From Mya arenaria (taxonomy: Eukaryota > Mollusca > Bivalvia > Myida > Myidae): 64,000 nucleotides of DNA. Position numbers and translations under genes: made by a program. Positions 1 through 64,000 of this stretch are shown one piece after another (the first letter of the stretch is position 1; each line of letters begins with the position of its first letter). Location: NCBI RefSeq assembly GCF_026914265.1, contig NC_069126.1:74279232-74343231 (forward strand). Direction: 5' to 3'. The notes beneath the pieces were generated by a model that saw only the letters and a list, made by a program, of their open reading frames with translations, was not told where the DNA came from and ran no database searches.

Positions 1-345
1 GATAGAATTTGAGACAAGATAGAATAAGAGACAAAGCAGAATATTAGTCAAGATATCATATGAGACATGACAGAATATGAGGCAAAACAATATATGAGAC
101 AAGATCAAGTATGAGACAAGACAGCATATAAGACAATATAAAATATGAGACAAGACAAAATATGATAGAATATTAGACAAGATGGACTATCAGACATGAT
201 ATTATGTATGACAGGATAGAACATGAGACAAAAAATAAATTAAGAACTAGTCAGAATATGTTACAAGACGGATTATCAGACATGTCAGAATATGAGATAA
301 GACAAAATATGAGACAAAACAGTATATGAGACATATATGAGGTCA
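1..345. repeat. Degenerate minisatellite
   Basis: Short units built on the words 'gagacaaga' and 'agaatatga' recur every 15-20 bases with many substitutions. No open frame of note is present. The array probably continues left of the window. Confidence 0.8.
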
Positions 346-572
346 GATTATTATACCTCACTTTTGTCTACAATGGTAAAATCCCATTACACGAAAAAGA
401 GATATTTAGACTATCAGAAACATTTCAACCTTTTTGACACGTGACCAAGTGAATATTCACTGTCAGGTCATGAGACCGCAGTGATATTTTGAAAGTCATA
501 TAAGGGCGAACAACTGCTTCAATATTTTAGCCTAATCATGACGTGATTGCCTCCCTTATACACATACAGCCC

Positions 573-722
573 TGGGCCCGTATTCACGTACGTGTCTTAG
601 CCTCAAATGTAGACTTAGGACTCAAGACTCAGACTTTGGGCTGTAAAACGGTTTTCACTAATGTTTCTGAGATCAAAGTTTGAGTCCAAAGTCTGAGCCT
701 GAGTCTCAAACCTTGAGTCTAT
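573..722. repeat. MITE-like inverted repeat upstream of the transposase gene
   Basis: The stretch starts with 'gggcccgtattcac', a word seen at the ends of many small DNA transposons. Inside it 'actcaagactcagactttgg' and, further on, 'gtccaaagtctgagcctgag' are near reverse complements, so the sequence can fold. It abuts the start of the HARBI1-like gene. I found no matching inverted copy beyond that gene, so I cannot call it the element's terminal repeat. Confidence 0.5.
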
Positions 723-734
723 AATTTAGAAGCT

Positions 735-2985
735 TTGCAACCTTCAAAGATGGCGGCTGGACATAGAGCTATCGTTAGAGATCGTATGAATCAGAGGCAA
801 GTGCCACGTCCTCGTGTTTTTCGCGATAGGAGTAACCCTCTGGAGGACCTAAGGGCAGAGGAGATATTTGCTCGCTATCGTATCCGGCCGGAAACGATCT
901 ACTTCATTGTTGATTTATGCCAGACAGCTGCCCGGGACACAGGCAGATGTTTCGCAATACCTTTAGTGTTGTGCGTTTTAAGCTACCTGCGGTTTTTGGC
1001 AACAGGAGCTTTCCAGTTGACTGTCGGTGACACTGTCAACCTGAGCCAGCCCACAGTAAGCAGAGTTTGCCGCCAGGTTGGACAGGTGCTTTCTGCTCTT
1101 GCAGACCGGTATATCTGCTTCCCCTCCGGTGATCGTGTCCGCCAAGTGAAGCAGCAGTTCGGTGCCATGGCTGGTATGTAATACCCACTATATATTCACT
1201 TCTTAAGCTTAAACTTTAAAGGAATTACTCAGCAAAATATTGTTTATGTCACCTCCATTGAAGGAGAGTATTCTTAGTGGGACGTAAACCTTGCACCCTG
1301 TTATGTAGGTTAACCTAAAAATAGCTCACCTATAGTCTTTTTCACTCTTTCTGTCATGAATACATGTATGTTTATGTTAACCTAAATTTATGTATACATG
1401 TATGAAGTAAGTAATAATAAGAAAGGCTTGACAAGTGATTTTTAAGCATGACAATAACTGGAGGTAAATGAAGTTGTGCCTGTTTGACATATTCCTTCAT
1501 TTCAATGCAAATATTACTGTTGATATACATATTTTAGTGAAATAAGTTAGAATTGCATGTACAAGGAGTTCTACATGTATTTTAACAGTATTGAAAGAAG
1601 TAACTAATATATAAAATCTTGATGAATGATCCCATTCCTCATGTGATGTGATTAAATATTCCATTTAAAAGTCTGAGTATGAATTTCAATACATTTCTAT
1701 GTTTTCACAGGAACCATTGAGAGTAACCGATGATATACAGTTTCTGTTTTCTGAACACCTAAGACTGGGACCAATAACAAAAAAAATCTTACTAAGTCTA
1801 AAATTATACATGATCATGTTTCAGGCTTTCCCAACGTTGTCGGGGTAATTGATTGCACCCATGTTCTGATAAAGAAGCCATCGGCCAATCCAGAGGATTA
1901 CATTGGGAGGAAAGGAGTTCCTACAATAAATGTTCAGGTAAATTGAATTGAATTGAATGTTATCCATTTTCCAAGATGTTTAATTCATTTACCATAACCA
2001 TCTTAATCCTTGAGTTTCTACTCAATTACAAAGTTATACTTAACATAACATTTATTGAACTGATTTGAATTATATGTAATTTAGCATTATTGAAATCACA
2101 AATATTAAACTGTGTATATTTCAGGCTGTATGTGATGCCTCATATAGGATCACATCAGCAGTAGTGATGTGGCCAGGGAGGACACACGATGCACGTATCT
2201 GGCGCCAATGTGCACTCCGAAGGAGGTTTGAAGATGGTATGAACATTTATATGACTTAATAAATGGATACATTAGTACTGTTAAATGAAACCATATGCTT
2301 CCTATCTAGTTATAGCATGCATTCATACGGATAAATATAGTCTTCCTAGATAAAGCAGTTAAAAAATACTGGGACAGTCTGGCTATTTTTTAATTGATCT
2401 GTTGTGTAGTTGTAATATAATGACACATTTTACCCACAGGTGATATGCAAGGGTTTTTACTTGCTGACAGTGGTTATGCCTGTACAAGGTATATGTTAAC
2501 CCCCTACATGAATCCTGTGGGAGAGGCACAGGCACGTTACAATGGAGCACTGTGTCGCACAAGGGTCATTGTTGAGCAAACCTTTGGAATTTTGAAGCAA
2601 CGATTTCAGGTAGAATAACATTAACACTTTTTAAAATTTCCCTCTGCTTAAGGAACATTATACAGATGTATGGCAATGTATTAATTATATAAAATATAGT
2701 AATATAAAGTAATTTGTTCTTGCAATGTGTGTTTTTCCCCAAAACAATGCATTTTCTTGTTGTCAGGTACTTCGGAGGAAGTTGAATTGTTTTCCAGAAA
2801 GGGCATGTATGCATATTAGAAACTGCATCACATTGCACAATCTGGAGATCGATCGCAGGGATATCGTTGCTGTGGACCCAATCGACCCCATTGATAACCC
2901 TCATTATCATGGAGTTGATGTTGGGGACAACATGGACGGGAGGGCCGCCAGGGAGTACGTGATCAGAATGAACTTTGAGCGATAG
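735..2985 (+). CDS. HARBI1-like: PIF/Harbinger transposase-like nuclease (HARBI1 type), five exons
   Basis: Exons are 735-1173, 1825-1937, 2125-2236, 2440-2609 and 2767-2985. All junctions are GT-AG and keep one frame, giving 350 aa; vertebrate HARBI1 is about 349 aa. The start ATG sits at 735 unless the in-frame ATG at 750 (MAAGHRAI) is used. Exon 1 holds the N-terminal helix-turn-helix-like part (LSQPTVSRVC). The DDE-type nuclease core follows: first Asp in GVIDCTHV (exon 2), second Asp in LADSGYA and the Glu in VEQTFG (both exon 4). The family cuts and pastes DNA in PIF/Harbinger transposons, needs a Myb-like partner, and was domesticated in vertebrates. The convergent gene at 5.9-10.5 kb is such a partner. 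The triad and frame look intact. Bivalves carry many copies, so this may be a transposon gene rather than a host gene. Confidence 0.9.
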
Positions 2986-3785
2986 GTAAAATCACTTGTA
3001 ATACAACATTCTTTTTATCAATACATACACATGTATTGTTAAATGTGATGAGCTTTTCAGGCAGAACATCATAGATGGCAATCATAACCTCTTTTTTCAT
3101 TTCAGGTGCTGAGATCCTGGAGTCTATGTACCCATAAGCTTTTAATCATCCTCTGATGCATACTAACCTGCTTGTAACATAGCATCAAGATGGACGGTGA
3201 ATGTGTTGTACACCGTTTAAGTTATTAGCAAGGCAACCTTAGCACAAAAGAACCTTGGGGTTCGGGTTAGGAACGCATGGTTTTCATACAGGACAATCAA
3301 GCACTAGTTAGTGGCACATGCATGTGAAGTGATAAGTTTAACCTAACAGACTGATTTCCTGTTTTGTTTCTAGTTTTCATTTGAAGTAAGCATATAAAAA
3401 CAACAAAGACATCATTTGATAGGGTTCATGTTTTAATTACCTGACCACTATGAACAAGTAACAATGTGGAATGCTTCATATCACAATTGTGTTCTCATAA
3501 ATGAACAGGCCCCAACTTCTCAAGTCTATTATAACATGATAAATTTTAGATCACTATTTTTGTTTTCCAAAAATTTGCATTATATTTACTTCTTTAAGAA
3601 CTTTTATACTTTAGATAGGTATATGCTGTATGTTAATAACATTTAACTATTTATTTTCAATTCAAATTTAAAGAAGTTTTGAGAAATTGTGACCAGAGCA
3701 TAAACTCTTAGAATGTTAACAATGATGATGTTAACAATTCTGTTAACTTAAAACACTTCTAATCAATACACCATTATAGTATAAA
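2986..3785. other. Non-coding stretch downstream of the transposase gene
   Basis: I see 3'-flanking sequence of the HARBI1-like gene and AT-rich DNA. The short open frames here have no recognisable domain. No repeat boundary is clear. Confidence 0.5.
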
Positions 3786-4215
3786 CAAGAGCTGTCACAG
3801 AGACAGCTCGACTATTCGGCCGCTTTTCGATTTAAGGATTGAAACTATCTGAGGTAGTATGCAAATTTTAACATAAATTCTAAGTCGAAACAGGGGCTTA
3901 ATTCTGTCAAAATGATTGATACAGTTACCTCCTCCTGTGTACATGTCAAGGGCATGATGGTGAACAAGCATGCAAAGTTTCAAAGCTAGATGTCAATGGA
4001 CTTTGAAAATATTTGAGATAGTACGAAAACTTTAATGTAAATTCTAAGTAGAAAAGGGACATAATTTTGTAAATATGCTTGATAGAGTTACCTCCTCTTG
4101 TGTACACATATTTGAGGTGGTACACAAACTCTTACAAATTGTTTTAACATAAGTGGTTAAGCCGACGCTCAGGTGAATAGGATAGCTCTCCTTATTCTTC
4201 GAATAGTCGAGTTAA
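3785..4215. mobile_element. MITE-like bivalve repeat, copy 1
   Basis: It begins 'acaagagctgtcacagagac', carries 'ctcgactattc' near the left end and its reverse complement 'gaatagtcgag' at the right end. The same ends recur around 6,829 and 8,690. It is non-coding. Size and ends fit a non-autonomous DNA element; the superfamily cannot be told by eye. Confidence 0.6.
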
Positions 4216-4218
4216 AAA

Positions 4219-4890
4219 CGATGAGGAATAACACTCATATATACACCACAGTTTTAACAAAGTATGTAATTCAAATCAACCATAGGGCTTAGTGTGACAA
4301 CTAGCTACAATTAAGCAATGAAAGTACAATACATATGCAAACATCACATACAGTTTTAGTTAGGACCGATATCATATCTAATGTACACTTCTATAATATT
4401 TGACAACGATCTGTATTCTCTGAAACCTAATATAAGTGTTTTATTTTGACTAAATAATTTGTAATGACAATATAAACAACACAGATGAGTGACGCTCATG
4501 GAAATTGTACAGCCATACTTACATGGACAGACTTTCAGACTTTATAAATGATACTATCTATTGTTCAATGTTAAGTAAATTTCGACAAGAACGTAAGTCA
4601 GTACCTTACTGCTTATTAATTCACCATGCCATTGTTGACAAAAAGAACACAATCACTTATTGACTGTCCAAATATTGGATAAAATCACCATAAATTCAGA
4701 TGAAATGTGTTTGTAAATTCCGTTAACATGTTATACTTTGCATAAAATGACAAACTATCACAATCAGTTCCAATTAAACAGAGACACCTGGTTTTTTTTT
4801 CAAATAACTGAGATGTAATGATCATAACATATTAATGTTATGAGTTGAATTTGATATATATCAATTAAAAAAAACTACATAAAGTCAGTG
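4219..4890. other. Non-coding stretch
   Basis: AT-rich sequence between a MITE-like repeat and a microsatellite. I see no gene, RNA or clear repeat. Confidence 0.5.
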
Positions 4891-4891
4891 T

Positions 4892-4895
<4 letters not shown>

Positions 4896-4984
<89 letters not shown>
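4896..4984. repeat. (AT)n microsatellite
   Basis: Uninterrupted alternating AT for almost 90 bases. It lies between the convergent transposase-like and Myb-like genes. Confidence 0.97.
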
Positions 4985-4987
<3 letters not shown>

Positions 4988-5900
4988 GTCATGCATACAA
5001 AACACCGGGAAAGCAATCAATAAAAAGTATACACATTTGCATCAATAAAGTGATAATTGTGAAAATAATCATTAGTATAAATTAACAGTGTCAATCATAA
5101 AGAGCAGACTTTCTCAAACTCCATATGAACCTTGTGAATTATAAATAAATGTGAACTGTGTAATAATTGGATATTTGAAAAGTAACAAGCAATACCCTTA
5201 ACTTAATTGTCTGATCACTTTATGGCACCATACAGTTTGTAAATTTGATATGTATATACTATATAGCAAACTACATACCTTATGTCCTTAATAAATAATT
5301 ACTTAAGCAAACTTTACAAAGAATATTTCATCGGACATGGATAAACAATGATGTGTAACATATATATGAAATGTCATCATCAAACCTTAAGTTTAATCAA
5401 CAATGTATAGTAGGTTTGTGTTTAATGCAACTATGGTAAACCTTTTTTCCTGTATTTACAACATGAAAATTTATGCAGTAGCCGAATAACATATATGGTT
5501 TAAAAACTTTAATAGCACATGAATTTCAGGGCATTACTTACTACAACAAGTACAGTTTGACTTGATCAAAAATAAAGTCACCTAAGCCAGTCTTACCTGC
5601 AATTCAACACTGTACAACGCTTCTCATATATGAGATGATTGATGTAGGATCTCAAAAGTAATTTTGAAGAACAATTAGGTTAAACAAGTACATCACCTTC
5701 AAATATACAATGAAAAATACAGGGACAAGCCTAATATGTTTCAAAGGCAATCTAATAGTGTGCTTGTTACTTTCAACTATCCAATGAATTGGTTGAGCAG
5801 AATTATTTATTAAAAGTAAAGGAATCTATAAAAGGATTTCCTGAATGAAACTCAATGGAAGACCTTTGCAAATAATAGCTTTTGGCAGCATCAGCCATTT
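4985..5900. other. Non-coding stretch
   Basis: AT-rich sequence with no recognised gene. Its right end is probably 3' UTR of the minus-strand Myb/SANT-like gene, whose stop codon is at 5903-5905. Confidence 0.5.
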
Positions 5901-5902
5901 CC

Positions 5903-8900
5903 TTAACTGAAATAAGTGCATTTTTGTTCTAATAATAGGTCCATCTGGAGCTTGATTTTTTTGGTCTCCTCCCTAATCCTGACATTGTCAAGCGAAAGGT
6001 TTTCTGCAGTTAATTCATTTATTGTGGACTGCTCCGTGGTGACATTTTTTCTTTTGGCTGAAAAACAACAAAAACGTATTTTTATTTTATACTCGACTTA
6101 ATATATATAATGTTAGTATAGCTATCACATTTATCATTTACTTCCATCATACAATATTTTAAAACAAAATCACTATATATACTGCTTCATAAATTATAGA
6201 AAAGATGTTATCTGCTTTTTTTACAATTATGATATCAAAGAGTAACAAGAAGTTGAACTTAACAGTATTCATGAACACTAGATTCTTCACAAGGGAATAT
6301 ATTGGTAAAATAAGAACTCTGGCATATCAATACAGCCTATGCATGAAAAACCTTATATGTTACAGCTAAAAATAATATCAGATAAGACATTTTCTAATGT
6401 GAGTTAATTTAAGAGCTACCACAGCAGATGGTACAAGCAAAGGAAGTGTATGCATAAAAAGATCTGTCCTTAACTACGACACAAAAAAAATCTCATTTAA
6501 TCTTTACTTAAATGAAATTACCTTTCCCGGTCTTTTGCCTGCACGACTTCATTGGACCTGAAAGATATGAAAAAGTTAATTTGTTAAGTCGACTATATTA
6601 AAGCTGCACTCTCACTCATATACTGACTGTTTTAAAAACTTTTATATTTCTTGTCTCAGAAAGAGAAAAATTTGGCGTGAAATATCTGCAAACAAGTAAA
6701 AAAAGATTGCATACAAAATATTATATTGCAGATTTTCACATTTCTGTTCGAAAAATAATTGCTAAAACTGTTACTAACAGTTTAGGAAAAATACAACCAG
6801 TCTGAATCCTCAAGTATAATAGTAAAAACAAGAGCTGTTACAGGGACAGCGTGCTCGACTATTATGCCGCTTTTCAGTGAAAGGTTCGAAAAGTTTTAGA
6901 AATGGATCACTGTAAGATTAGATTTCATTTGGTTACATTGAAAATGTTAACAATTATGTTGGGTGGTTGTATACAATTATATTAAGTCTCAATGCAATAC
7001 ATCACGTAGTTGCAAAAACTTTCAGTTTCGGTTTCAAATTTAGACAAAAATGTGTTGATTTTTTTTTATTTTTCTTAAACAACTGAATTATTATGCACAT
7101 GACTACATACAGGTACCAATTACTGATTATAAAATTTAGAAAAAGCATTTGATGTATGCTAGGTTCTTGTCATAATACACTTTTATAGATCACCCATATT
7201 GTTAGAAATGTTTGCAATATTTGGATTTAAGGTCAAAATATTTTTTTATTTGTATTTCCTGATAATTTCACGAAGTTATTTCCGTGTAATTTGAAGTATT
7301 TACTTTCATGTAATTGTTTACCGCTCGATGCGACAAAGTAACCTAAATTTTAAATGGCTTAATTATATAAAGTTTATTTTTGACTCCACTGGTAATTCAA
7401 ATTTGTTCGAAAATCAAATAAATGTAAATGTTAAGTTCACAAGTTATAGTATAACGAAAATATTAAAAGACCAGTACTTACAATTTTGGCACGAAAAAAT
7501 GAGATCGTCCAATAAAGGAATATTTTACAATAGCTTTAAGCAAACGATTACACAAGAGAAGTATTTAACTATCATTCCACTAAATCATGCTTTAAATTTA
7601 TACAAACTTAGATCATGTAATTTTAAATTTCCAGTTGAAACTTTAGCATGGCAAGGAATAGAATACGCGCACAGGCAGTGTCCGCTCTGTCAGTCAGACA
7701 TTGGCGACAGCTACCATTACATATTAACGTGCACAATTTTCCAGGATCAAAGAAAAAGCTTCATTTCACGATATTATTGGCAGCATCCAAATATGATAAA
7801 ATATAGCGAGCTCCTAAGTACAAGTAATAAAAAAACTCTCGTTATCTGTCAAAGTTCGCCAGATATCTGATGAATCACGTGAAATTTTAACAATTATTGA
7901 TTACTCTACTTCTTCTTACCTCCAGGCTTATATTCCTAATCACGCAGCGATCATTATCTCTACTAAGTCCATTATTCATAACTAGTTAAATCTAAATAAT
8001 CTCATATTAAATTTGTAGTCCAAGACCACTTACACCATTCATAATTTTCTGCACGTGCTTTTTGTACCGTTAGCTAACGAAACGAGGCGAATTTCCATTC
8101 ATAAAATATCCCGAGTTTAAGGGACTTGTTTTTACAACAGATCTGTTAGTATACATGCCAAATTTTAAGCTGTACAACTTTGTATTACATTGATTTCCTT
8201 AATCATGCCTGTTAGCGTTTTGTCACTGTACCCGGTAGTAAAATTGCCTCAATTGTTATTTTCCGTCATGTTGTTTACCCAATTGCCTGTATATGTTATT
8301 ACATGTCTGTTGTAACGATATGTTACCGTGACAAAATAAAAAGTGAATGTGTGTGTATGTGTGTGTGTAAAATAATTGACAATCATGAAAACTGGGTTTG
8401 AATTTTCAACCACTATGTCACACTTTTGCCTCATTAGTTGGAAAAGCACCCATATTTTGTGTGCTTGCACACAAAACCTACACCAGAATTTCTATGTCGT
8501 ACAATAAACTATTTAAATTAAATGCAAACAAGATTTATCTTAATTAGTTAATTAAGTAGGTTGAATTGTTGAGTACAATTGTAAGAAGTCTCAATGCAAT
8601 ACTTCAAGAAATTGCTGGGAAATTAAACAAGGTGTGTTGGAAAACCGGCGCTTGGGTGAGTAGTATAGCTCTCCATATTCTTCAAATAGCCGAGCTAAAA
8701 ATGAATGCCATCAGACAAAATTGTGTGATTCTATCAAAGTAGCTCGTGTGATAATGTATGACGACATTTTTTTTCAGTACCATACAACATTGCACGCATA
8801 CATTCAGACTTCCTGCAAGACATAACACATTAATGAAAGTGAAAGGGTTTACGGAATTGAATTGCTTCTATTGATTTCATGTGGGGATAAGGAAAAGAAT

Positions 8901-10541
8901 GAAACATTTCACCTCCTAATGTTTCTGGGATAGTGGCCCCAGACGTTGGCTCATCTGCCATGATCATTGAGGCCGGTTTCGATGCCCGAAAAATTTGTTC
9001 AAGGTCTGCAATAATAAAAATCATCTCAAAAGTTTGGCATGGCACGTTGGATTGTTATTTCATCAATGGAAAACTCGTACAACTTCTACCAGTATACATA
9101 ATGTGATTTGATTTTGTATTTATTATTCAAAGTCATAACAATTTCAACCAAAATATGAACACCTTTAAAATAAGAACTTGTTTCAGTCATCAAAATTAGA
9201 CTTTTGGATGAACAAGCCCGAACTCTTGTTTTATTGCATGGAATCATCTTTATGAACAAGCCCTGCTAATTAAAATTCAGAATTTGAGCAAGCCCGGAAG
9301 ACATTTTACCAGAGCAGGGCTTGCGGGCTTGTGCTAATTTCGACCACTGCTGTTTACTGTCGATCAATTTGACATGACTATACCGTGCATATCAAACATT
9401 AGACTGATGAAGCTTTTACAAAACATGTGAATGAATGATAAAACATATGTGAATGAAGGATAAATACCATCTGAATCAAATCCTCCGCCAAGCCCGTGAC
9501 AACTTCGTGTGTGGCAAGATGGTCTGCCACACACGACTCTGCCACGGACAATACAGCTGATGGTCCCCCTCCTGTTGGTGGATGCCGCAGCCCACTGACT
9601 TTGTTGATGGCTAAACGAAACAAAGATAATATGCAAGAAAATGTACTTTTCTGTCATATTTTCACACCTGACTGAATTAACAATTAAAGTAACCAAACAT
9701 ATAGAAATATTTTGTTTTAGTTAATGATGTACTGACACAATGAGACTTGACACAATGAGATGCATATAATCATATACATGTATACTTTCAGTAACTTCTG
9801 CAATTTTTCATTGCAAATCTTTTAGATTGTTTCTACCTCTATGAACTAGTAGCATGGTAAACATATTTTACTTACAGCGTCCTTTTACATTTTGAATTTT
9901 TTTCCGGCACTGTTCCGAAGAACGTGGAGCTGTAAATTCACTGAAATATAACAACATGAGGTGTTTTACTTTTAATTATTTTAACTTCAGTAATTCTTAC
10001 CTATAAGTTGAATGTCCACTGGTAATTGTTTCAATGTATATTGCATTCTTATAAAAGTTTAAATATTTTTTGTATGAATAATTTTCATTCATTTGCCCAT
10101 TCAATAACAAGTGTATCGCATCAATACAATGTTGATACATGTATATTATAAATTAGTACAGTATGTTTCAGTGGAACAATAATGAGGCAGTAATCCAGCT
10201 ATGCATGGCCATGTTACATAACTGTTATTTATAATAAAATTGTTGAAAGCTGTGTTTAATACCGCATGCAAAATATAAACCTTATGAACACTTATCCTTC
10301 GTGCCATGCTGTCGCAACAAGAAATAACAACAAAAACACATGTACAAATAAGGTATAAAGTCTGTTTCAACTATCAAACGTACTGGCTTACAACAGTGGC
10401 AATCTCTTGCCACTTTGCCCGGCGTTTAGTTGAAATTTTGACAACACCACACCCTCTCATCTCTCCAAAAAGAAGATCCCAATTTTCACGTACGCTACCT
10501 CTGCTGCCTCTGTCCATGGGGGACTTTTTTGTTAAGAAACC
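5903..10541 (-). CDS. Myb/SANT-like protein of the PIF/Harbinger partner type, about six exons
   Basis: Exons read on the minus strand are 10541-10392 (likely start ATG 10517), 9940-9876, 9610-9468, 9005-8913, 6557-6522 and 6057-5903. The first two encode a Myb/SANT-like DNA-binding domain (RENWDLLFGEM, KWQEIATVV, then RSSEQCRKKIQNVKGR). The third has PPTGGGPS, a linker typical of this family. The last is a charged helix fit for a coiled coil (NVRIREETKKIKLQMDLL) ending at a TAA. Such proteins bind transposon ends and bring in the HARBI1-type nuclease encoded convergently at 735-2985. The last three exons join cleanly in phase 1. The exon 1-2 and exon 3-4 junctions as I place them are out of phase by one base, so either a small exon is missed or the gene is decayed. 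Confidence 0.6.
6829..8700. mobile_element. MITE-like bivalve repeat, copy 2, split by a LINE fragment
   Basis: The left end 'acaagagctgttacagggac' near 6,829 and the right end 'tagctctccatattcttc' near 8,670 match the two ends of the copy at 3,785-4,215. The LINE piece at about 7,250-8,375 lies between them. A short internal word ('aagtctcaatgcaatac') occurs on both sides of the insert (6,984 and 8,588). The whole sits in the long intron between exons 4 and 5 of the Myb-like gene. Confidence 0.6.
7250..8375 (+). mobile_element. 5'-truncated LINE, C-terminal zinc-knuckle part
   Basis: An open frame at 7328-7870 encodes the C-terminal part of a LINE polyprotein. It has KWLNYIKFIF, a basic and aromatic-rich linker, then the cysteine-histidine motif CPLCQSDIGDSYHYILTC seen at the end of many LINE proteins. 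The reverse transcriptase core is absent, as expected of 5' truncation. The 3' end carries a GT-rich tail (8,350-8,370). It is inserted in a MITE-like element, so it is the younger of the two. Confidence 0.75.
9180..9345. repeat. Short repeat with 'aagcccg' words
   Basis: The words 'caagcccgaa', 'aagccctgc', 'gcaagcccgg' and 'gggcttgcgggcttg' recur within 165 bases in both orientations. It lies in an intron of the Myb-like gene. The family is not recognised. Confidence 0.35.
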
Positions 10542-10741
10542 CTAAAAGAATAACAACGTTATAATATCTTAACTTTCTAGGCCATTGCTAAGGTATCTAC
10601 GTAAAAAAGAGTTCTCAATGAGAAATTATTCAGTATATGATCAGCATGTAAATTATTTTTTAACGAAATGCACGATATAAGTATCAATAATTTAATGAAA
10701 AACATGTAAACAATATACCTGTCGAGTCCATTATCCGTCTG

Positions 10742-13732
10742 TCAGTGATGTAACGTTAATAAGCTGAACAGTTGAACACGCATTTTATCCTTTCCAATAT
10801 GTAGTAACACATTTGGATTCGTCCCGCCGGTTGTGTTACAAAATATGTAGTCTCCTACAGACCTTGTGGCCACTGCGACTAAACAGTCCGAGCAGTCGTC
10901 AACGTTGAACATCGAATGTAAAGACGGCCGACCAGGAGGAACTGAAACATAAAAAAAATGTTTTATCGTTGGTCTATTGTCGTTTCATAAACACGTTTGC
11001 GAGCTAAATTCAACGACACTTTGTGCAACTTTAAACTAAAAGCAGACCACAATATTCCGATGGAGAGGAAAAAAACTTAAATTTTGGTTTCATACAAAAA
11101 CATTTTGTGTTGATTCGTGTTAGATAATGTTTCAAAATACTACTCTTCCAATATTTGATAAAATAATCACGTAGTTGTCTGTGAGTTGAAGAGCAGTTGA
11201 ACTTCATGCATAAGAATCCAAAAATCACATTCAAATTAAATGGCATCACAAATGTACACTGTATATATAATGTATTAGGAAGGTATTTTTTCTAAAAATA
11301 CAAACTATATTATTATTTCATTAAATTTTAGCCAAAATAGGAGGTATGTGTGGAGAAATAACATGAATTGGGGAAAATATATACAGTTTTCTTTAATCAA
11401 TTTTATACGTGTCATTTTTACATATTTTTAGCGCATAAATTTATATTTATTTTAATAGAAGTCAAGATCATGCACCTTCTTTGATTTTCAAAAAACACAA
11501 TGTGCCTGAAAAACTGAATATTCAATTTGCCTTGCCTTAATCATGATGTGCAGTATGTGTGCACACCTGCCCGATTGATATATACACATGCACATTTATT
11601 GACTAATGAGACGAATTCACCCTTTAGTATCATATGATATTATAATTTTGAAACCAATGCATGCTTTTTACAGCATTTAAAGATCCCCATGACTGCACTT
11701 AATGTACAACAAAAGTAGTTGATCCAATTATTTTTTTTTAATTGTGCATTTAAAGAACACTCTAATGCCGGTCAAAAAGAATTTCCACAACGCAAGATTT
11801 TTTTGTTTTTGTTTTCTACGCTAAATGTCTGTCTACTCGGCAAGTACCTGTAGTAGCTCAAATATCGTATAACAAATACCTCTTAGATTGATATTTATTT
11901 TTTTAACTAATTGTAGGGTCATTTACTGTTAATAAATTTCACTGTGTATATGGTCTAGGTTTCACATACACTCTCATCTATCTCACTGTGGACATTTCTC
12001 CATTAATACTATTTAGAGATTGCGATACCCTACTTGTCCGTGTACCTTTGGGCTACATTGTGTGATTTTTTTCATCCACGAGCAAAATAGTGTTGGTAGT
12101 ATCAGCGAGTTTCAAGCGAGATATCGCAAACGACTTGACATGTCTACAAAGCTACAGATGCAAGTGCACAGACACGTCGTGTTTTGCAACCTTGCTGGAT
12201 TGAATGACAATAAAGGGAGGGAAACGAACGACTTTGCCTATGACATCGACGTTGACTATGTCTGTGTATTTGTCAGCTTTGCCTCTTCCTCTTGTACACT
12301 TAACGCTGTATTGGCCATACCTTGTTGTGTTGTGAATTGTCATAACGAATTCTTTGTTGGTTAATTCCGTCTCGGAAATATGGCCATCAGACAACAGCAT
12401 GACCGTTCCAGAAGTTACATTAAACCATTTACGGACGTAGTCACGTGGTAACCCAAACAACGCAGCGGAAGGGAAGTAGCCTAGCTCCAAGTCCCTCCCA
12501 GAGATAACAGGCAGGGTTCGAACATACAGATATCCACAATCTTTGAGTTCTGCAAGGACAGATCATTACACTCAGGAAAAATCGACAATGTTACCGATGT
12601 CAAATATAAAATGCAAGTTCATGTATAAATTATTGTCGATTTTTCGGTTATATGATCTAACGGGTTCGGGTCAAACCTACAAACATCTAGTTCAGGTCAC
12701 TGATCGAATAATTTCAGTCGTCAGATAATCAAAACAAATAGTCATCTCTTATTGTTTAATCATTTTACATATATTGTATGTACATTAAACAGACTGTGTA
12801 TTTATTACTTAAATGTGTTTTAGGTTTACCCATTTCATTACATTTACTAATGACATTTATATGTATAGTTAATCTAATATATTTATTGACAAAATTGTCG
12901 TAAAGTTCATTTGCAGACGAGATTTAATTTCGAAATATTTTGCTGGAAAAGTCTTATATCTGCCATTCGGAATAAAGAAATCACGCTGAACAGACTAACC
13001 ATGTGCAATACACCAAAATCCGCGCGATAAAACCAAAAGTATTCAAATTGAACTTTTATAAGCTTTGAGCTCTTTCTTGATGAGAACCTTGCTTCTTACA
13101 GAGCATTTCTAGTAATATTTGATATGCATCCTTCAATTAATGATGTCAACTTACCTATTAGTTTCAGCTTTGTCGTATTTGAGTAACATTCACCATATTG
13201 CACACGGAAAATTGAGGAATTAAAGTCGTCAACCGTGGAATTAACACGTATAAAATACACTTTGTCGCTTATATCAAATGAAAATTGTGGCGAAAGTAGT
13301 GATTGCAGATTATTATCCGGTTTCTTATATCTCACAAGAAGAGTCATGTCGCTTTGAAAATGGTTCGGTCTGAACACAAGTGTAACATTCCTCCCTTGTA
13401 TTGCAGGTTCTTGGTACGGTAAACTTCCACAGTCTTCTGCACCAACATATGCATAATAGCATGTTTTGATTAATATACATTATACCAGTACATAGTTAAC
13501 GGGATATTCTATTAAAATAGCAATTTTATCTCTATAAATATTCTTTGAAAATATAATATGTTTAAACCAACCATATCCGTTTATTTTTGTATCTATTTTG
13601 AAATTAAGGATAACAGTCTCTTATGCAAATCAACACTGTCTTTATTTTCTTTGGTTTTAACTGTTTTAAAACATTTATTAAGAATGGGCTTAAAAAATAA
13701 TACAGAAAATGCACATGTTGAATAAACAGATC

Positions 13733-13771
<39 letters not shown>

Positions 13772-13772
13772 A

Positions 13773-13808
<36 letters not shown>

Positions 13809-13810
13809 AG

Positions 13811-13859
<49 letters not shown>

Positions 13860-13992
13860 TTTATCCAAAAAAAAATAAAAATCCGTAAAATAATAAGCAA
13901 ACATTACCAGTAAACGTATATAGAAAAAGAGGAAATATTTTACCTTCTATATGATAAATTAGAATAAAAACACAAACACATCTGTAGTCCAT
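10742..13992 (-). CDS. Ig-superfamily gene A: shortened tandem copy of gene B
   Basis: Exons on the minus strand are 13992-13944 (signal peptide MDYRCVCVFILIYHIE), 13436-13155 (Ig1, DCGSLPYQEPAIQG), 12549-12238 (Ig2, DCGYLYVRTLPVISG) and 10941-10742 (start of Ig3, VPPGRPSLHS). All junctions are phase 1. Each exon has a clear match in gene B at 34.8-27.9 kb. The third exon follows gene B up to the region of CNTTGGT and then meets a TGA at 10742-10744. Ig4-6, membrane and cytoplasmic exons are absent. The product would be a secreted protein of about 280 aa with two full Ig domains. The donor after Ig2 reads GC (12237-12236) where gene B has GT, so it is either a GC-AG intron or a damaged site. 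It may be a working secreted paralogue or a pseudogene. Confidence 0.7.
10951..12237. other. Intron 3 of Ig gene A
   Basis: AT-rich non-coding sequence between the Ig2 and partial Ig3 exons. I see no other gene or clear mobile element. Confidence 0.5.
13732..13859. repeat. (ATC)n trinucleotide microsatellite in intron 1 of gene A
   Basis: About 40 ATC/TCA units with a few interruptions, ending 85 bases from the signal-peptide exon. The paralogous intron of gene B has an (ATT)n array at the equivalent place. The long poly-methionine frame on the minus strand is an artefact of this repeat. Confidence 0.97.
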
Positions 13993-13999
13993 CGTGAAA

Positions 14000-15055
14000 T
14001 CCGAACTTTAGCCTTCGACACCTCTACACTGCTACTGAAATTAAATGAGTTATTTGTAAGTGTTTTGTTTTCAAACAATGACGAAAACTAGTATAATGAA
14101 TAGACGTAAAGACGAGATTTGATATCTCTAATACACGTTTTAGCTATGAAAATAAACGAGGAAACACTTCGAAAATACAAGTTTGGTAAAGCAGAAGCTC
14201 TTGTTGTATTTAGTGTATTTTTTTCTTAAGTTAATCAGTTCTAACTAATGTGTTCACATAATGTTTTTGACATTTTACATTCAAATGTATTACTAAAATA
14301 TCCAAAAACAAATTGTCTCGTGCCATCAATCCGAATGCAAAACTAAATTTTGTGCAATACACTGTAGACGGTTTGTTCCTATCACGTACTCCATTTGCCA
14401 CAATATGTGATGGTTTACGTCTCATCAGTAACTGCGGAAACAATCGATTGCATTTTCTCAGATTATGTGTTCAAGTAGGCAAGCATGGCAGATTTTTTCT
14501 CCTTCTTTACTGATGCAATTGACCAGCACTTAATAACAAGTATTGTTCATAAGGAAGTAACTCAAATTAATATATCTTCCTCAAGTTTCAGTGTGTAAGT
14601 CTGCATAACAAAATGTGGTTATACCGTTTCAAATGATGATTTCCATTAGACCCTTTACAATTTTGCATATTTTTCGGAAATGATCGTCTTGTTGTCTAAT
14701 AGAGATTAGTTAGAAATAAACGCATAAAAAACCCGTTTTAAAGATTATAGTTGGATAGGTAAATGTTTGTTAATATTTGAAATTAAAAGTAAAATAAGGA
14801 ACTCTTTGCAAGTGGTGGGTTCAAGTTAAGTACATGTTATATTTACATTAGTTTGCTACGTTTTGTTTGTGGAGTTGTTGTTTAAGATTATACGTGAAAT
14901 AGATGCCTGGTATCGAACACATACATACACTTTATTATTCGCGTATCTAATGACATGTTTTTAAATAACAAGGCGAGTTTTCTAATGACCAGGCTGGCAC
15001 CCAATTTGTTTTTTAAACACACTCTTTTCAGTACGATTGATAGGTTGTCCTTGAG
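14000..15055. other. Upstream flank of gene A, shared with gene B
   Basis: Two blocks match the flank of gene B: 14,180-14,230 ('gcagaagctcttgttgtatt', also at about 34,910) and 14,530-14,660 ('tgtggttataccgt', also at about 35,840). The second block has a third weaker match at about 38,450-38,590. No coding exon is visible. Confidence 0.6.
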
Positions 15056-15059
15056 TCAA

Positions 15060-15330
15060 CTAGTTAACTCAACTCAACTCAACTTTATTCTGTACATATA
15101 GGCCTATGGCCCAAAAAAACATATAATTATATATACATCATTAGTTACAATACAGTGTTGTCATTGCTTAATACAAATTGTATACAAATTTCAATATTAA
15201 TCTGCCATTTTTAACAAGTAAAATATAAATATTGCCACTTGTCTAATAACAAAACTATTATCTGACTGTAGGAGTCTGTAAAATGCATGTAGGTCAGATC
15301 GACCCGTGTACCAACTATATGAAAACTGAT
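15060..15330 (-). repeat. Probable antisense 3' end of a non-LTR element
   Basis: A run of 'actca' pentamers is followed by 'ctttattctgtacatatagg' and 'cctatggccc'. Read on the minus strand this looks like a short 3' end with a pentamer tail, a layout used by some LINE and SINE families. There is no coding part. Confidence 0.35.
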
Positions 15331-15755
15331 TTCTTACAGTCGTAGCATTGTCTTAGTCACATGTATAGGTGGTATTTGCTACAATAGCCAGTATAGCCAG
15401 TATTTAAATTGTACTTACGCGTCAAGTGAAAACGTAACAAATGGATCTATTAATTTCAAGATGGATACTTTTTAGAAGGAGTATGCGATTTGTTATTCTT
15501 AAAACAGGTTGTGTGTCCTTTAAAAAGATACATATGCGTATGTCTTTAACAATGCGTTATCGTTTGATAACGCGGTATCAATACATGCTGGCAGTCAAGT
15601 TTTTATATAAAAGCGGACATTAATCGCATGAACTTGCTGTAGTGATGTAAGATATTCAAAGAACTATAAGTTGACGCACATTTCGCCAATCCTATATATG
15701 AGTGTGCTTGTAAATTACTTATCTCCGGAAAAAATATTTCACAATGTTATTTTAG

Positions 15756-16425
15756 GCATTCCTGAAACACCAGCAAGTCGGATATCGACTACTTACGTTA
15801 AGGGTAATAACCTCACGTTCCTATGTTCGAGTTATTTGTCAACACTAACTGCAAGCCATGACCTTCTTTATATACTATACTTGGGTAATAGATAACAAGA
15901 TGCACCCAAACCATTCAACATTTTCTATTTCACAACCTGGAAAATACCCAACAATTCAAGAGATTTCTGGAGCTGATGAGCAATTGGATATTAAATTTAT
16001 TGCCGTGGAGAATATCGCTTAAGGATTACCCTCCACTAAAAGCAATGCCACAGAGTGTAAGTCCCGGTTAACTAAAGTATTCCTATAATCACTGTTGTAA
16101 ATTTGCTCAGGTCGGATTTCTGCATAAAATTATACAAAATGTATACGTATAATCAAAGGTCGAACTGTAATGTTAAATGTAATTTAACTATTGTTAACCC
16201 CTGTAAGCTTAACGTACCATTATTCGTTTAAATATATATACACCTAAGACGTTTTAAGTATTATTTGACATTTTCGATGGATGTTTTTTTCCCTTTCTTT
16301 TCCAAGCTTATAATCCGTATTAAGTCCTTTGATTGCAGATGGTCCAAATGCCTCAGTCATAAGCGGAAGAAACGGATCAAATTATGTGCACGTCTGTTTG
16401 TTGGCCTGGATGCACAGAGTTGTGT
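15756..16425 (+). pseudogene. Decayed Ig-domain exons on the plus strand
   Basis: A phase-1 acceptor precedes 15,756. The reading begins GIPETPASRISTTYVKGNN and LTFLCSSYLSTL, a typical Ig first strand and Cys strand. The matching Trp strand (YTWVIDNKM) is in another frame, and a stop interrupts the exon before the donor near 16,056. A second exon from 16,339 (DGPNASVISGRNGSNYVHVC) resembles the end and join of Ig domains and also meets a stop. A decayed relative lies at about 36,540-36,710. It is a plus-strand relict of the same gene family, opposite in orientation to genes A and B. Confidence 0.6.
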
Positions 16426-16479
16426 AAAAAAGATACAGATTATGCCACTGCGGCGTTGTCTAGAATGACTTCTTTTATG

Positions 16480-19400
16480 ACGACTGTACGATATTATTCT
16501 GGAATAACACATGTGTTTCAAGAAATAAAAGACCTGATTATCTAAAAGTAAGTAATGCTACACTAAGTCTTCTGGTTTAATGCACGTATACACATAAAAG
16601 TTTTTATCTTTAAATTTCGATAAAATATAAGCACTTTTGGTATGCTGTGTTTACGTTTTGTAGTTTGCATATTATTTGCCAAGTAGTTCGGATATTGTTC
16701 GCTGACGACATGGTAGGCTATTTTGTTTACTACATAACAGTATGTTTCATGTGATATTTTACAACTGTTTTCGTTTACTGTCTCATAGATTGTTTCAGAA
16801 TCCCAAGATGTGTTGATTAAAGCAATAAACACTTTTTCGACAAATGCAGTCTTTTCCCTTCGATGTTCTGCCAGTATTTTCTGTAAAAGTTGTGCCCAAT
16901 AAATACCTATACTTTGACAAGGTTCAGCATTGTCCTGGGTATGGTGTTCTAGCCACTTATCCCCCTACAAGCAAGCTGTTTCATGTATCAAAATGGCAGA
17001 AATTATACAACATATATCTTTGTTGTATTGGGGAGCAAACCCACACCAGAATAGGTTTTTTCGAATATTAATGCCTTCACCACTCGGCCACAATGACTCA
17101 TACAATAGCTGATGTATTTAATAATCTTTATTGAATGCATTGGAAACATCACGTGACAATACACATCACCCAATCACGGAACAATAATTTGCTGAATTGA
17201 AGTACTAACGGTATTCAAAATTGTGGTTTTCAAAGTCAGTGTTTGAGCGAATATCAACATTTAATGAGAGGTTACGGCAGTCAGTTTTTTTTTAGTTTTG
17301 ACACTCAATGGTTGCCACGTTTATTTCGTAATATTTTCTTTCGTGAAAAATGCATTTAACAAACCATGAGCGCTTCCCTTTTCGTACCAGTTTATACATA
17401 ACTCGACATGAACTTTTTCTCCAGTAATAAATTGTGACTTAATTTAATCTTTAAGAATACATATGAAGTTTAAAAAATAAGTAAATGTAATAGGTGTAAC
17501 AAAAATTAGAAACAACCTAGAGCCTTATTGATTAAGCAACTTAGATTGAATTAAGTTTAAGATTAGAAACTAAGTGTTTTGATTGGCCTATATACTCTGA
17601 TGACCAATAGGCTGAATGGAATCACTCAGGCATGTCTAAGGATAAGGACAATATCAATATTGTATACTAACCGTCTTTTCGTTTATTGAATATCATGTCA
17701 TGTCATTATGATTAAAAAGGTAAGGCACAATAAATTCGATGAATATTATCGTAATTGTCCACATTGTCAATATATTGTAGAGGAAGAATTTGACTTTTTA
17801 CTCATATTTTCTTTTTTTCAGCTTTACAGAGAGTAAATCTACTATGAAATAAATATTTTCCTATGGAATAAATCATCGAAAAAAACGTGAGCGAGTCCCT
17901 TTTAGCCGTTGAAAGTATTGATATTAAACGAGTTTTAATTACCAACATGTTGTCGTTTCCATATACATGTATATTCAAACCAAATTGTGTATAAAAAATG
18001 CTGTTTGACATGGAAGATTCAAAATCTACCACACGCCGCCTCATTCTGGTACCGTTTCAAAATCTATAAAACAGTCCGACAATGCATGACCAATATACAG
18101 TTCGGGTGATTTTGGCGTGTGACATTGATTCAAAAGTCTGGGGCCAATTTCACGATAATATTAAGACGAGACGCTTGAGTAAAGAAATTTAGAAGCTATT
18201 GCACTAAAATGTTAAACTTTGATTCATTGTTACTAGTATGGTTTCACCGGAGAGATCATGTATATTGTTGATGTATTGAATATTTAGTAGTTTTCTTATG
18301 TCTCTAAATGAGTCAATTTATATCACGTGAAGGAATTTCGTTAAAATAAAGTCACCAATGGTGAACTTACAGTAAATTTTGAGACTTTTGACTGAAGACC
18401 ACTTTCTACAACAAAGATCTTTGACGTGAATGGCATTTAACTAACATATTGTTATTGGTAAAAGGGAATTGTTTTCAAAGTCATATTTCCCTTATGTCTA
18501 ATATTCCATAGAGTGATTGCAGTAATATAGCGTGGGTTCCGACAATAACTTGTATATGCTGGCCTGTATAATTTCACCTTCCAATGCCAAACGCCTTGCA
18601 ATGGAGCTATAGGTACCATTTTATGCTTCACCTGGCTCTTGTAAGTGATAACATTGTGTTAGGATTTGAAAGAGAATTGTCAATTATAAAAATTTTACAC
18701 GTTTCTCAGTGTGTTTTCATATCAATCAAAATGAACAAAAATATGACCACGACAGTCACTGTGTTACGTATGTATTTTTACATATACTTTTATAATTAGC
18801 TGGACTTTTTCAAAGGAAAACGTAGAAGTAGAATGATAGCATTAGTTTCGGTGTTATTGTCGGTGTTCAAAAACATAAACCTTGGCCATAACCAAAACAA
18901 GATATTCAAATTTTCCTCGGTACACATGTTGCGAGAGACTATACGCACAAAAGTCAAAACAAACGCATAACTCTGCTACAATAATTGTTGAGTTATGCCC
19001 CTATTTCGATTGAAAGAGCAGACGAGCGCTGTTGTTTGCTCTGCGGCGCGTTTGTTTATTTCTGTTTGTTTAAGACGTAGCATCAGCTTTAGAAGAGCAG
19101 CGAGCAAGACGTACGAATATAGGGCCATTTAGGAACTCTAGGGACAATCGTTTAAAACATACAGGTTCGAGAGTAACCATACTTAATACATCTATTAACA
19201 GTAACTAACTTCTACAGCATTTTCGCGTGGTTGTCATGACTAGGCGATTATGCTGGGGAACGATCACATGCGTTTTAAAAATCAAAATGGCGTCGGCGAA
19301 ATCATGGGTCGCAGTAGAAATTACATGATGACAAAGTATTTGTCCGTTTAAAAACGTTTTGTTAGGTGGTCAGAAGCTTTGACATTGAAAAAAGAAACAA

Positions 19401-21128
19401 ACAAAAAACGAAGCGGCGAATATTTGTGTTTCATTACATTCTGTGCACATACATACAAACAAGCAACTCCCTTATCAAAATAGCTTTACCGTTAAATGAT
19501 GAAATGACCGCCTCCGAACGGTCAATGAAACAAAAGTTTACTGTAACCCGTGTCCGCTGGGGGCATAAACAAGTATGCATGGCCATAACCTCACATTGGC
19601 CAATCATTTTTCAATATTAACTGAGTTAAAAATATAAGACTCATCAGAGCTCGAATCAATTTGCAAACAATAAAAATAAAGCAAAAAATAAAATTTAAAC
19701 TGATAAATTAACTTTAAATACTCAACGACCGGATACCAACATCACCTGTTAACGAAGGAGTCAAGCCGGAGCAACAGCACTCTTCAAACAACTATCATAC
19801 ATAGGTCTCCTTAACAAGGTTTAAAATTATGCCTTTACTTAGTCTAATAATTAAAGTATCATTGAACAAACTAGGAGGAAAAAACAATTTAAATATAATA
19901 AAGCAATAACAAAAATATACATGCTGTGTAATATTCTTCGAGATGTAAAAAAGAAATGTAAACATAAAAAAACACGAAGACATGAATAGGGTGTCAGTGA
20001 CTCGTTTATGACGGATTCGGATATTTACATAAAGCTAGTGGTCAAAAGGAGGAATTGATGGAAACATGAATTTCATGTATGCTGCCTCTTTAAACTAATT
20101 TTACTCTGAAAGTAAGTTTGCTCATCGTCGTCCAGCCTGAAGCTGATAGAAACACAATTAGAGTGGATGTTATGTATTATATAATAAACTTACAAAAAAA
20201 TAGAAAACATAAATAATTAAGTGGAAAAAATAGCGAGAAAGGAGCCGTTTCGTGATAATTAGAAAGTGTGCTTGACTATGTCTCGTGATACACTCTGGTG
20301 CTTAGTGCGCCATGTATAACTTCTAGTTACATCATCTAAAGAATTTTTTTTAAACAATATCGAAATAACCACATGGCGCGAATCAACGTCTTTTTCTACC
20401 AGATTGGTTTTTTTTACTTACAGAAATCGTGTGTTTAAAAGTATCAACATACTGGAAAATAATGTCAAAGTATGTCAACCATGGCAAGGCTAAACGTCTT
20501 TAATGAATACGCACATGAACACATGGGCATACTTTGATCACGCGCAATATGTGAAAATGTTATGTTAGAATAGCAAACATCGAACATACGCAATATGTGA
20601 AAATATTATGTGAAATAGGCAAACATTACACATCCGCACTACGTGAACATGTTATGTGAAAGTGGCATACATCAAATGTTTTAATGAAATATAATACAAT
20701 TTGTTTCAATGGACTCTTTTATGGACAGGCAAAAGCAACTTCTGTGAAGGTGATGGTTTTCTGACCAGATAATGCAAGTAGTACATGTCGTTTGTGGTAG
20801 TAAATGCATGCGTTATTACAATAACATAAAATAATTCAATAATTAAGAACATGATTTCCGATTGATGCTGTTTAAGTTTGATGTGATAATGATAATGGCC
20901 AAAGACAATATACTTATGAAAGGAATGAGTTGAATGTATTAATTTTATGGTAGTCCATGATAATTTGATGGATATTTCATGTTGGTGTCAAGCTATGTGA
21001 ACGTCCCTTAGACAAACAACGGATGGTGATTTGTATAAGTTAACATCTACAAACATAAATAGGCAACACATCGTCCATTAAATTTGTAGTCATTGGCATG
21101 GACAGTAATTCTTCTTGGACATTGCAAA
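16480..21128. other. Long non-coding interval between Ig loci
   Basis: I see no gene. A minus-strand frame at 16,563-16,832 contains 'INTSWDSETIYETVNEN', with a faint relative near 36,990-37,040. It may be a remnant Ig exon but cannot be supported. The tract around 18,850-19,010 has bivalve repeat texture. The rest is AT-rich sequence without recognisable structure. Confidence 0.45.
20540..20675. repeat. Short tandem repeat, about three units
   Basis: Units of roughly 50-55 bases containing 'gcaatatgtgaaaat' and 'ttatgtgaaa.aggcaaacat' occur three times with moderate divergence. Confidence 0.6.
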
Positions 21129-21296
21129 TTAATTTGCATAAATATTTTCCTGTCGCGCAGGTGTTGATCTCGTTGCAAACCGGATTTCCGAGTACTCCGT
21201 AGGTGCCGATGGCGTTCGCTTAGTCACTGCTGTGCGTGCCGCTTTCAAGTGTTCAATGTCAATGTCAGCGTAGATCAATGTGTCCGTTGTTTTCTC
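21129..21296 (-). CDS. Last exon of gene B: two tyrosine motifs and a YxN end
   Basis: It starts in phase 0 after an AG at 21,297-21,298 and ends with TAA. The reading EKTTDTLIYADIDIEHL gives an ITIM-like L-x-Y-x-x-I. APTEYSEIRF gives the ITSM-like T-x-Y-x-x-I. The C-terminus ENIYAN has Y-x-N, the Grb2 SH2 preference. The upstream exon 21671-21565 ends in phase 0, so the two join cleanly. Confidence 0.8.
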   Translation of the reverse strand, partial: EKTTDTLIYADIDIEHLKAARTAVTKRTPSAPTEYSEIRFATRSTPARQENIYAN

Positions 21297-24200
21297 CTGG
21301 CACAGCAGACACATAATTTGTGATAAATATGGAAATTACATAGTGTACCATATTACAGTAATATGTTGTATAGTTTTTCATTAATCAGAGAAGTGTACTG
21401 GTTAACCACAATTTCACAGAAACACCTAAATCAAAATGAGTTCAAGTACACGAAAGACACAAAATGGAATACAACTTATTGTTTTAAATAATTTGCAAAC
21501 ATTATTATATTTAGTGGGCTTCCCCCTTGAGTTTGTATTATATTATTACATAGAAAAATACTACCTTCGTCTTTGTTACTGCTTTTTTTCTGTTTGTCAT
21601 AAGAGTACGAGGCTTCACTACTTCAGCGTAAGTTACTTCTTCTCTCGGAGTCGAATCAGCCTCACGGGTAACTGGAATCGGCATCAAATATGACTTTAAA
21701 AAACAATTATTGTCTTCATTGTAAAAACGAAAAATGTGTTTGCAGTGTCCCGACTGACATTCTAAAATGAGTTTATGACATTGTAATATTTGATATATGC
21801 AGTTCTTCTAAACATGGTTATGTCATCGCAAAGTATTGATTGTCGAAAATGTCATGGTAATCTCATTAATTGGTAAAGCTATTTTGTGTGTGGTGTATCG
21901 CAAATATTTGTACGTTTGTATGTTGTGTTTGTACGCGTGTCCTCTGCTTAGAGTCGTTTGGGCTCTCCAAACAAGGTTTATATTTGGATTTTTGACTCCT
22001 GGTGTTGTCCGTGTAGTTTTCATTGTACAATTTAAAGTATAGCTGTAAAATAAGTATCTTAAAGGTGGTATTGTTACAACAGTACTTTCAAAGGATGAAC
22101 TATAACTTTTGATGATATACTTACAGTCGCATATATGATGAATATGTTGTATTTTTTAAATAGCGAACTTTTGCTTAAATTATATAATATTTCACTCACC
22201 ATGTTGCAGAACGTTTCTGAAACATTTAAACTGATTTGATTTGACTTGACAAATATGTATATGATCTTCAAAAGAAAGTAATAAATATTGTGTACTCTGA
22301 CGTATTTTCACGGCATGCATGTACAATATGCATATGAATCTTAATGAACTGCAACTTTAGCAAATATTGTTCGAATACAAATTTACATGTTACACTGGAA
22401 ATACACATTTTGATGTCAAAAAATAAACGTAGAACAAATCTTACGTATCATTTTGTCGACCAGGCCTTTTAGCACGCTTCTTTCCTACAGAATACAAATG
22501 TTGCACGTGCATATGCTATTTTGAATGACGTGAACAATTGACTATTTTATCCAGGAATCAAGACATTACTTTATTTCAATCAGAATTTAAAAACTATAGT
22601 CAAATGATCTTACTTTTTCTGAGATAAATCGTAAGCACCACTGTTGCCGTTAGCAGCACAAGTCCTCCAAAACCAGCAACTATTCCACTTGTAATACTGG
22701 TATTTCTTGTTTCTTGCTTCGCTTGAATAATTCGTTTAAGACGGATTATTATATGCAAGCAGCTTTAATTGTTTTGGTATAATGGAGCTTGAAAAAAACA
22801 TACATCAAAAGTACGAGATAACGTACCCACTGTGATACCAAAATCATTAAACTTCTTCCTTCGTATAAATGGTAAATGTGAACTTAGGCTCTGCCTCTAC
22901 GGGCTTGAAGTGTTATGGCCGGACACGTTATATTAAATGAATAGTAAAGAATACTATGAGTGAAAGAAAAACGTTTTTCATATATGTGAAAGCAACATGG
23001 AAGTATTTCACTTCATTAAGAATAAAGAGCATTTCTGCTGCATTTTCTTTAAATTATTTAATACATACATAAACATTTGCAATAGTATTGTATAAAAATA
23101 TACAGTATGCATATTTGAAGAAAATGTAACAGACACATAAGAAGAAAATGAAACTGACAGCAAAACATAACAATAATGATTGCACAAGATAACATTACTA
23201 TCGGGAGTAATTGTATTCTACTAGAATTGAATGGGCAAAAATTAATTTAATGTAATGGTAAATCTTGACCAAACATTTACTCAACTTCTTAACATAATGA
23301 AACAAAAGGAACCCTAACACTAAAAATTGAACTAACAAAACATCTCAGTGAGAATACGTAATGTATCTTTATTTTTTTATTTATATTTTATATTGTTTCA
23401 AAAATAATCTCACCCCTAAAAGTAAAAAATAACTGTTGCAAAATGTTAAATAAAACATAACTTGGAGTGTTTGAAATGAATTTGACAAACATCATGTTAA
23501 CCAACTTAATAAAAATAACTAAATTTCAATTCATTAATAACTTAAACAGCCTTACTAAAACAGGTATGTACTAAAAGAAATCTGTATAAGATGTACAGTT
23601 AAATAACTATGCTCGTACATAATTCATGTTTTCTTTGCAAATTTAGATCATCCACAGTGACCCTTTCATCTTGCTTTCCAATAAAAGGTTTATTTTTACA
23701 TCTAGTGGGAAACAAAATTGTATAAATAAGTTTTTGTTGAAATTTTCAAGGCCCAATATGTTTTAGTAATGTAAATGTATCTTAGTGTATGTGTATTCAT
23801 GTGACCTCTCTTAACGATTTTGACTTCTGTGAACCCCAAGTATGTAAGAGAAAACATTGGATTTATCGCAATAACAAATATGCAACATAACTGAAAGTAT
23901 AATCTGAATGTAACACAAAAATGTCGAGACCAAATTTCCATATCATGTGACTTTCTTTAAGCCCCAGTATGCTTTAGTAGTTTAAACGTATCAACCCGCA
24001 TTTATATACAAATGACTTCTCTCATCCCTCTCAAAGTATTTTAACCAACAGGATGATAAAAGAAATGCAGTTATTTCAGTTACAATTAACATTCAACAGA
24101 AACAAAAGTATATCTTAAATTGAGTGCCTATATAGCATAAACAAATGAGTCAAATCAGTCATAATGTTGGACATATCCATACATTACTGTTTAATAAAGC

Positions 24201-27200
24201 ATTTTGTGGACATTGGGGTTTTAAAACATTATCTGAAACTCTATCATAGTTTACATAAAATGCCTTAATGAAGTTTATTATTGAGGCTAATTTTGCCATT
24301 GTCAATATGTTGCTCAATTATTACACATCTGCTGTAAATGTCACACTTTTGAATAATTTACACACAAACATGTTCGACAGAACACAGAAATAAACAAATA
24401 TCCTCTATTTATTTGCTCTGCTTCCAAACTGGAAATAGGATTTGATTTTGGTCCCAGTTCCATATAAACAAAATGGCGTCCAATGTTCACTTGAAATGCG
24501 GATTTATTTATTTAAATTTCATTCCATAAATATTTAGTTTCAACAATACTTAGTGAATATGTCGTTTGTAATAACTGCTTAATGACAAAATGCAGTTTGC
24601 TACATAGTAATGAAACATACTTTCCTATCAAATGTATAATTATTTTGAGGTATGTCCATATATGGAAAATCCGATCTAAAAAGAGCATGTACCTCGGGTG
24701 TTTCCGTATTGATTTGCATTAACGGAGGTCAAACCCCGCCCAAAACATGTACCTTTTGCTTGCCGGCCTGCACGTGCTTTATATGAACTATGTTTGACAA
24801 GTTTTTCTGGTTTCCATTTTCATGATTCAGTGGAGCCCATTTTTTATACCTATCACTCCCGCAAAGAAATGAAGTAGTCCCTTGCACACACGTTAACGTA
24901 ATAGGTTTGTTCGTGTTTGTCTTCAAGCCCGTAATAATACAGACAGGTGTAACCTCCTTTTCCATTGATGATCGAATACGCCTTCATTTCATACCAGCAT
25001 AATGAATAAGACATAATTTAACATTATTTTCGAGTCGGCGTACCGAATAATGACATATTCTGCGTTCTGCGTTCTACCCTTTTGAGTCCTAAATACTCCT
25101 TAAAAAACTGAATATCGCGAACCAAAAAAGGGCGGTTTCGGTTATATAAAATTTATTCATGCAGGAGTTGTAGTCAAGCTGACTAAATTGAATTACAGCG
25201 ACAAAGCTATCAAGGTCTAGGTAAACGAGCACAAGTTGGAGAAAAACAAGAAAGACAGGTATATACAGTTACTGAATGATGATGAGGTATATACCCTTTA
25301 TTATGTACCATATAAAGAGATATTCTAGATGAATATCCCTTTTGTGGTCAACTCATTTGGATAATAACCGATAGTCTTACTATAAATCATTTTTAATATT
25401 TAATTGTTATGCCAAAGAAAATGACATTACTGACGTTAATGCAAGTTCCATTCGTTTTTGTTTTTTTTGGTACAGTGGAAATTACGTCATGTACTTTTAT
25501 GCACGCTGTTTTGTTAACAATACTATTACCATTTCCCGGCATTTATCACATTCTATGGTCTATCATGTGACAGCCTCTCCACATATAAAAACCGTGAAGA
25601 ATACCAAACATATAAAAAATATTAACACAGCCTACCTTTGCCAGTTACAAGTACATATTTGCTGACATTCTTAAATAAGTGTTTGGCTGTGCACGTGTAG
25701 TTTCGTTGCTCATCTACCGCAATGTGTTCAAGCGTAACTATACATTTGTTGGTTTGTTTGCAAGTTTGCATTCGCTTCGTGCCACCCGAAGTCCAAAGTA
25801 TATCAGACATAGGATAACTCTTTACTGTGCAAGTGACGTGTTGCTTTTCTCCTTCAGATAACACTATTTTCTGCTCACTTGAAAGAGTCACAATGGGAGC
25901 AACTGAAATAAACGTAATAAATTAACAACCTTACTAATTATTTTGTTATATTAATTCACTGTACTGCGAAATATCTTGCGTGTCGTCTGTTTGCTGTGTT
26001 AGTATGTATGTGTCTCTCGTTCAGTGTCGTTTGAGGCCTTATCTGGTGCCTTTTAACAGGAATTACACTTGAATGCTGAGATTTTCTCTGTAGATTCCGT
26101 TGTATTATTTAAAAGTAATTTGTAATTTTAATCCAAATATACGGAACATAATAAGTCCTGCTAAATTCGACAAGAAATTCCACAGTGAGAATTATTAAAA
26201 ATACAAGTTGTAAGCATTAGATACCGGTAATGCATATATCATTACATTGATTAATAGAAGATCAACAGTGAGCGATAAAAGAGTCTTTATATGCGCAATC
26301 GAATGTATATTAGTTTTATTTGATGTTGTTGCTTATAATTTATTATTCTTTAATATCGCCTCCAACATTTCCAAAACAATATCAATTATTCCAACAGCAT
26401 AAAGACATCACCTGTAAACGAATGCATCAAGACGGAGAAAACATGCCAAATCTTATCAGTTGTAAAGCAGTCATTCAAGGACATTGAAAGACAAGCATCT
26501 GTCATATATAATATTAAAATGTAACCAACAAGAAAACCTATTAGACATGTTTAACCAGTATATATTGCACATACAAACAAACATAAGCATTGAATAAGCC
26601 GATTAACAAAACCTGAATACAATTCGGATAAAATCTAAGGCATGCGATGATTTAAATTTTATAGGATTGCGAAATACATGAAATGAATAGGGCAATGTAA
26701 ATATTACTTACATGGCACACGTATTGTATAAGAATCCGAGAGATTTATTTGAAAGCTGGTACAATGCACACTGCATATTAAAGTGTTTTCGTTGTCTTCC
26801 TTCGTTGCATTCACAACTAATGTGGCAAGCCCGTTCGTTTGTTCTTTCCTACCGTCCAGCTTCGACTTGTCCCAATTCCAATTTAAGCTGCAGTTATCAT
26901 TGAAGTCCGAAATATTGGATCTTAATGTTAGTAAGTACGCTTCTTTAAGTTCACGTGCTGGACGTGGTTTTTCCATAAACAGTGTTGATGGAGGATCTGT
27001 ACTCAAAAAATAACCGGTAAGTAATGACATACACCCATTTATTCAATAATATATTTTAATTAGCTGTTTTTCAGGTAAGGTGAAATTTGACGGTCATTTA
27101 AATTAAATGTCACATGGTGAAATGCCCTACAAAGTTTGTGTATGTTATAAAATAGTTGTCATGCATAGAATAGTTGTTAAAAAGAGGATATTACAGAAGT

Positions 27201-30200
27201 AGTCAGTCTATACTCTAATTTATAACACGAGTTAGCATAAAACCTATTATTCTGGTTAGATATTTACAACAATACTATGACACTATTTAATGCTGGCGAC
27301 GTCAAATATGATATTAAATATTTTGTAATGTTTTTCTTTTCGGCATATGTATGGTGTTTGGTACCTTTTAACTATTAATAAAAACAATAAACATATCATT
27401 TCATAGAGGTGGTAATATACGTACATTTACATTTTATTAATTTTCTGTCTGATTCATTGTCACTGAAGATGTCCGTCTTTTGTGTGCAAATAATATATTT
27501 TGAATTCCATTCTCTCTTCGCATTTACATTCAGTGTCATCTGAATAGTATTTGTGTTAGTTGTTGTGTCATTAACTGATATAGTCTCTGAGGATCCAGAC
27601 ATATTCCTTCCTTCAATCATAATACTTAATCTAGATGTTGGCCGCCCTCCCTTTGAAATACACGTGATGTTGGTTGGCTCACCCTCCTTAAGCGTAGGAA
27701 CATGGAGTACTGGCTTTTGGGGCTTAACTGGTAATACAGAAAATAATATCTCCGACGTAACACTTGATAATACATACAGTCCAGTAATAGACAATCATAA
27801 AAATATCGGAATCTTATCAATTTTTGAAAAGTTTTAATCAAAACTATAGAAATAATAGTATGAATGCTAAATAAAAAATACTTTGAAACTAGAATTCAAT
27901 CAGGTTTGTTCAACTTATTTACCTGCAACATAAAGTATGGCCGAAGTAATTAGCGGCGTATCTACAGCTGCATTTTCAACACTGCATACCACTCTTGTCA
28001 TGTGATCTTCGCTTTTAACTGTATAATTTGGAACATACCGATTGGAATCTTTGCTTTGATTAACAGACAGTTGTCCACGCCTATTATTTTTTTCAATATA
28101 TAGATGTACATTCAGAGTCGCTCCGCCGGTTGTGTTACAAGATATAAATTTTCCAAGATTTCTTTCAGCCTTTGCAACTAAACAGTCCAAGCAGGCGTCA
28201 ACGTGGACATTCGAATGTAAAGACGGCCTTCCAGGAGGAACTAAAACAAACAAACCAGCTGTATCGTTAATCACTTGCGATTTAATAAACACAGCTTAAT
28301 TCTAAACAAAAGTTATATGTTTTAACTAAAACCAGACAACAGACAAAATACATTACTACGGGCACTAAAATTGTTAAATATTGGTTATATTAAAAAACAA
28401 CATTGAGTTGACTTGTACCCTTAAACAGGGTTTATTTTAGACTTCTTGGGTATTCTGTGAAGTTTCCATTGTATATTTGTTCGTGTTGACTATCGTCCTC
28501 AAAAGATACACTCTTATTTATGAAATAATGTCATAGTAATCTCGTGATTATGCACAGTAATATACAGCATTACAATTATAATGAATTTTGTGCAAGTTCA
28601 TAATAAGGGTGTTTCAAAAATACACCAGATTTTGTATAAAGGCATGCCCAAATACTATACGACATTACCAAAACATAAGCATGCATGTAGTGTTATACTG
28701 GCCGGCAGTTAAAATTTGTCAATCAAGTGTCCGAACCCTTTGTTTAAGACGATTAAAAAACGACCCTTTCAAATTTATTAAAAATACGCACATTTTGTTA
28801 TTGTGGTTTATAAATGTATAAGTACATGATAGTAATTGACGTTATTACTACTTCTCAAATATCTCTCGGATCTTGCTTTGCTTAAAATGCATATAACATA
28901 TGTATCTTATGGTAACATGCTCATTTATCTTATTCATTTTCAGAGCACACAAAAATAAACTTCATGAAACTGTTTATATCAACAATTTGCAACCAACCCT
29001 TAAACATTTGCTACATTAATAATTCATAAATAAATGTAACTTTATACATTATATTTGTTTATAAAGTACATGTTTGTCATATGATATGTCTCTGTTCAAG
29101 GCAAATACAACATTAATATTTTGCTTATCGGTTGTTTGTCCGTCCTCAATGATAATTTAAACAATATTTCATAAAAGAATTAATTTAAAGTGTAAGATAC
29201 TGATTAATAATAGTAATCATATTATATATGTCGAACCTATTGTGTTATCCTTGTATATCTGGATACATATTTATCCAAAACGTCATTCAAATAAATGGGT
29301 TTTTTTGTATAAAGAGAGTGTTGGTAAGACAAAAACAATGTTCTTAGGCGTTTCTTTCTTAACTTAACGAATCAGAATGTTATTTAATAGTTCAGCCAAA
29401 GAACGATGTATCTGTAGGAAATTAATCAAAAAAGTCAATTTGAGATAAATAACATGAATTATAAAAATATGTATTCATGTCAGCTTGTTTAAACACTTTT
29501 TTCGTGTCATTTTTACATATCTTCAGTGCATTAATGGCTTTTGTTTAGAAATTTAGTATGTTTTTCAATTGAAAAACTCTAACACTCTCTCATATTTCTA
29601 AAACCACAAAGTGGATCAATTGTTTAATGTCCTAGTCATGACAAACGCTATTTGAACTCAGGTTTACAAATACATATAATGGCATATCATAATGAATTAA
29701 CGATTGATTGTTCTGTAGAAGTATGATTTGTGGGCCAAATGATGCTTTTTCACAAAACTCTTAGATACTTATGACAAGGATCAGTACTTAATGCATAACA
29801 AAAACGAGTATTTATAAGAGTTGTACAATTTGAGTTCCCGTTCTAAGTCGTTTATTTAGATAATTATCAAATGCGTGTAAACGTCCATTTCGACAACGCA
29901 AAATTTAAAAACACATGTTCGCTCTAGTAGGGTCTTCGTTAAATGTTTGGCTACTGAGCTTGTCCCTGTAGTTTTTTTCACTTTCTAATTGTATAAAAAC
30001 AATACTTATTGGTTTAAACTGATATCGTTTACCATCTGTATGGTCATATAAAGTTACCAAGTATCGATGATTATATGTTCCTGAATTTCACATCCACTAT
30101 CAACTGATGACACGCCTTCAAAATAAAAGAGATGTTGCGAAACACTACTTCTACGGGTACGTGTACGTGAGAACTACGTTTTGAGCACTACGTCAACCAG

Positions 30201-33200
30201 GTATGCATACACAGTACACGTTTGGTATGGTATGTTCGGTATCACAGAAACGTGATGCGAGTGACAGTAAGCCTATAAATACAACCTTCAAGCAAGATTT
30301 CCAAACGACATTTAAACTCAACTGCGACTTCTATATAAACTGTAAATAAACGCAGAAGTACACGTACACGTCGTGTTTCTTAATCTATGTATGGTTCAAA
30401 TATTGATTGACATTAATAGTAGGATAGCGTACGTATTTACCTATTACACTGACGTCGACAATATTTGTATATTTGTCTTTATCTCTTCCTTCTGTACACT
30501 TAACACTGAATCGGCCAGAACTAGTTACGTTGTGAATTGTCAGAACGAACTCCTTGTTGGTTAAATCTGTCTCGGACAAAAGACCATCGGACAAGGACAT
30601 CACCGTCTGTGATGTTACATTAAACCATTTACGGCAATACAAATCTTTTAAACTAATCACCGCAGGAGCTGGAAAGTACCCTAGATCCAAATTTCTCCCG
30701 GCGATTACCGGCTGGGTTCGAACATACAGATAACCACAATCTTCGAGTTCTGCAAGGAAAGAACATTAAAACTAAATTAAATCCGACGTCAAATATGCAA
30801 TGCAAGTTGAGGTACAGATTATTGGTAATTTATAAGATGTTTCTACAATGATCTACGGCTTTGTATCAAACATATAGTTCTGGTCACTGAGTGAAAATTA
30901 TAGGTCGTAGATAAAAAATAAGTCTACAATTGTGTCAACTTTTCAATGTTTTCTTTGGAAAAAGTTACAGCTCGAAATGCGTTTTGTTAATTTTACAGTA
31001 TAGTATGTAAATTAAACAGATCATGATCCCATAGATATTGTTTGAATAGTTGCTATAGTCATTATACTAACTTACCCAATTCAACAAACAAAAAAGTCGA
31101 AACTGAATTTTTCATTTTTCTATGCAGTTCAGAATATTTTACTTATTTTAATGATAAATAATGATTTAAAACGTAAATTAAAGGATTTGGCTACTTTCTG
31201 TGTGCCACACTGGCAAGCTTTATGTATTGGCCCGCGTGCCCCTTGCTTTTATTAAGCGATCAATCCTCATTCAAACATCTGAGTTATATGTTGACATGTT
31301 GTCATACTTTGTTAACCAAATTCTCCCATATTATATTAGTTGTCGCGATTTATCAAATTAATTAATTAATTTGATTTTTAATTAGTTTTGGGGTCTAAGA
31401 AAGGCAAACAAGTCACGAAATTAAAAAGAAAAATTGACACACCCTGTTACGCTTGTTATGTGACCACCACAAATCGGACTTTTTTGGTGTTTTCATATTA
31501 TTACGGCCTGTTACATCCTGTTGCAAAAGGAGGAGAACAAGTCTTGTACCTACTTTTTTCAACTTACTCATTAATATTAGAGTCGTCGAACTTGAGAAGC
31601 ATTGTTCGTAAACCACATAGAAAACTGAAGACCTAGGGATGTTCTTCGCTGTATCTACATATATGTAATACACCTTGTCGTGAATATCAAATGGAAATTC
31701 TCTTGATTGTCGATCATTTTCAGTTATGTCGTATTTTACAATAGGAGTCCTGTCGCTTTGAAAATGGTCCGGTCTGAACACAAGTGTAACATTCATCCCT
31801 TGTATTGCAGGTTCTTTGTAAGTTAAACTTCCACAGGTTGCATCAGCATCTGTAAAGTCAGACATTAAATGATACATTATAACAGTGTATATTTAACAGG
31901 GTTTCTGTCAGAATGTCGGTTCTTTGTCGACCATTAAAACAGTGTAGAAACTCAATAAGATCAACACTATATTAATATTACATACATATCATATTATTAT
32001 CATATTGCATTTAAAATGATTAAATTTCACAACCTGGTTAATTAACTTAGTTAGAAAAGGTATTATGATCATTTAGATGGATAAAAAATAGTGTATGTAC
32101 AATGAAAGGTAAATGCATTCTGCTCGGTCGGAAATTGCTGTTTTTCTGTAAAAACCTTAAAAATACATTTTGATATTCTTAATCCAAACGGGTAAAGTAT
32201 AACTTTCAATTCGCGCATGATTGATTATTCTTAATCCAAACAGGTGACGTTTAACTGCTCGATTCGCGCATGACTGATCATTTTTAATCCAAACGGGTAA
32301 CGTTTGGTTGCTCCATTCCAGCATTATTGATAGCTTTAATCCAAACAGGTGACTGACGCTTAGTTGCTCAATTCGAGCTTGATTAATTCTTAATCCAAAC
32401 GGGTGACGTTGAATTGCTCAAGTCAAGTCATCTCAATGTTTCTTTATTTCACCCATTCCAATTCAAACATGCATAAATGACGTTATATCATATGATGCTC
32501 AAAATGTACGCAAAGATCATTTTACTCTGCTCTACCTGTCGTCATTGGATTCATAAAACATGTTCTCTACTTAAGGAAAGAAACTATAAAGTTCTTTAAT
32601 CAGTAATAAAGATGAATCCATCTGATACGTCATTGACATGGCCCCATGTGATATAATCATTGCTCATATAATCAGACTCATATTTGTATCCCTACCCCCG
32701 AGAAGATAGCAACCCAGTGATCAGATGCACCAAGATTATCTGCAACTGACAGTTGCAACCAGTTTTTTTTATATAATTCGACAATTGACTGCATATTTGA
32801 ATTACACGCCAATATCACAAAATCTTTTGCGAATAAGAATAAATTATGTTGCATTTTTAGACTGGGAGAAAATGTTTGACCGGATTGATAGGGTTTTATT
32901 GTGGAGAAAACTCTTGTCTTCGAAAATAAGTACAGAATTTGTAAAAAGCCTACAATCTATGTATTCTGTTGTCAAATCATACAGTAGTTACAGAAATGAA
33001 AAGTCTCCTCCAAGTAATTCTAACATAGGCGTCAAACAGGGGGATCCGGCTAGTAGCATTTTGTGTCTCTTTTTTCTAAGCGATATCTCAGAAAGTATAA
33101 ATAGCAATGGCATATTTGAAATTGATGAACTTAAAATATTAATGTTATTATTCGCTTATGACGCGGCAGTTTTTGCAAATGATCTTAAAACCTTACAATC

Positions 33201-34594
33201 AATGTTAGATGACATCGAAAGCTACTGTAATATGTGGAGTACAGAAAAATATTACTGATAAAGTACTGGATAAGATTAATTACTTTAAACGAGAACTTCT
33301 TAATATATAAAACATATAATATGCTAAAAACGATACTAATAATGAACTTAACTATAAGGATTATAACTGGGCATTCAGAGTTAAGCAGATTCTCAATGAA
33401 CACGGGCTTGGCTATTTCTGGGAGAACCAGTTTAATAGCTGGTGTTCATCCATAAATAACTCAGGAAGTCTTGAAACATATTGTCTTTTTAAATATACAT
33501 TTTGCATAGAAAATTACCTTTATGTTGTAAAGGACTCAAATTTGTCGAAATGTAGAGTTTCATCACATGTTCTACAATTTGAACGTGGTAGATAATATAC
33601 CTAGGTCTCAAAGATTATGCATCTACTGCAACCAAAGAATGATTGAAATTGAATATCACGTTTTACTAATATGTCCGAAATAGGCAGACTTAAGAGCCAA
33701 ATATATTAAAAGATATTACTACACGTGGCCAACAAAGCAAAAGTTTATTAATTTGTTATCTTACAATTCAAAAAAATCACTAATTAATTTATTAAAATTT
33801 AAATACTATGCAAACGTCTTAAGAAACTAATAAATATGTTGTTGTTTGTATCCATAAACAAATGTTCTGCTCTTCTGTTAAAACAATTCATTTCTAAATC
33901 CTTGCCTTGCACATGTATGTATTTTGTATTTGCTATAAACATGTCTGATATGTTTAATGCAATACAATGTGAATTGAATTAAATTGTTAACGAGTATCCT
34001 TTAAGTTATACTCTTGAAAGAACAAAAAAAAAATACAGTGGTATGTCAACTACATATACCGGAGCCGTGCGCGTGTGGATTCCCCGCACAGCTGGGAAAA
34101 CTTGCTAATATGTTTACTGTTTTCAATGCTCTAATCCAATTCAACATTTGTAATTGTATGCAAGAATATGATAACGGACGGCTTTTGTAAATAATTGTTC
34201 CAATATTTATTCATTTTAACATATATGCTTTTATTCCAGGTCAAAAGCTCATTGTTATTTTTAGATATGTTATGTATGTTTGTTATCCATGTCGGAAAAT
34301 AGCTAATTGGGCTATTGCTTCATGTTAACACATACCCGACAAGATTATATCTTGTATGACCAATATAACAGTGGCGGACTAGTCAAATGCATACATATAG
34401 AGATTTGATTCTTACATTACAATTTTCATCTGAATATGTAAACAGGCATGGTATGCAACAATGTTGTTTTCAATAAAATTGTTTAGCAACCATTATTAAG
34501 TTAAAGATACATTTTCGCTCGATTGATCATTCTTAATCAAAACGGGCGACGTTTAATCGCTCAATTTGCGCCTGATTATTATTATTATTATCAC

Positions 34595-34643
<49 letters not shown>

Positions 34644-34651
34644 GTTATTAC

Positions 34652-34706
<55 letters not shown>

Positions 34707-34768
34707 ATATTTTTTTTACCTTTAGTATGATAAAGTAGAAATAAAGCAGAAACAAATCTGTAGTCCAT
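21129..34768 (-). CDS. Ig-superfamily receptor gene B with six Ig domains and an ITIM/ITSM tail
   Basis: Exons on the minus strand: 34768-34720 signal peptide (MDYRFVSALFLLYHTK); Ig1 31849-31568; Ig2 30749-30441; Ig3 28240-27923; Ig4 27727-27425; Ig5 26996-26712; Ig6 25902-25636; membrane 22721-22614; tail 22484-22445 (optional), 21671-21565 and 21296-21129. Every Ig exon is phase 1-1 with GT-AG sites. The cysteine strands are visible (Ig6 HVTCTVKSYP and NYTCTAKH; Ig4 NITCISKGG and YIICTQK), with many Asn-glycosylation sequons. The tail has VTYAEV, LIYADI and TEYSEI (ITIM/ITSM-like) and ENIYAN (YxN). By layout it is a type I cell-surface inhibitory receptor that would recruit SH2 phosphatases. 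The family resembles vertebrate CD22/CEACAM receptors in plan, not necessarily in descent. The ligand is unknown. Length is about 730 aa. Confidence 0.8.
21565..21671 (-). CDS. Cytoplasmic exon of gene B with ITIM VTYAEV
   Basis: It is bounded by an acceptor at 21,672-21,673 and a GT at 21,564-21,563. It reads TREADSTPREEVTYAEVVKP and then a basic segment. It needs one base from the exon before it, which the membrane exon (22721-22614) supplies directly. The motif V-x-Y-x-x-V fits an ITIM. Confidence 0.8.
22445..22484 (-). CDS. Optional 40-nt exon of gene B (tail switch)
   Basis: It has canonical AG and GT borders and encodes a basic stretch (KKRAKRPGRQND). Its length is not a multiple of three. 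Spliced in, it shifts the next exon so that translation stops after about three more codons and the ITIM exons are lost. Skipped, the membrane exon joins the ITIM exon in frame. It may be a true alternative exon, or a further exon that restores the frame may have been missed. Confidence 0.5.
22614..22721 (-). CDS. Transmembrane exon of gene B
   Basis: The exon reads KQETRNTSITSGIVAGFGG followed by LVLLTATVVLTIYLR: a polar stalk, a membrane helix of about 23 residues and an Arg-Lys stop-transfer signal. Phase is 1-1 like the Ig exons. It lies 2.9 kb downstream of the last Ig exon. Confidence 0.85.
22740..25620. other. Long intron of gene B before the membrane exon
   Basis: AT-rich, with a two-copy diverged repeat at about 23,745-23,850 and 23,955-24,040 ('cccaatatgttttagtaatg' against 'cccagtatgctttagtagtt'). 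A minus-strand open frame at 24,729-24,965 has no domain I can name and no clear splice sites, so I do not call it an exon. Confidence 0.45.
28300..30440. other. Intron of gene B between Ig2 and Ig3
   Basis: Non-coding AT-rich sequence. Some words match the equivalent intron of gene A ('gtcatttttacatat' at about 11,410 and 29,507), as expected of a duplicated intron. Confidence 0.5.
32173..32424. repeat. About 58-bp minisatellite in intron 1 of gene B
   Basis: Four to five units share 'attcttaatccaaacgggtg' and a following 'ttgctcaattcg' word. One further unit lies at about 34,527-34,575, beyond the LINE fragment, so the array was probably split by that insertion and later sequence. Confidence 0.75.
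32700..33990 (+). mobile_element. Broken LINE reverse transcriptase fragment in intron 1 of gene B
   Basis: The frame at 32,725-33,258 carries reverse transcriptase blocks: AFLDWEKMFDRIDRVLLW, then GVKQGDPASSILCLFFLSD, then LLFAYDAAVFA. The last block stands where LLFADD is usual, so the catalytic Asp pair is not intact. Downstream, several frames separated by stops keep the C-terminal part of the polyprotein. It is inactive. It is opposite in orientation to the host gene. Confidence 0.8.
34573..34707. repeat. (ATT)n microsatellite in intron 1 of gene B
   Basis: About 40 ATT/TTA units with a few interruptions, ending 12 bases from the signal-peptide exon. It stands at the place where gene A has (ATC)n. 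Confidence 0.97.
34720..34768 (-). CDS. Signal-peptide exon of gene B
   Basis: ATG at 34,768 is followed by DYRFVSALFLLYHTK and a phase-1 donor. Gene A has the same exon at 13,992-13,944 (49 nt each). The hydrophobic core is short but typical in position. The sequence just upstream is also shared with gene A, so the start is well supported. Confidence 0.8.
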
Positions 34769-35230
34769 CGTGAAATCCGATCAGTAGCATTCCACACTTA
34801 CACTTGTATTATGAATTTCTATCAAACTGTTTAGCATATCTGGTTTTTCTAGTCTACATTTAAGCTTTAGAAATAAACAAGGAAACTCTTAAAGTAAGGT
34901 TCAGTGTAGCAGAAGCTCTTGTTGTATTTTGTAAATAATATAATAGCTTCTTAAGTAAGCGGTGTCTAGCGGGGCGTCTTGTGGGGCAAATAACAATTTT
35001 TAAAGAGGAGCAAACTGAACCGTTGTGTCCTTGTTGTTAGTAACGTAGTACATTTATTATAAAAAATAGGCTCATGGAAAGTAACCACTAGCGCATGTGT
35101 ACGCAGAATGATTTGAAAGTATTCACATTGATTGGTAAACCAAAAAAACAAAATTGTTATTGTGGCATCAACCTGAATGAGAACTAAATCTTTAACACTA
35201 TTAAAAGTATGTTCTAATGCTTAGTTTTAT

Positions 35231-35610
35231 TAGTGTTGGGAATCGGTTGCAATTTTACTATCGATGATCGGTTCCACTCAAGTAACCGATTATCGATAGT
35301 ACAATCGGTTTTAAAAATACTAGATAGTACCTGAGTTGTAGTTTTATTCATGTACAGTTCTAAACTCTTAATCATTATATGCATATACCTTATGTCTATG
35401 ATTGAAGTTATTAAGTGTTGTTGTATAAAAAAAATAGTTCATTTTCTTGCTCATTGTGGCTTTCATCAGCCATTTTGTTAAAGATAACATCTGAACACTT
35501 ACTAATAATTTTTTGTTGTTGATCGATTATAACTAAATACTATCGATTGTCGCCGATTTCAGGCCCAACCAATCGATTTTCGATTATAATCGATCATCGG
35601 AACATCACTA
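35231..35610. mobile_element. hAT-like MITE
   Basis: The ends read 'tagtgttgggaatcgg' on the left and, reverse-complemented, 'tagtgatgttccgatg' on the right. Internal 'atcgat'-rich words repeat in both orientations. Flanks 'agttttat' and 'agttttaa' look like an 8-bp target duplication with one mismatch, the hAT size. There is no coding part. Confidence 0.65.
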
Positions 35611-35734
35611 GTTTTAATTGCTTCAATCATGTAATAGTGTAAGTCTCATCGGTTCATGGATACTGTGAATCCAATCAATTGCATTCTCCTAATATGTGTT
35701 ATGTAGTTTATTTTTCAGTTGCAGATTCTGATTC

Positions 35735-37080
35735 TGCGTAACTACAAAAATGAAAATCACTTGAGAGTAAGTGTTCACAAGGAAATAATGCAAATGAATA
35801 ACTCTTCCTCAATTTTGGGTGTGTGGGCGTGCATAAAAGTATGTGGTTATACCGTCTGATTTGATGATTTCCATAATCCCCTTGCTTGCATATTTTTTAA
35901 GGAAATACCGTCTTGTTTATAATTCTTATTCCTATCAACTACTGAACAAATTTGTAAGAGATAATTTATTTTTCATTCAAAGGTTCTCTAAATAGCTAAA
36001 CTGTGTAAAGACATATACACAGGTTTGATATAAACGCATCATTTTTGTAACAAATAACGAGCATAATACGGCATTGTTTAAATGGGACTATTTAGTCCAA
36101 TCGCATTTCTGTAAGAGCTTATCAGTGCAAATAAGGATGTGAAAAGATAATGAAATGCATGGAATATAGTTTGTATCTAAAGTGATGCAGAACTTGATTT
36201 GCAAGCAAAAATGATAATACTGTTTTGCTATAAGTCTCAGCTGTCTCTTAAACGTTCTTAAAATACAGTAAGCACCTATTGTCAACCACCTGAAATGATA
36301 TGTTGGCAGCATGTCTTCAAAATGTGTTCACTTTTCTTACATTTATATATTTTATGAACACGAATGATTTACCGATAGCAACATTGACAAACATTAGCAA
36401 GTCATTATTTTATTAACTAACATTAGATACATTTATTAAAGAAAAAAGAGAATTATATTGTTAGGTTGCTCGTGGAAACACATTTTTAAAAACTTATCAC
36501 ATATTGAGTTCAATTAAAGTCAATATTAGTCTATTGTGAATCATGGTAAGAATCGAACGGACGTTTCTGTAAGGATCCCCGGTAAACTCACGTTTAGTTG
36601 AAGGAGAAGAAGCGTAACAAATTATTTGCACGTCTGATTTCGGACCTGGATGCACATACTTGTGGAAAAACAATACAAATAAAAGCACTGCGATATTGTT
36701 CGGAATCATTTATTTAAGACGATTTTCTCGATATCATTCTGAACATTATACTTTTATTTGGAGACCTGAGTACATAAAAGAAAGTAGTTCTATACTTAGC
36801 ATTCTGGTTCAATGTACGCTAACATATGATGTGTTTATCTTTCAAATTACGGAAGAGTATAAAGACTTTTGTAATGAGTTCGTATTTCGCATATTCTATG
36901 CAAAATAAAGTTTTGTTTATTAAATTTCAGTTTTCTTTCATGTGTTATCATCTTCCTCGTTTATTGCCGTTTGGTAAGTTCGTTTCAGGCTCGCCAGATG
37001 TGTTGATTGAAACAGCCACGCTGTACATAAATTTTTCATTTTCTTTTTTTAATACATAACATTTCTCATGTAGACAGCCT
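35735..37080. repeat. Decayed duplicate of the 14.5-16.8 kb flank
   Basis: Blocks at about 35,740-35,890, 36,545-36,710 and 36,985-37,070 match blocks near 14,530-14,660, 16,280-16,460 and 16,690-16,830 in the same order ('gcctggatgcacagagttgt' against 'cctggatgcacatacttgt'). The duplication that made genes A and B therefore covered their upstream flanks too. No intact exon remains. Confidence 0.6.
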
Positions 37081-37419
37081 CTTTGGGTAATAATGTTTTT
37101 CGCAACAGTTTCACCTTTCAAATACACCAGGGCTAGTCCAACCTAATCTACTGAACGAAAGTATCTTTACTAAGAAAATGCCCGAAAGCGATAGAGATAC
37201 TTTGAGAAAACTAAATATATACGTAAATTCCGGTCCCGTGAGGATACATATTTCTTGCTTTAAGATAACAACAGTGAAAATATCAATTTGATATTTTCAC
37301 TGCAAAAAAGGAGTGAAAATATCAACTTTAAGAACAACTTTTAAAATCCTTTGTGGTTACTTCCCTTTGATCATAACAGAACACTTTGAACCAGAAAACG
37401 TTTGCAAAAAATGTTAAAA

Positions 37420-37775
37420 ATTTAAATGGTATGTCAAACACAACTGGCAGGTTATTTCAAAATATGTCCATACATAAGGAAGCTACAGCCCAGACACTAC
37501 CACCTATACTCAATGTCCTTATATGCAGAATTCCATAGTATTCAAACACAACGTGTAACCTTAAACACGAAGGTAGGAACACAGGTCTTGTACACGACAC
37601 ATCGTCTTTATGTCTTTATGTGCCAAACACATGCGGTTAGTTATTTTAAAATCTGACCATACAATAGAAAGTTACAGCCTGGACATAAGTAGTTGAGCCG
37701 GACTAACAGACGGACGAACGGACGAACGGACAGTGCGATTTTAATATGCCCACATTCGGGGGCATAAAATTTATA
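37420..37775. repeat. Dispersed bivalve repeat with 'gacgaacg' octamers
   Basis: It ends with 'gacggacgaacggacgaacg' followed by 'gcccacattcgggggcataa', an ending very frequent in bivalve genomes. The upstream part has two diverged copies of 'gttattt.aaaat.tg.ccatac' (37,450 and 37,637). It is non-coding. Confidence 0.6.
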
Positions 37776-37779
37776 ATGT

Positions 37780-39600
37780 GATATCGGTACCATGACTGGA
37801 AAGTTGTAACGGGTCATAGAGGGGTTTGACTATTGTACAAAAATGCGTATAGTGATGGAATATCATTGTGTGAATATGATAAAAGTGTATTAATCTCGAT
37901 TCTATCATGTTAATAAAATATCTAACTAATGATGTGAAAAGTTTTGATGATAAATGTATCAACTCGTCGACGTCAAACGACCAAGTTTGCATCCTTTCCT
38001 CCATACCTTTATGTTAAATAGGTTGAAATATTGTAAATTTCACCACCATGCTTGTTGATTCAATGCATATAATGTTTTTGTCAATAAAGCATTGACTTGA
38101 CTTATGTTTTCTTTATCAATAATATGATAGCTGATGAATGCATAACTACTTAAGTGGGAGTCTAGTGATGAAGGTCATGTGACAAAGATTTCTTTAAGAT
38201 AATTACATTATACGGTAAAGTACGTGTGGTTAGTAACGCTGTATATAAATTATCTAGTCCCTAATTAATGTGTTACATAAAGTTTTTTTACAAATAATAT
38301 GTACAATCAATGGTAAAAAAATCCAAGCAAGATTGTATTCATGCCATAAACCCAAATGTTTTTCTTAACACTATAGAAGATATATGCTTTTCTTTTATTG
38401 AAATTGCTTAAGTATGTGATAAATTACTCTTCTTCTACATTATTGAAACAATTGACAAGCACTTAACAAGGACTTAAGTATTTACAAGGAAACTACGAAT
38501 AAATCTTCCTTTTTATTGTGTCTAGCTTGCATAATAGATAATGTATTATCGTTTTAACTGTCGAATTCTATGATTCCCCTTTTTCCTTGGAGACATTATC
38601 GTCTTGTATTCATTAATTGTCATTTTATCTACTACAGAAAAATAAATAAAAGGTATTCGTTGTCCGTTAAATTGACTGCAGAATCAAGTTTATGTGATTA
38701 TTATGCTGTAGTTATCTCAATCAAATATTAGCTAAGTAAGATCAACTAGGTTTACACACTAGTTAGAATTAATTATAAAAACAAAAGCTACAAACATTTC
38801 TTAAATGCATTCAATGTAAATGATCGTTAATATTTCAAATTAAAACTAGAGGATGGATTTGAGGCATATTTCCGAACAACGAGTTTTTTATCTTGTCACG
38901 TTTTAGTCCAATCGCAGAATTGTTAGAAACAGTTGGATTAAACATAGATGTCAACAGATAACGAGATACAACTGTCAAGTATAGTTTTATCTCAAATATT
39001 GAAGAAATTAATTAAAACAACAAGATGGAAAAAACTTAACTTCAAAACTCTTAGCAGTTGTTGTCTGCTAAACATTTCAAAATGACACGCCATTTGAAAA
39101 ATATGTAATAATTTTCAGGTTCGATTAATAAAAAATATTTTGATGCATGCGTAGTCTTTCTTGTTTATGATGTTGTGTGTTTCCCGTTCAGTGCTGTTCA
39201 GCGAAGGAACCCTGTGGTTCAAATCAGGGATCTTCGTTATTGTGTTGGCTATTCCGCTTCTTCGTCTAGTAACCATAGTATTACATTGTATTTGTATGAG
39301 TGTTGGTGACCTCGTTTAGTATCCATGGTATTGTTTTGCTTAAACATTATTTTTTACCGAAATTTAACTTTCAAAAACATTACAATATTACAAACGAGTG
39401 AATCAGAAAACAAGCTACAGAAAACGTATGCCTTTAATGAACTTCGTATAGAGTTCTTTGAATTATTTGTATTATTGTTCAGGACTTCGTCAAGCAAATG
39501 AAAAAACAATTATATATTTAATCAAGCGGAAACGCTATATGCGATAAATACTTCCATACAGGAATTTACAGCAGACATACAAGGAAAATCGCTAAAGTTT
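37780..39600. other. Non-coding interval before the virus-like gene block
   Basis: It contains a third, weaker match to the Ig-gene flank at about 38,450-38,600. I see no gene. The left edge of the virus-like block probably lies in the right half of this stretch but shows no repeat or target duplication I can recognise. Confidence 0.45.
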
Positions 39601-39620
39601 AAAAATGTGCTGGCAAATTC

Positions 39621-40181
39621 ATGGATCGGCAAAACAAATTAATACAGACATTTACTAACGGATTGATGACTCCAGGACCACCAATTTTCTATGTTCCTTT
39701 TGGGCTAAAATCGAGCAAAATCAAAGATTCAACATCCTCAAGCATTCTTACAAAGTTTATCAATGAGGAACAGTTTAAGCTTGAGGACGATGCAGCGTAT
39801 ACCAACTTTATTAAGAAACACAAGAAACAAATCTACGATGATATTTTTGAATCGACATTTTCTAGCGATGGTCAATATATGGAAAACCGTTACACACCTG
39901 AGGTTTTAGAAGAAATGCTTTCAGAATTTGACGAAAGATTTCCATCTTCACTTTTTGCAAGTGAAAGCATTTACGAGTTTCTAAAGCTTGTACTCTTAGA
40001 GTATTTTAATACCGATCAAAGTCGTGTGAACATTATGGCTAAACGATTGAAGGAAATGTACACAAAGGTGAAATGCAGGAAAAGGGCTCGCGAAGAGGAA
40101 CCAATTACAGAATCGATGGGAGTTGCAAGCGACGATGACGATCAAGAAGATCAGTTTCTCACAAAAAGACCAAGGCTGTAA
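39621..40181 (+). CDS. Unrecognised 186-aa protein, virus-like block
   Basis: I do not recognise this protein. It has no membrane segment. The middle is acidic and helix-prone (LEEMLSEFDERFPSSLF). The tail has a basic run (KCRKRAREEE), an acidic patch (DDDDQEDQF) and ends KRPRL, which together look like a nuclear-localisation tail. A polyadenylation-type AATAAA lies at 40,290. It is the first gene of a plus-strand series that continues with a kinase 140 bases downstream. Confidence 0.6.
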   Translation: MDRQNKLIQTFTNGLMTPGPPIFYVPFGLKSSKIKDSTSSSILTKFINEEQFKLEDDAAYTNFIKKHKKQIYDDIFESTFSSDGQYMENRYTPEVLEEMLSEFDERFPSSLFASESIYEFLKLVLLEYFNTDQSRVNIMAKRLKEMYTKVKCRKRAREEEPITESMGVASDDDDQEDQFLTKRPRL

Positions 40182-40322
40182 TTTTCGTTTCGTACTGAAA
40201 AAGACTATGTTGTAATATATGTTAACATTTAGTGATTTTATAGAATGTTTACCGTTCCATTGTTGATTATTTGCTGCATTGTTTCATTGAATAAAGATGC
40301 AAGAATAAAAGAAGGATTTTGA

Positions 40323-41204
40323 TTGGTTTCAAATATAATGAAAGTGGGTCTAGTATATAAGGATCTAAAAGAAATGATTACCTCATTCATTTTCGTTAAA
40401 AACAAACACAAGATGAAAGCTCTCAAACAAAACATAAGCATTCAAAACTATATCGATAAGGGATCGACTGGTAAAGTATACCAGGCTCGGAGAAGAAAAG
40501 ATGGAAAGTCAGTTGTCGTCAAGTTTGCAACGTGGTTAAAGTCAAAGAATCGCGTACCCCCAGAAATATTTAACTCGTTGAGGTTAAGGAAATGTGGTGT
40601 TCAAGGTGTGAACAAGATTTTAGGCTATGAAATACAACGGGAACATTCGCCAGAATGTGTTGGAAGGTATTATGCTGTATTTGAGAAGCATCCAATGGAT
40701 ATCTTTACCTACGTTGAAAAATATGCGCCCCCAGAACCTGTCGTGAGAGACATAGTGAGAAGTACAATCACGCATTTGTGCGAAATGGACAAAAAAGCTG
40801 GAATGATGCACATGGACATCAAACCCGAAAACACTTTGATTGATCCTGATACCATAGGGGTAACATTGTGTGATGTAGAATTTTGCGTAAAAACCGGCGA
40901 GGAATTCATCCCCATGAAGGAAAGCGAAGGAGGGACTATCGCGTTCATGGCACCTGAACGATTTTTAGGTCTATGCTTTCCTCGTAAAACATCTGTCTGG
41001 TCAATCGGGATAATGACATATGCCATGTTACATGCAAACGATGTTCCGTTCGAGAAATACATTGGTAACATCTCCCTTCCTATTCGCTTTGATAGCAGTG
41101 TATCCACACAGGCTTCTGACTTCATCCTGATGTGCCTTCAACCAAACCCGAGAAAAAGACCAACTGCAGATGAACTTTTGGATTGTGAATGGATGAAAAG
41201 TTGA
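40323..41204 (+). CDS. Ser/Thr protein kinase, virus-like block
   Basis: A single-domain protein kinase of about 260-290 aa. It shows a glycine-rich loop (KGSTGKVYQA), a Lys strand (SVVVKFA), the catalytic loop HMDIKPENTLI, and an APE-type motif (GTIAFMAPE), then SVWSIGIM and a C-terminal Arg-containing helix (NPRKRPTADELL). A TATA-like TATATAA at 40,354 makes the in-frame ATG at 40,413 (MKALKQN) a better start than 40,323. The plan is like PIM/CAMK-type kinases, but I would not assign a family. It lacks introns, which fits a virus-carried copy of a cellular kinase. Confidence 0.8.
   Translation: MVSNIMKVGLVYKDLKEMITSFIFVKNKHKMKALKQNISIQNYIDKGSTGKVYQARRRKDGKSVVVKFATWLKSKNRVPPEIFNSLRLRKCGVQGVNKILGYEIQREHSPECVGRYYAVFEKHPMDIFTYVEKYAPPEPVVRDIVRSTITHLCEMDKKAGMMHMDIKPENTLIDPDTIGVTLCDVEFCVKTGEEFIPMKESEGGTIAFMAPERFLGLCFPRKTSVWSIGIMTYAMLHANDVPFEKYIGNISLPIRFDSSVSTQASDFILMCLQPNPRKRPTADELLDCEWMKS
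40354..40360 (+). promoter_or_regulatory. TATA-like box before the first kinase
   Basis: TATATAA lies 53 bases upstream of the ATG at 40,413. Spacing fits a TATA box with a short leader. It falls inside the longest reading frame and is the reason for preferring the later start. Confidence 0.45.
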
Positions 41205-41347
41205 ATTTTGAATGCAAAAATATTGATGTTTGTTTTGGTAAATTGTCAAATAAATACTTGGTGCAAGCTGTATAACTTGTTGTTGATCGTAACATACAAA
41301 AAATCTATATATGTGTTATGTAAACTAAGGTTGGTATTACTGCAACC

Positions 41348-42727
41348 ATGGTGTACCAAACTACTGACTTACTCCCCATTCCATTTTTACAGAGACATAA
41401 TTTGGCAAAGAAAATACTGAAGCAGGCAAAATCTAATGAGATATTTACAGGTCTACAGGATTTTATCGAAGTTTTGCCCGGGTCTGAGTTCACTACATAT
41501 CCGTTAGAAACGAGTGAAGATACGTTTTACAAATCTCTATCCATTGTAATTTTTGCTGATGAAATACATGCTAGGGTAATTAAAAAAGCTGTAGAAGAAT
41601 ATGCTAAGGTGAACGAAACTCGGTTTCATTCTATGTTTCGAGAGGAAGCTCCATATGGGGAAAGTTTTAAAGGTGTTTGTGATTATTTGCAACGATCATC
41701 GGCAAACAGATCTCAAGCGTCATACATAGATGTTTATGTCGCCGCAGACTTACTAAATACAACCATTTTTCTTTTTGAGACAGATAATTGGTCAACGCCT
41801 CATTCATTTAGACCCTTATCACTGAATCAATGGGAAAATCGAGGCATCATGTTATCCATTGAGCCAACGGGCGATGGTCATACATTTTTGTTTTCTCCTG
41901 TTGTTACGTATATAAGACAGTTAGAAACCGGCATGTTTCACAGTTTACAGAATTTGGATATATTTGACGACGATTGCGAAGCAGATCTTAAGTACCACAT
42001 AACGCTTCTTTCCACAGATAAATGTAACAGTATAAGCATTCCTTTCCTCATCTTGAAACGTTTTTCGCCAAGTCTTTCTGAATTTATTGGCGAATGCATT
42101 GAGACAGCATTGTCAATAGAAGCTTTAAAAAGATTTAAAAGGTTTTTGCTTAGTTTTGGTGCAAATATAAAGTTGGGACTCGACTTTGAGCTTTATGAAT
42201 TTGCAAAGAAATGGAATATACAACTCATAACTGACGATATCTCAGAGGTTATCGAACAGCGTAGTATCGAAGATGTTGTGGATTTCGTTAATCACATCTC
42301 ACTCTGGCATGACTCCGATTTATATCGACACATAAAAAAACGACTTTACCAGGCAAAACCTCATGAATTAAAGTCCATACGGATTAATTCAAATTCAGAT
42401 ACCCATAACAATTTGAGTGAATTTCTCATGACATTAAGCGATTATAAGGAATGCTCAAAACCACTAACACAAGACTATGAATTTCCGCACGTTGTTCTTA
42501 ACTTCAACAAAAGTGACAAATTCACAAAGTATTTCAATGGAGAAAAATGGTGTCCTCTTTATACGTCTGAACAAGCAAAATCTCTGATTCCAATGATGGA
42601 TACTAATAGATGTTGTATATTAGACGACACCCTATTTTTGCTCAACAAACAGAATGACATATTGGAAATTCAGTTGATAAACTCTGTTGAAACCGTTCTA
42701 AAAAGACAGTATTATCAAATGAGATAA
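41348..42727 (+). CDS. OTU-like protein with a C-terminal BTB-like region, virus-like block
   Basis: 459 aa. Residues about 50-200 have the order of strands and helices of an OTU cysteine-protease (deubiquitinase) fold: the block around FYKSLSIVIFADEIHARVI, YIDVYVAADLLNTTIFLFE, and GDGHTFLF, where the family's His strand lies. Residues about 230-350 resemble a BTB-like fold (FELYEFAKKWNIQLI followed by a BACK-like helix pair). Virus OTU proteins remove ubiquitin or ISG15-like tags from host immune factors. Whether this one is an active protease is not judged here. It lies between a kinase and a small open frame that may continue the same protein's theme. Confidence 0.5.
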   Translation: MVYQTTDLLPIPFLQRHNLAKKILKQAKSNEIFTGLQDFIEVLPGSEFTTYPLETSEDTFYKSLSIVIFADEIHARVIKKAVEEYAKVNETRFHSMFREEAPYGESFKGVCDYLQRSSANRSQASYIDVYVAADLLNTTIFLFETDNWSTPHSFRPLSLNQWENRGIMLSIEPTGDGHTFLFSPVVTYIRQLETGMFHSLQNLDIFDDDCEADLKYHITLLSTDKCNSISIPFLILKRFSPSLSEFIGECIETALSIEALKRFKRFLLSFGANIKLGLDFELYEFAKKWNIQLITDDISEVIEQRSIEDVVDFVNHISLWHDSDLYRHIKKRLYQAKPHELKSIRINSNSDTHNNLSEFLMTLSDYKECSKPLTQDYEFPHVVLNFNKSDKFTKYFNGEKWCPLYTSEQAKSLIPMMDTNRCCILDDTLFLLNKQNDILEIQLINSVETVLKRQYYQMR

Positions 42728-42738
42728 AACAGCCAAGG

Positions 42739-43137
42739 TTGGCTCTATGCAACGATAATGCCACAATTATGGTCATGAGTGATGAGAACCTAAAACTGGT
42801 ATGTGAAATAACAACATCAAATGATCACGAAACGTTAGTTACTGACTTAAAACATGTATCTACAGAAGACTTCAAATTTCGTTTCATAACCGATGAAGTA
42901 ATTTTGTACAGCATCGAGAACAAACAGTGTGGTATGACCACATGCGACTCTTCATCTCAAAATCTGATTGGGATAGATGAAGACAGATGTTATTTGTACC
43001 ACATAAGCGACAGAGAACTAACAGTAGACCATTTTAAGTCAAACTGCCGGGTAGCAGAAATTCCGCAGTTACAGTCGGGAAAGTATTTACTTTTATCTAG
43101 AAATACATTCGAACAACATTTTTCGGAGTTCTACTGA
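42739..43137 (+). CDS. Unrecognised 132-aa frame, possibly kelch-like, virus-like block
   Basis: I do not recognise it firmly. It is rich in short beta strands (LVCEITT, VILYSIENK, RCYLYHISDREL), like degenerate kelch or beta-propeller blades. It follows the OTU/BTB-like gene closely. BTB and kelch parts often occur in one protein, so the two may have been related, but this is an inference. Confidence 0.4.
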   Translation: MALCNDNATIMVMSDENLKLVCEITTSNDHETLVTDLKHVSTEDFKFRFITDEVILYSIENKQCGMTTCDSSSQNLIGIDEDRCYLYHISDRELTVDHFKSNCRVAEIPQLQSGKYLLLSRNTFEQHFSEFY

Positions 43138-43185
43138 AAAATTTATTAAGTCTTTGAAAAGGACAACATATACAGAAAACTTATC

Positions 43186-44064
43186 ATGTCGAAGCTTATG
43201 TACTTTAAGGATAATTTCGTCTACTTGAACAACGCGCAAATCTCAGTATTTTCTTTAATATTTCTGCTATACGGTTTAATAAAAACAAAGAAATTCTTAA
43301 AGTTTTACAAACTAAAGTTTTTTATTGTTTTTGTGTTACATTACTACTCTTTAATTTTAAATGGAATTCACAGCATGATATTATACCACAACGTTTACAA
43401 CGCATCGGTAGCGACAGAAATATGCATGTTTTGTCTGATGCTCATAAGTTTTATCACATCATTAGTCATCACATATCGGTATTATCTGAAATACATGTAT
43501 TCAATGATAACAAGGATGCATTTTAAAACAGTTTCTAGACTGATATTACCGCTGTTGTGTTGTAAAAAGAAGAACAGAGATTATTATGACTATGATACAT
43601 TAAACGAAAATGAGGATGAGGAAAATAACGAAACTCCCTGTGATCAAGAAGATGATGAATGGTTTCGATACATAAATTATCAAATACTTGGAAATTACCT
43701 CTTTGCTCAAGTGTTTGTTCTTTTTTCGTTGTCAGTAACATACCTCGTACGAGCGGTTGCAATCTCAAGTAATTTGATTCCTAATGCGCAATTAGCTCTT
43801 GTATCATTGGGTATGCTAGTATTTTGCGCAATTTGTTGCTTCTTTGACTGTAGCTACCGTAGATTCACAAAATCTCTTATATTACCGCATCTATCAATGT
43901 TACAGTTATTAGGGACTTGGATGTTCGAACATTACACGAATTATGACAAAAGACCAGAACCTTTGTCTCTGATCACAGTTATTCTTATTTTTATGTACAT
44001 TGTTGTTAAATTTGCTTTTCTGACAGATGTTTCTTACGAAGAACGATTGGCAAAAAGACAGTAA
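43186..44064 (+). CDS. Seven-pass membrane protein, virus-like block
   Basis: 292 aa. I count seven hydrophobic segments: about residues 16-33, 43-63, 79-100, 162-185, 197-220, 231-247 and 260-280. A large acidic loop (NENEDEENNE and DQEDDEW) lies between segments 3 and 4. Herpesviruses encode several multi-pass proteins (glycoprotein M, seven-transmembrane receptors, UL/US families). No signature lets me choose among them. The gene ends six bases before the end of the minus-strand kinase gene, so the two are tail to tail. Confidence 0.65.
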   Translation: MSKLMYFKDNFVYLNNAQISVFSLIFLLYGLIKTKKFLKFYKLKFFIVFVLHYYSLILNGIHSMILYHNVYNASVATEICMFCLMLISFITSLVITYRYYLKYMYSMITRMHFKTVSRLILPLLCCKKKNRDYYDYDTLNENEDEENNETPCDQEDDEWFRYINYQILGNYLFAQVFVLFSLSVTYLVRAVAISSNLIPNAQLALVSLGMLVFCAICCFFDCSYRRFTKSLILPHLSMLQLLGTWMFEHYTNYDKRPEPLSLITVILIFMYIVVKFAFLTDVSYEERLAKRQ

Positions 44065-44070
44065 GATTGG

Positions 44071-45911
44071 CTAAGTACCAACCTTTGAAACTTCTGAAAT
44101 GATCAAACCATTTAAATGTTCTGACGCAAATGCTATTTCATCGTTGCTTTCTTGTAAATTGTAAACTCTCTCATTAGCACATTTCAACCAATTATTGAAC
44201 GTTAAACAATTGGATGTTACAACTTGTATTAATGTATCCATAGCAGTTTTCATTGCTCTTTTTGTTTGTTGAATTTGATCCCTTTTATTCCCCAACTTTT
44301 GATGATCGAAGAAATCTAAATGCTGTTTGAAATAAAATATGTTTTGGGCTAAATTGTCTTTATCTTCTGAATACACATCTAATGGCAGGAGTGCCGTGTT
44401 CACCTTTTCCTTCAACTTATCAATGCACTCACGAAAATTTTGATTTGGCAAATGTACCCTGAAAAAATCTTGGATAGCGCAGTCAAACATTTGGAATCGC
44501 GTCTCTAGCTCAGTTCTAAGATTATTCAGAAACTTTAGATGGACAACACTTGTCTGGCGTATGAAATGAAGGTATTTTTGAATCAGTTCAAATTTCTTTA
44601 AGACAATTGAACACAAGCATTGAAATTGCTGAAAATTGACGTCGGTCTTATCAACGAACGCAGTTTCAGTCGCAAAAAGACCTTCAAGAATTTTTTGAAG
44701 GTTTGTTTTGCTTTCGATATTTGTTTCTTTACATACAAGTAGAGGTTCATCAAACGATGTTTTTGGTATGACTCTTGACCGATTGGTAAGAAACTCGTTC
44801 TTGTGAACTATAAAATGCGTTTGACCATTTAGCAGTTTGGTTAAAAGAGCAGACAGTGATTTATCTTTACTATCACATTGTATTGTGTGCATTTTCATGT
44901 TTGTGACATCAAACACATATACAATATCACCATCTAATTTTGTAGTTCGCGCTTTTTCAAAGTATTCACTGAATTTTATATCCTTTCGCATGAGTGATAT
45001 AAGAAGTGGTTCAAAAACATCCTTTAAGAATTGATTCTCCATTCTGTTGTATCCATCGAGGGTGATATGGTACTCTGCTGTGTTGTCAGGATTTAGTTTC
45101 ATCCAAAGACAACCATCTGGTATTTCTTGTGCAAGTCCTATCCAATTAAGTTTTGACCGAACGGGTTTGTAAGGATGCCTCCCTGTTGCTGAAAAGAAGA
45201 ATGTTAAGGCCAATGACCAGAGATCTGTGTGGATGCTTTGTTTTACACCGTTTGATTTATGTGATTGTAATTGTTCTATTAAATCTGGACGCATAAAATC
45301 AATAGTCCCGGCTATTGGCTCTTCTATCGTTAACGATTCTCTGTCAAACGTGTTGGCCATTCCAAAATCAGTTAGAATAAACATCTCTTGTAAATCATCA
45401 AACATAATATTTGATGGCTTTATGTCACGATGAACTACAGCTCGTTCGTTTACGAGGTACACTAGAGCTCGCGTCATGTCTCGGATTAATGACATGACGC
45501 GGATCTGTGAGAGTCCAAGATGATTTTCGACATTCCTTGTTACTAGCTCTTCCAAATTTATGGTATATACTTTCAAGATTATCGTTAAAGTATCACTCAG
45601 AGAATGAACGCATTCTATGACGTTCTCATGATGGAACATTTGAGCAAGGAAAGTTCTTTCGTATATTCTGTTTCATTTTTAAAGAGTTTTCCAGCATACA
45701 GGTGACCTATTGTGTGATGGTAAAACAACTGAACATTCCCAAACGAACCTCTACCGAGTAGAGCAATGTGATCAAATGGCCAATATAATTGGTTTGTTTC
45801 TAAAACTGTGCCGTGATCTTTGATAATGACTTTTTTCGTTATAGGATCTATATCATTTGATGGTGCTTTTCTTTTTCGATTGGGCATTGTAAGATTGTTA
45901 ATCAACAACAA
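44071..45911 (-). CDS. TBK1/IKK-epsilon-like kinase, virus-like block (fossil, about one break)
   Basis: The region encodes about 600 aa with the full order of parts of TBK1-type kinases. There is a short basic N-terminus, a glycine-rich loop (LLGRGSFGNVQLF), a Lys strand (YAGKLF), VVHRDIKPSNIMF, ILTDFGMA, GTIDFMRPD and DLWSLALTFFFSATGRHPY. After the kinase domain comes the family's own sequence around FEPLLISLMRKD, a ubiquitin-like segment (about 115 aa) and a long helical dimerisation region. TBK1 and IKK-epsilon phosphorylate IRF-type factors downstream of STING and MAVS. A copy in a virus-like block suggests interference with, or rewiring of, host interferon-like signalling. The cellular gene has many introns; this copy has none. 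It appears to have about one break. Confidence 0.75.
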
Positions 45912-45952
45912 AGAACAAGTACACTTATATCATTTTATTTTCATTCACGACA

Positions 45953-48084
45953 TCATGGATATAATTTTCTGCCAGAAATTTGAGTCCAACATGTAAGACC
46001 TAGCCAATTTCTTAATTCAACAGAGGGAGTAAATACCTTTGCCATATAGACACTCATTACAAGTGCCACTATAAGATCATCCGTCGTTGTATGACTTTTA
46101 CCACTGAATTTCTTTTCTTCAGGAGATAATTTAAATTCAACCATGTTTTGTCTTAGGTACTCTATTTCGTTTTTCTCGCCCTCATTCAGGTAATGAGAGT
46201 GAAGCAATTTTGAAAACCATATCAACTTTTCGTTTAAAAGCACTATCGTTTGTGAAAAATTGTCAATTTGTTGATCAAACTATAACCTGCACGCTTAATC
46301 ATTCGTTTCGTTGATCGATCTTCAACTGGAGTATAGTATAGCAAAACATTGCTTTCAGCATTCATCAAACACTCTTTCAGTTTTTCGTAGATAATAACAA
46401 CACTGTTCCTTTGTGAATTGTTCTCAACTGCAACAAAAATATTTCGCTGTGTTATTTTTCTGTTTCCATCGAATGTTCTCTTTTTTGACGCAACCAACGA
46501 AACATGCTGTATACATCGCAACAACATTTTAACCATGATTTCGTTTACTTTTCCTAATTCTTCAGACTGAATGAATTTGTGATCGAGGTACAAAATACAT
46601 GGGGATTCTTCTTTTGTCATGCCACTGGCCAGAAGACCTATGCCGCTTTGCAAGGAGTCGCAATAGTTTGGATCTAAGTAAATAAATACGTTTTCTATGC
46701 AGTTAGAGTCGTCGATAGTATTTATGTTGCTTTTCATGTACGATAGCAATCGTTCGGAAAAAGGACACATTTTAGCCGTCCCAAATCTGTTCAGAGTACC
46801 AGCAAGAGATACAATGCCAAGTTCATCATCGTAGCTTGTGCTAGATTGTGCCAACAGATTGGTTAAATACCTGTTCGTTTCATTGATGTTGATATGATCC
46901 GGCTTATAAAAGATCAAACGTGGACATGCAGGATATTTGGAAGAATACTGTAAATGACTAGCATTGTTACAAAAGTAGTAGATATGATAGAAATTAATAT
47001 CTGTTCTCAAACTCAAACCTCTTGTCACTTCGCACATTGTCTCCACTTTATGATTCACCGGCGATGTCAGAAAAATGATTTTATTGTCAGTCTTCTGTCC
47101 ATGTGCTAAGATTGTCCCGAAGCGGTTCTTATTGATAGAAAATGATTCATCAACAATGAGCAGATGGAGATCGTCCCCTCTCAAAGCATTGTCATTTCTG
47201 GCACTTTTGAACTTAGCAAGACAATTGAAATCATCGTCTTTCGCGTTCGCGTTTGTAAATACTGTCGTGTTCTGCCCGTTTAAGATTTTCACGAGAATCG
47301 AATCTGTAGGAGTCATTATATCATATCTTGACTGAGTGAGCTTAGTGCTCCATTCGTTACACTTTGAAATCACATAATTTTTCACAGTTTGGGACAAATC
47401 TTTCGTATGGGAATAATATCCTATTCGTAAACCACTAGCCATGTAAGTGAACAACAGGGCGACGAAGGCCGATCCAGTCATGAAGGTTTTTCCATGCCTC
47501 CTCGGAATAATCATATACGCGTACTTACGAGTATAATAGCTTAAAATACCGTCCAAAAAGGACTCTGAAATATCAAGTCCCATTTAGGAACGACAAATGG
47601 CAAGGAAAACGGGTTTACAAACAAGTGCCTCTTTTGACAGTAAGTGAAAGAAAATTTCAAAGAAAAAAGACTTCTGAAACATTTCATAGTGTATGTCCTC
47701 AGTTTTTGCCATTTTATGATATAAACTAATAAAATCCAGGAAATTGGGCTTGTGCCTCAAAACTTGATTTATAAACGAGCACGTTGATGCTTCGTTTTGA
47801 GACCTTTTCACAAATGAATATGTTCTATCTTTGAGGGAATTTTGGTTAAAAAAATTAACTGGTTCCATAAAGTCATACGAGTGTTTCATAAACAGTCGTT
47901 CCCATAGAAAGACTTCTTCCCTTAGCAAGAGATTTCCAACGATATTGGAGTGGAAAGGAATCTGACCCCAAAGAATGGTGTTAACAGAACTATCCACGGA
48001 AAACATTGGTGAACTATTCAATGTGTTTATCCATTCAAAAGAATTGAAATCAACAATACGATTATGACAGTCAACAATATACAT
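45953..48084 (-). pseudogene. Herpesvirus-type terminase large subunit (fossil, about two breaks)
   Basis: The region reads as the ATPase/nuclease subunit of the DNA-packaging terminase (UL15 family; ORF109 in the oyster herpesvirus). The Walker A region MIIPRRHGKTF is the Herpesvirales signature, followed by GLRIGYYSHTKD as in UL15. The Walker B region is LHLLIVDESF, and KIIFLTSPVN is the coupling motif. The C-terminal part has the TDDLIVALVMSVYMA nuclease-domain end. The upstream part (FLWERLF, FEIFFHLL) is probably the N-terminal region. The terminase cuts concatemers and pumps DNA into capsids. It is the best family marker of the block. About two breaks. Confidence 0.85.
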
Positions 48085-50665
48085 TGTTTTATCTTACAAC
48101 GATAAATATTTCCAACAAATACAATTTTCTGATATCGTTTTCAAAGTGGTCACTCCTTGTTTTTCAACCAGACTTGTGACTGGCTTAGGTCAAGTTACCC
48201 ACCTCGAAAACAAACACGCGGTATAGTGGGTATGCCAATGGGTTGTCATTTTAACTTGATTTCCCATTGACATTTTTAAAGAAAAACACGCCACGACCCT
48301 CATTAAGACCAAATAATTATGCCACCATCATTCACTTTGCAGAATCAAAGACCAGCTAAAAAGTTGCAAGTGCAAGCAGTACCTACCAAGCGAAGACCGG
48401 GTAATAAATACCCCGCTCGAAGTAGATAGACTATCTTACCACTATCAGTCAGCTTGTGAAATTGTTAGACTGCAAGGAATTAATAAATGACAAGATCATT
48501 TAATCTCGAGGTTATTAAACAAACAAATAACAGCGCGATATTCGACGCGGATACAATTTCAATTTTTTACGGAATAATTTAGATATCTACCGAGCGAAGA
48601 CCGGGTAGTAAACACCCCGCTCGAAGTAGATAGGCATTTTCTTACACCACCTTCAGTTAGCTTGTGAATTTGTTAGACTGCAAGGGATTACCTAATGACA
48701 AGGTCATTTGGTTTGAGACTATTTTAACAAAAAAAAAACGACGCGAAGTTCGATGCGGATGAAATGCTCAAGGCTTAAATTGATGTTGGTGATATCTGCT
48801 ACCTTCCTCGGATCTCAAAGATATAGATACGATTATGAGTTAGTGAGTCCCATCCGTAGATGAGATTACCCTCCGTAGATGCAAGTATAAACTTCCCCGA
48901 TTGCCAACTAGAGACAGTCTGGGGTGGGCACATCTACACTCACATAACGCGACATGTTAATAGGCCTGAATATTCGTATCAGGTTATTGAGATCTTTGAA
49001 AAGTAACAAATGGGAATAGAAATTAAGAGAGTTCATGCCATTCTCACTCACTATGCAGAATCAACCACCAGCTGTCCGCGTTTTCTACTCGATGATGACC
49101 TTTGGTAACATTATTATAGCCTACCGGGTAGTAAACACCCGTTTGCCGTAGACAACCCAGTTAGTCATCATCATAATACACTTTCAACGAGGTTGTTAGA
49201 CTGCGGAGCGTTCTTGAATGACACAAATCATCTTATTTCGAGGACATGTTCAAATCCACTTTTCAGAAACAAAGACCAGCTAAAAGTTGCAGGTACAATA
49301 TGTTTTTTATATCTACCGAGCGAAGACCGGGTAGTAAACACCCCGCTCAAAGTAGATAGGCATTTTCTTACACCACCTTCAGTTAGCTTGTGAATTTGTT
49401 AGACTGCAAGGGATTACCTAATGACAAGGTCATTTGGTTTGAGACTATTTTAACAAAAAAAAAACGACGCGAAGTTCGATGCGGATGAAATGCTCAAGGC
49501 TTAAATTGATGTTGGTGATATCTGCTACCTTCCTCGGATCTCAAAGATATAGATACGATTATGAGTTAGTGAGTCCCATCCGTAGATGAGATTACCCTCC
49601 GTAGATGCAAGTATAAACTTCCCCGATTGCCAACTAGAGACAGTCTGGGGTGGGCACATCTACACTCACATAACGCGACATGTTAATAGGCCTGAATATT
49701 CGTATCAGGTTATTGAGATCTTTGAAAAGTAACAAATGGGAATAGAAATTAAGAGAGTTCATGCCATTCTCACTCACTATGCAGAATCAACCACCAGCTG
49801 TCCGTGTTTTCTACTCGATGATGACCTTTGGTAACATTATTATAGCCTACCGGGTAGTAAACACCCGTTTGCCGTAGAAAACCCAGTTAGTCATCATCAT
49901 GGTACACTTTCAACGAGGTTGTTAGACTGCGGAGCGTTCTTGAATGACACAAATCATCTTATTTCGAGGACATGTTCAAATCCACTTTTCAGAAACAAAG
50001 ACCAGCCAAAAGTTGCAGGTGCAATATGTTTTTTATATCTACCGAGCGAAGACCGGGTAGTAAACACCCCGCTCGAAGTAGATAGGCATTTTCTTACACC
50101 ACCTTCAGTTAGCTTGTGAATTTGTTAGACTGCAAGGGATAACCTAATGACAAGGTCATTTGGGTTGAGGTTATTTAATAAAAAAAAACGACGCGATATT
50201 CGACGCGGATATAATTTAAATTTTATGGCGTGGTTCTCTAACCGCGTGTTAAAAAAATAAACGGTAAAAAAAATGAGGAAAGTTGATTTAAATTATTCGT
50301 TCAAAAGTTCCAACAATCCTGATATGTTTTGTAAAACAAGACCCTTAAATACTTTTTTTTTGCCAAAATATAATTAAAACAATTAAATTAAATCTTTGGA
50401 CAAAAAATATGAGAAATATACATTTCTGTTTTCATTAACAAATCGATTTAAATAAACGGTAAAAAATAGTTTCAACTTTCCTGATATATTTTGTAAAATG
50501 ATATCTTTTAATACTTTTTTTCTTCTAATGTTACTGAAAAAAATGTTGATTCCTTTTGACAAAACATACGAGGAATATACATTCCTTCTGAATAATTTCG
50601 AATGAAATGGGTTAAAAAAATGCTATTATAGATATCACTCAATGATATAAAAGAAGTCATACAAC
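48085..50665. repeat. 726-bp tandem repeats with dyad hairpins between divergent genes
   Basis: Two nearly identical 726-bp units (48,587-49,312 and 49,313-50,038) are followed by a partial third unit to about 50,200, with a diverged piece at 48,383-48,430. Each unit begins with a hairpin: 'atctaccgagcg' pairs with 'cgctcgaagtagat' around a 'gaccgggtagtaaacacc' loop. A second 'accgggtagtaaacacccg' word occurs inside each unit (49,124 and 49,850). The 66-aa frames in the units are repeat artefacts. The repeats stand between the leftward terminase region and the rightward gene at 50,666. Confidence 0.9.
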
Positions 50666-51241
50666 ATGTATCTTGACATTGAAGAATCTGTTTCAGATCA
50701 TGAAAATGTAAATTTGTTCTCTACGTTCTACAGCAAGCAAGATCATGATTGCCAGCTATGTATTTTTCAGTGCCTTACAGAGTATAAATTTCAAATTGAA
50801 CGATTTCAATTTCTATTGTCAGAAAAAAACTCAAAATCAGGTTGTGGAATCAAGACTTGTGTTGATCTTATTCTTGGTGAAATTAAGGACGATGCCACGA
50901 TGTCATTATTTCACAAATTACATCCTAACATCATCACCGATCATTTTGATATTGTGTTCGGTAGCCCTTTATGTGGATATAATCGTTTGAAACAATACAA
51001 CTTTCAAACACTTTTCAATCAAACTAATGTGAAAAACATTACTTTTGTGAATTTTGTGTATCAAACGTATAAATTTTCAAGAAGAACATCGCTGTGTCCG
51101 TATTCATTATTGTGTGTTTTCATTTACATCATTATGAGAAATTCAGTTGGAGGAGCAAGTGATTTCAAGAAGAAGCATGACTTCATCTGGATGTTTAACT
51201 CCTTGTTCAATCACAAACTACGACTAGGGAAATTACAATAA
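50666..51241 (+). CDS. Unrecognised 191-aa protein, virus-like block
   Basis: I do not recognise it. It is Cys- and Phe-rich (DCQLCIFQCL, GCGIKTC, SLCPYSLLCVF) with a hydrophobic stretch near residues 148-165 and a basic C-terminus (KKKHDF, HKLRLGKL). A TATAAAA lies at 50,645. It is the only plus-strand gene right of the tandem repeats and ends about 80 bases before the end of the minus-strand family gene, so they are tail to tail. Confidence 0.55.
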   Translation: MYLDIEESVSDHENVNLFSTFYSKQDHDCQLCIFQCLTEYKFQIERFQFLLSEKNSKSGCGIKTCVDLILGEIKDDATMSLFHKLHPNIITDHFDIVFGSPLCGYNRLKQYNFQTLFNQTNVKNITFVNFVYQTYKFSRRTSLCPYSLLCVFIYIIMRNSVGGASDFKKKHDFIWMFNSLFNHKLRLGKLQ

Positions 51242-51322
51242 CATATATCTTTCGGCAAACTACAATTTTATTTACAACAAAATATATGGTCACATGGCGA
51301 CAAGAACAAAATTTATTTGTGA

Positions 51323-52339
51323 TCAAATCAGTTTCACCATCATGTCAACCAACCATACAGAAGACTTATTACTTTGGAGGAATAGTTTTACTTTTTCGTA
51401 TAATATTTTGCTTCTGAGCGACCGACATTGCTGTTGTAAAGTTTCGCTGTCACTCCGGATTGATTCCAGTTGTTCCCTAAACGATGAAATATCTGTATGA
51501 ATATCACTTGAGACACCTTCATACAATAGTTCTCTGTTTTTTTGACATTCGGGAAAAATTGACAACAGCACTGTAATCGCATGTTGTGTATTCCGGCAAA
51601 CAGTTCCGGCATCTCTGACCAAAATATTTCGTTGTTCAGGAACAATTTCCTCAGATTTGAATCTCTTTAACAAATTGTTTGATTTGACGAGTACATTTTG
51701 CATGTCATTAAACAGGGAACAAGCCAAATCTTGCAAAGCTTGATTATTTCTTAGTTTAGTTTTCGCCGCAGAAGGTATACCGTTTTTGCGTTTTCTTTTT
51801 TCTGAAGCCAGTTTCTGTGGCATAATAAGCACATGATGATGTTTCTGAATGGTATCTTCGCAGATTCCAAATGCGCGTTGTATGATTTGTATGATATTTT
51901 CTGCCTTTATTTGCTTTTGTACAATCATTTTCAAGTTCTCGAACACCGCTTTGTTATCACCAAATGCAGAGTAAAGGTACACAAGCTTTTCTCCAAAGTC
52001 TATTGTTGATGATATCTCGTTGGCGATTGTCAAAGCCATAGTATTCCTGTCATAGTTGTTAAACTCGACTAAACTAAACTGTTTATCTTTTTTATATTGT
52101 GCAAAATTAGAATTTCTCAAAAGAATGTCGAGCGATTCGTTTTGACATTTACTTAGTACTTTGGCTGGTTTATTCAGCTCAGGGAACCAGAATTTCTTTC
52201 TTAGATATTTTTTCAACTTTTTACATTTGAGTTTTATCTCATGAATTTTTGCAATAAACTCGGGTAGAAGAGAAAAGAATTTGGTCGAGTGATTCTGTTC
52301 CATGATTTGAAGTGTATAATCGACACTGAAGATATTCAC
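51323..52339 (-). CDS. Family-330 protein, copy 1, virus-like block
   Basis: About 320-338 aa; the Met of MEQNHSTKFFSLLPEF is the likely start because copies 2 and 4 begin the same way. It is not recognised. Conserved features in all copies are KQFSLVEF, TIANEISS, a helical middle with a basic KLASEKRKRK-type patch, LLKRFK, IFPECQKNR and a helical end (LQQQCRSLRSK). It is all-helical in appearance with no membrane segment. The basic patch could be a nuclear signal. It is first of at least four tandem minus-strand copies. Confidence 0.65.
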   Translation of the reverse strand: MNIFSVDYTLQIMEQNHSTKFFSLLPEFIAKIHEIKLKCKKLKKYLRKKFWFPELNKPAKVLSKCQNESLDILLRNSNFAQYKKDKQFSLVEFNNYDRNTMALTIANEISSTIDFGEKLVYLYSAFGDNKAVFENLKMIVQKQIKAENIIQIIQRAFGICEDTIQKHHHVLIMPQKLASEKRKRKNGIPSAAKTKLRNNQALQDLACSLFNDMQNVLVKSNNLLKRFKSEEIVPEQRNILVRDAGTVCRNTQHAITVLLSIFPECQKNRELLYEGVSSDIHTDISSFREQLESIRSDSETLQQQCRSLRSKILYEKVKLFLQSNKSSVWLVDMMVKLI

Positions 52340-52421
52340 CTTTATTAGGTGCAGAAAATAATGAAACTAAAAACTGTGTGTGTTTCATTTGAACATTTTA
52401 TTTCAAGAACAAATTTTTTCA

Positions 52422-53393
52422 TCACATTTTATATTCTTCAATTTTTTTGAGTGATATAAGACAACATGTATGCTTGTTAATAATGCGTGTAAACATTTGA
52501 AACACAACGCTATCACTGACAGAACAGCATTCGTGTTGTAAAGCTTCAGCAGCACTTTTGTTACGTTCCAGTTGGTATCTCAACGATAAAATTTGTGACT
52601 GTATATTTGTTGAGGTTTCTTTTTCGAACTCTATTCTGTTCTTCTGACAATCCGGAAAAATCTTTAAAAGAATTTTTTTCACATCTTGATTGCGCAAGCA
52701 AATTTTGCTCGCATTCTTTATAAGTTTCTTTTGTTTGGGATCGTCGGCTTTGAATCGTTTCTGCAAACCATTTGCTTTATAAAGTGCATATTTAATGTCA
52801 TTCATCAGATTACAAGACATTTCTTGTAAGGTGTGACTCTTTTGAAGTTTCGTTTTCACCTCAGACGATATATTCATATTCTTGTTATATTTTAACTTCG
52901 TGGAGGCCAGTTTTTGAGGCACTACGAGCCCAATATTTGGCTTCTGAGCGATATCCTTACTCATTCCAAGTTTGCCTTGAATGATGGTGATGATTCGCCT
53001 GGAATGTTGTTGATTCCGTACGCTGAGTTTCACACTTTTGAAAATGTTCTTATCCTTACCAAACGCAGCATAGTGACACAAAAGTTCTCTTCCTATGTCT
53101 AAATTTGATGATATCTCGTTTGCGATTGTCAAAGCCGCCATATTCTTATCATAGGTGCAAAACTCCACCAAACTAATCTGTTTATCAGTTTTATGTTCTG
53201 CAAAATGTTCGATAAGTTCGTCACACGAGAATTTTTGACATTTACATAGCCTTTTGACATGACAGAACAACCATTTGACACCGTTTTTCTGCAGAAGAGA
53301 TTTAAACATTGCACAATGCTCTCTTGTTTCCTCAATCATTTCGATAAATTTGGGCAATAAAGAAAAATATTTGGCAGAATGACCTTGTTCCAT
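52422..53393 (-). CDS. Family-330 protein, copy 2, virus-like block
   Basis: 323 aa starting MEQGHSAKYFSLLPKF. It shares with copy 1 KQISLVEF, ALTIANEISS, QKLASTKLKYNK, a KRFK motif and IFPDCQKNR. Identity by eye is moderate, so the duplication is not recent and the copies have diverged under a shared pattern. Function is unknown. Confidence 0.65.
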   Translation of the reverse strand: MEQGHSAKYFSLLPKFIEMIEETREHCAMFKSLLQKNGVKWLFCHVKRLCKCQKFSCDELIEHFAEHKTDKQISLVEFCTYDKNMAALTIANEISSNLDIGRELLCHYAAFGKDKNIFKSVKLSVRNQQHSRRIITIIQGKLGMSKDIAQKPNIGLVVPQKLASTKLKYNKNMNISSEVKTKLQKSHTLQEMSCNLMNDIKYALYKANGLQKRFKADDPKQKKLIKNASKICLRNQDVKKILLKIFPDCQKNRIEFEKETSTNIQSQILSLRYQLERNKSAAEALQHECCSVSDSVVFQMFTRIINKHTCCLISLKKIEEYKM

Positions 53394-53562
53394 GGTGAAG
53401 ATACAAATGTATAGTTAATACGAAAGTTTTTCACATTTATATTGTACCAAATATAATGAAATTAAAAGTTAAAATTCAAACGTTAGTCCATACACATGTT
53501 CAAAATCGATTGAACCTTACTAATAAACTGAATACAACATTCATGTTTATGGATAAATGTCC

Positions 53563-55075
53563 TCATCTTTGTGTAAACCACTTTACAGCGAACTGAACGA
53601 CATTCTTGGTACAAAGTTTCGCTATTATTCCGGATTGATTCAAGTTGTTCATAAACGATGATATAGCTGCACGAGTATCACTTGAGACAACTTCGTTGAA
53701 TACGACTCTCTTTTTTTGACATTCGGGAAAAATTGACAAAAGCACTTTTTGGGCATTTTGTATATGCCAGCAAATTGTTTTGGTATCCGTTATTATTTCT
53801 TTGCGTTCAGGAATTTTTTCGTAGGATTTGAATCGCTTTAACAAATTGTTTGCGTTGGCGATCGCTTGTTTTAATTCATCGAACAGCGAGTTTGATAACT
53901 TCTGCAAAATTGGATTATTTTGTATTTTTACTTTTACATCAGAAGGTATATCCTTTTTACATCTTTTTACTTCTGGAAACAGGTTCTCTGGCACTGCAGC
54001 AGGTATATCCTTTCGCTTTGTTTCTCTGGCATAATAATTCCTTCACATTGATTCGTGCTTTCGCTGACACCAAATATGCGATCCTTTTTTCCAAAACATT
54101 TCAAGTGTGTTTCAATTTTATCAATCGACCGAATAGAACACTTGTGCTTATAGATAAATAATTTCATCCGATTAAACACTAATTTGCTGTCGATGGAATG
54201 AGATTGATCTTTCAAAATTTGGCTACTTATCGTTATTGATTCTAATTCTTGTTTCAGCGACGAAATGTCTGTATGAATGTCACTTGAGCTAGTTTCGTCA
54301 ATCTGCGTACTTTTTGCACATTCGGGAAAAATCGCCAAAAGTCCTGTTTGTACAAATTGAATGTTCCAGCAGATTGTTTTGACATATCTTGTCAAAACCT
54401 TTGGTGCAGGAATCCTCTCGTCCAGTTTAAATCGCATCCACAAATTGTCCGCTTTGACATACGCATGTTTTAATCGATTGAACAGAGAACAAGCCAAATC
54501 CCGCATAGCTTGATTATTTTCTATCTTTATTTTCACCTCAGACGGTATTCCTTTTATTTTTTTATTCATCTCTGAAGCTAGTGACCGTGGCATGTTAAGC
54601 ACATCATTTGACTTCTGAGTGGTAATTTCGCTGATTCCAACTGAGCTTTGAATGGAGCTTATGATTTGTTCTGCCTTTTGCTGCCTTTGTACCATAACCT
54701 TTAGGATCAAGAACTCATCATTGTCATATCCAAACTTTGAGTAAAGGCAAACGAGCCTACTTCCAATCTCTAAAATCGATGATATATCGTTGGCAATTGT
54801 CGAAACCATAGTATTCTTGTCAAAGTTGCAAAACTCCACAAGACTGAACTGTTTATCTGTTTTATGTTCCGCGAATCTGCAATGTCTCAAAAGCATCCCC
54901 AGCGATTTATTTTGACATTTTCTGAGTTCCTTGGCAGGTTTTCGCAGTTCAGGATACACAAATGGTTTCTAATCAAGTCTTTTACACAACTTATTACATT
55001 TGAGTTTTATATCTTGAATTTTTTCAATCACCTCTGGCAGTAGAGAATAAAAATCAACTTTACTCTGTTCCATAT
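53563..55075 (-). pseudogene. Family-330 proteins, copies 3 and 4 (fossil, incomplete)
   Basis: The region holds a nearly full-length fourth copy, whose N-terminal start (MEQSKVDFYSLLPE) is near 55,072, and an incomplete third copy nested against its end. Motifs KQFSLVEF, TIANDISS, IFPECAKS and IFPECQKKR mark them. I count about two or three breaks. Copies 1 and 2 remain open, so the family was decaying at one end while the other persisted. Confidence 0.6.
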
Positions 55076-55159
55076 TGTAATTTGTGGTAAATGATACTGA
55101 AAATTATCACATTTATATTACTAATAATGTCATTATGTACAAAAATAATGCGAAATAAA

Positions 55160-55350
55160 TCAAGTCCATGAAACTGGCGTTCACGCAAGATTTGAAAACA
55201 AATAAAATCGTCATATTGCTTTCAGTCCTTTGATTTTTTTCTAGGAGATGAAATTTTCATGAAATACAAAATGTTCATGTTCAATTTTTATTTTCAAAGA
55301 TTTTACTCATTGTGTCAAGTCCATGAAACTGGCGTTCACACAAGATTTGA
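55160..55350. repeat. About 155-bp tandem repeat, block 1
   Basis: Two units containing 'catgaaactggcgttcac', 'ctaggagatgaaa' and 'caaagattttactcattgtg'. The same unit recurs in blocks at 56,830-57,470, 58,505-59,095 and, inverted, 60,130-60,545. Confidence 0.85.
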
Positions 55351-55511
55351 AAACAAATAAAATCTTCATATTGATAATTATGAGACAATCTGTGGCTATT
55401 TGGCATGACAAAAAATAAAGTGAAACATCAATGAGTTGTGATGGTTTACATTTGGACATTTTTTCAAGTTGATCTACAAATGGACGAATACTCTATTCAT
55501 ATTGGATGATT

Positions 55512-55964
55512 TACTTGCAGTTAACTAATTTTGAGAAAATTTAATAATTATCAAGGGAGGGAACTCTTTCTTAGCGCCGAATGTTTAATTGTCCGCCCTT
55601 CTTTATTTTGGCGCCTTTCTCACTTGTTCTCTAGTTTTAATCCGGTTCGGACGTGTGTTTTCTCCCTCCCTCCCGCCCGATTCTTTTCTTTCTTTTTGTC
55701 GAACAAGTTCTCAATTTTATCTTTGCTTACATAGTTACCCATTTTCTTCCCTCTTTTATTTAAGGATATTGAATATTATATTATGTTTTTTTTTCACTTT
55801 ATTATGCTTTCTGATGTAGTGTATCCTTGCTTTGAGGATTTTTGGCTGCTTTTGACAAAACTTTATATCTATGTTAATTTCATTTACAATCTAGCAGCCC
55901 ATTATTTCGGCCAAATTAAATTTATATTTTACATTTGTCTTTGTTTTTCCTGAGCGCAATAATT
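55512..55964. repeat. Extra 453-bp segment in long repeat copy 1
   Basis: Absent from the otherwise matching copy at 57,627. It is pyrimidine-rich on the plus strand ('tccctccctcccgcccgatt'). No terminal inverted repeat or target duplication is obvious. It could be an insertion here or a deletion in the other copy. Confidence 0.6.
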
Positions 55965-56264
55965 GTGTTGTAAATACTTAGTCTCAAAACATATTAACCA
56001 TTCTCTCAGTTTTGATTTACAAATGATAGAGCAGAACACAAACACAGTGCTTAAAATTATGATTTATTTGACAACTTTTCAAATGTTTCAAAATTTTTGA
56101 CTTTGGATTTTCACCATAGCGCATTCGTTTTTTAGCTATATACTTACCAAAGCGCATTTGCGTTTAAGCGATGTAGTTTTTTCACGCTGAGTACCCCCCT
56201 TATGAAACTTTTTTTACATTGAATTTAGAACGATTTATTTGAATCTCAAAATTAAGCACACAAA

Positions 56265-56414
56265 GTGACGATGTACAAATATTTTGGGATGACGAGATTT
56301 TGGCTCGCTCGCCCGACCAAACTAAAAGACTTATAGATATACTTTAAGTCTTTCAGTTGGGCTGGGCGAGGTTACCAAAAAGCTCGTCACCCTAAATTAT
56401 TTGTACATCGTCAC
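56265..56414. repeat. 150-bp imperfect palindrome, copy 1
   Basis: The outer arms 'gtgacgatgtacaaat' and 'atttgtacatcgtcac' are exact reverse complements. Inner arms pair 'tgacgag' with 'ctcgtca' and 'aaagactta' with 'taagtcttt' around an AT-rich centre. Identical-length copies are at 57,936-58,085 and 60,900-61,049. Confidence 0.92.
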
Positions 56415-56829
56415 CTGGTTTGCTTAAATTTGTGAGTCGATTTGTCATAAAAAGAGTAAAATGTATGATAAGATGCTTAGCATCTTCAAATAATTTGACA
56501 TTCATCTTTTGGTTTGACAAATAATAAGAGTGAAATGTATGATAAACTGCTTAGCATCTTCAAATAATTTGACGTTCATCTTTTGGTTTGACAAATAATA
56601 GAGTGAAATGTATGAGAACTGCTAAATGTCATGAATCGATTTGACACTTAGCATTTGGTTTGACAAATAATAAAGTGAACTGTTTGATAAATGCTCAGTA
56701 TCATGAATCGCTTTGATATTCATCAATTCGTTTTACTAATGAAAAAATGATTTATTCATTCGCGACGATTTCTTAATTTTCACAAATGAATGGTATCTCA
56801 TTCTATTTTCTGTCAAATAAACCTTAATG

Positions 56830-57470
56830 ATCTGCATGTTTTTTCCAGGAGATGAAAATTTCATGAAATGCAAAATGTTCATATTCAATTTTTATTCTCA
56901 AAGATTTTACTCATTGTGTCAAGTCAATGAAACTGGCGTTCACACAAGATTTAAAAACAAATAAAATCGTCATATTGCTTTCATTCATTTGATGTTTTAT
57001 GAAGATTTTGCATGTTTTTTCTAGGAGATGAAAATTTCATGAAAATGCAAAATGTTCATATTCAATTTACATTCTCAAAGATTTTACTCATTGTGTCAAG
57101 TCAATGAAACTGGCGTTCACACAAGATTTGAAAACAAATAAAATCGTCATATTGCTTTCAGTCCTTTGATTTTTTTCTAGGAGATGAAAATTTCATGAAA
57201 TGCAAAATGTTCATATTCAATTTACATTCTCAAAGATTTTACTCATTGTGTCATGTCAATGAAACTGGCGTTCACACAAGATTTGAAAAGAAGTAAAATC
57301 GTCATATTGCTTTCATTCATTTGATGTTTTTATGAAGAATTTGCATGTTTTTTCTAGGAGATGAAAATTTCATGAAATGCAAAATGTTCATATTCCATTT
57401 TTATTTTCAAAGATTTTACTCATTGTGTCAAGTCCATGAAACTGACGTTCACACAAGATTTGAAAACAAA
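56830..57470. repeat. About 155-bp tandem repeat, block 2
   Basis: About four units of the same repeat as block 1, with variants of the 'catttgatgttttatgaag' spacer. Confidence 0.85.
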
Positions 57471-58620
57471 TAAAATCTTCATATTGATAATTATGAGACA
57501 ATCTGTGGCTATTTGGCATGACAAAAAATAAAGTGAAACATCAATGAGTTGTGATGGTTTACATTTGGACATTTTTTCAAGTTGATCTACAAATGGACGA
57601 ATACTCTATTCATATTGGATGATTTACTTGCAGTGTGTTGTAAATACTTAGTCTCAAAACATATTAACCATTCTCTCAGTTTTGATTTACAAATGATAGA
57701 GCAGAACACAAACACAGTGCTTAAAATTATGATTTATTTGACAACTTTTCAAATTTTTCAAAATTTTTGACTTTGGATTTTCATCATAGCGCATTCGTTT
57801 TTTAGCTATATACTTACCAAAGCGCATTTGCGTTTAAGCGATGTAGTTTTTTCACGCTGAGTACCCCCCTTATGAAACTTTTTTTTACATTGAATTTAGA
57901 ACGATTTATTTGAATCTCAAAATTAAGCACACAAAGTGACGATGTACAAATATTTTGGGATGACGAGATTTTGGCTCGCTCGCCCGACCAAACTAAAAGA
58001 CTTATAGATATACTTTAAGTCTTTCAGTTGGGCTGGGCGAGGTAACCAAAAAGCTCGTCACCCTAAATTATTTGTACATCGTCACCTGGTTTGCTTAAAT
58101 TTGTGAGTCGATTTGTCATAAAAAGAGTAAAATGTATGATAAGATGCTTAGCATCTTCAAATAATTTGACATTCATCTTTTGGTTTGACAAATAATAAGA
58201 GTGAAATGTATGATAAACTGCTTAGCATCTTCAAATAATTTGACGTTCATCTTTTGGTTTGACAAATAATAGAGTGAAATGTATGAGAAATGCTAAATGT
58301 CATGAATCGATTTGACACTTAGCATTTGGTTTGACAAATAATAAAGTGAACTGTTTGATAAATGCTCAGTATCATGAATCGCTTTGATATTCATCAATTC
58401 GTTTTACTAATGAAAAAATGATTTATTCATTCGCGACGATTTCTTAATTTTCACAAATGAATAGTATCTCATTCTATTTTCTGTCAAATAAACCTTAATG
58501 ATCTGCATGTTTTTTCCAGGAGATGAAAATTTCATGAAATGCAAAATGTTCATATTCAATTTTTATTCTCAAAGATTTTACTCATTGTGTCAAGTCAATG
58601 AAACTGGCGTTCACACAAGA
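57426..58620. repeat. Long repeat unit, direct copy 2
   Basis: Nearly identical to copy 1 without the 453-bp segment. It includes the palindrome at 57,936-58,085. High identity points to recent duplication or gene conversion. Confidence 0.9.
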
Positions 58621-59095
58621 TTTAAAAACAAATAAAATCGTCATATTGCTTTCATTCCTTTGATGTTTTTATGAAGATTTTGCATGTTTTTTCTAGGAGA
58701 TGAAAATTTCATGAAATGCAAAATGTTCATATTCAATTTTTATTCTCAAAGATTTTACTCATTGTGTCAAGTCAATGAAATTGGCGTTCACACAAGAATT
58801 GAAAATACAAATAAAATCGTCATATTGCTTTCAGTCCTTTGATTTTTTTCTAGGAGATGAAAATTTCATGAAATATAAAATGTTCATGTTCAATTTTTAT
58901 TTTCAAGGATTTTACTCATTGTATCAAGTCAATGAAACTGGCGTTCACACAAGATTTGAAAACCAAATAAAATCGTCATATTGCTTTCAGTCCTTTGATT
59001 TTTTTGTAGGAGATGAAAATTTCATGAAATGCAAAATGTTCATATTCAAGTTTTTATTCTCAAAGATTTTACTCATTGTGTCAAGTCAATGAAAC
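58505..59095. repeat. About 155-bp tandem repeat, block 3
   Basis: About four units. The chance frame at 58,775-59,092 (two near-identical peptide blocks) is a product of the repeat, not a gene. The block abuts the stop codon of the RING gene. Confidence 0.85.
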
Positions 59096-60076
59096 TCAAT
59101 ATGTTAAATGCATGGCGTGACTGCCATTGATTTTTCCCCGGCAGTAGGAACAAAGTCCATTGATTTTGATCATCTTTTCCACACATGTATGACAAAAGGT
59201 GTGAGAGCAAGGAATAAGCACGGTATCCTTTTCAACTTGAATGCAGATGCTGCATGTTTTGATGTTGTTGCACGCTTCATCCTCAGCTTCTTTTATTGAT
59301 CTTTCCATAACATCAAGAAGTATTTTCTCGCGTTGAATCCATTCACGTTCCTTCGTTTTCATTTTCTCTTCAGCTTTGACCATCGTAGCGAGTGTTGAAT
59401 GTAATGTTCTAACCTTTTGAAGTTTGCTTATTGTTTGTCGTACGACAACCTTGCACGTTTCATTTATTTCACTATCAACCAACATTTTGTATCCGTTGTG
59501 AAGCCATGAAAAAAACCCATCCATTGTCGATGTTAGTTGGCCAGGCGTCTCTGACACTTGTCTCCGGCATGGACTAGTAGGACGCTGTGACCGCCTCAAG
59601 TTGGTATATGGTCGTTGTCGCCTCGAAAGTCGCACAATCCTGGCTGAAAATATAAATTGGTTACTGTGAAAAAAAATCATGTTTTATTTTTGTTCTTTTT
59701 CCACAATTTTTACAGTAGCCAAAAGTTAGTTTCAGATTTTGTTGAAAAAAATCACAAATCTTGACTTACCATCATCTACTGGAAGATCCTTGTCGTATGA
59801 GTACAGAAACCGTGCTGTACTTATTATTTCTGCGATGTCGTCGTCCGTACATAACATTTTGATTTCATCGTCGTAAAGATCTAGCTTTGTTTTCATGGGC
59901 AACTGCTTTGGACAACCACCTATGTGCTCACTCTGTGTTTCACATGCATTACACTGGATGATACTGTCAAGCTGAAGTATCAGATGTTCGGCTTTTTCGA
60001 TGAGACCGGCAGATTTAAGCCTGTTATATTTTGAGGACAGTTTGGCGTTCATTGCGCTAAAAGACATCTTTGTCAA
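59096..60076 (-). CDS. Two-exon RING-finger protein between inverted repeats
   Basis: Exon 1 is 60076-59770 and exon 2 is 59643-59096. The donor GTAAGT and a pyrimidine-rich CAG acceptor give a phase-1 join that keeps the frame, for 284 aa. The N-terminal part is helical with a Cys/His cluster (CNACETQSEHIGGC). The middle is coiled coil (KAEEKMKTKEREWIQ). The C-terminus is a C3HC4 RING: CSICIQVEKD, then CSHTFCHTC and CSYC. RING proteins are E3 ubiquitin ligases, and malacoherpesviruses carry several. An intron argues for a host origin or a captured host gene. It is intact and lies exactly between inverted repeat arms. Confidence 0.8.
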
Positions 60077-60129
60077 TAAAAAGAATCAGGATATGCATTT
60101 ATTTATATGTATGTCTATATTTGCATTAT

Positions 60130-61389
60130 TTTTGTACACAATGAGTTAAATCTTTGAAAATAAAAATTGAACATGAACATTTTGTATTTCATAAAAATTT
60201 CATCTCCTAGAAAAAAGATGCAAAATCTTCATAAAAACATCAAAGGAATGAAAGCAATATGACGATTTTATTTGTTTTCAAATCTTGTGTGAACGCCAGT
60301 TTCATGGACTAGACACAATGAGTAAAATCTTTGAAAAAAAAAATGAACATGAACATTTTGTATTTCATGAAATTTTCATCTCCTAGAAAAAAGTCAAAGG
60401 ACTGAAAGCAATATGACGATTTTATTTGTTTTCAAATCTTGTGTGAACGCCAGTTTCATTGACTTGACACAATGAGTAAAATCTTTGAGAATAAAAATTG
60501 AATATGAACATTTTGCATTTCATGAAATTTTCATCTCCTGGAAAAAACATGCAGATCATCAAGGTTTATTTGACAGAAAATAGAATGAGATACCATTCAT
60601 TTGTGAAAATTAAGAAATCGTCGCGAATGAATAAATCATTTTTTCATTAGTAAAACGAATTGATGAATATCAAATCGATTCATGACATTTAGCATTTCTC
60701 ATACATTTCACTCTATTATTTGTCAAACCAAAAGATGAACGTCAAATTATTTGAAGATGCTAAGCAGTTAATCATACATTTCACTCTTATTATTTGTCAA
60801 ACCAAAAGATGAATGTCAAATTATTTGAAGATGCTAAGCATCTTATCATACATTTTACTCTTTTTATGACAAATCGACTCACAAATTTAAGCAAACCAGG
60901 TGACGATGTACAAATAATTTAGGGTGACGAGCTTTTTGGTTACCTCGCCCAGCCCAACTGAAAGACTTAAAGTATATCTATATGTCTTTTAGTTTGGTCG
61001 GGCGAGCAAGCCAAAATCTCGTCATCCCAAAATATTTGTACATCGTCACTTTGTGTGCTTAATTTTGAGATTCAAATAAATCGTTCTAAATTCAATGTAA
61101 AAAAAAGTTTCATAAGGGGGGTACTTAGCGTGAAAAAACTACATCGCTTAAACGCAAATGCGCTTTGGTAAGTATATAGCTAAAAAACGAATGCGCTATG
61201 GTGAAAATCCAAAGTCAAAAATTTTGAAAAATTTGAAAAGTTGTCAAATAAATCATAATTTTAAGCACTGTGTTTGTGTTCTGCTCTATCATTTGTAAAT
61301 CAAAACTGAGAGAATGGTTAATATGTTTTGAGACTAAGTATTTACAACACACTGCAAGTAAATCATCCAATATGAATAGAGTATTCGAC
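60130..61389. repeat. Inverted arm of the long repeat
   Basis: Reverse complement of 57,590-59,090 with small differences: about 155-bp tandem units (60,130-60,545), the 'ggtttgacaaat' units, the palindrome (60,900-61,049) and the end word 'gaatagagtattcg'. Homology stops at about 61,389. Together with the left arm it forms a structure of about 3.8 kb around the RING gene. Confidence 0.9.
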
Positions 61390-61394
61390 CAGGT

Positions 61395-63165
61395 CAGAAG
61401 CTGGTCATTTTGTCGTTATCAAGGGTCCCTCGTCATAATGTGAAACATTGTCTTATATCGTAAAGTGTCATTATATTATGTTATACTGACGTTAGGTCAC
61501 TACCTTTGACCTGAAACGGTGATTTTATATTTGTGATGATAACAAAAGTTTCAGTTTTTGTTAATAATATTTGTACGAACAAATGGGCCAGTAGTGCTTG
61601 TAATGTTTATGTCAAGGCATTTTTAATTGCTGAACACTAATACTGATATCAGTAAATACATTTGTATTAGTAACACGATTTAATTGCTCCTCATTTTGAA
61701 ATGCGGTTTACCTATTTTTTGTCGAACAAAATTCTAGAAAGTTAATAATTTACCTTCCAGCTGGTCCTGGTCTTTAGCAATATGGCTTGCATTTTGATCC
61801 AGTTTTGAAATGTTATATTTAAGCAAGTTGTTGTTTTTGTTATTGTTTATGTAATACCTGAACAGGTCATTATATTTTTATTTCAATAGACAAATCAAGG
61901 CAGATCATATTTATTATTTATCATTTATTTCTTTTACACTTACATGTAAAATCGTGTAAAAACAAACACGTTAAAATATTGTTGCAATATTCATTTTGTT
62001 GTTTAAATATAGAAACGAGCCAAACATTGCGTGCCGGTTGATCTGGTTTCACACTGGTCGCAAAGGCCCTAAAGTTAGGGCTTGTAGGGTTAGTGAAAAT
62101 AGATTAAAAGCTGTTGCAAATAAAGGTATGAAAAAACTAACTGATTGTTAATTTTATTCACCCAAAAAACAACAAAGCCATATATGCATGAAGGTGTCAG
62201 TCAGAAGATCACAGTGGCTTGATGACAAAGGCTCATTAAAGTCACAATAAAAAAATTCAACCAGCCAAAATTATATTTTATACATACTTGAACATGTATA
62301 TCATCAATATAATACATTGCCATAAACATAAAATGAGATTTGAAAAAAAAAAAAACCCTATACTGTAATATGAAACAAGTGAAGAATGTTCGCTCGGCGA
62401 AAACGTAAACAAAGACCAATTCTCGTCGAAAATGATAACTTCCAACTAAGCTACAAACAAAATACCTGGCTCATATATGCAGCGACCAGTTATGTGCAGG
62501 TTAACACCGGTATCCTTGTCGAGAGAAACAGTATACGACGAAAATGCTTCAAAATGCGAATTATCACAAGCGCTAGGAAGAGATTGTGCTGTCAAAATGA
62601 CGTAGTACCCGGCTCGCCTTCATCGATTAGCCAAAGCGACCGAAGGACGGGAACCACGGGAACACTCAACACTTTTACATAGACTATCGTTACCTTACCT
62701 CAAAAGGCACTCCTGTCAAATATTCAACCCCTCGTATAGTTTGCATTTTCTCAATTTAGTACGCTGTTTGTATCATGATTATTACTTTATAGTAAAAACA
62801 ACAACAAAATAGCATACAACAAGCGTTTTTCACAACGTCCTTCAATTTCTCAGAGACACCGAGCCCCGGGCTCTCCTCGCTTTCATTCTCAACTGGCACG
62901 CTCGTTTCTCACTGTGTTGTCTGCTGTAGAGTGTCGTCTGTTGCGTGTGTGTTTTTCCACCGTGTTTTTCCGCCGTCCGTGCATCGTATATTTCGTCTGG
63001 ACTCCGTTTATTCTACACATTTGCCAGTTCATGGAAACATAGTTGATACATATTACATATATGTAAGTTATATTTCGTCATATTTCTGCAAACAAACTGA
63101 ACATTTCGTCTGTTGTGGGTGTGTTTTTCCGCCGTCCGTGCATGTTTACAAGACTTGTTTTTTCA
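61395..63165. other. Non-coding interval and upstream region of the helicase gene
   Basis: No gene is supported. A direct repeat of about 40 bases ('ttccgccgtccgtgcat' with 'cgtctgttg' before it) occurs at 62,935-62,983 and 63,107-63,143, just upstream of the helicase start. The 98-aa frame at 62,386 has no recognisable domain. Confidence 0.5.
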
Positions 63166-63172
63166 TACAAAA

Positions 63173-64000
63173 ATGTTCAGTAACGAACAAAATGAATGTC
63201 TCCAAATGGCAGACAGTGGCCACAACTTCGTTATAACAGGCCAAGCCGGAACAGGCAAAACATACATATTGAACCATTTGTACCAACATTTTGTTTCTCA
63301 AAATAAAAATATAAGTGTAACTGCTACAACTGGTATATCTGCAACTCGGTATTCAAATGGACAGACAATACATCGCTGGTGTGGAATTGGAGATGGGAGC
63401 ATGACAGCAGAAGATCTTTGTAAATGTATTCCCGTAGAAGAAAAATATCAGAATACTCCAGACCGCATTTTCAATTGTGATATTCTGATAATTGGTGAAT
63501 GCTCTATGCTTAGCCAGAAGCTCTTTGATGCCATTGAATCAATATGCCGGTCTGTTCGGAAATCTAATACATTTTTTGGTGGTATTCAAATTATTATTGG
63601 TGGTGATTTTTACCAACTTCCACCCGTACCAGAAATAGTGTATGGTGAAACTGGAAAATTTTGTTTTGATTCTCAAAATTTCTTTAATGCAATCCCACAT
63701 CATGTCAACTTGTCAAACGTCTTTAGACAAACTGATTCCGAATTTATCAATTGTGTGAATGAAGTAGAGAAGGGTAATTTAACAAATGAATCCATCTCTT
63801 ATCTAAATGCTTTGTCAAAGCCAATAATTGAAGATGGAAATACGGTTCATCTTTTTGCCACTAACAATAAAACAAAATTATTCAACCATGACAAACTCAT
63901 GATAATCGATGGTGATTTAATGCTTTATAAAGCAAACGACGAAGGTGACAAATACTATTTGAATAAATTTACAGCGCCAGCTACTTTGGGATTAAAAAAG
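63173..64000 (+). CDS. PIF1-like DNA helicase, 5' part (runs off the window)
   Basis: 276 codons are open to the window edge. The ATG at 63,173 gives MFSNEQNECLQMADSGHNF, then motif I GQAGTGKT, motif Ia ATTGISATRYSNGQTIH, motif II region DILIIGECSML, motif III GGDFYQLPPV and NLSNVFRQTD. This is superfamily 1B of the PIF1/RecD type, which unwinds DNA 5' to 3'. Only 20 or so residues precede motif I, so no Rep nuclease domain is attached and it is not a Helitron Rep-Hel in this part. The first acidic residue of motif II (normally Asp-Glu) reads Gly-Glu, which would weaken ATP hydrolysis if real. Stand-alone PIF1-like genes are numerous in bivalves. No intron is seen. Confidence 0.8.
   Translation, partial: MFSNEQNECLQMADSGHNFVITGQAGTGKTYILNHLYQHFVSQNKNISVTATTGISATRYSNGQTIHRWCGIGDGSMTAEDLCKCIPVEEKYQNTPDRIFNCDILIIGECSMLSQKLFDAIESICRSVRKSNTFFGGIQIIIGGDFYQLPPVPEIVYGETGKFCFDSQNFFNAIPHHVNLSNVFRQTDSEFINCVNEVEKGNLTNESISYLNALSKPIIEDGNTVHLFATNNKTKLFNHDKLMIIDGDLMLYKANDEGDKYYLNKFTAPATLGLKK

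What the first reader, a model, noticed from the sequence alone, without database searches (positions are those of the whole stretch)
44071..45911. TBK1/IKK-epsilon-like kinase inside a herpesvirus-like block
The reading keeps not only the kinase core but also the ubiquitin-like segment and long helical dimerisation region in the TBK1 order. TBK1 is the central kinase of STING and RIG-I-like signalling. I know of no herpesvirus described with a TBK1 homologue. A virus-carried copy could act as a decoy or a constitutive modulator of host antiviral signalling.
Basis: partly seen in the sequence, partly recalled or inferred. Interest (0 to 1): 0.92.

Follow-up and report, generated by a model that had tools for sequence, protein, structure and literature searches.

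The report
Endogenous herpesvirus-like TBK1-type kinase gene
A broken virus-like gene, apparently in an animal chromosome next to a herpesvirus DNA-packaging gene, encodes a relative of TBK1, the kinase that animals use to raise the antiviral alarm; it belongs to a small gene family with uninterrupted copies elsewhere, one of them in a clam genome.

Summary
On the minus strand, 44071-45911 encodes a kinase whose best solved match is TBK1 (E 6.5e-19; IKKbeta 1.1e-11), then a ubiquitin-like segment and long helices. The gene is interrupted: two frames. A 98% identical database copy is uninterrupted; with four more relatives and a Mercenaria gene it forms one clade. The ubiquitin-like domain is supported by sequence profile (E 3e-6), the helical part by fold model only. 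The neighbour is a herpesvirus terminase, also broken, in a dense ORF block beside gene-poor DNA: I read a decaying endogenous herpesvirus fragment. Catalytic residues are kept in 6 of 6; the activating serine is lost in 4 of 6, and the C-terminal adaptor end is missing. Most likely an active kinase uncoupled from host control; untested.

The parts
45615..45911 (-). First piece of the TBK1-like kinase gene: N-terminal tail and kinase N-lobe (glycine loop, ATP-binding Lys), in its own frame
   Evidence: 98-aa ORF; PF00069 E 0.0056; matches the N-terminal part of uninterrupted relative P0001 at 98%
44071..45639 (-). Second piece, in another frame: rest of the kinase domain (HRD, DFG, activation loop), ubiquitin-like domain, long helical region
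   Evidence: 522-aa ORF; PF00069 8e-22; PDB TBK1 6.5e-19 over residues 33-290; matches the rest of P0001 at 98%
44722..44928 (-). Ubiquitin-like domain (P0001 residues about 329-397)
   Evidence: profile match to cellular TBK1 ULD E 3.1e-6; strands and helix 329-395 in the model of P0001; coordinates converted by hand from the match, approximate borders
44074..44709 (-). Helical, scaffold-dimerisation-like region (P0001 residues about 402-613)
   Evidence: helices 427-486, 491-507, 521-536, 543-612 in the model of P0001; IKK-family structures align to residue 608-613; sequence profile alone negative; coordinates converted by hand
46243..47583 (-). Herpesvirus terminase large subunit, main piece (446 aa)
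   Evidence: PF02499 2.5e-10, PF02500 1.2e-9; HSV-1 terminase 6m5v 3.1e-15
45953..46243 (-). Terminase C-terminal piece in another frame (the terminase is broken too)
   Evidence: PF02499 positions 296-341, E 6.7e-6
47584..48084 (-). ORF upstream of and in frame with the terminase main piece, separated by a stop; possible terminase N-terminal part, unproven
   Evidence: 166 aa; no Pfam match and no PDB match
43186..44064 (+). Likely membrane protein (hydrophobic stretches, by eye), convergent with the kinase gene, 6-base gap
   Evidence: 292-aa ORF; no Pfam match; gap
42739..43137 (+). ORF of unknown function in the dense block
   Evidence: 132 aa; no Pfam match above cut-off
41348..42727 (+). 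ORF of unknown function in the dense block
   Evidence: 459 aa; no Pfam match; no relative in viral contigs
40323..41204 (+). Second protein kinase of the block (TSSK6 and PIM-1 are the best solved matches)
   Evidence: PF00069 4.4e-26; TSSK6 2.2e-13, PIM-1 2.9e-13
39621..40181 (+). ORF of unknown function at the edge of the dense block
   Evidence: 186 aa; no Pfam match

Best explanation
The window is most likely animal chromosomal DNA carrying a decaying fragment of an endogenised herpesvirus (probably of the invertebrate, malacoherpesvirus-like kind). One of its genes encoded an IKK-architecture, TBK1-like kinase: kinase domain, ubiquitin-like domain, scaffold-dimerisation-like helices. The gene belongs to an old lineage and is broken in this copy. 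Shown: the homology, the domain order (helical part by model only), the family, the terminase neighbour, the broken frames. Inferred: viral ownership, endogenisation, and that the intact protein was an active kinase that the virus used to bypass or misdirect the STING/TBK1/IRF axis, free of host control because the activating serine and the C-terminal adaptor-binding end are missing. It would phosphorylate host IRF-type or viral substrates, rather than acting as a dead decoy. My confidence: TBK1-like identity 0.9; viral ownership of the gene 0.8; active-kinase mechanism 0.45.
For: TBK1 is the best solved match. Profile-profile comparison of 6 family members against 28 cellular TBK1s: probability 100%, E 2.7e-44, 414 columns. 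The family profile scores 40 selected TBK1s at a median of 114 bits, IKKbeta at 70-71, and 229 other kinases at a median of 68 (maximum 111). Model of P0001 from family rows only: 26 of the 50 listed entries align over 460 or more residues, and all 26 are TBK1, IKKbeta or IKKalpha. Catalytic Lys, alphaC Glu, HRD Asp, Asn and DFG Asp are kept in 6 of 6; the Ser172 position is Ser in 2 of 6 family members against 40 of 40 cellular TBK1s. The kinase domain is better conserved than the rest (60% against 41-42%, P0001 to P0002; 41-42% against 20-29% to P0003 and P0121), which suits selection on catalysis. The four full-length members end at 603-619 aa, against 844 aa in a clam TBK1. Terminase piece 41 bases away. 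ORF coverage is 98-100% in the four 2-kb bins of 40-48 kb and 0-43% in 18 of the 19 bins before 38 kb, with a reverse-transcriptase fragment at 32725.
Against: No expression or activity data. The copy in the window is broken. Loss of Ser172 in 4 of 6 could equally mean an inactive kinase; the alphaF Asp is Glu in 5 of 6. The helical region has no sequence support, and the model is middling (pLDDT 68.1, pTM 0.52), with rmsd 6.4-10.7 angstrom in the 26 full-length alignments. The family is not placed inside TBK1; in the careful tree it sits with IKKbeta at weak support (83/58) and with a long-branch warning, though viral plus TBK1 is not rejected (p 0.866). The genomic context of the relatives could not be fetched, so viral ownership rests on this one locus. 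The Mercenaria member lies on a 76-Mb contig under a host gene name. No herpesvirus gene other than the terminase was recognised in the 30 window ORFs given to Pfam.
Confidence: 0.6

Rival explanations
1. Decoy or dominant-negative: the protein works through its ubiquitin-like and helical parts, dimerising with host TBK1 or occupying STING, and kinase activity is not needed.
For: The dimerisation-like fold is retained in the model; Ser172 is lost in 4 of 6; the C-terminal end of TBK1 is missing (lengths).
Against: All catalytic residues checked are kept in 6 of 6 and the kinase domain is the best conserved part, which a pure decoy does not need; the helical region, which would have to meet the host partner, is not recognisable by sequence.
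Confidence: 0.3
2. Host gene: a divergent host TBK1-like paralogue that happens to lie beside a herpesvirus-like insert, annotated as such in Mercenaria.
For: P0121 is named TBK1-like and lies on a 76-Mb Mercenaria contig; three further TBK1-like proteins each are listed for Mercenaria and for Ruditapes.
Against: In the window the gene has no introns within its pieces, is packed between compact ORFs with gaps of 6 and 41 bases, and both it and the terminase are broken; the family is one clade outside all 40 cellular TBK1s sampled.
Confidence: 0.15
3. Domesticated viral gene: some hosts keep an intact endogenous copy (as possibly Mercenaria P0121) as an antiviral regulator of their own.
For: Full-length copy on a clam chromosome-sized contig.
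Against: The window copy is decayed; P0004 (495 aa) and P0005 (382 aa) are short and lose similarity at their ends; no expression or selection data.
Confidence: 0.1
4. Assembly artefact: the frame breaks are sequencing errors, or the block is a misjoined free virus contig.
For: Two neighbouring genes carry frame breaks; a near-identical uninterrupted copy P0001 exists; raw reads are not available.
Against: 39 kb of ORF-poor, repeat-bearing sequence lies to the left, and further repeats and a PIF1 helicase ORF to the right, with similar G+C throughout (29-40% in 2-kb bins). The homology does not depend on the frame breaks.
Confidence: 0.1

Closest known systems
TBK1 / IKKepsilon (metazoan innate immune kinases)
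   Same: Best sequence match; kinase, ubiquitin-like and helical dimerisation-like parts in the same order; catalytic residues
   Different: Activating Ser172 lost in 4 of 6 members, Pro in the window's nearest relative; no C-terminal adaptor-binding end (lengths); helical sequence unrecognisable; branches outside the sampled cellular TBK1s
IKKalpha / IKKbeta
   Different: Lower sequence scores for IKKbeta (47 against 71 bits; 70-71 against a median of 114 bits); R-P-D rather than the A-P-E of IKKbeta after the activation loop in 4 of 6
Herpesvirus protein kinases such as US3 and UL13
   Same: Kinases carried by herpesviruses; pseudorabies virus UL13 blocks cGAS-STING signalling by phosphorylating IRF3 (PMC7493860, abstract)
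   Different: Herpesvirus kinases among the 50 rows shown of the viral library do not match the whole architecture (TM-score over the query at most 0.31 in any row)
Integrated malacoherpesvirus-like genomes of amphioxus
   Same: Herpesvirus with mollusc-virus affinity integrated in an invertebrate chordate genome, dense ORFs mostly without introns, terminase (PMC2994540 passages; PMC12373286 section 8)
   Different: No TBK1-like kinase is mentioned (TBK1 0 occurrences in PMC12373286; kinase 0 occurrences in PMC2994540); here only a broken fragment

Membership tests
TBK1 / IKKepsilon | Kinase domain closest to TBK1 | tested here: met
   PDB phmmer 6.5e-19 TBK1 against 1.1e-11 IKKbeta; profile scores
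TBK1 / IKKepsilon | Ubiquitin-like domain directly after the kinase | tested here: met
   profile E 3.1e-6, 0 of 50 shuffles; model strands and helix 329-395; Pfam TBK1_ULD itself below cut-off, found in 2 of 6 members only
TBK1 / IKKepsilon | Scaffold/dimerisation domain, by fold | tested here: met
   26 of 50 listed entries align over 460 or more residues, all IKK family; dimerisation itself not tested
TBK1 / IKKepsilon | Scaffold/dimerisation domain, by sequence (PF18394, profile) | tested here: not met
   no PF18394 hit in any of the 6 family members; profile E 0.17, 8 of 50 shuffles as high, 5 of 6 members long enough to enter
TBK1 / IKKepsilon | Activation-loop serine (human Ser172) | tested here: not met
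   Ser in 40 of 40 cellular TBK1s but 2 of 6 family members; Pro in the window's nearest relative
TBK1 / IKKepsilon | C-terminal adaptor-binding domain | tested here: not met
   by length: the modelled protein ends with its last long helix at residue 612 of 613; the four full-length members are 603-619 aa
TBK1 / IKKepsilon | Branches within metazoan TBK1 | tested here: inconclusive
   outside 40 TBK1s (100/98); with mollusc paralogue A rejected p 0.018, paralogue B not rejected p 0.080; long branches
IKK family in the wide sense | Kinase + ubiquitin-like + helical three-domain architecture | tested here: met
   (helical part by model only)
Herpesvirales element | Herpesvirus-type terminase gene | tested here: met
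   PF02499/PF02500 above cut-off; HSV-1 terminase 3.1e-15
Herpesvirales element | Other core genes (major capsid protein, DNA polymerase) | tested here: inconclusive
   none recognised among the 30 window ORFs given to Pfam; only part of an element lies in the window
Malacoherpesviridae | Terminase or polymerase grouping with oyster and abalone herpesviruses | not tested
   no malacoherpesvirus sequences were at hand; scans of viral contigs with three window ORFs were empty

The most novel reading that the evidence does not exclude
A lineage of invertebrate herpesviruses has carried, over long divergence, a full-architecture TBK1-type kinase that is released from the host's on-switch (no Ser172 in most members, no adaptor-binding end) and uses the host's own antiviral kinase design against, or for, the STING-TBK1-IRF axis: a viral member of the IKK family.
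Probability: 0.5. Interest if true: 0.88.

Novelty: new variant of a known kind. Interest (0 to 1): 0.75.

Why it matters
TBK1 is the kinase on which STING and RIG-I-like signalling converge, and viruses are known to block, cleave or sequester it (recalled). A virus lineage with its own complete TBK1-like kinase would be a different strategy, and would show which parts of TBK1 (the activating serine, the adaptor-binding end) a virus does away with. Oysters have a cGAS/STING-TBK1-IRF axis (PMC8218723, abstract), so the target pathway exists in likely hosts. It also makes the question of how invertebrate herpesviruses handle this pathway directly testable, and warns that some TBK1-like gene models in bivalve genomes may be of viral origin.

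Tried and rejected
Chance reading: rejected. A kinase outside the IKK family: rejected by sequence scores and by the fold of the post-kinase part. Capture from present-day bivalve TBK1 as a near sister: not seen. The AU groups were named after a tree had been seen, and that test used the quick tree, so its p-values are only a guide. The careful tree puts the family with IKKbeta at weak support (83/58); I do not accept that grouping, because both branches are long and, on a quick tree, viral plus TBK1 held together had the higher likelihood and was not rejected (p 0.866).

Relatives in viral contigs: scans with the kinase piece, the terminase piece and ORF 41348-42727 gave none. The scan with the family alignment gave 35 loci; in the 12 printed a cellular TBK1 or CHK1 query scored higher than every family member, so I count none of these as a relative; the other 23 were not inspected. 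A scan of genome contigs (prokaryotes) with the kinase piece found none. Rfam and tRNA searches of the window: nothing. The Teratorn type (piggyBac-herpesvirus fusion) was considered: no transposase was seen among the 30 ORFs given to Pfam, which does not exclude one. The protein searches are capped lists, and one search did not list P0005, a known member, so further members may exist.

Not answered: the window's own genome (11 tries), a fold of the Mercenaria member (8 tries), a plain Foldseek search of the PDB. Two papers that might bear on novelty are not held (Rosani et al. 2023; Mushegian et al. 2018), so an earlier mention there is not excluded.

Full report
WHAT IS THERE. The feature lies on the minus strand as two overlapping open frames, 45615-45911 (98 aa) and 44071-45639 (522 aa). 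The first holds the kinase N-lobe (PF00069, E 0.0056), the second the rest of the kinase domain (PF00069, E 8e-22) and about 290 further residues, with a weak TBK1_ULD match (E 0.054, below the Pfam cut-off). Against all solved structures the second piece has TBK1 first (4jl9, E 6.5e-19, residues 33-290, so past the kinase into the ubiquitin-like region) and IKKbeta at 1.1e-11, behind TTK (1.1e-12); the short first piece finds protein kinases in general (best E 0.005). The longest frame of the block, 533 codons, compares with a maximum of 252 in 200 Markov sequences.

A FAMILY. A search of 5.8 billion proteins gave five close relatives of the 522-aa piece: P0001 (613 aa, 98% identical, uninterrupted), P0002 (605 aa, 50%), P0003 (619 aa, 30%), P0004 (495 aa, 32%), P0005 (382 aa, 37%). 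After these come an unnamed kinase (P0006, E 5.7e-13) and a snail TBK1 (P0007, E 3.3e-10). A profile search added P0121 (603 aa), named TBK1-like in Mercenaria mercenaria, on a 76-Mb contig; after it the scores drop from 659 to 106 bits (this list omits P0005, so it is not complete). P0004 and P0005 are short and lose similarity at their ends, so they may be broken too. Both window pieces match P0001 at 98%: the gene is interrupted here and uninterrupted elsewhere.

RESIDUES. In one alignment of 6 family members, 40 TBK1s (39 that I picked from the 120 listed, and a human stretch), 2 IKKbeta and 4 other kinases, the ATP-binding Lys, alphaC Glu, HRD Asp, catalytic-loop Lys and Asn and DFG Asp are kept in 6 of 6 family members. 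The activation-loop serine (human Ser172; number recalled) is Ser in 40 of 40 TBK1s and in 2 of 6 family members (P0004, P0005); it is Pro, Phe, Lys and Ile in the others. The alphaF Asp is Glu in 5 of 6. The kinase domain is more conserved than the rest. The four full-length members stop at 603-619 residues, where the modelled last helix ends. The 39 cellular records have 711-853 residues, apart from one partial record of 451, so the adaptor-binding end (its function recalled, not tested) is missing.

DESCENT. In the careful tree the six are one clade (100/99) and 40 TBK1s are another (100/98); the six join IKKbeta at 83/58 with a warning that long branches meet. With the ubiquitin-like columns added the split stays (quick trees). 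Holding the six with 18 mollusc TBK1s of one paralogue group is rejected (p 0.018), with 9 of the other not (p 0.080); holding them with TBK1 as a whole is not rejected (p 0.866). The family profile scores 40 TBK1s at a median of 114 bits, IKKbeta at 70-71, and 229 other kinases found at a median of 68 and a maximum of 111. So: TBK1-like, old, source host unresolved.

SETTING. Between 40 and 48 kb nearly every base lies in an open frame of 90 or more codons; in the 19 bins before 38 kb the share is 0-43%, with one bin at 64%. The kinase gene is 6 bases from its convergent neighbour and 41 bases from the terminase piece. The terminase (46243-47583) matches the HSV-1 terminase (E 3.1e-15; virus name recalled for the entry), and its C-terminal end lies in another frame at 45953-46243 (PF02499, E 6.7e-6), so it is broken as well. 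Elsewhere in the window are a reverse transcriptase fragment, an immunoglobulin-like ORF and a PIF1 helicase and tandem repeats. I read this as an endogenous herpesvirus fragment in an animal chromosome. The host could not be named: the genome search did not complete. A bivalve is only suggested, by the Mercenaria relative.

HOW IT MOST LIKELY WORKS. Shown: architecture and conserved catalytic residues. Inferred: the intact protein was an active kinase freed from the host's activation step and adaptors. Precedents in vertebrate herpesviruses: pseudorabies virus UL13 phosphorylates IRF3 and so blocks cGAS-STING output (PMC7493860, abstract); murine gammaherpesvirus 68 uses host IKKbeta to phosphorylate and activate its own transactivator RTA (PMC2912392, abstract). 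Either use would fit. A decoy that dimerises with host TBK1 is the main rival; against it stand the intact catalytic residues and the stronger conservation of the kinase domain.

WHAT IS KNOWN. Malacoherpesviruses and their integrated relatives in amphioxus are described (PMC2994540 passages; PMC12373286 passages and section 8; PMC5552708 passages and section 12). Table 3 of the last lists domains specific to malacoherpesviruses; it holds a guanylate kinase but no protein kinase. The main text of the Babylonia herpesvirus paper has no occurrence of kinase or TBK1. Ten paper searches (listings seen, some of them capped, apart from the papers named) showed no viral TBK1 homologue. Two relevant papers are not held.

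VERDICT. A real, unusual gene; not a TBK1 in the strict sense (three tested features not met: helical-domain sequence, activating serine, C-terminal end), but an IKK-architecture, TBK1-like kinase in what looks like an endogenous herpesvirus-like element.

Noticed in passing
window 51323-54959, minus strand: A tandem family of related ORFs without Pfam match above cut-off (51323-52339, 52422-53393, 53563-53994, 53967-54959; 38-52% identical to each other).
   Followed up: partly
window 59096-59680, minus strand: RING-finger ORF (PF13920, E 5e-10); a RING domain is also listed for bivalve malacoherpesviruses (PMC5552708 section 12).
   Followed up: no
window 40323-41204, plus strand: A second protein kinase in the same block, with TSSK6 and PIM-1 as best solved matches.
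   Followed up: partly
window 56447-60867: Tandem repeats of about 74 and 154-332 bases; the unit at 60699-60867 looks like the reverse complement of the 74-base unit at 56447 and 58118 (by eye), so repeat arrays seem to flank the RING ORF in opposite directions.
   Followed up: no
window 63101-64000, plus strand: PIF1-like helicase ORF that runs to the window end (PF05970, E 1.2e-34), possibly of a Helitron (recalled) or a host gene.
   Followed up: no
window 27399-27794, minus strand: Immunoglobulin-like C2-set ORF (PF08205, E 9.6e-9), perhaps a host exon.
   Followed up: no
P0121: The Mercenaria gene named TBK1-like falls with the window's family, not with the three other Mercenaria TBK1s in the tree; the annotation may hide a viral origin.
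   Followed up: partly
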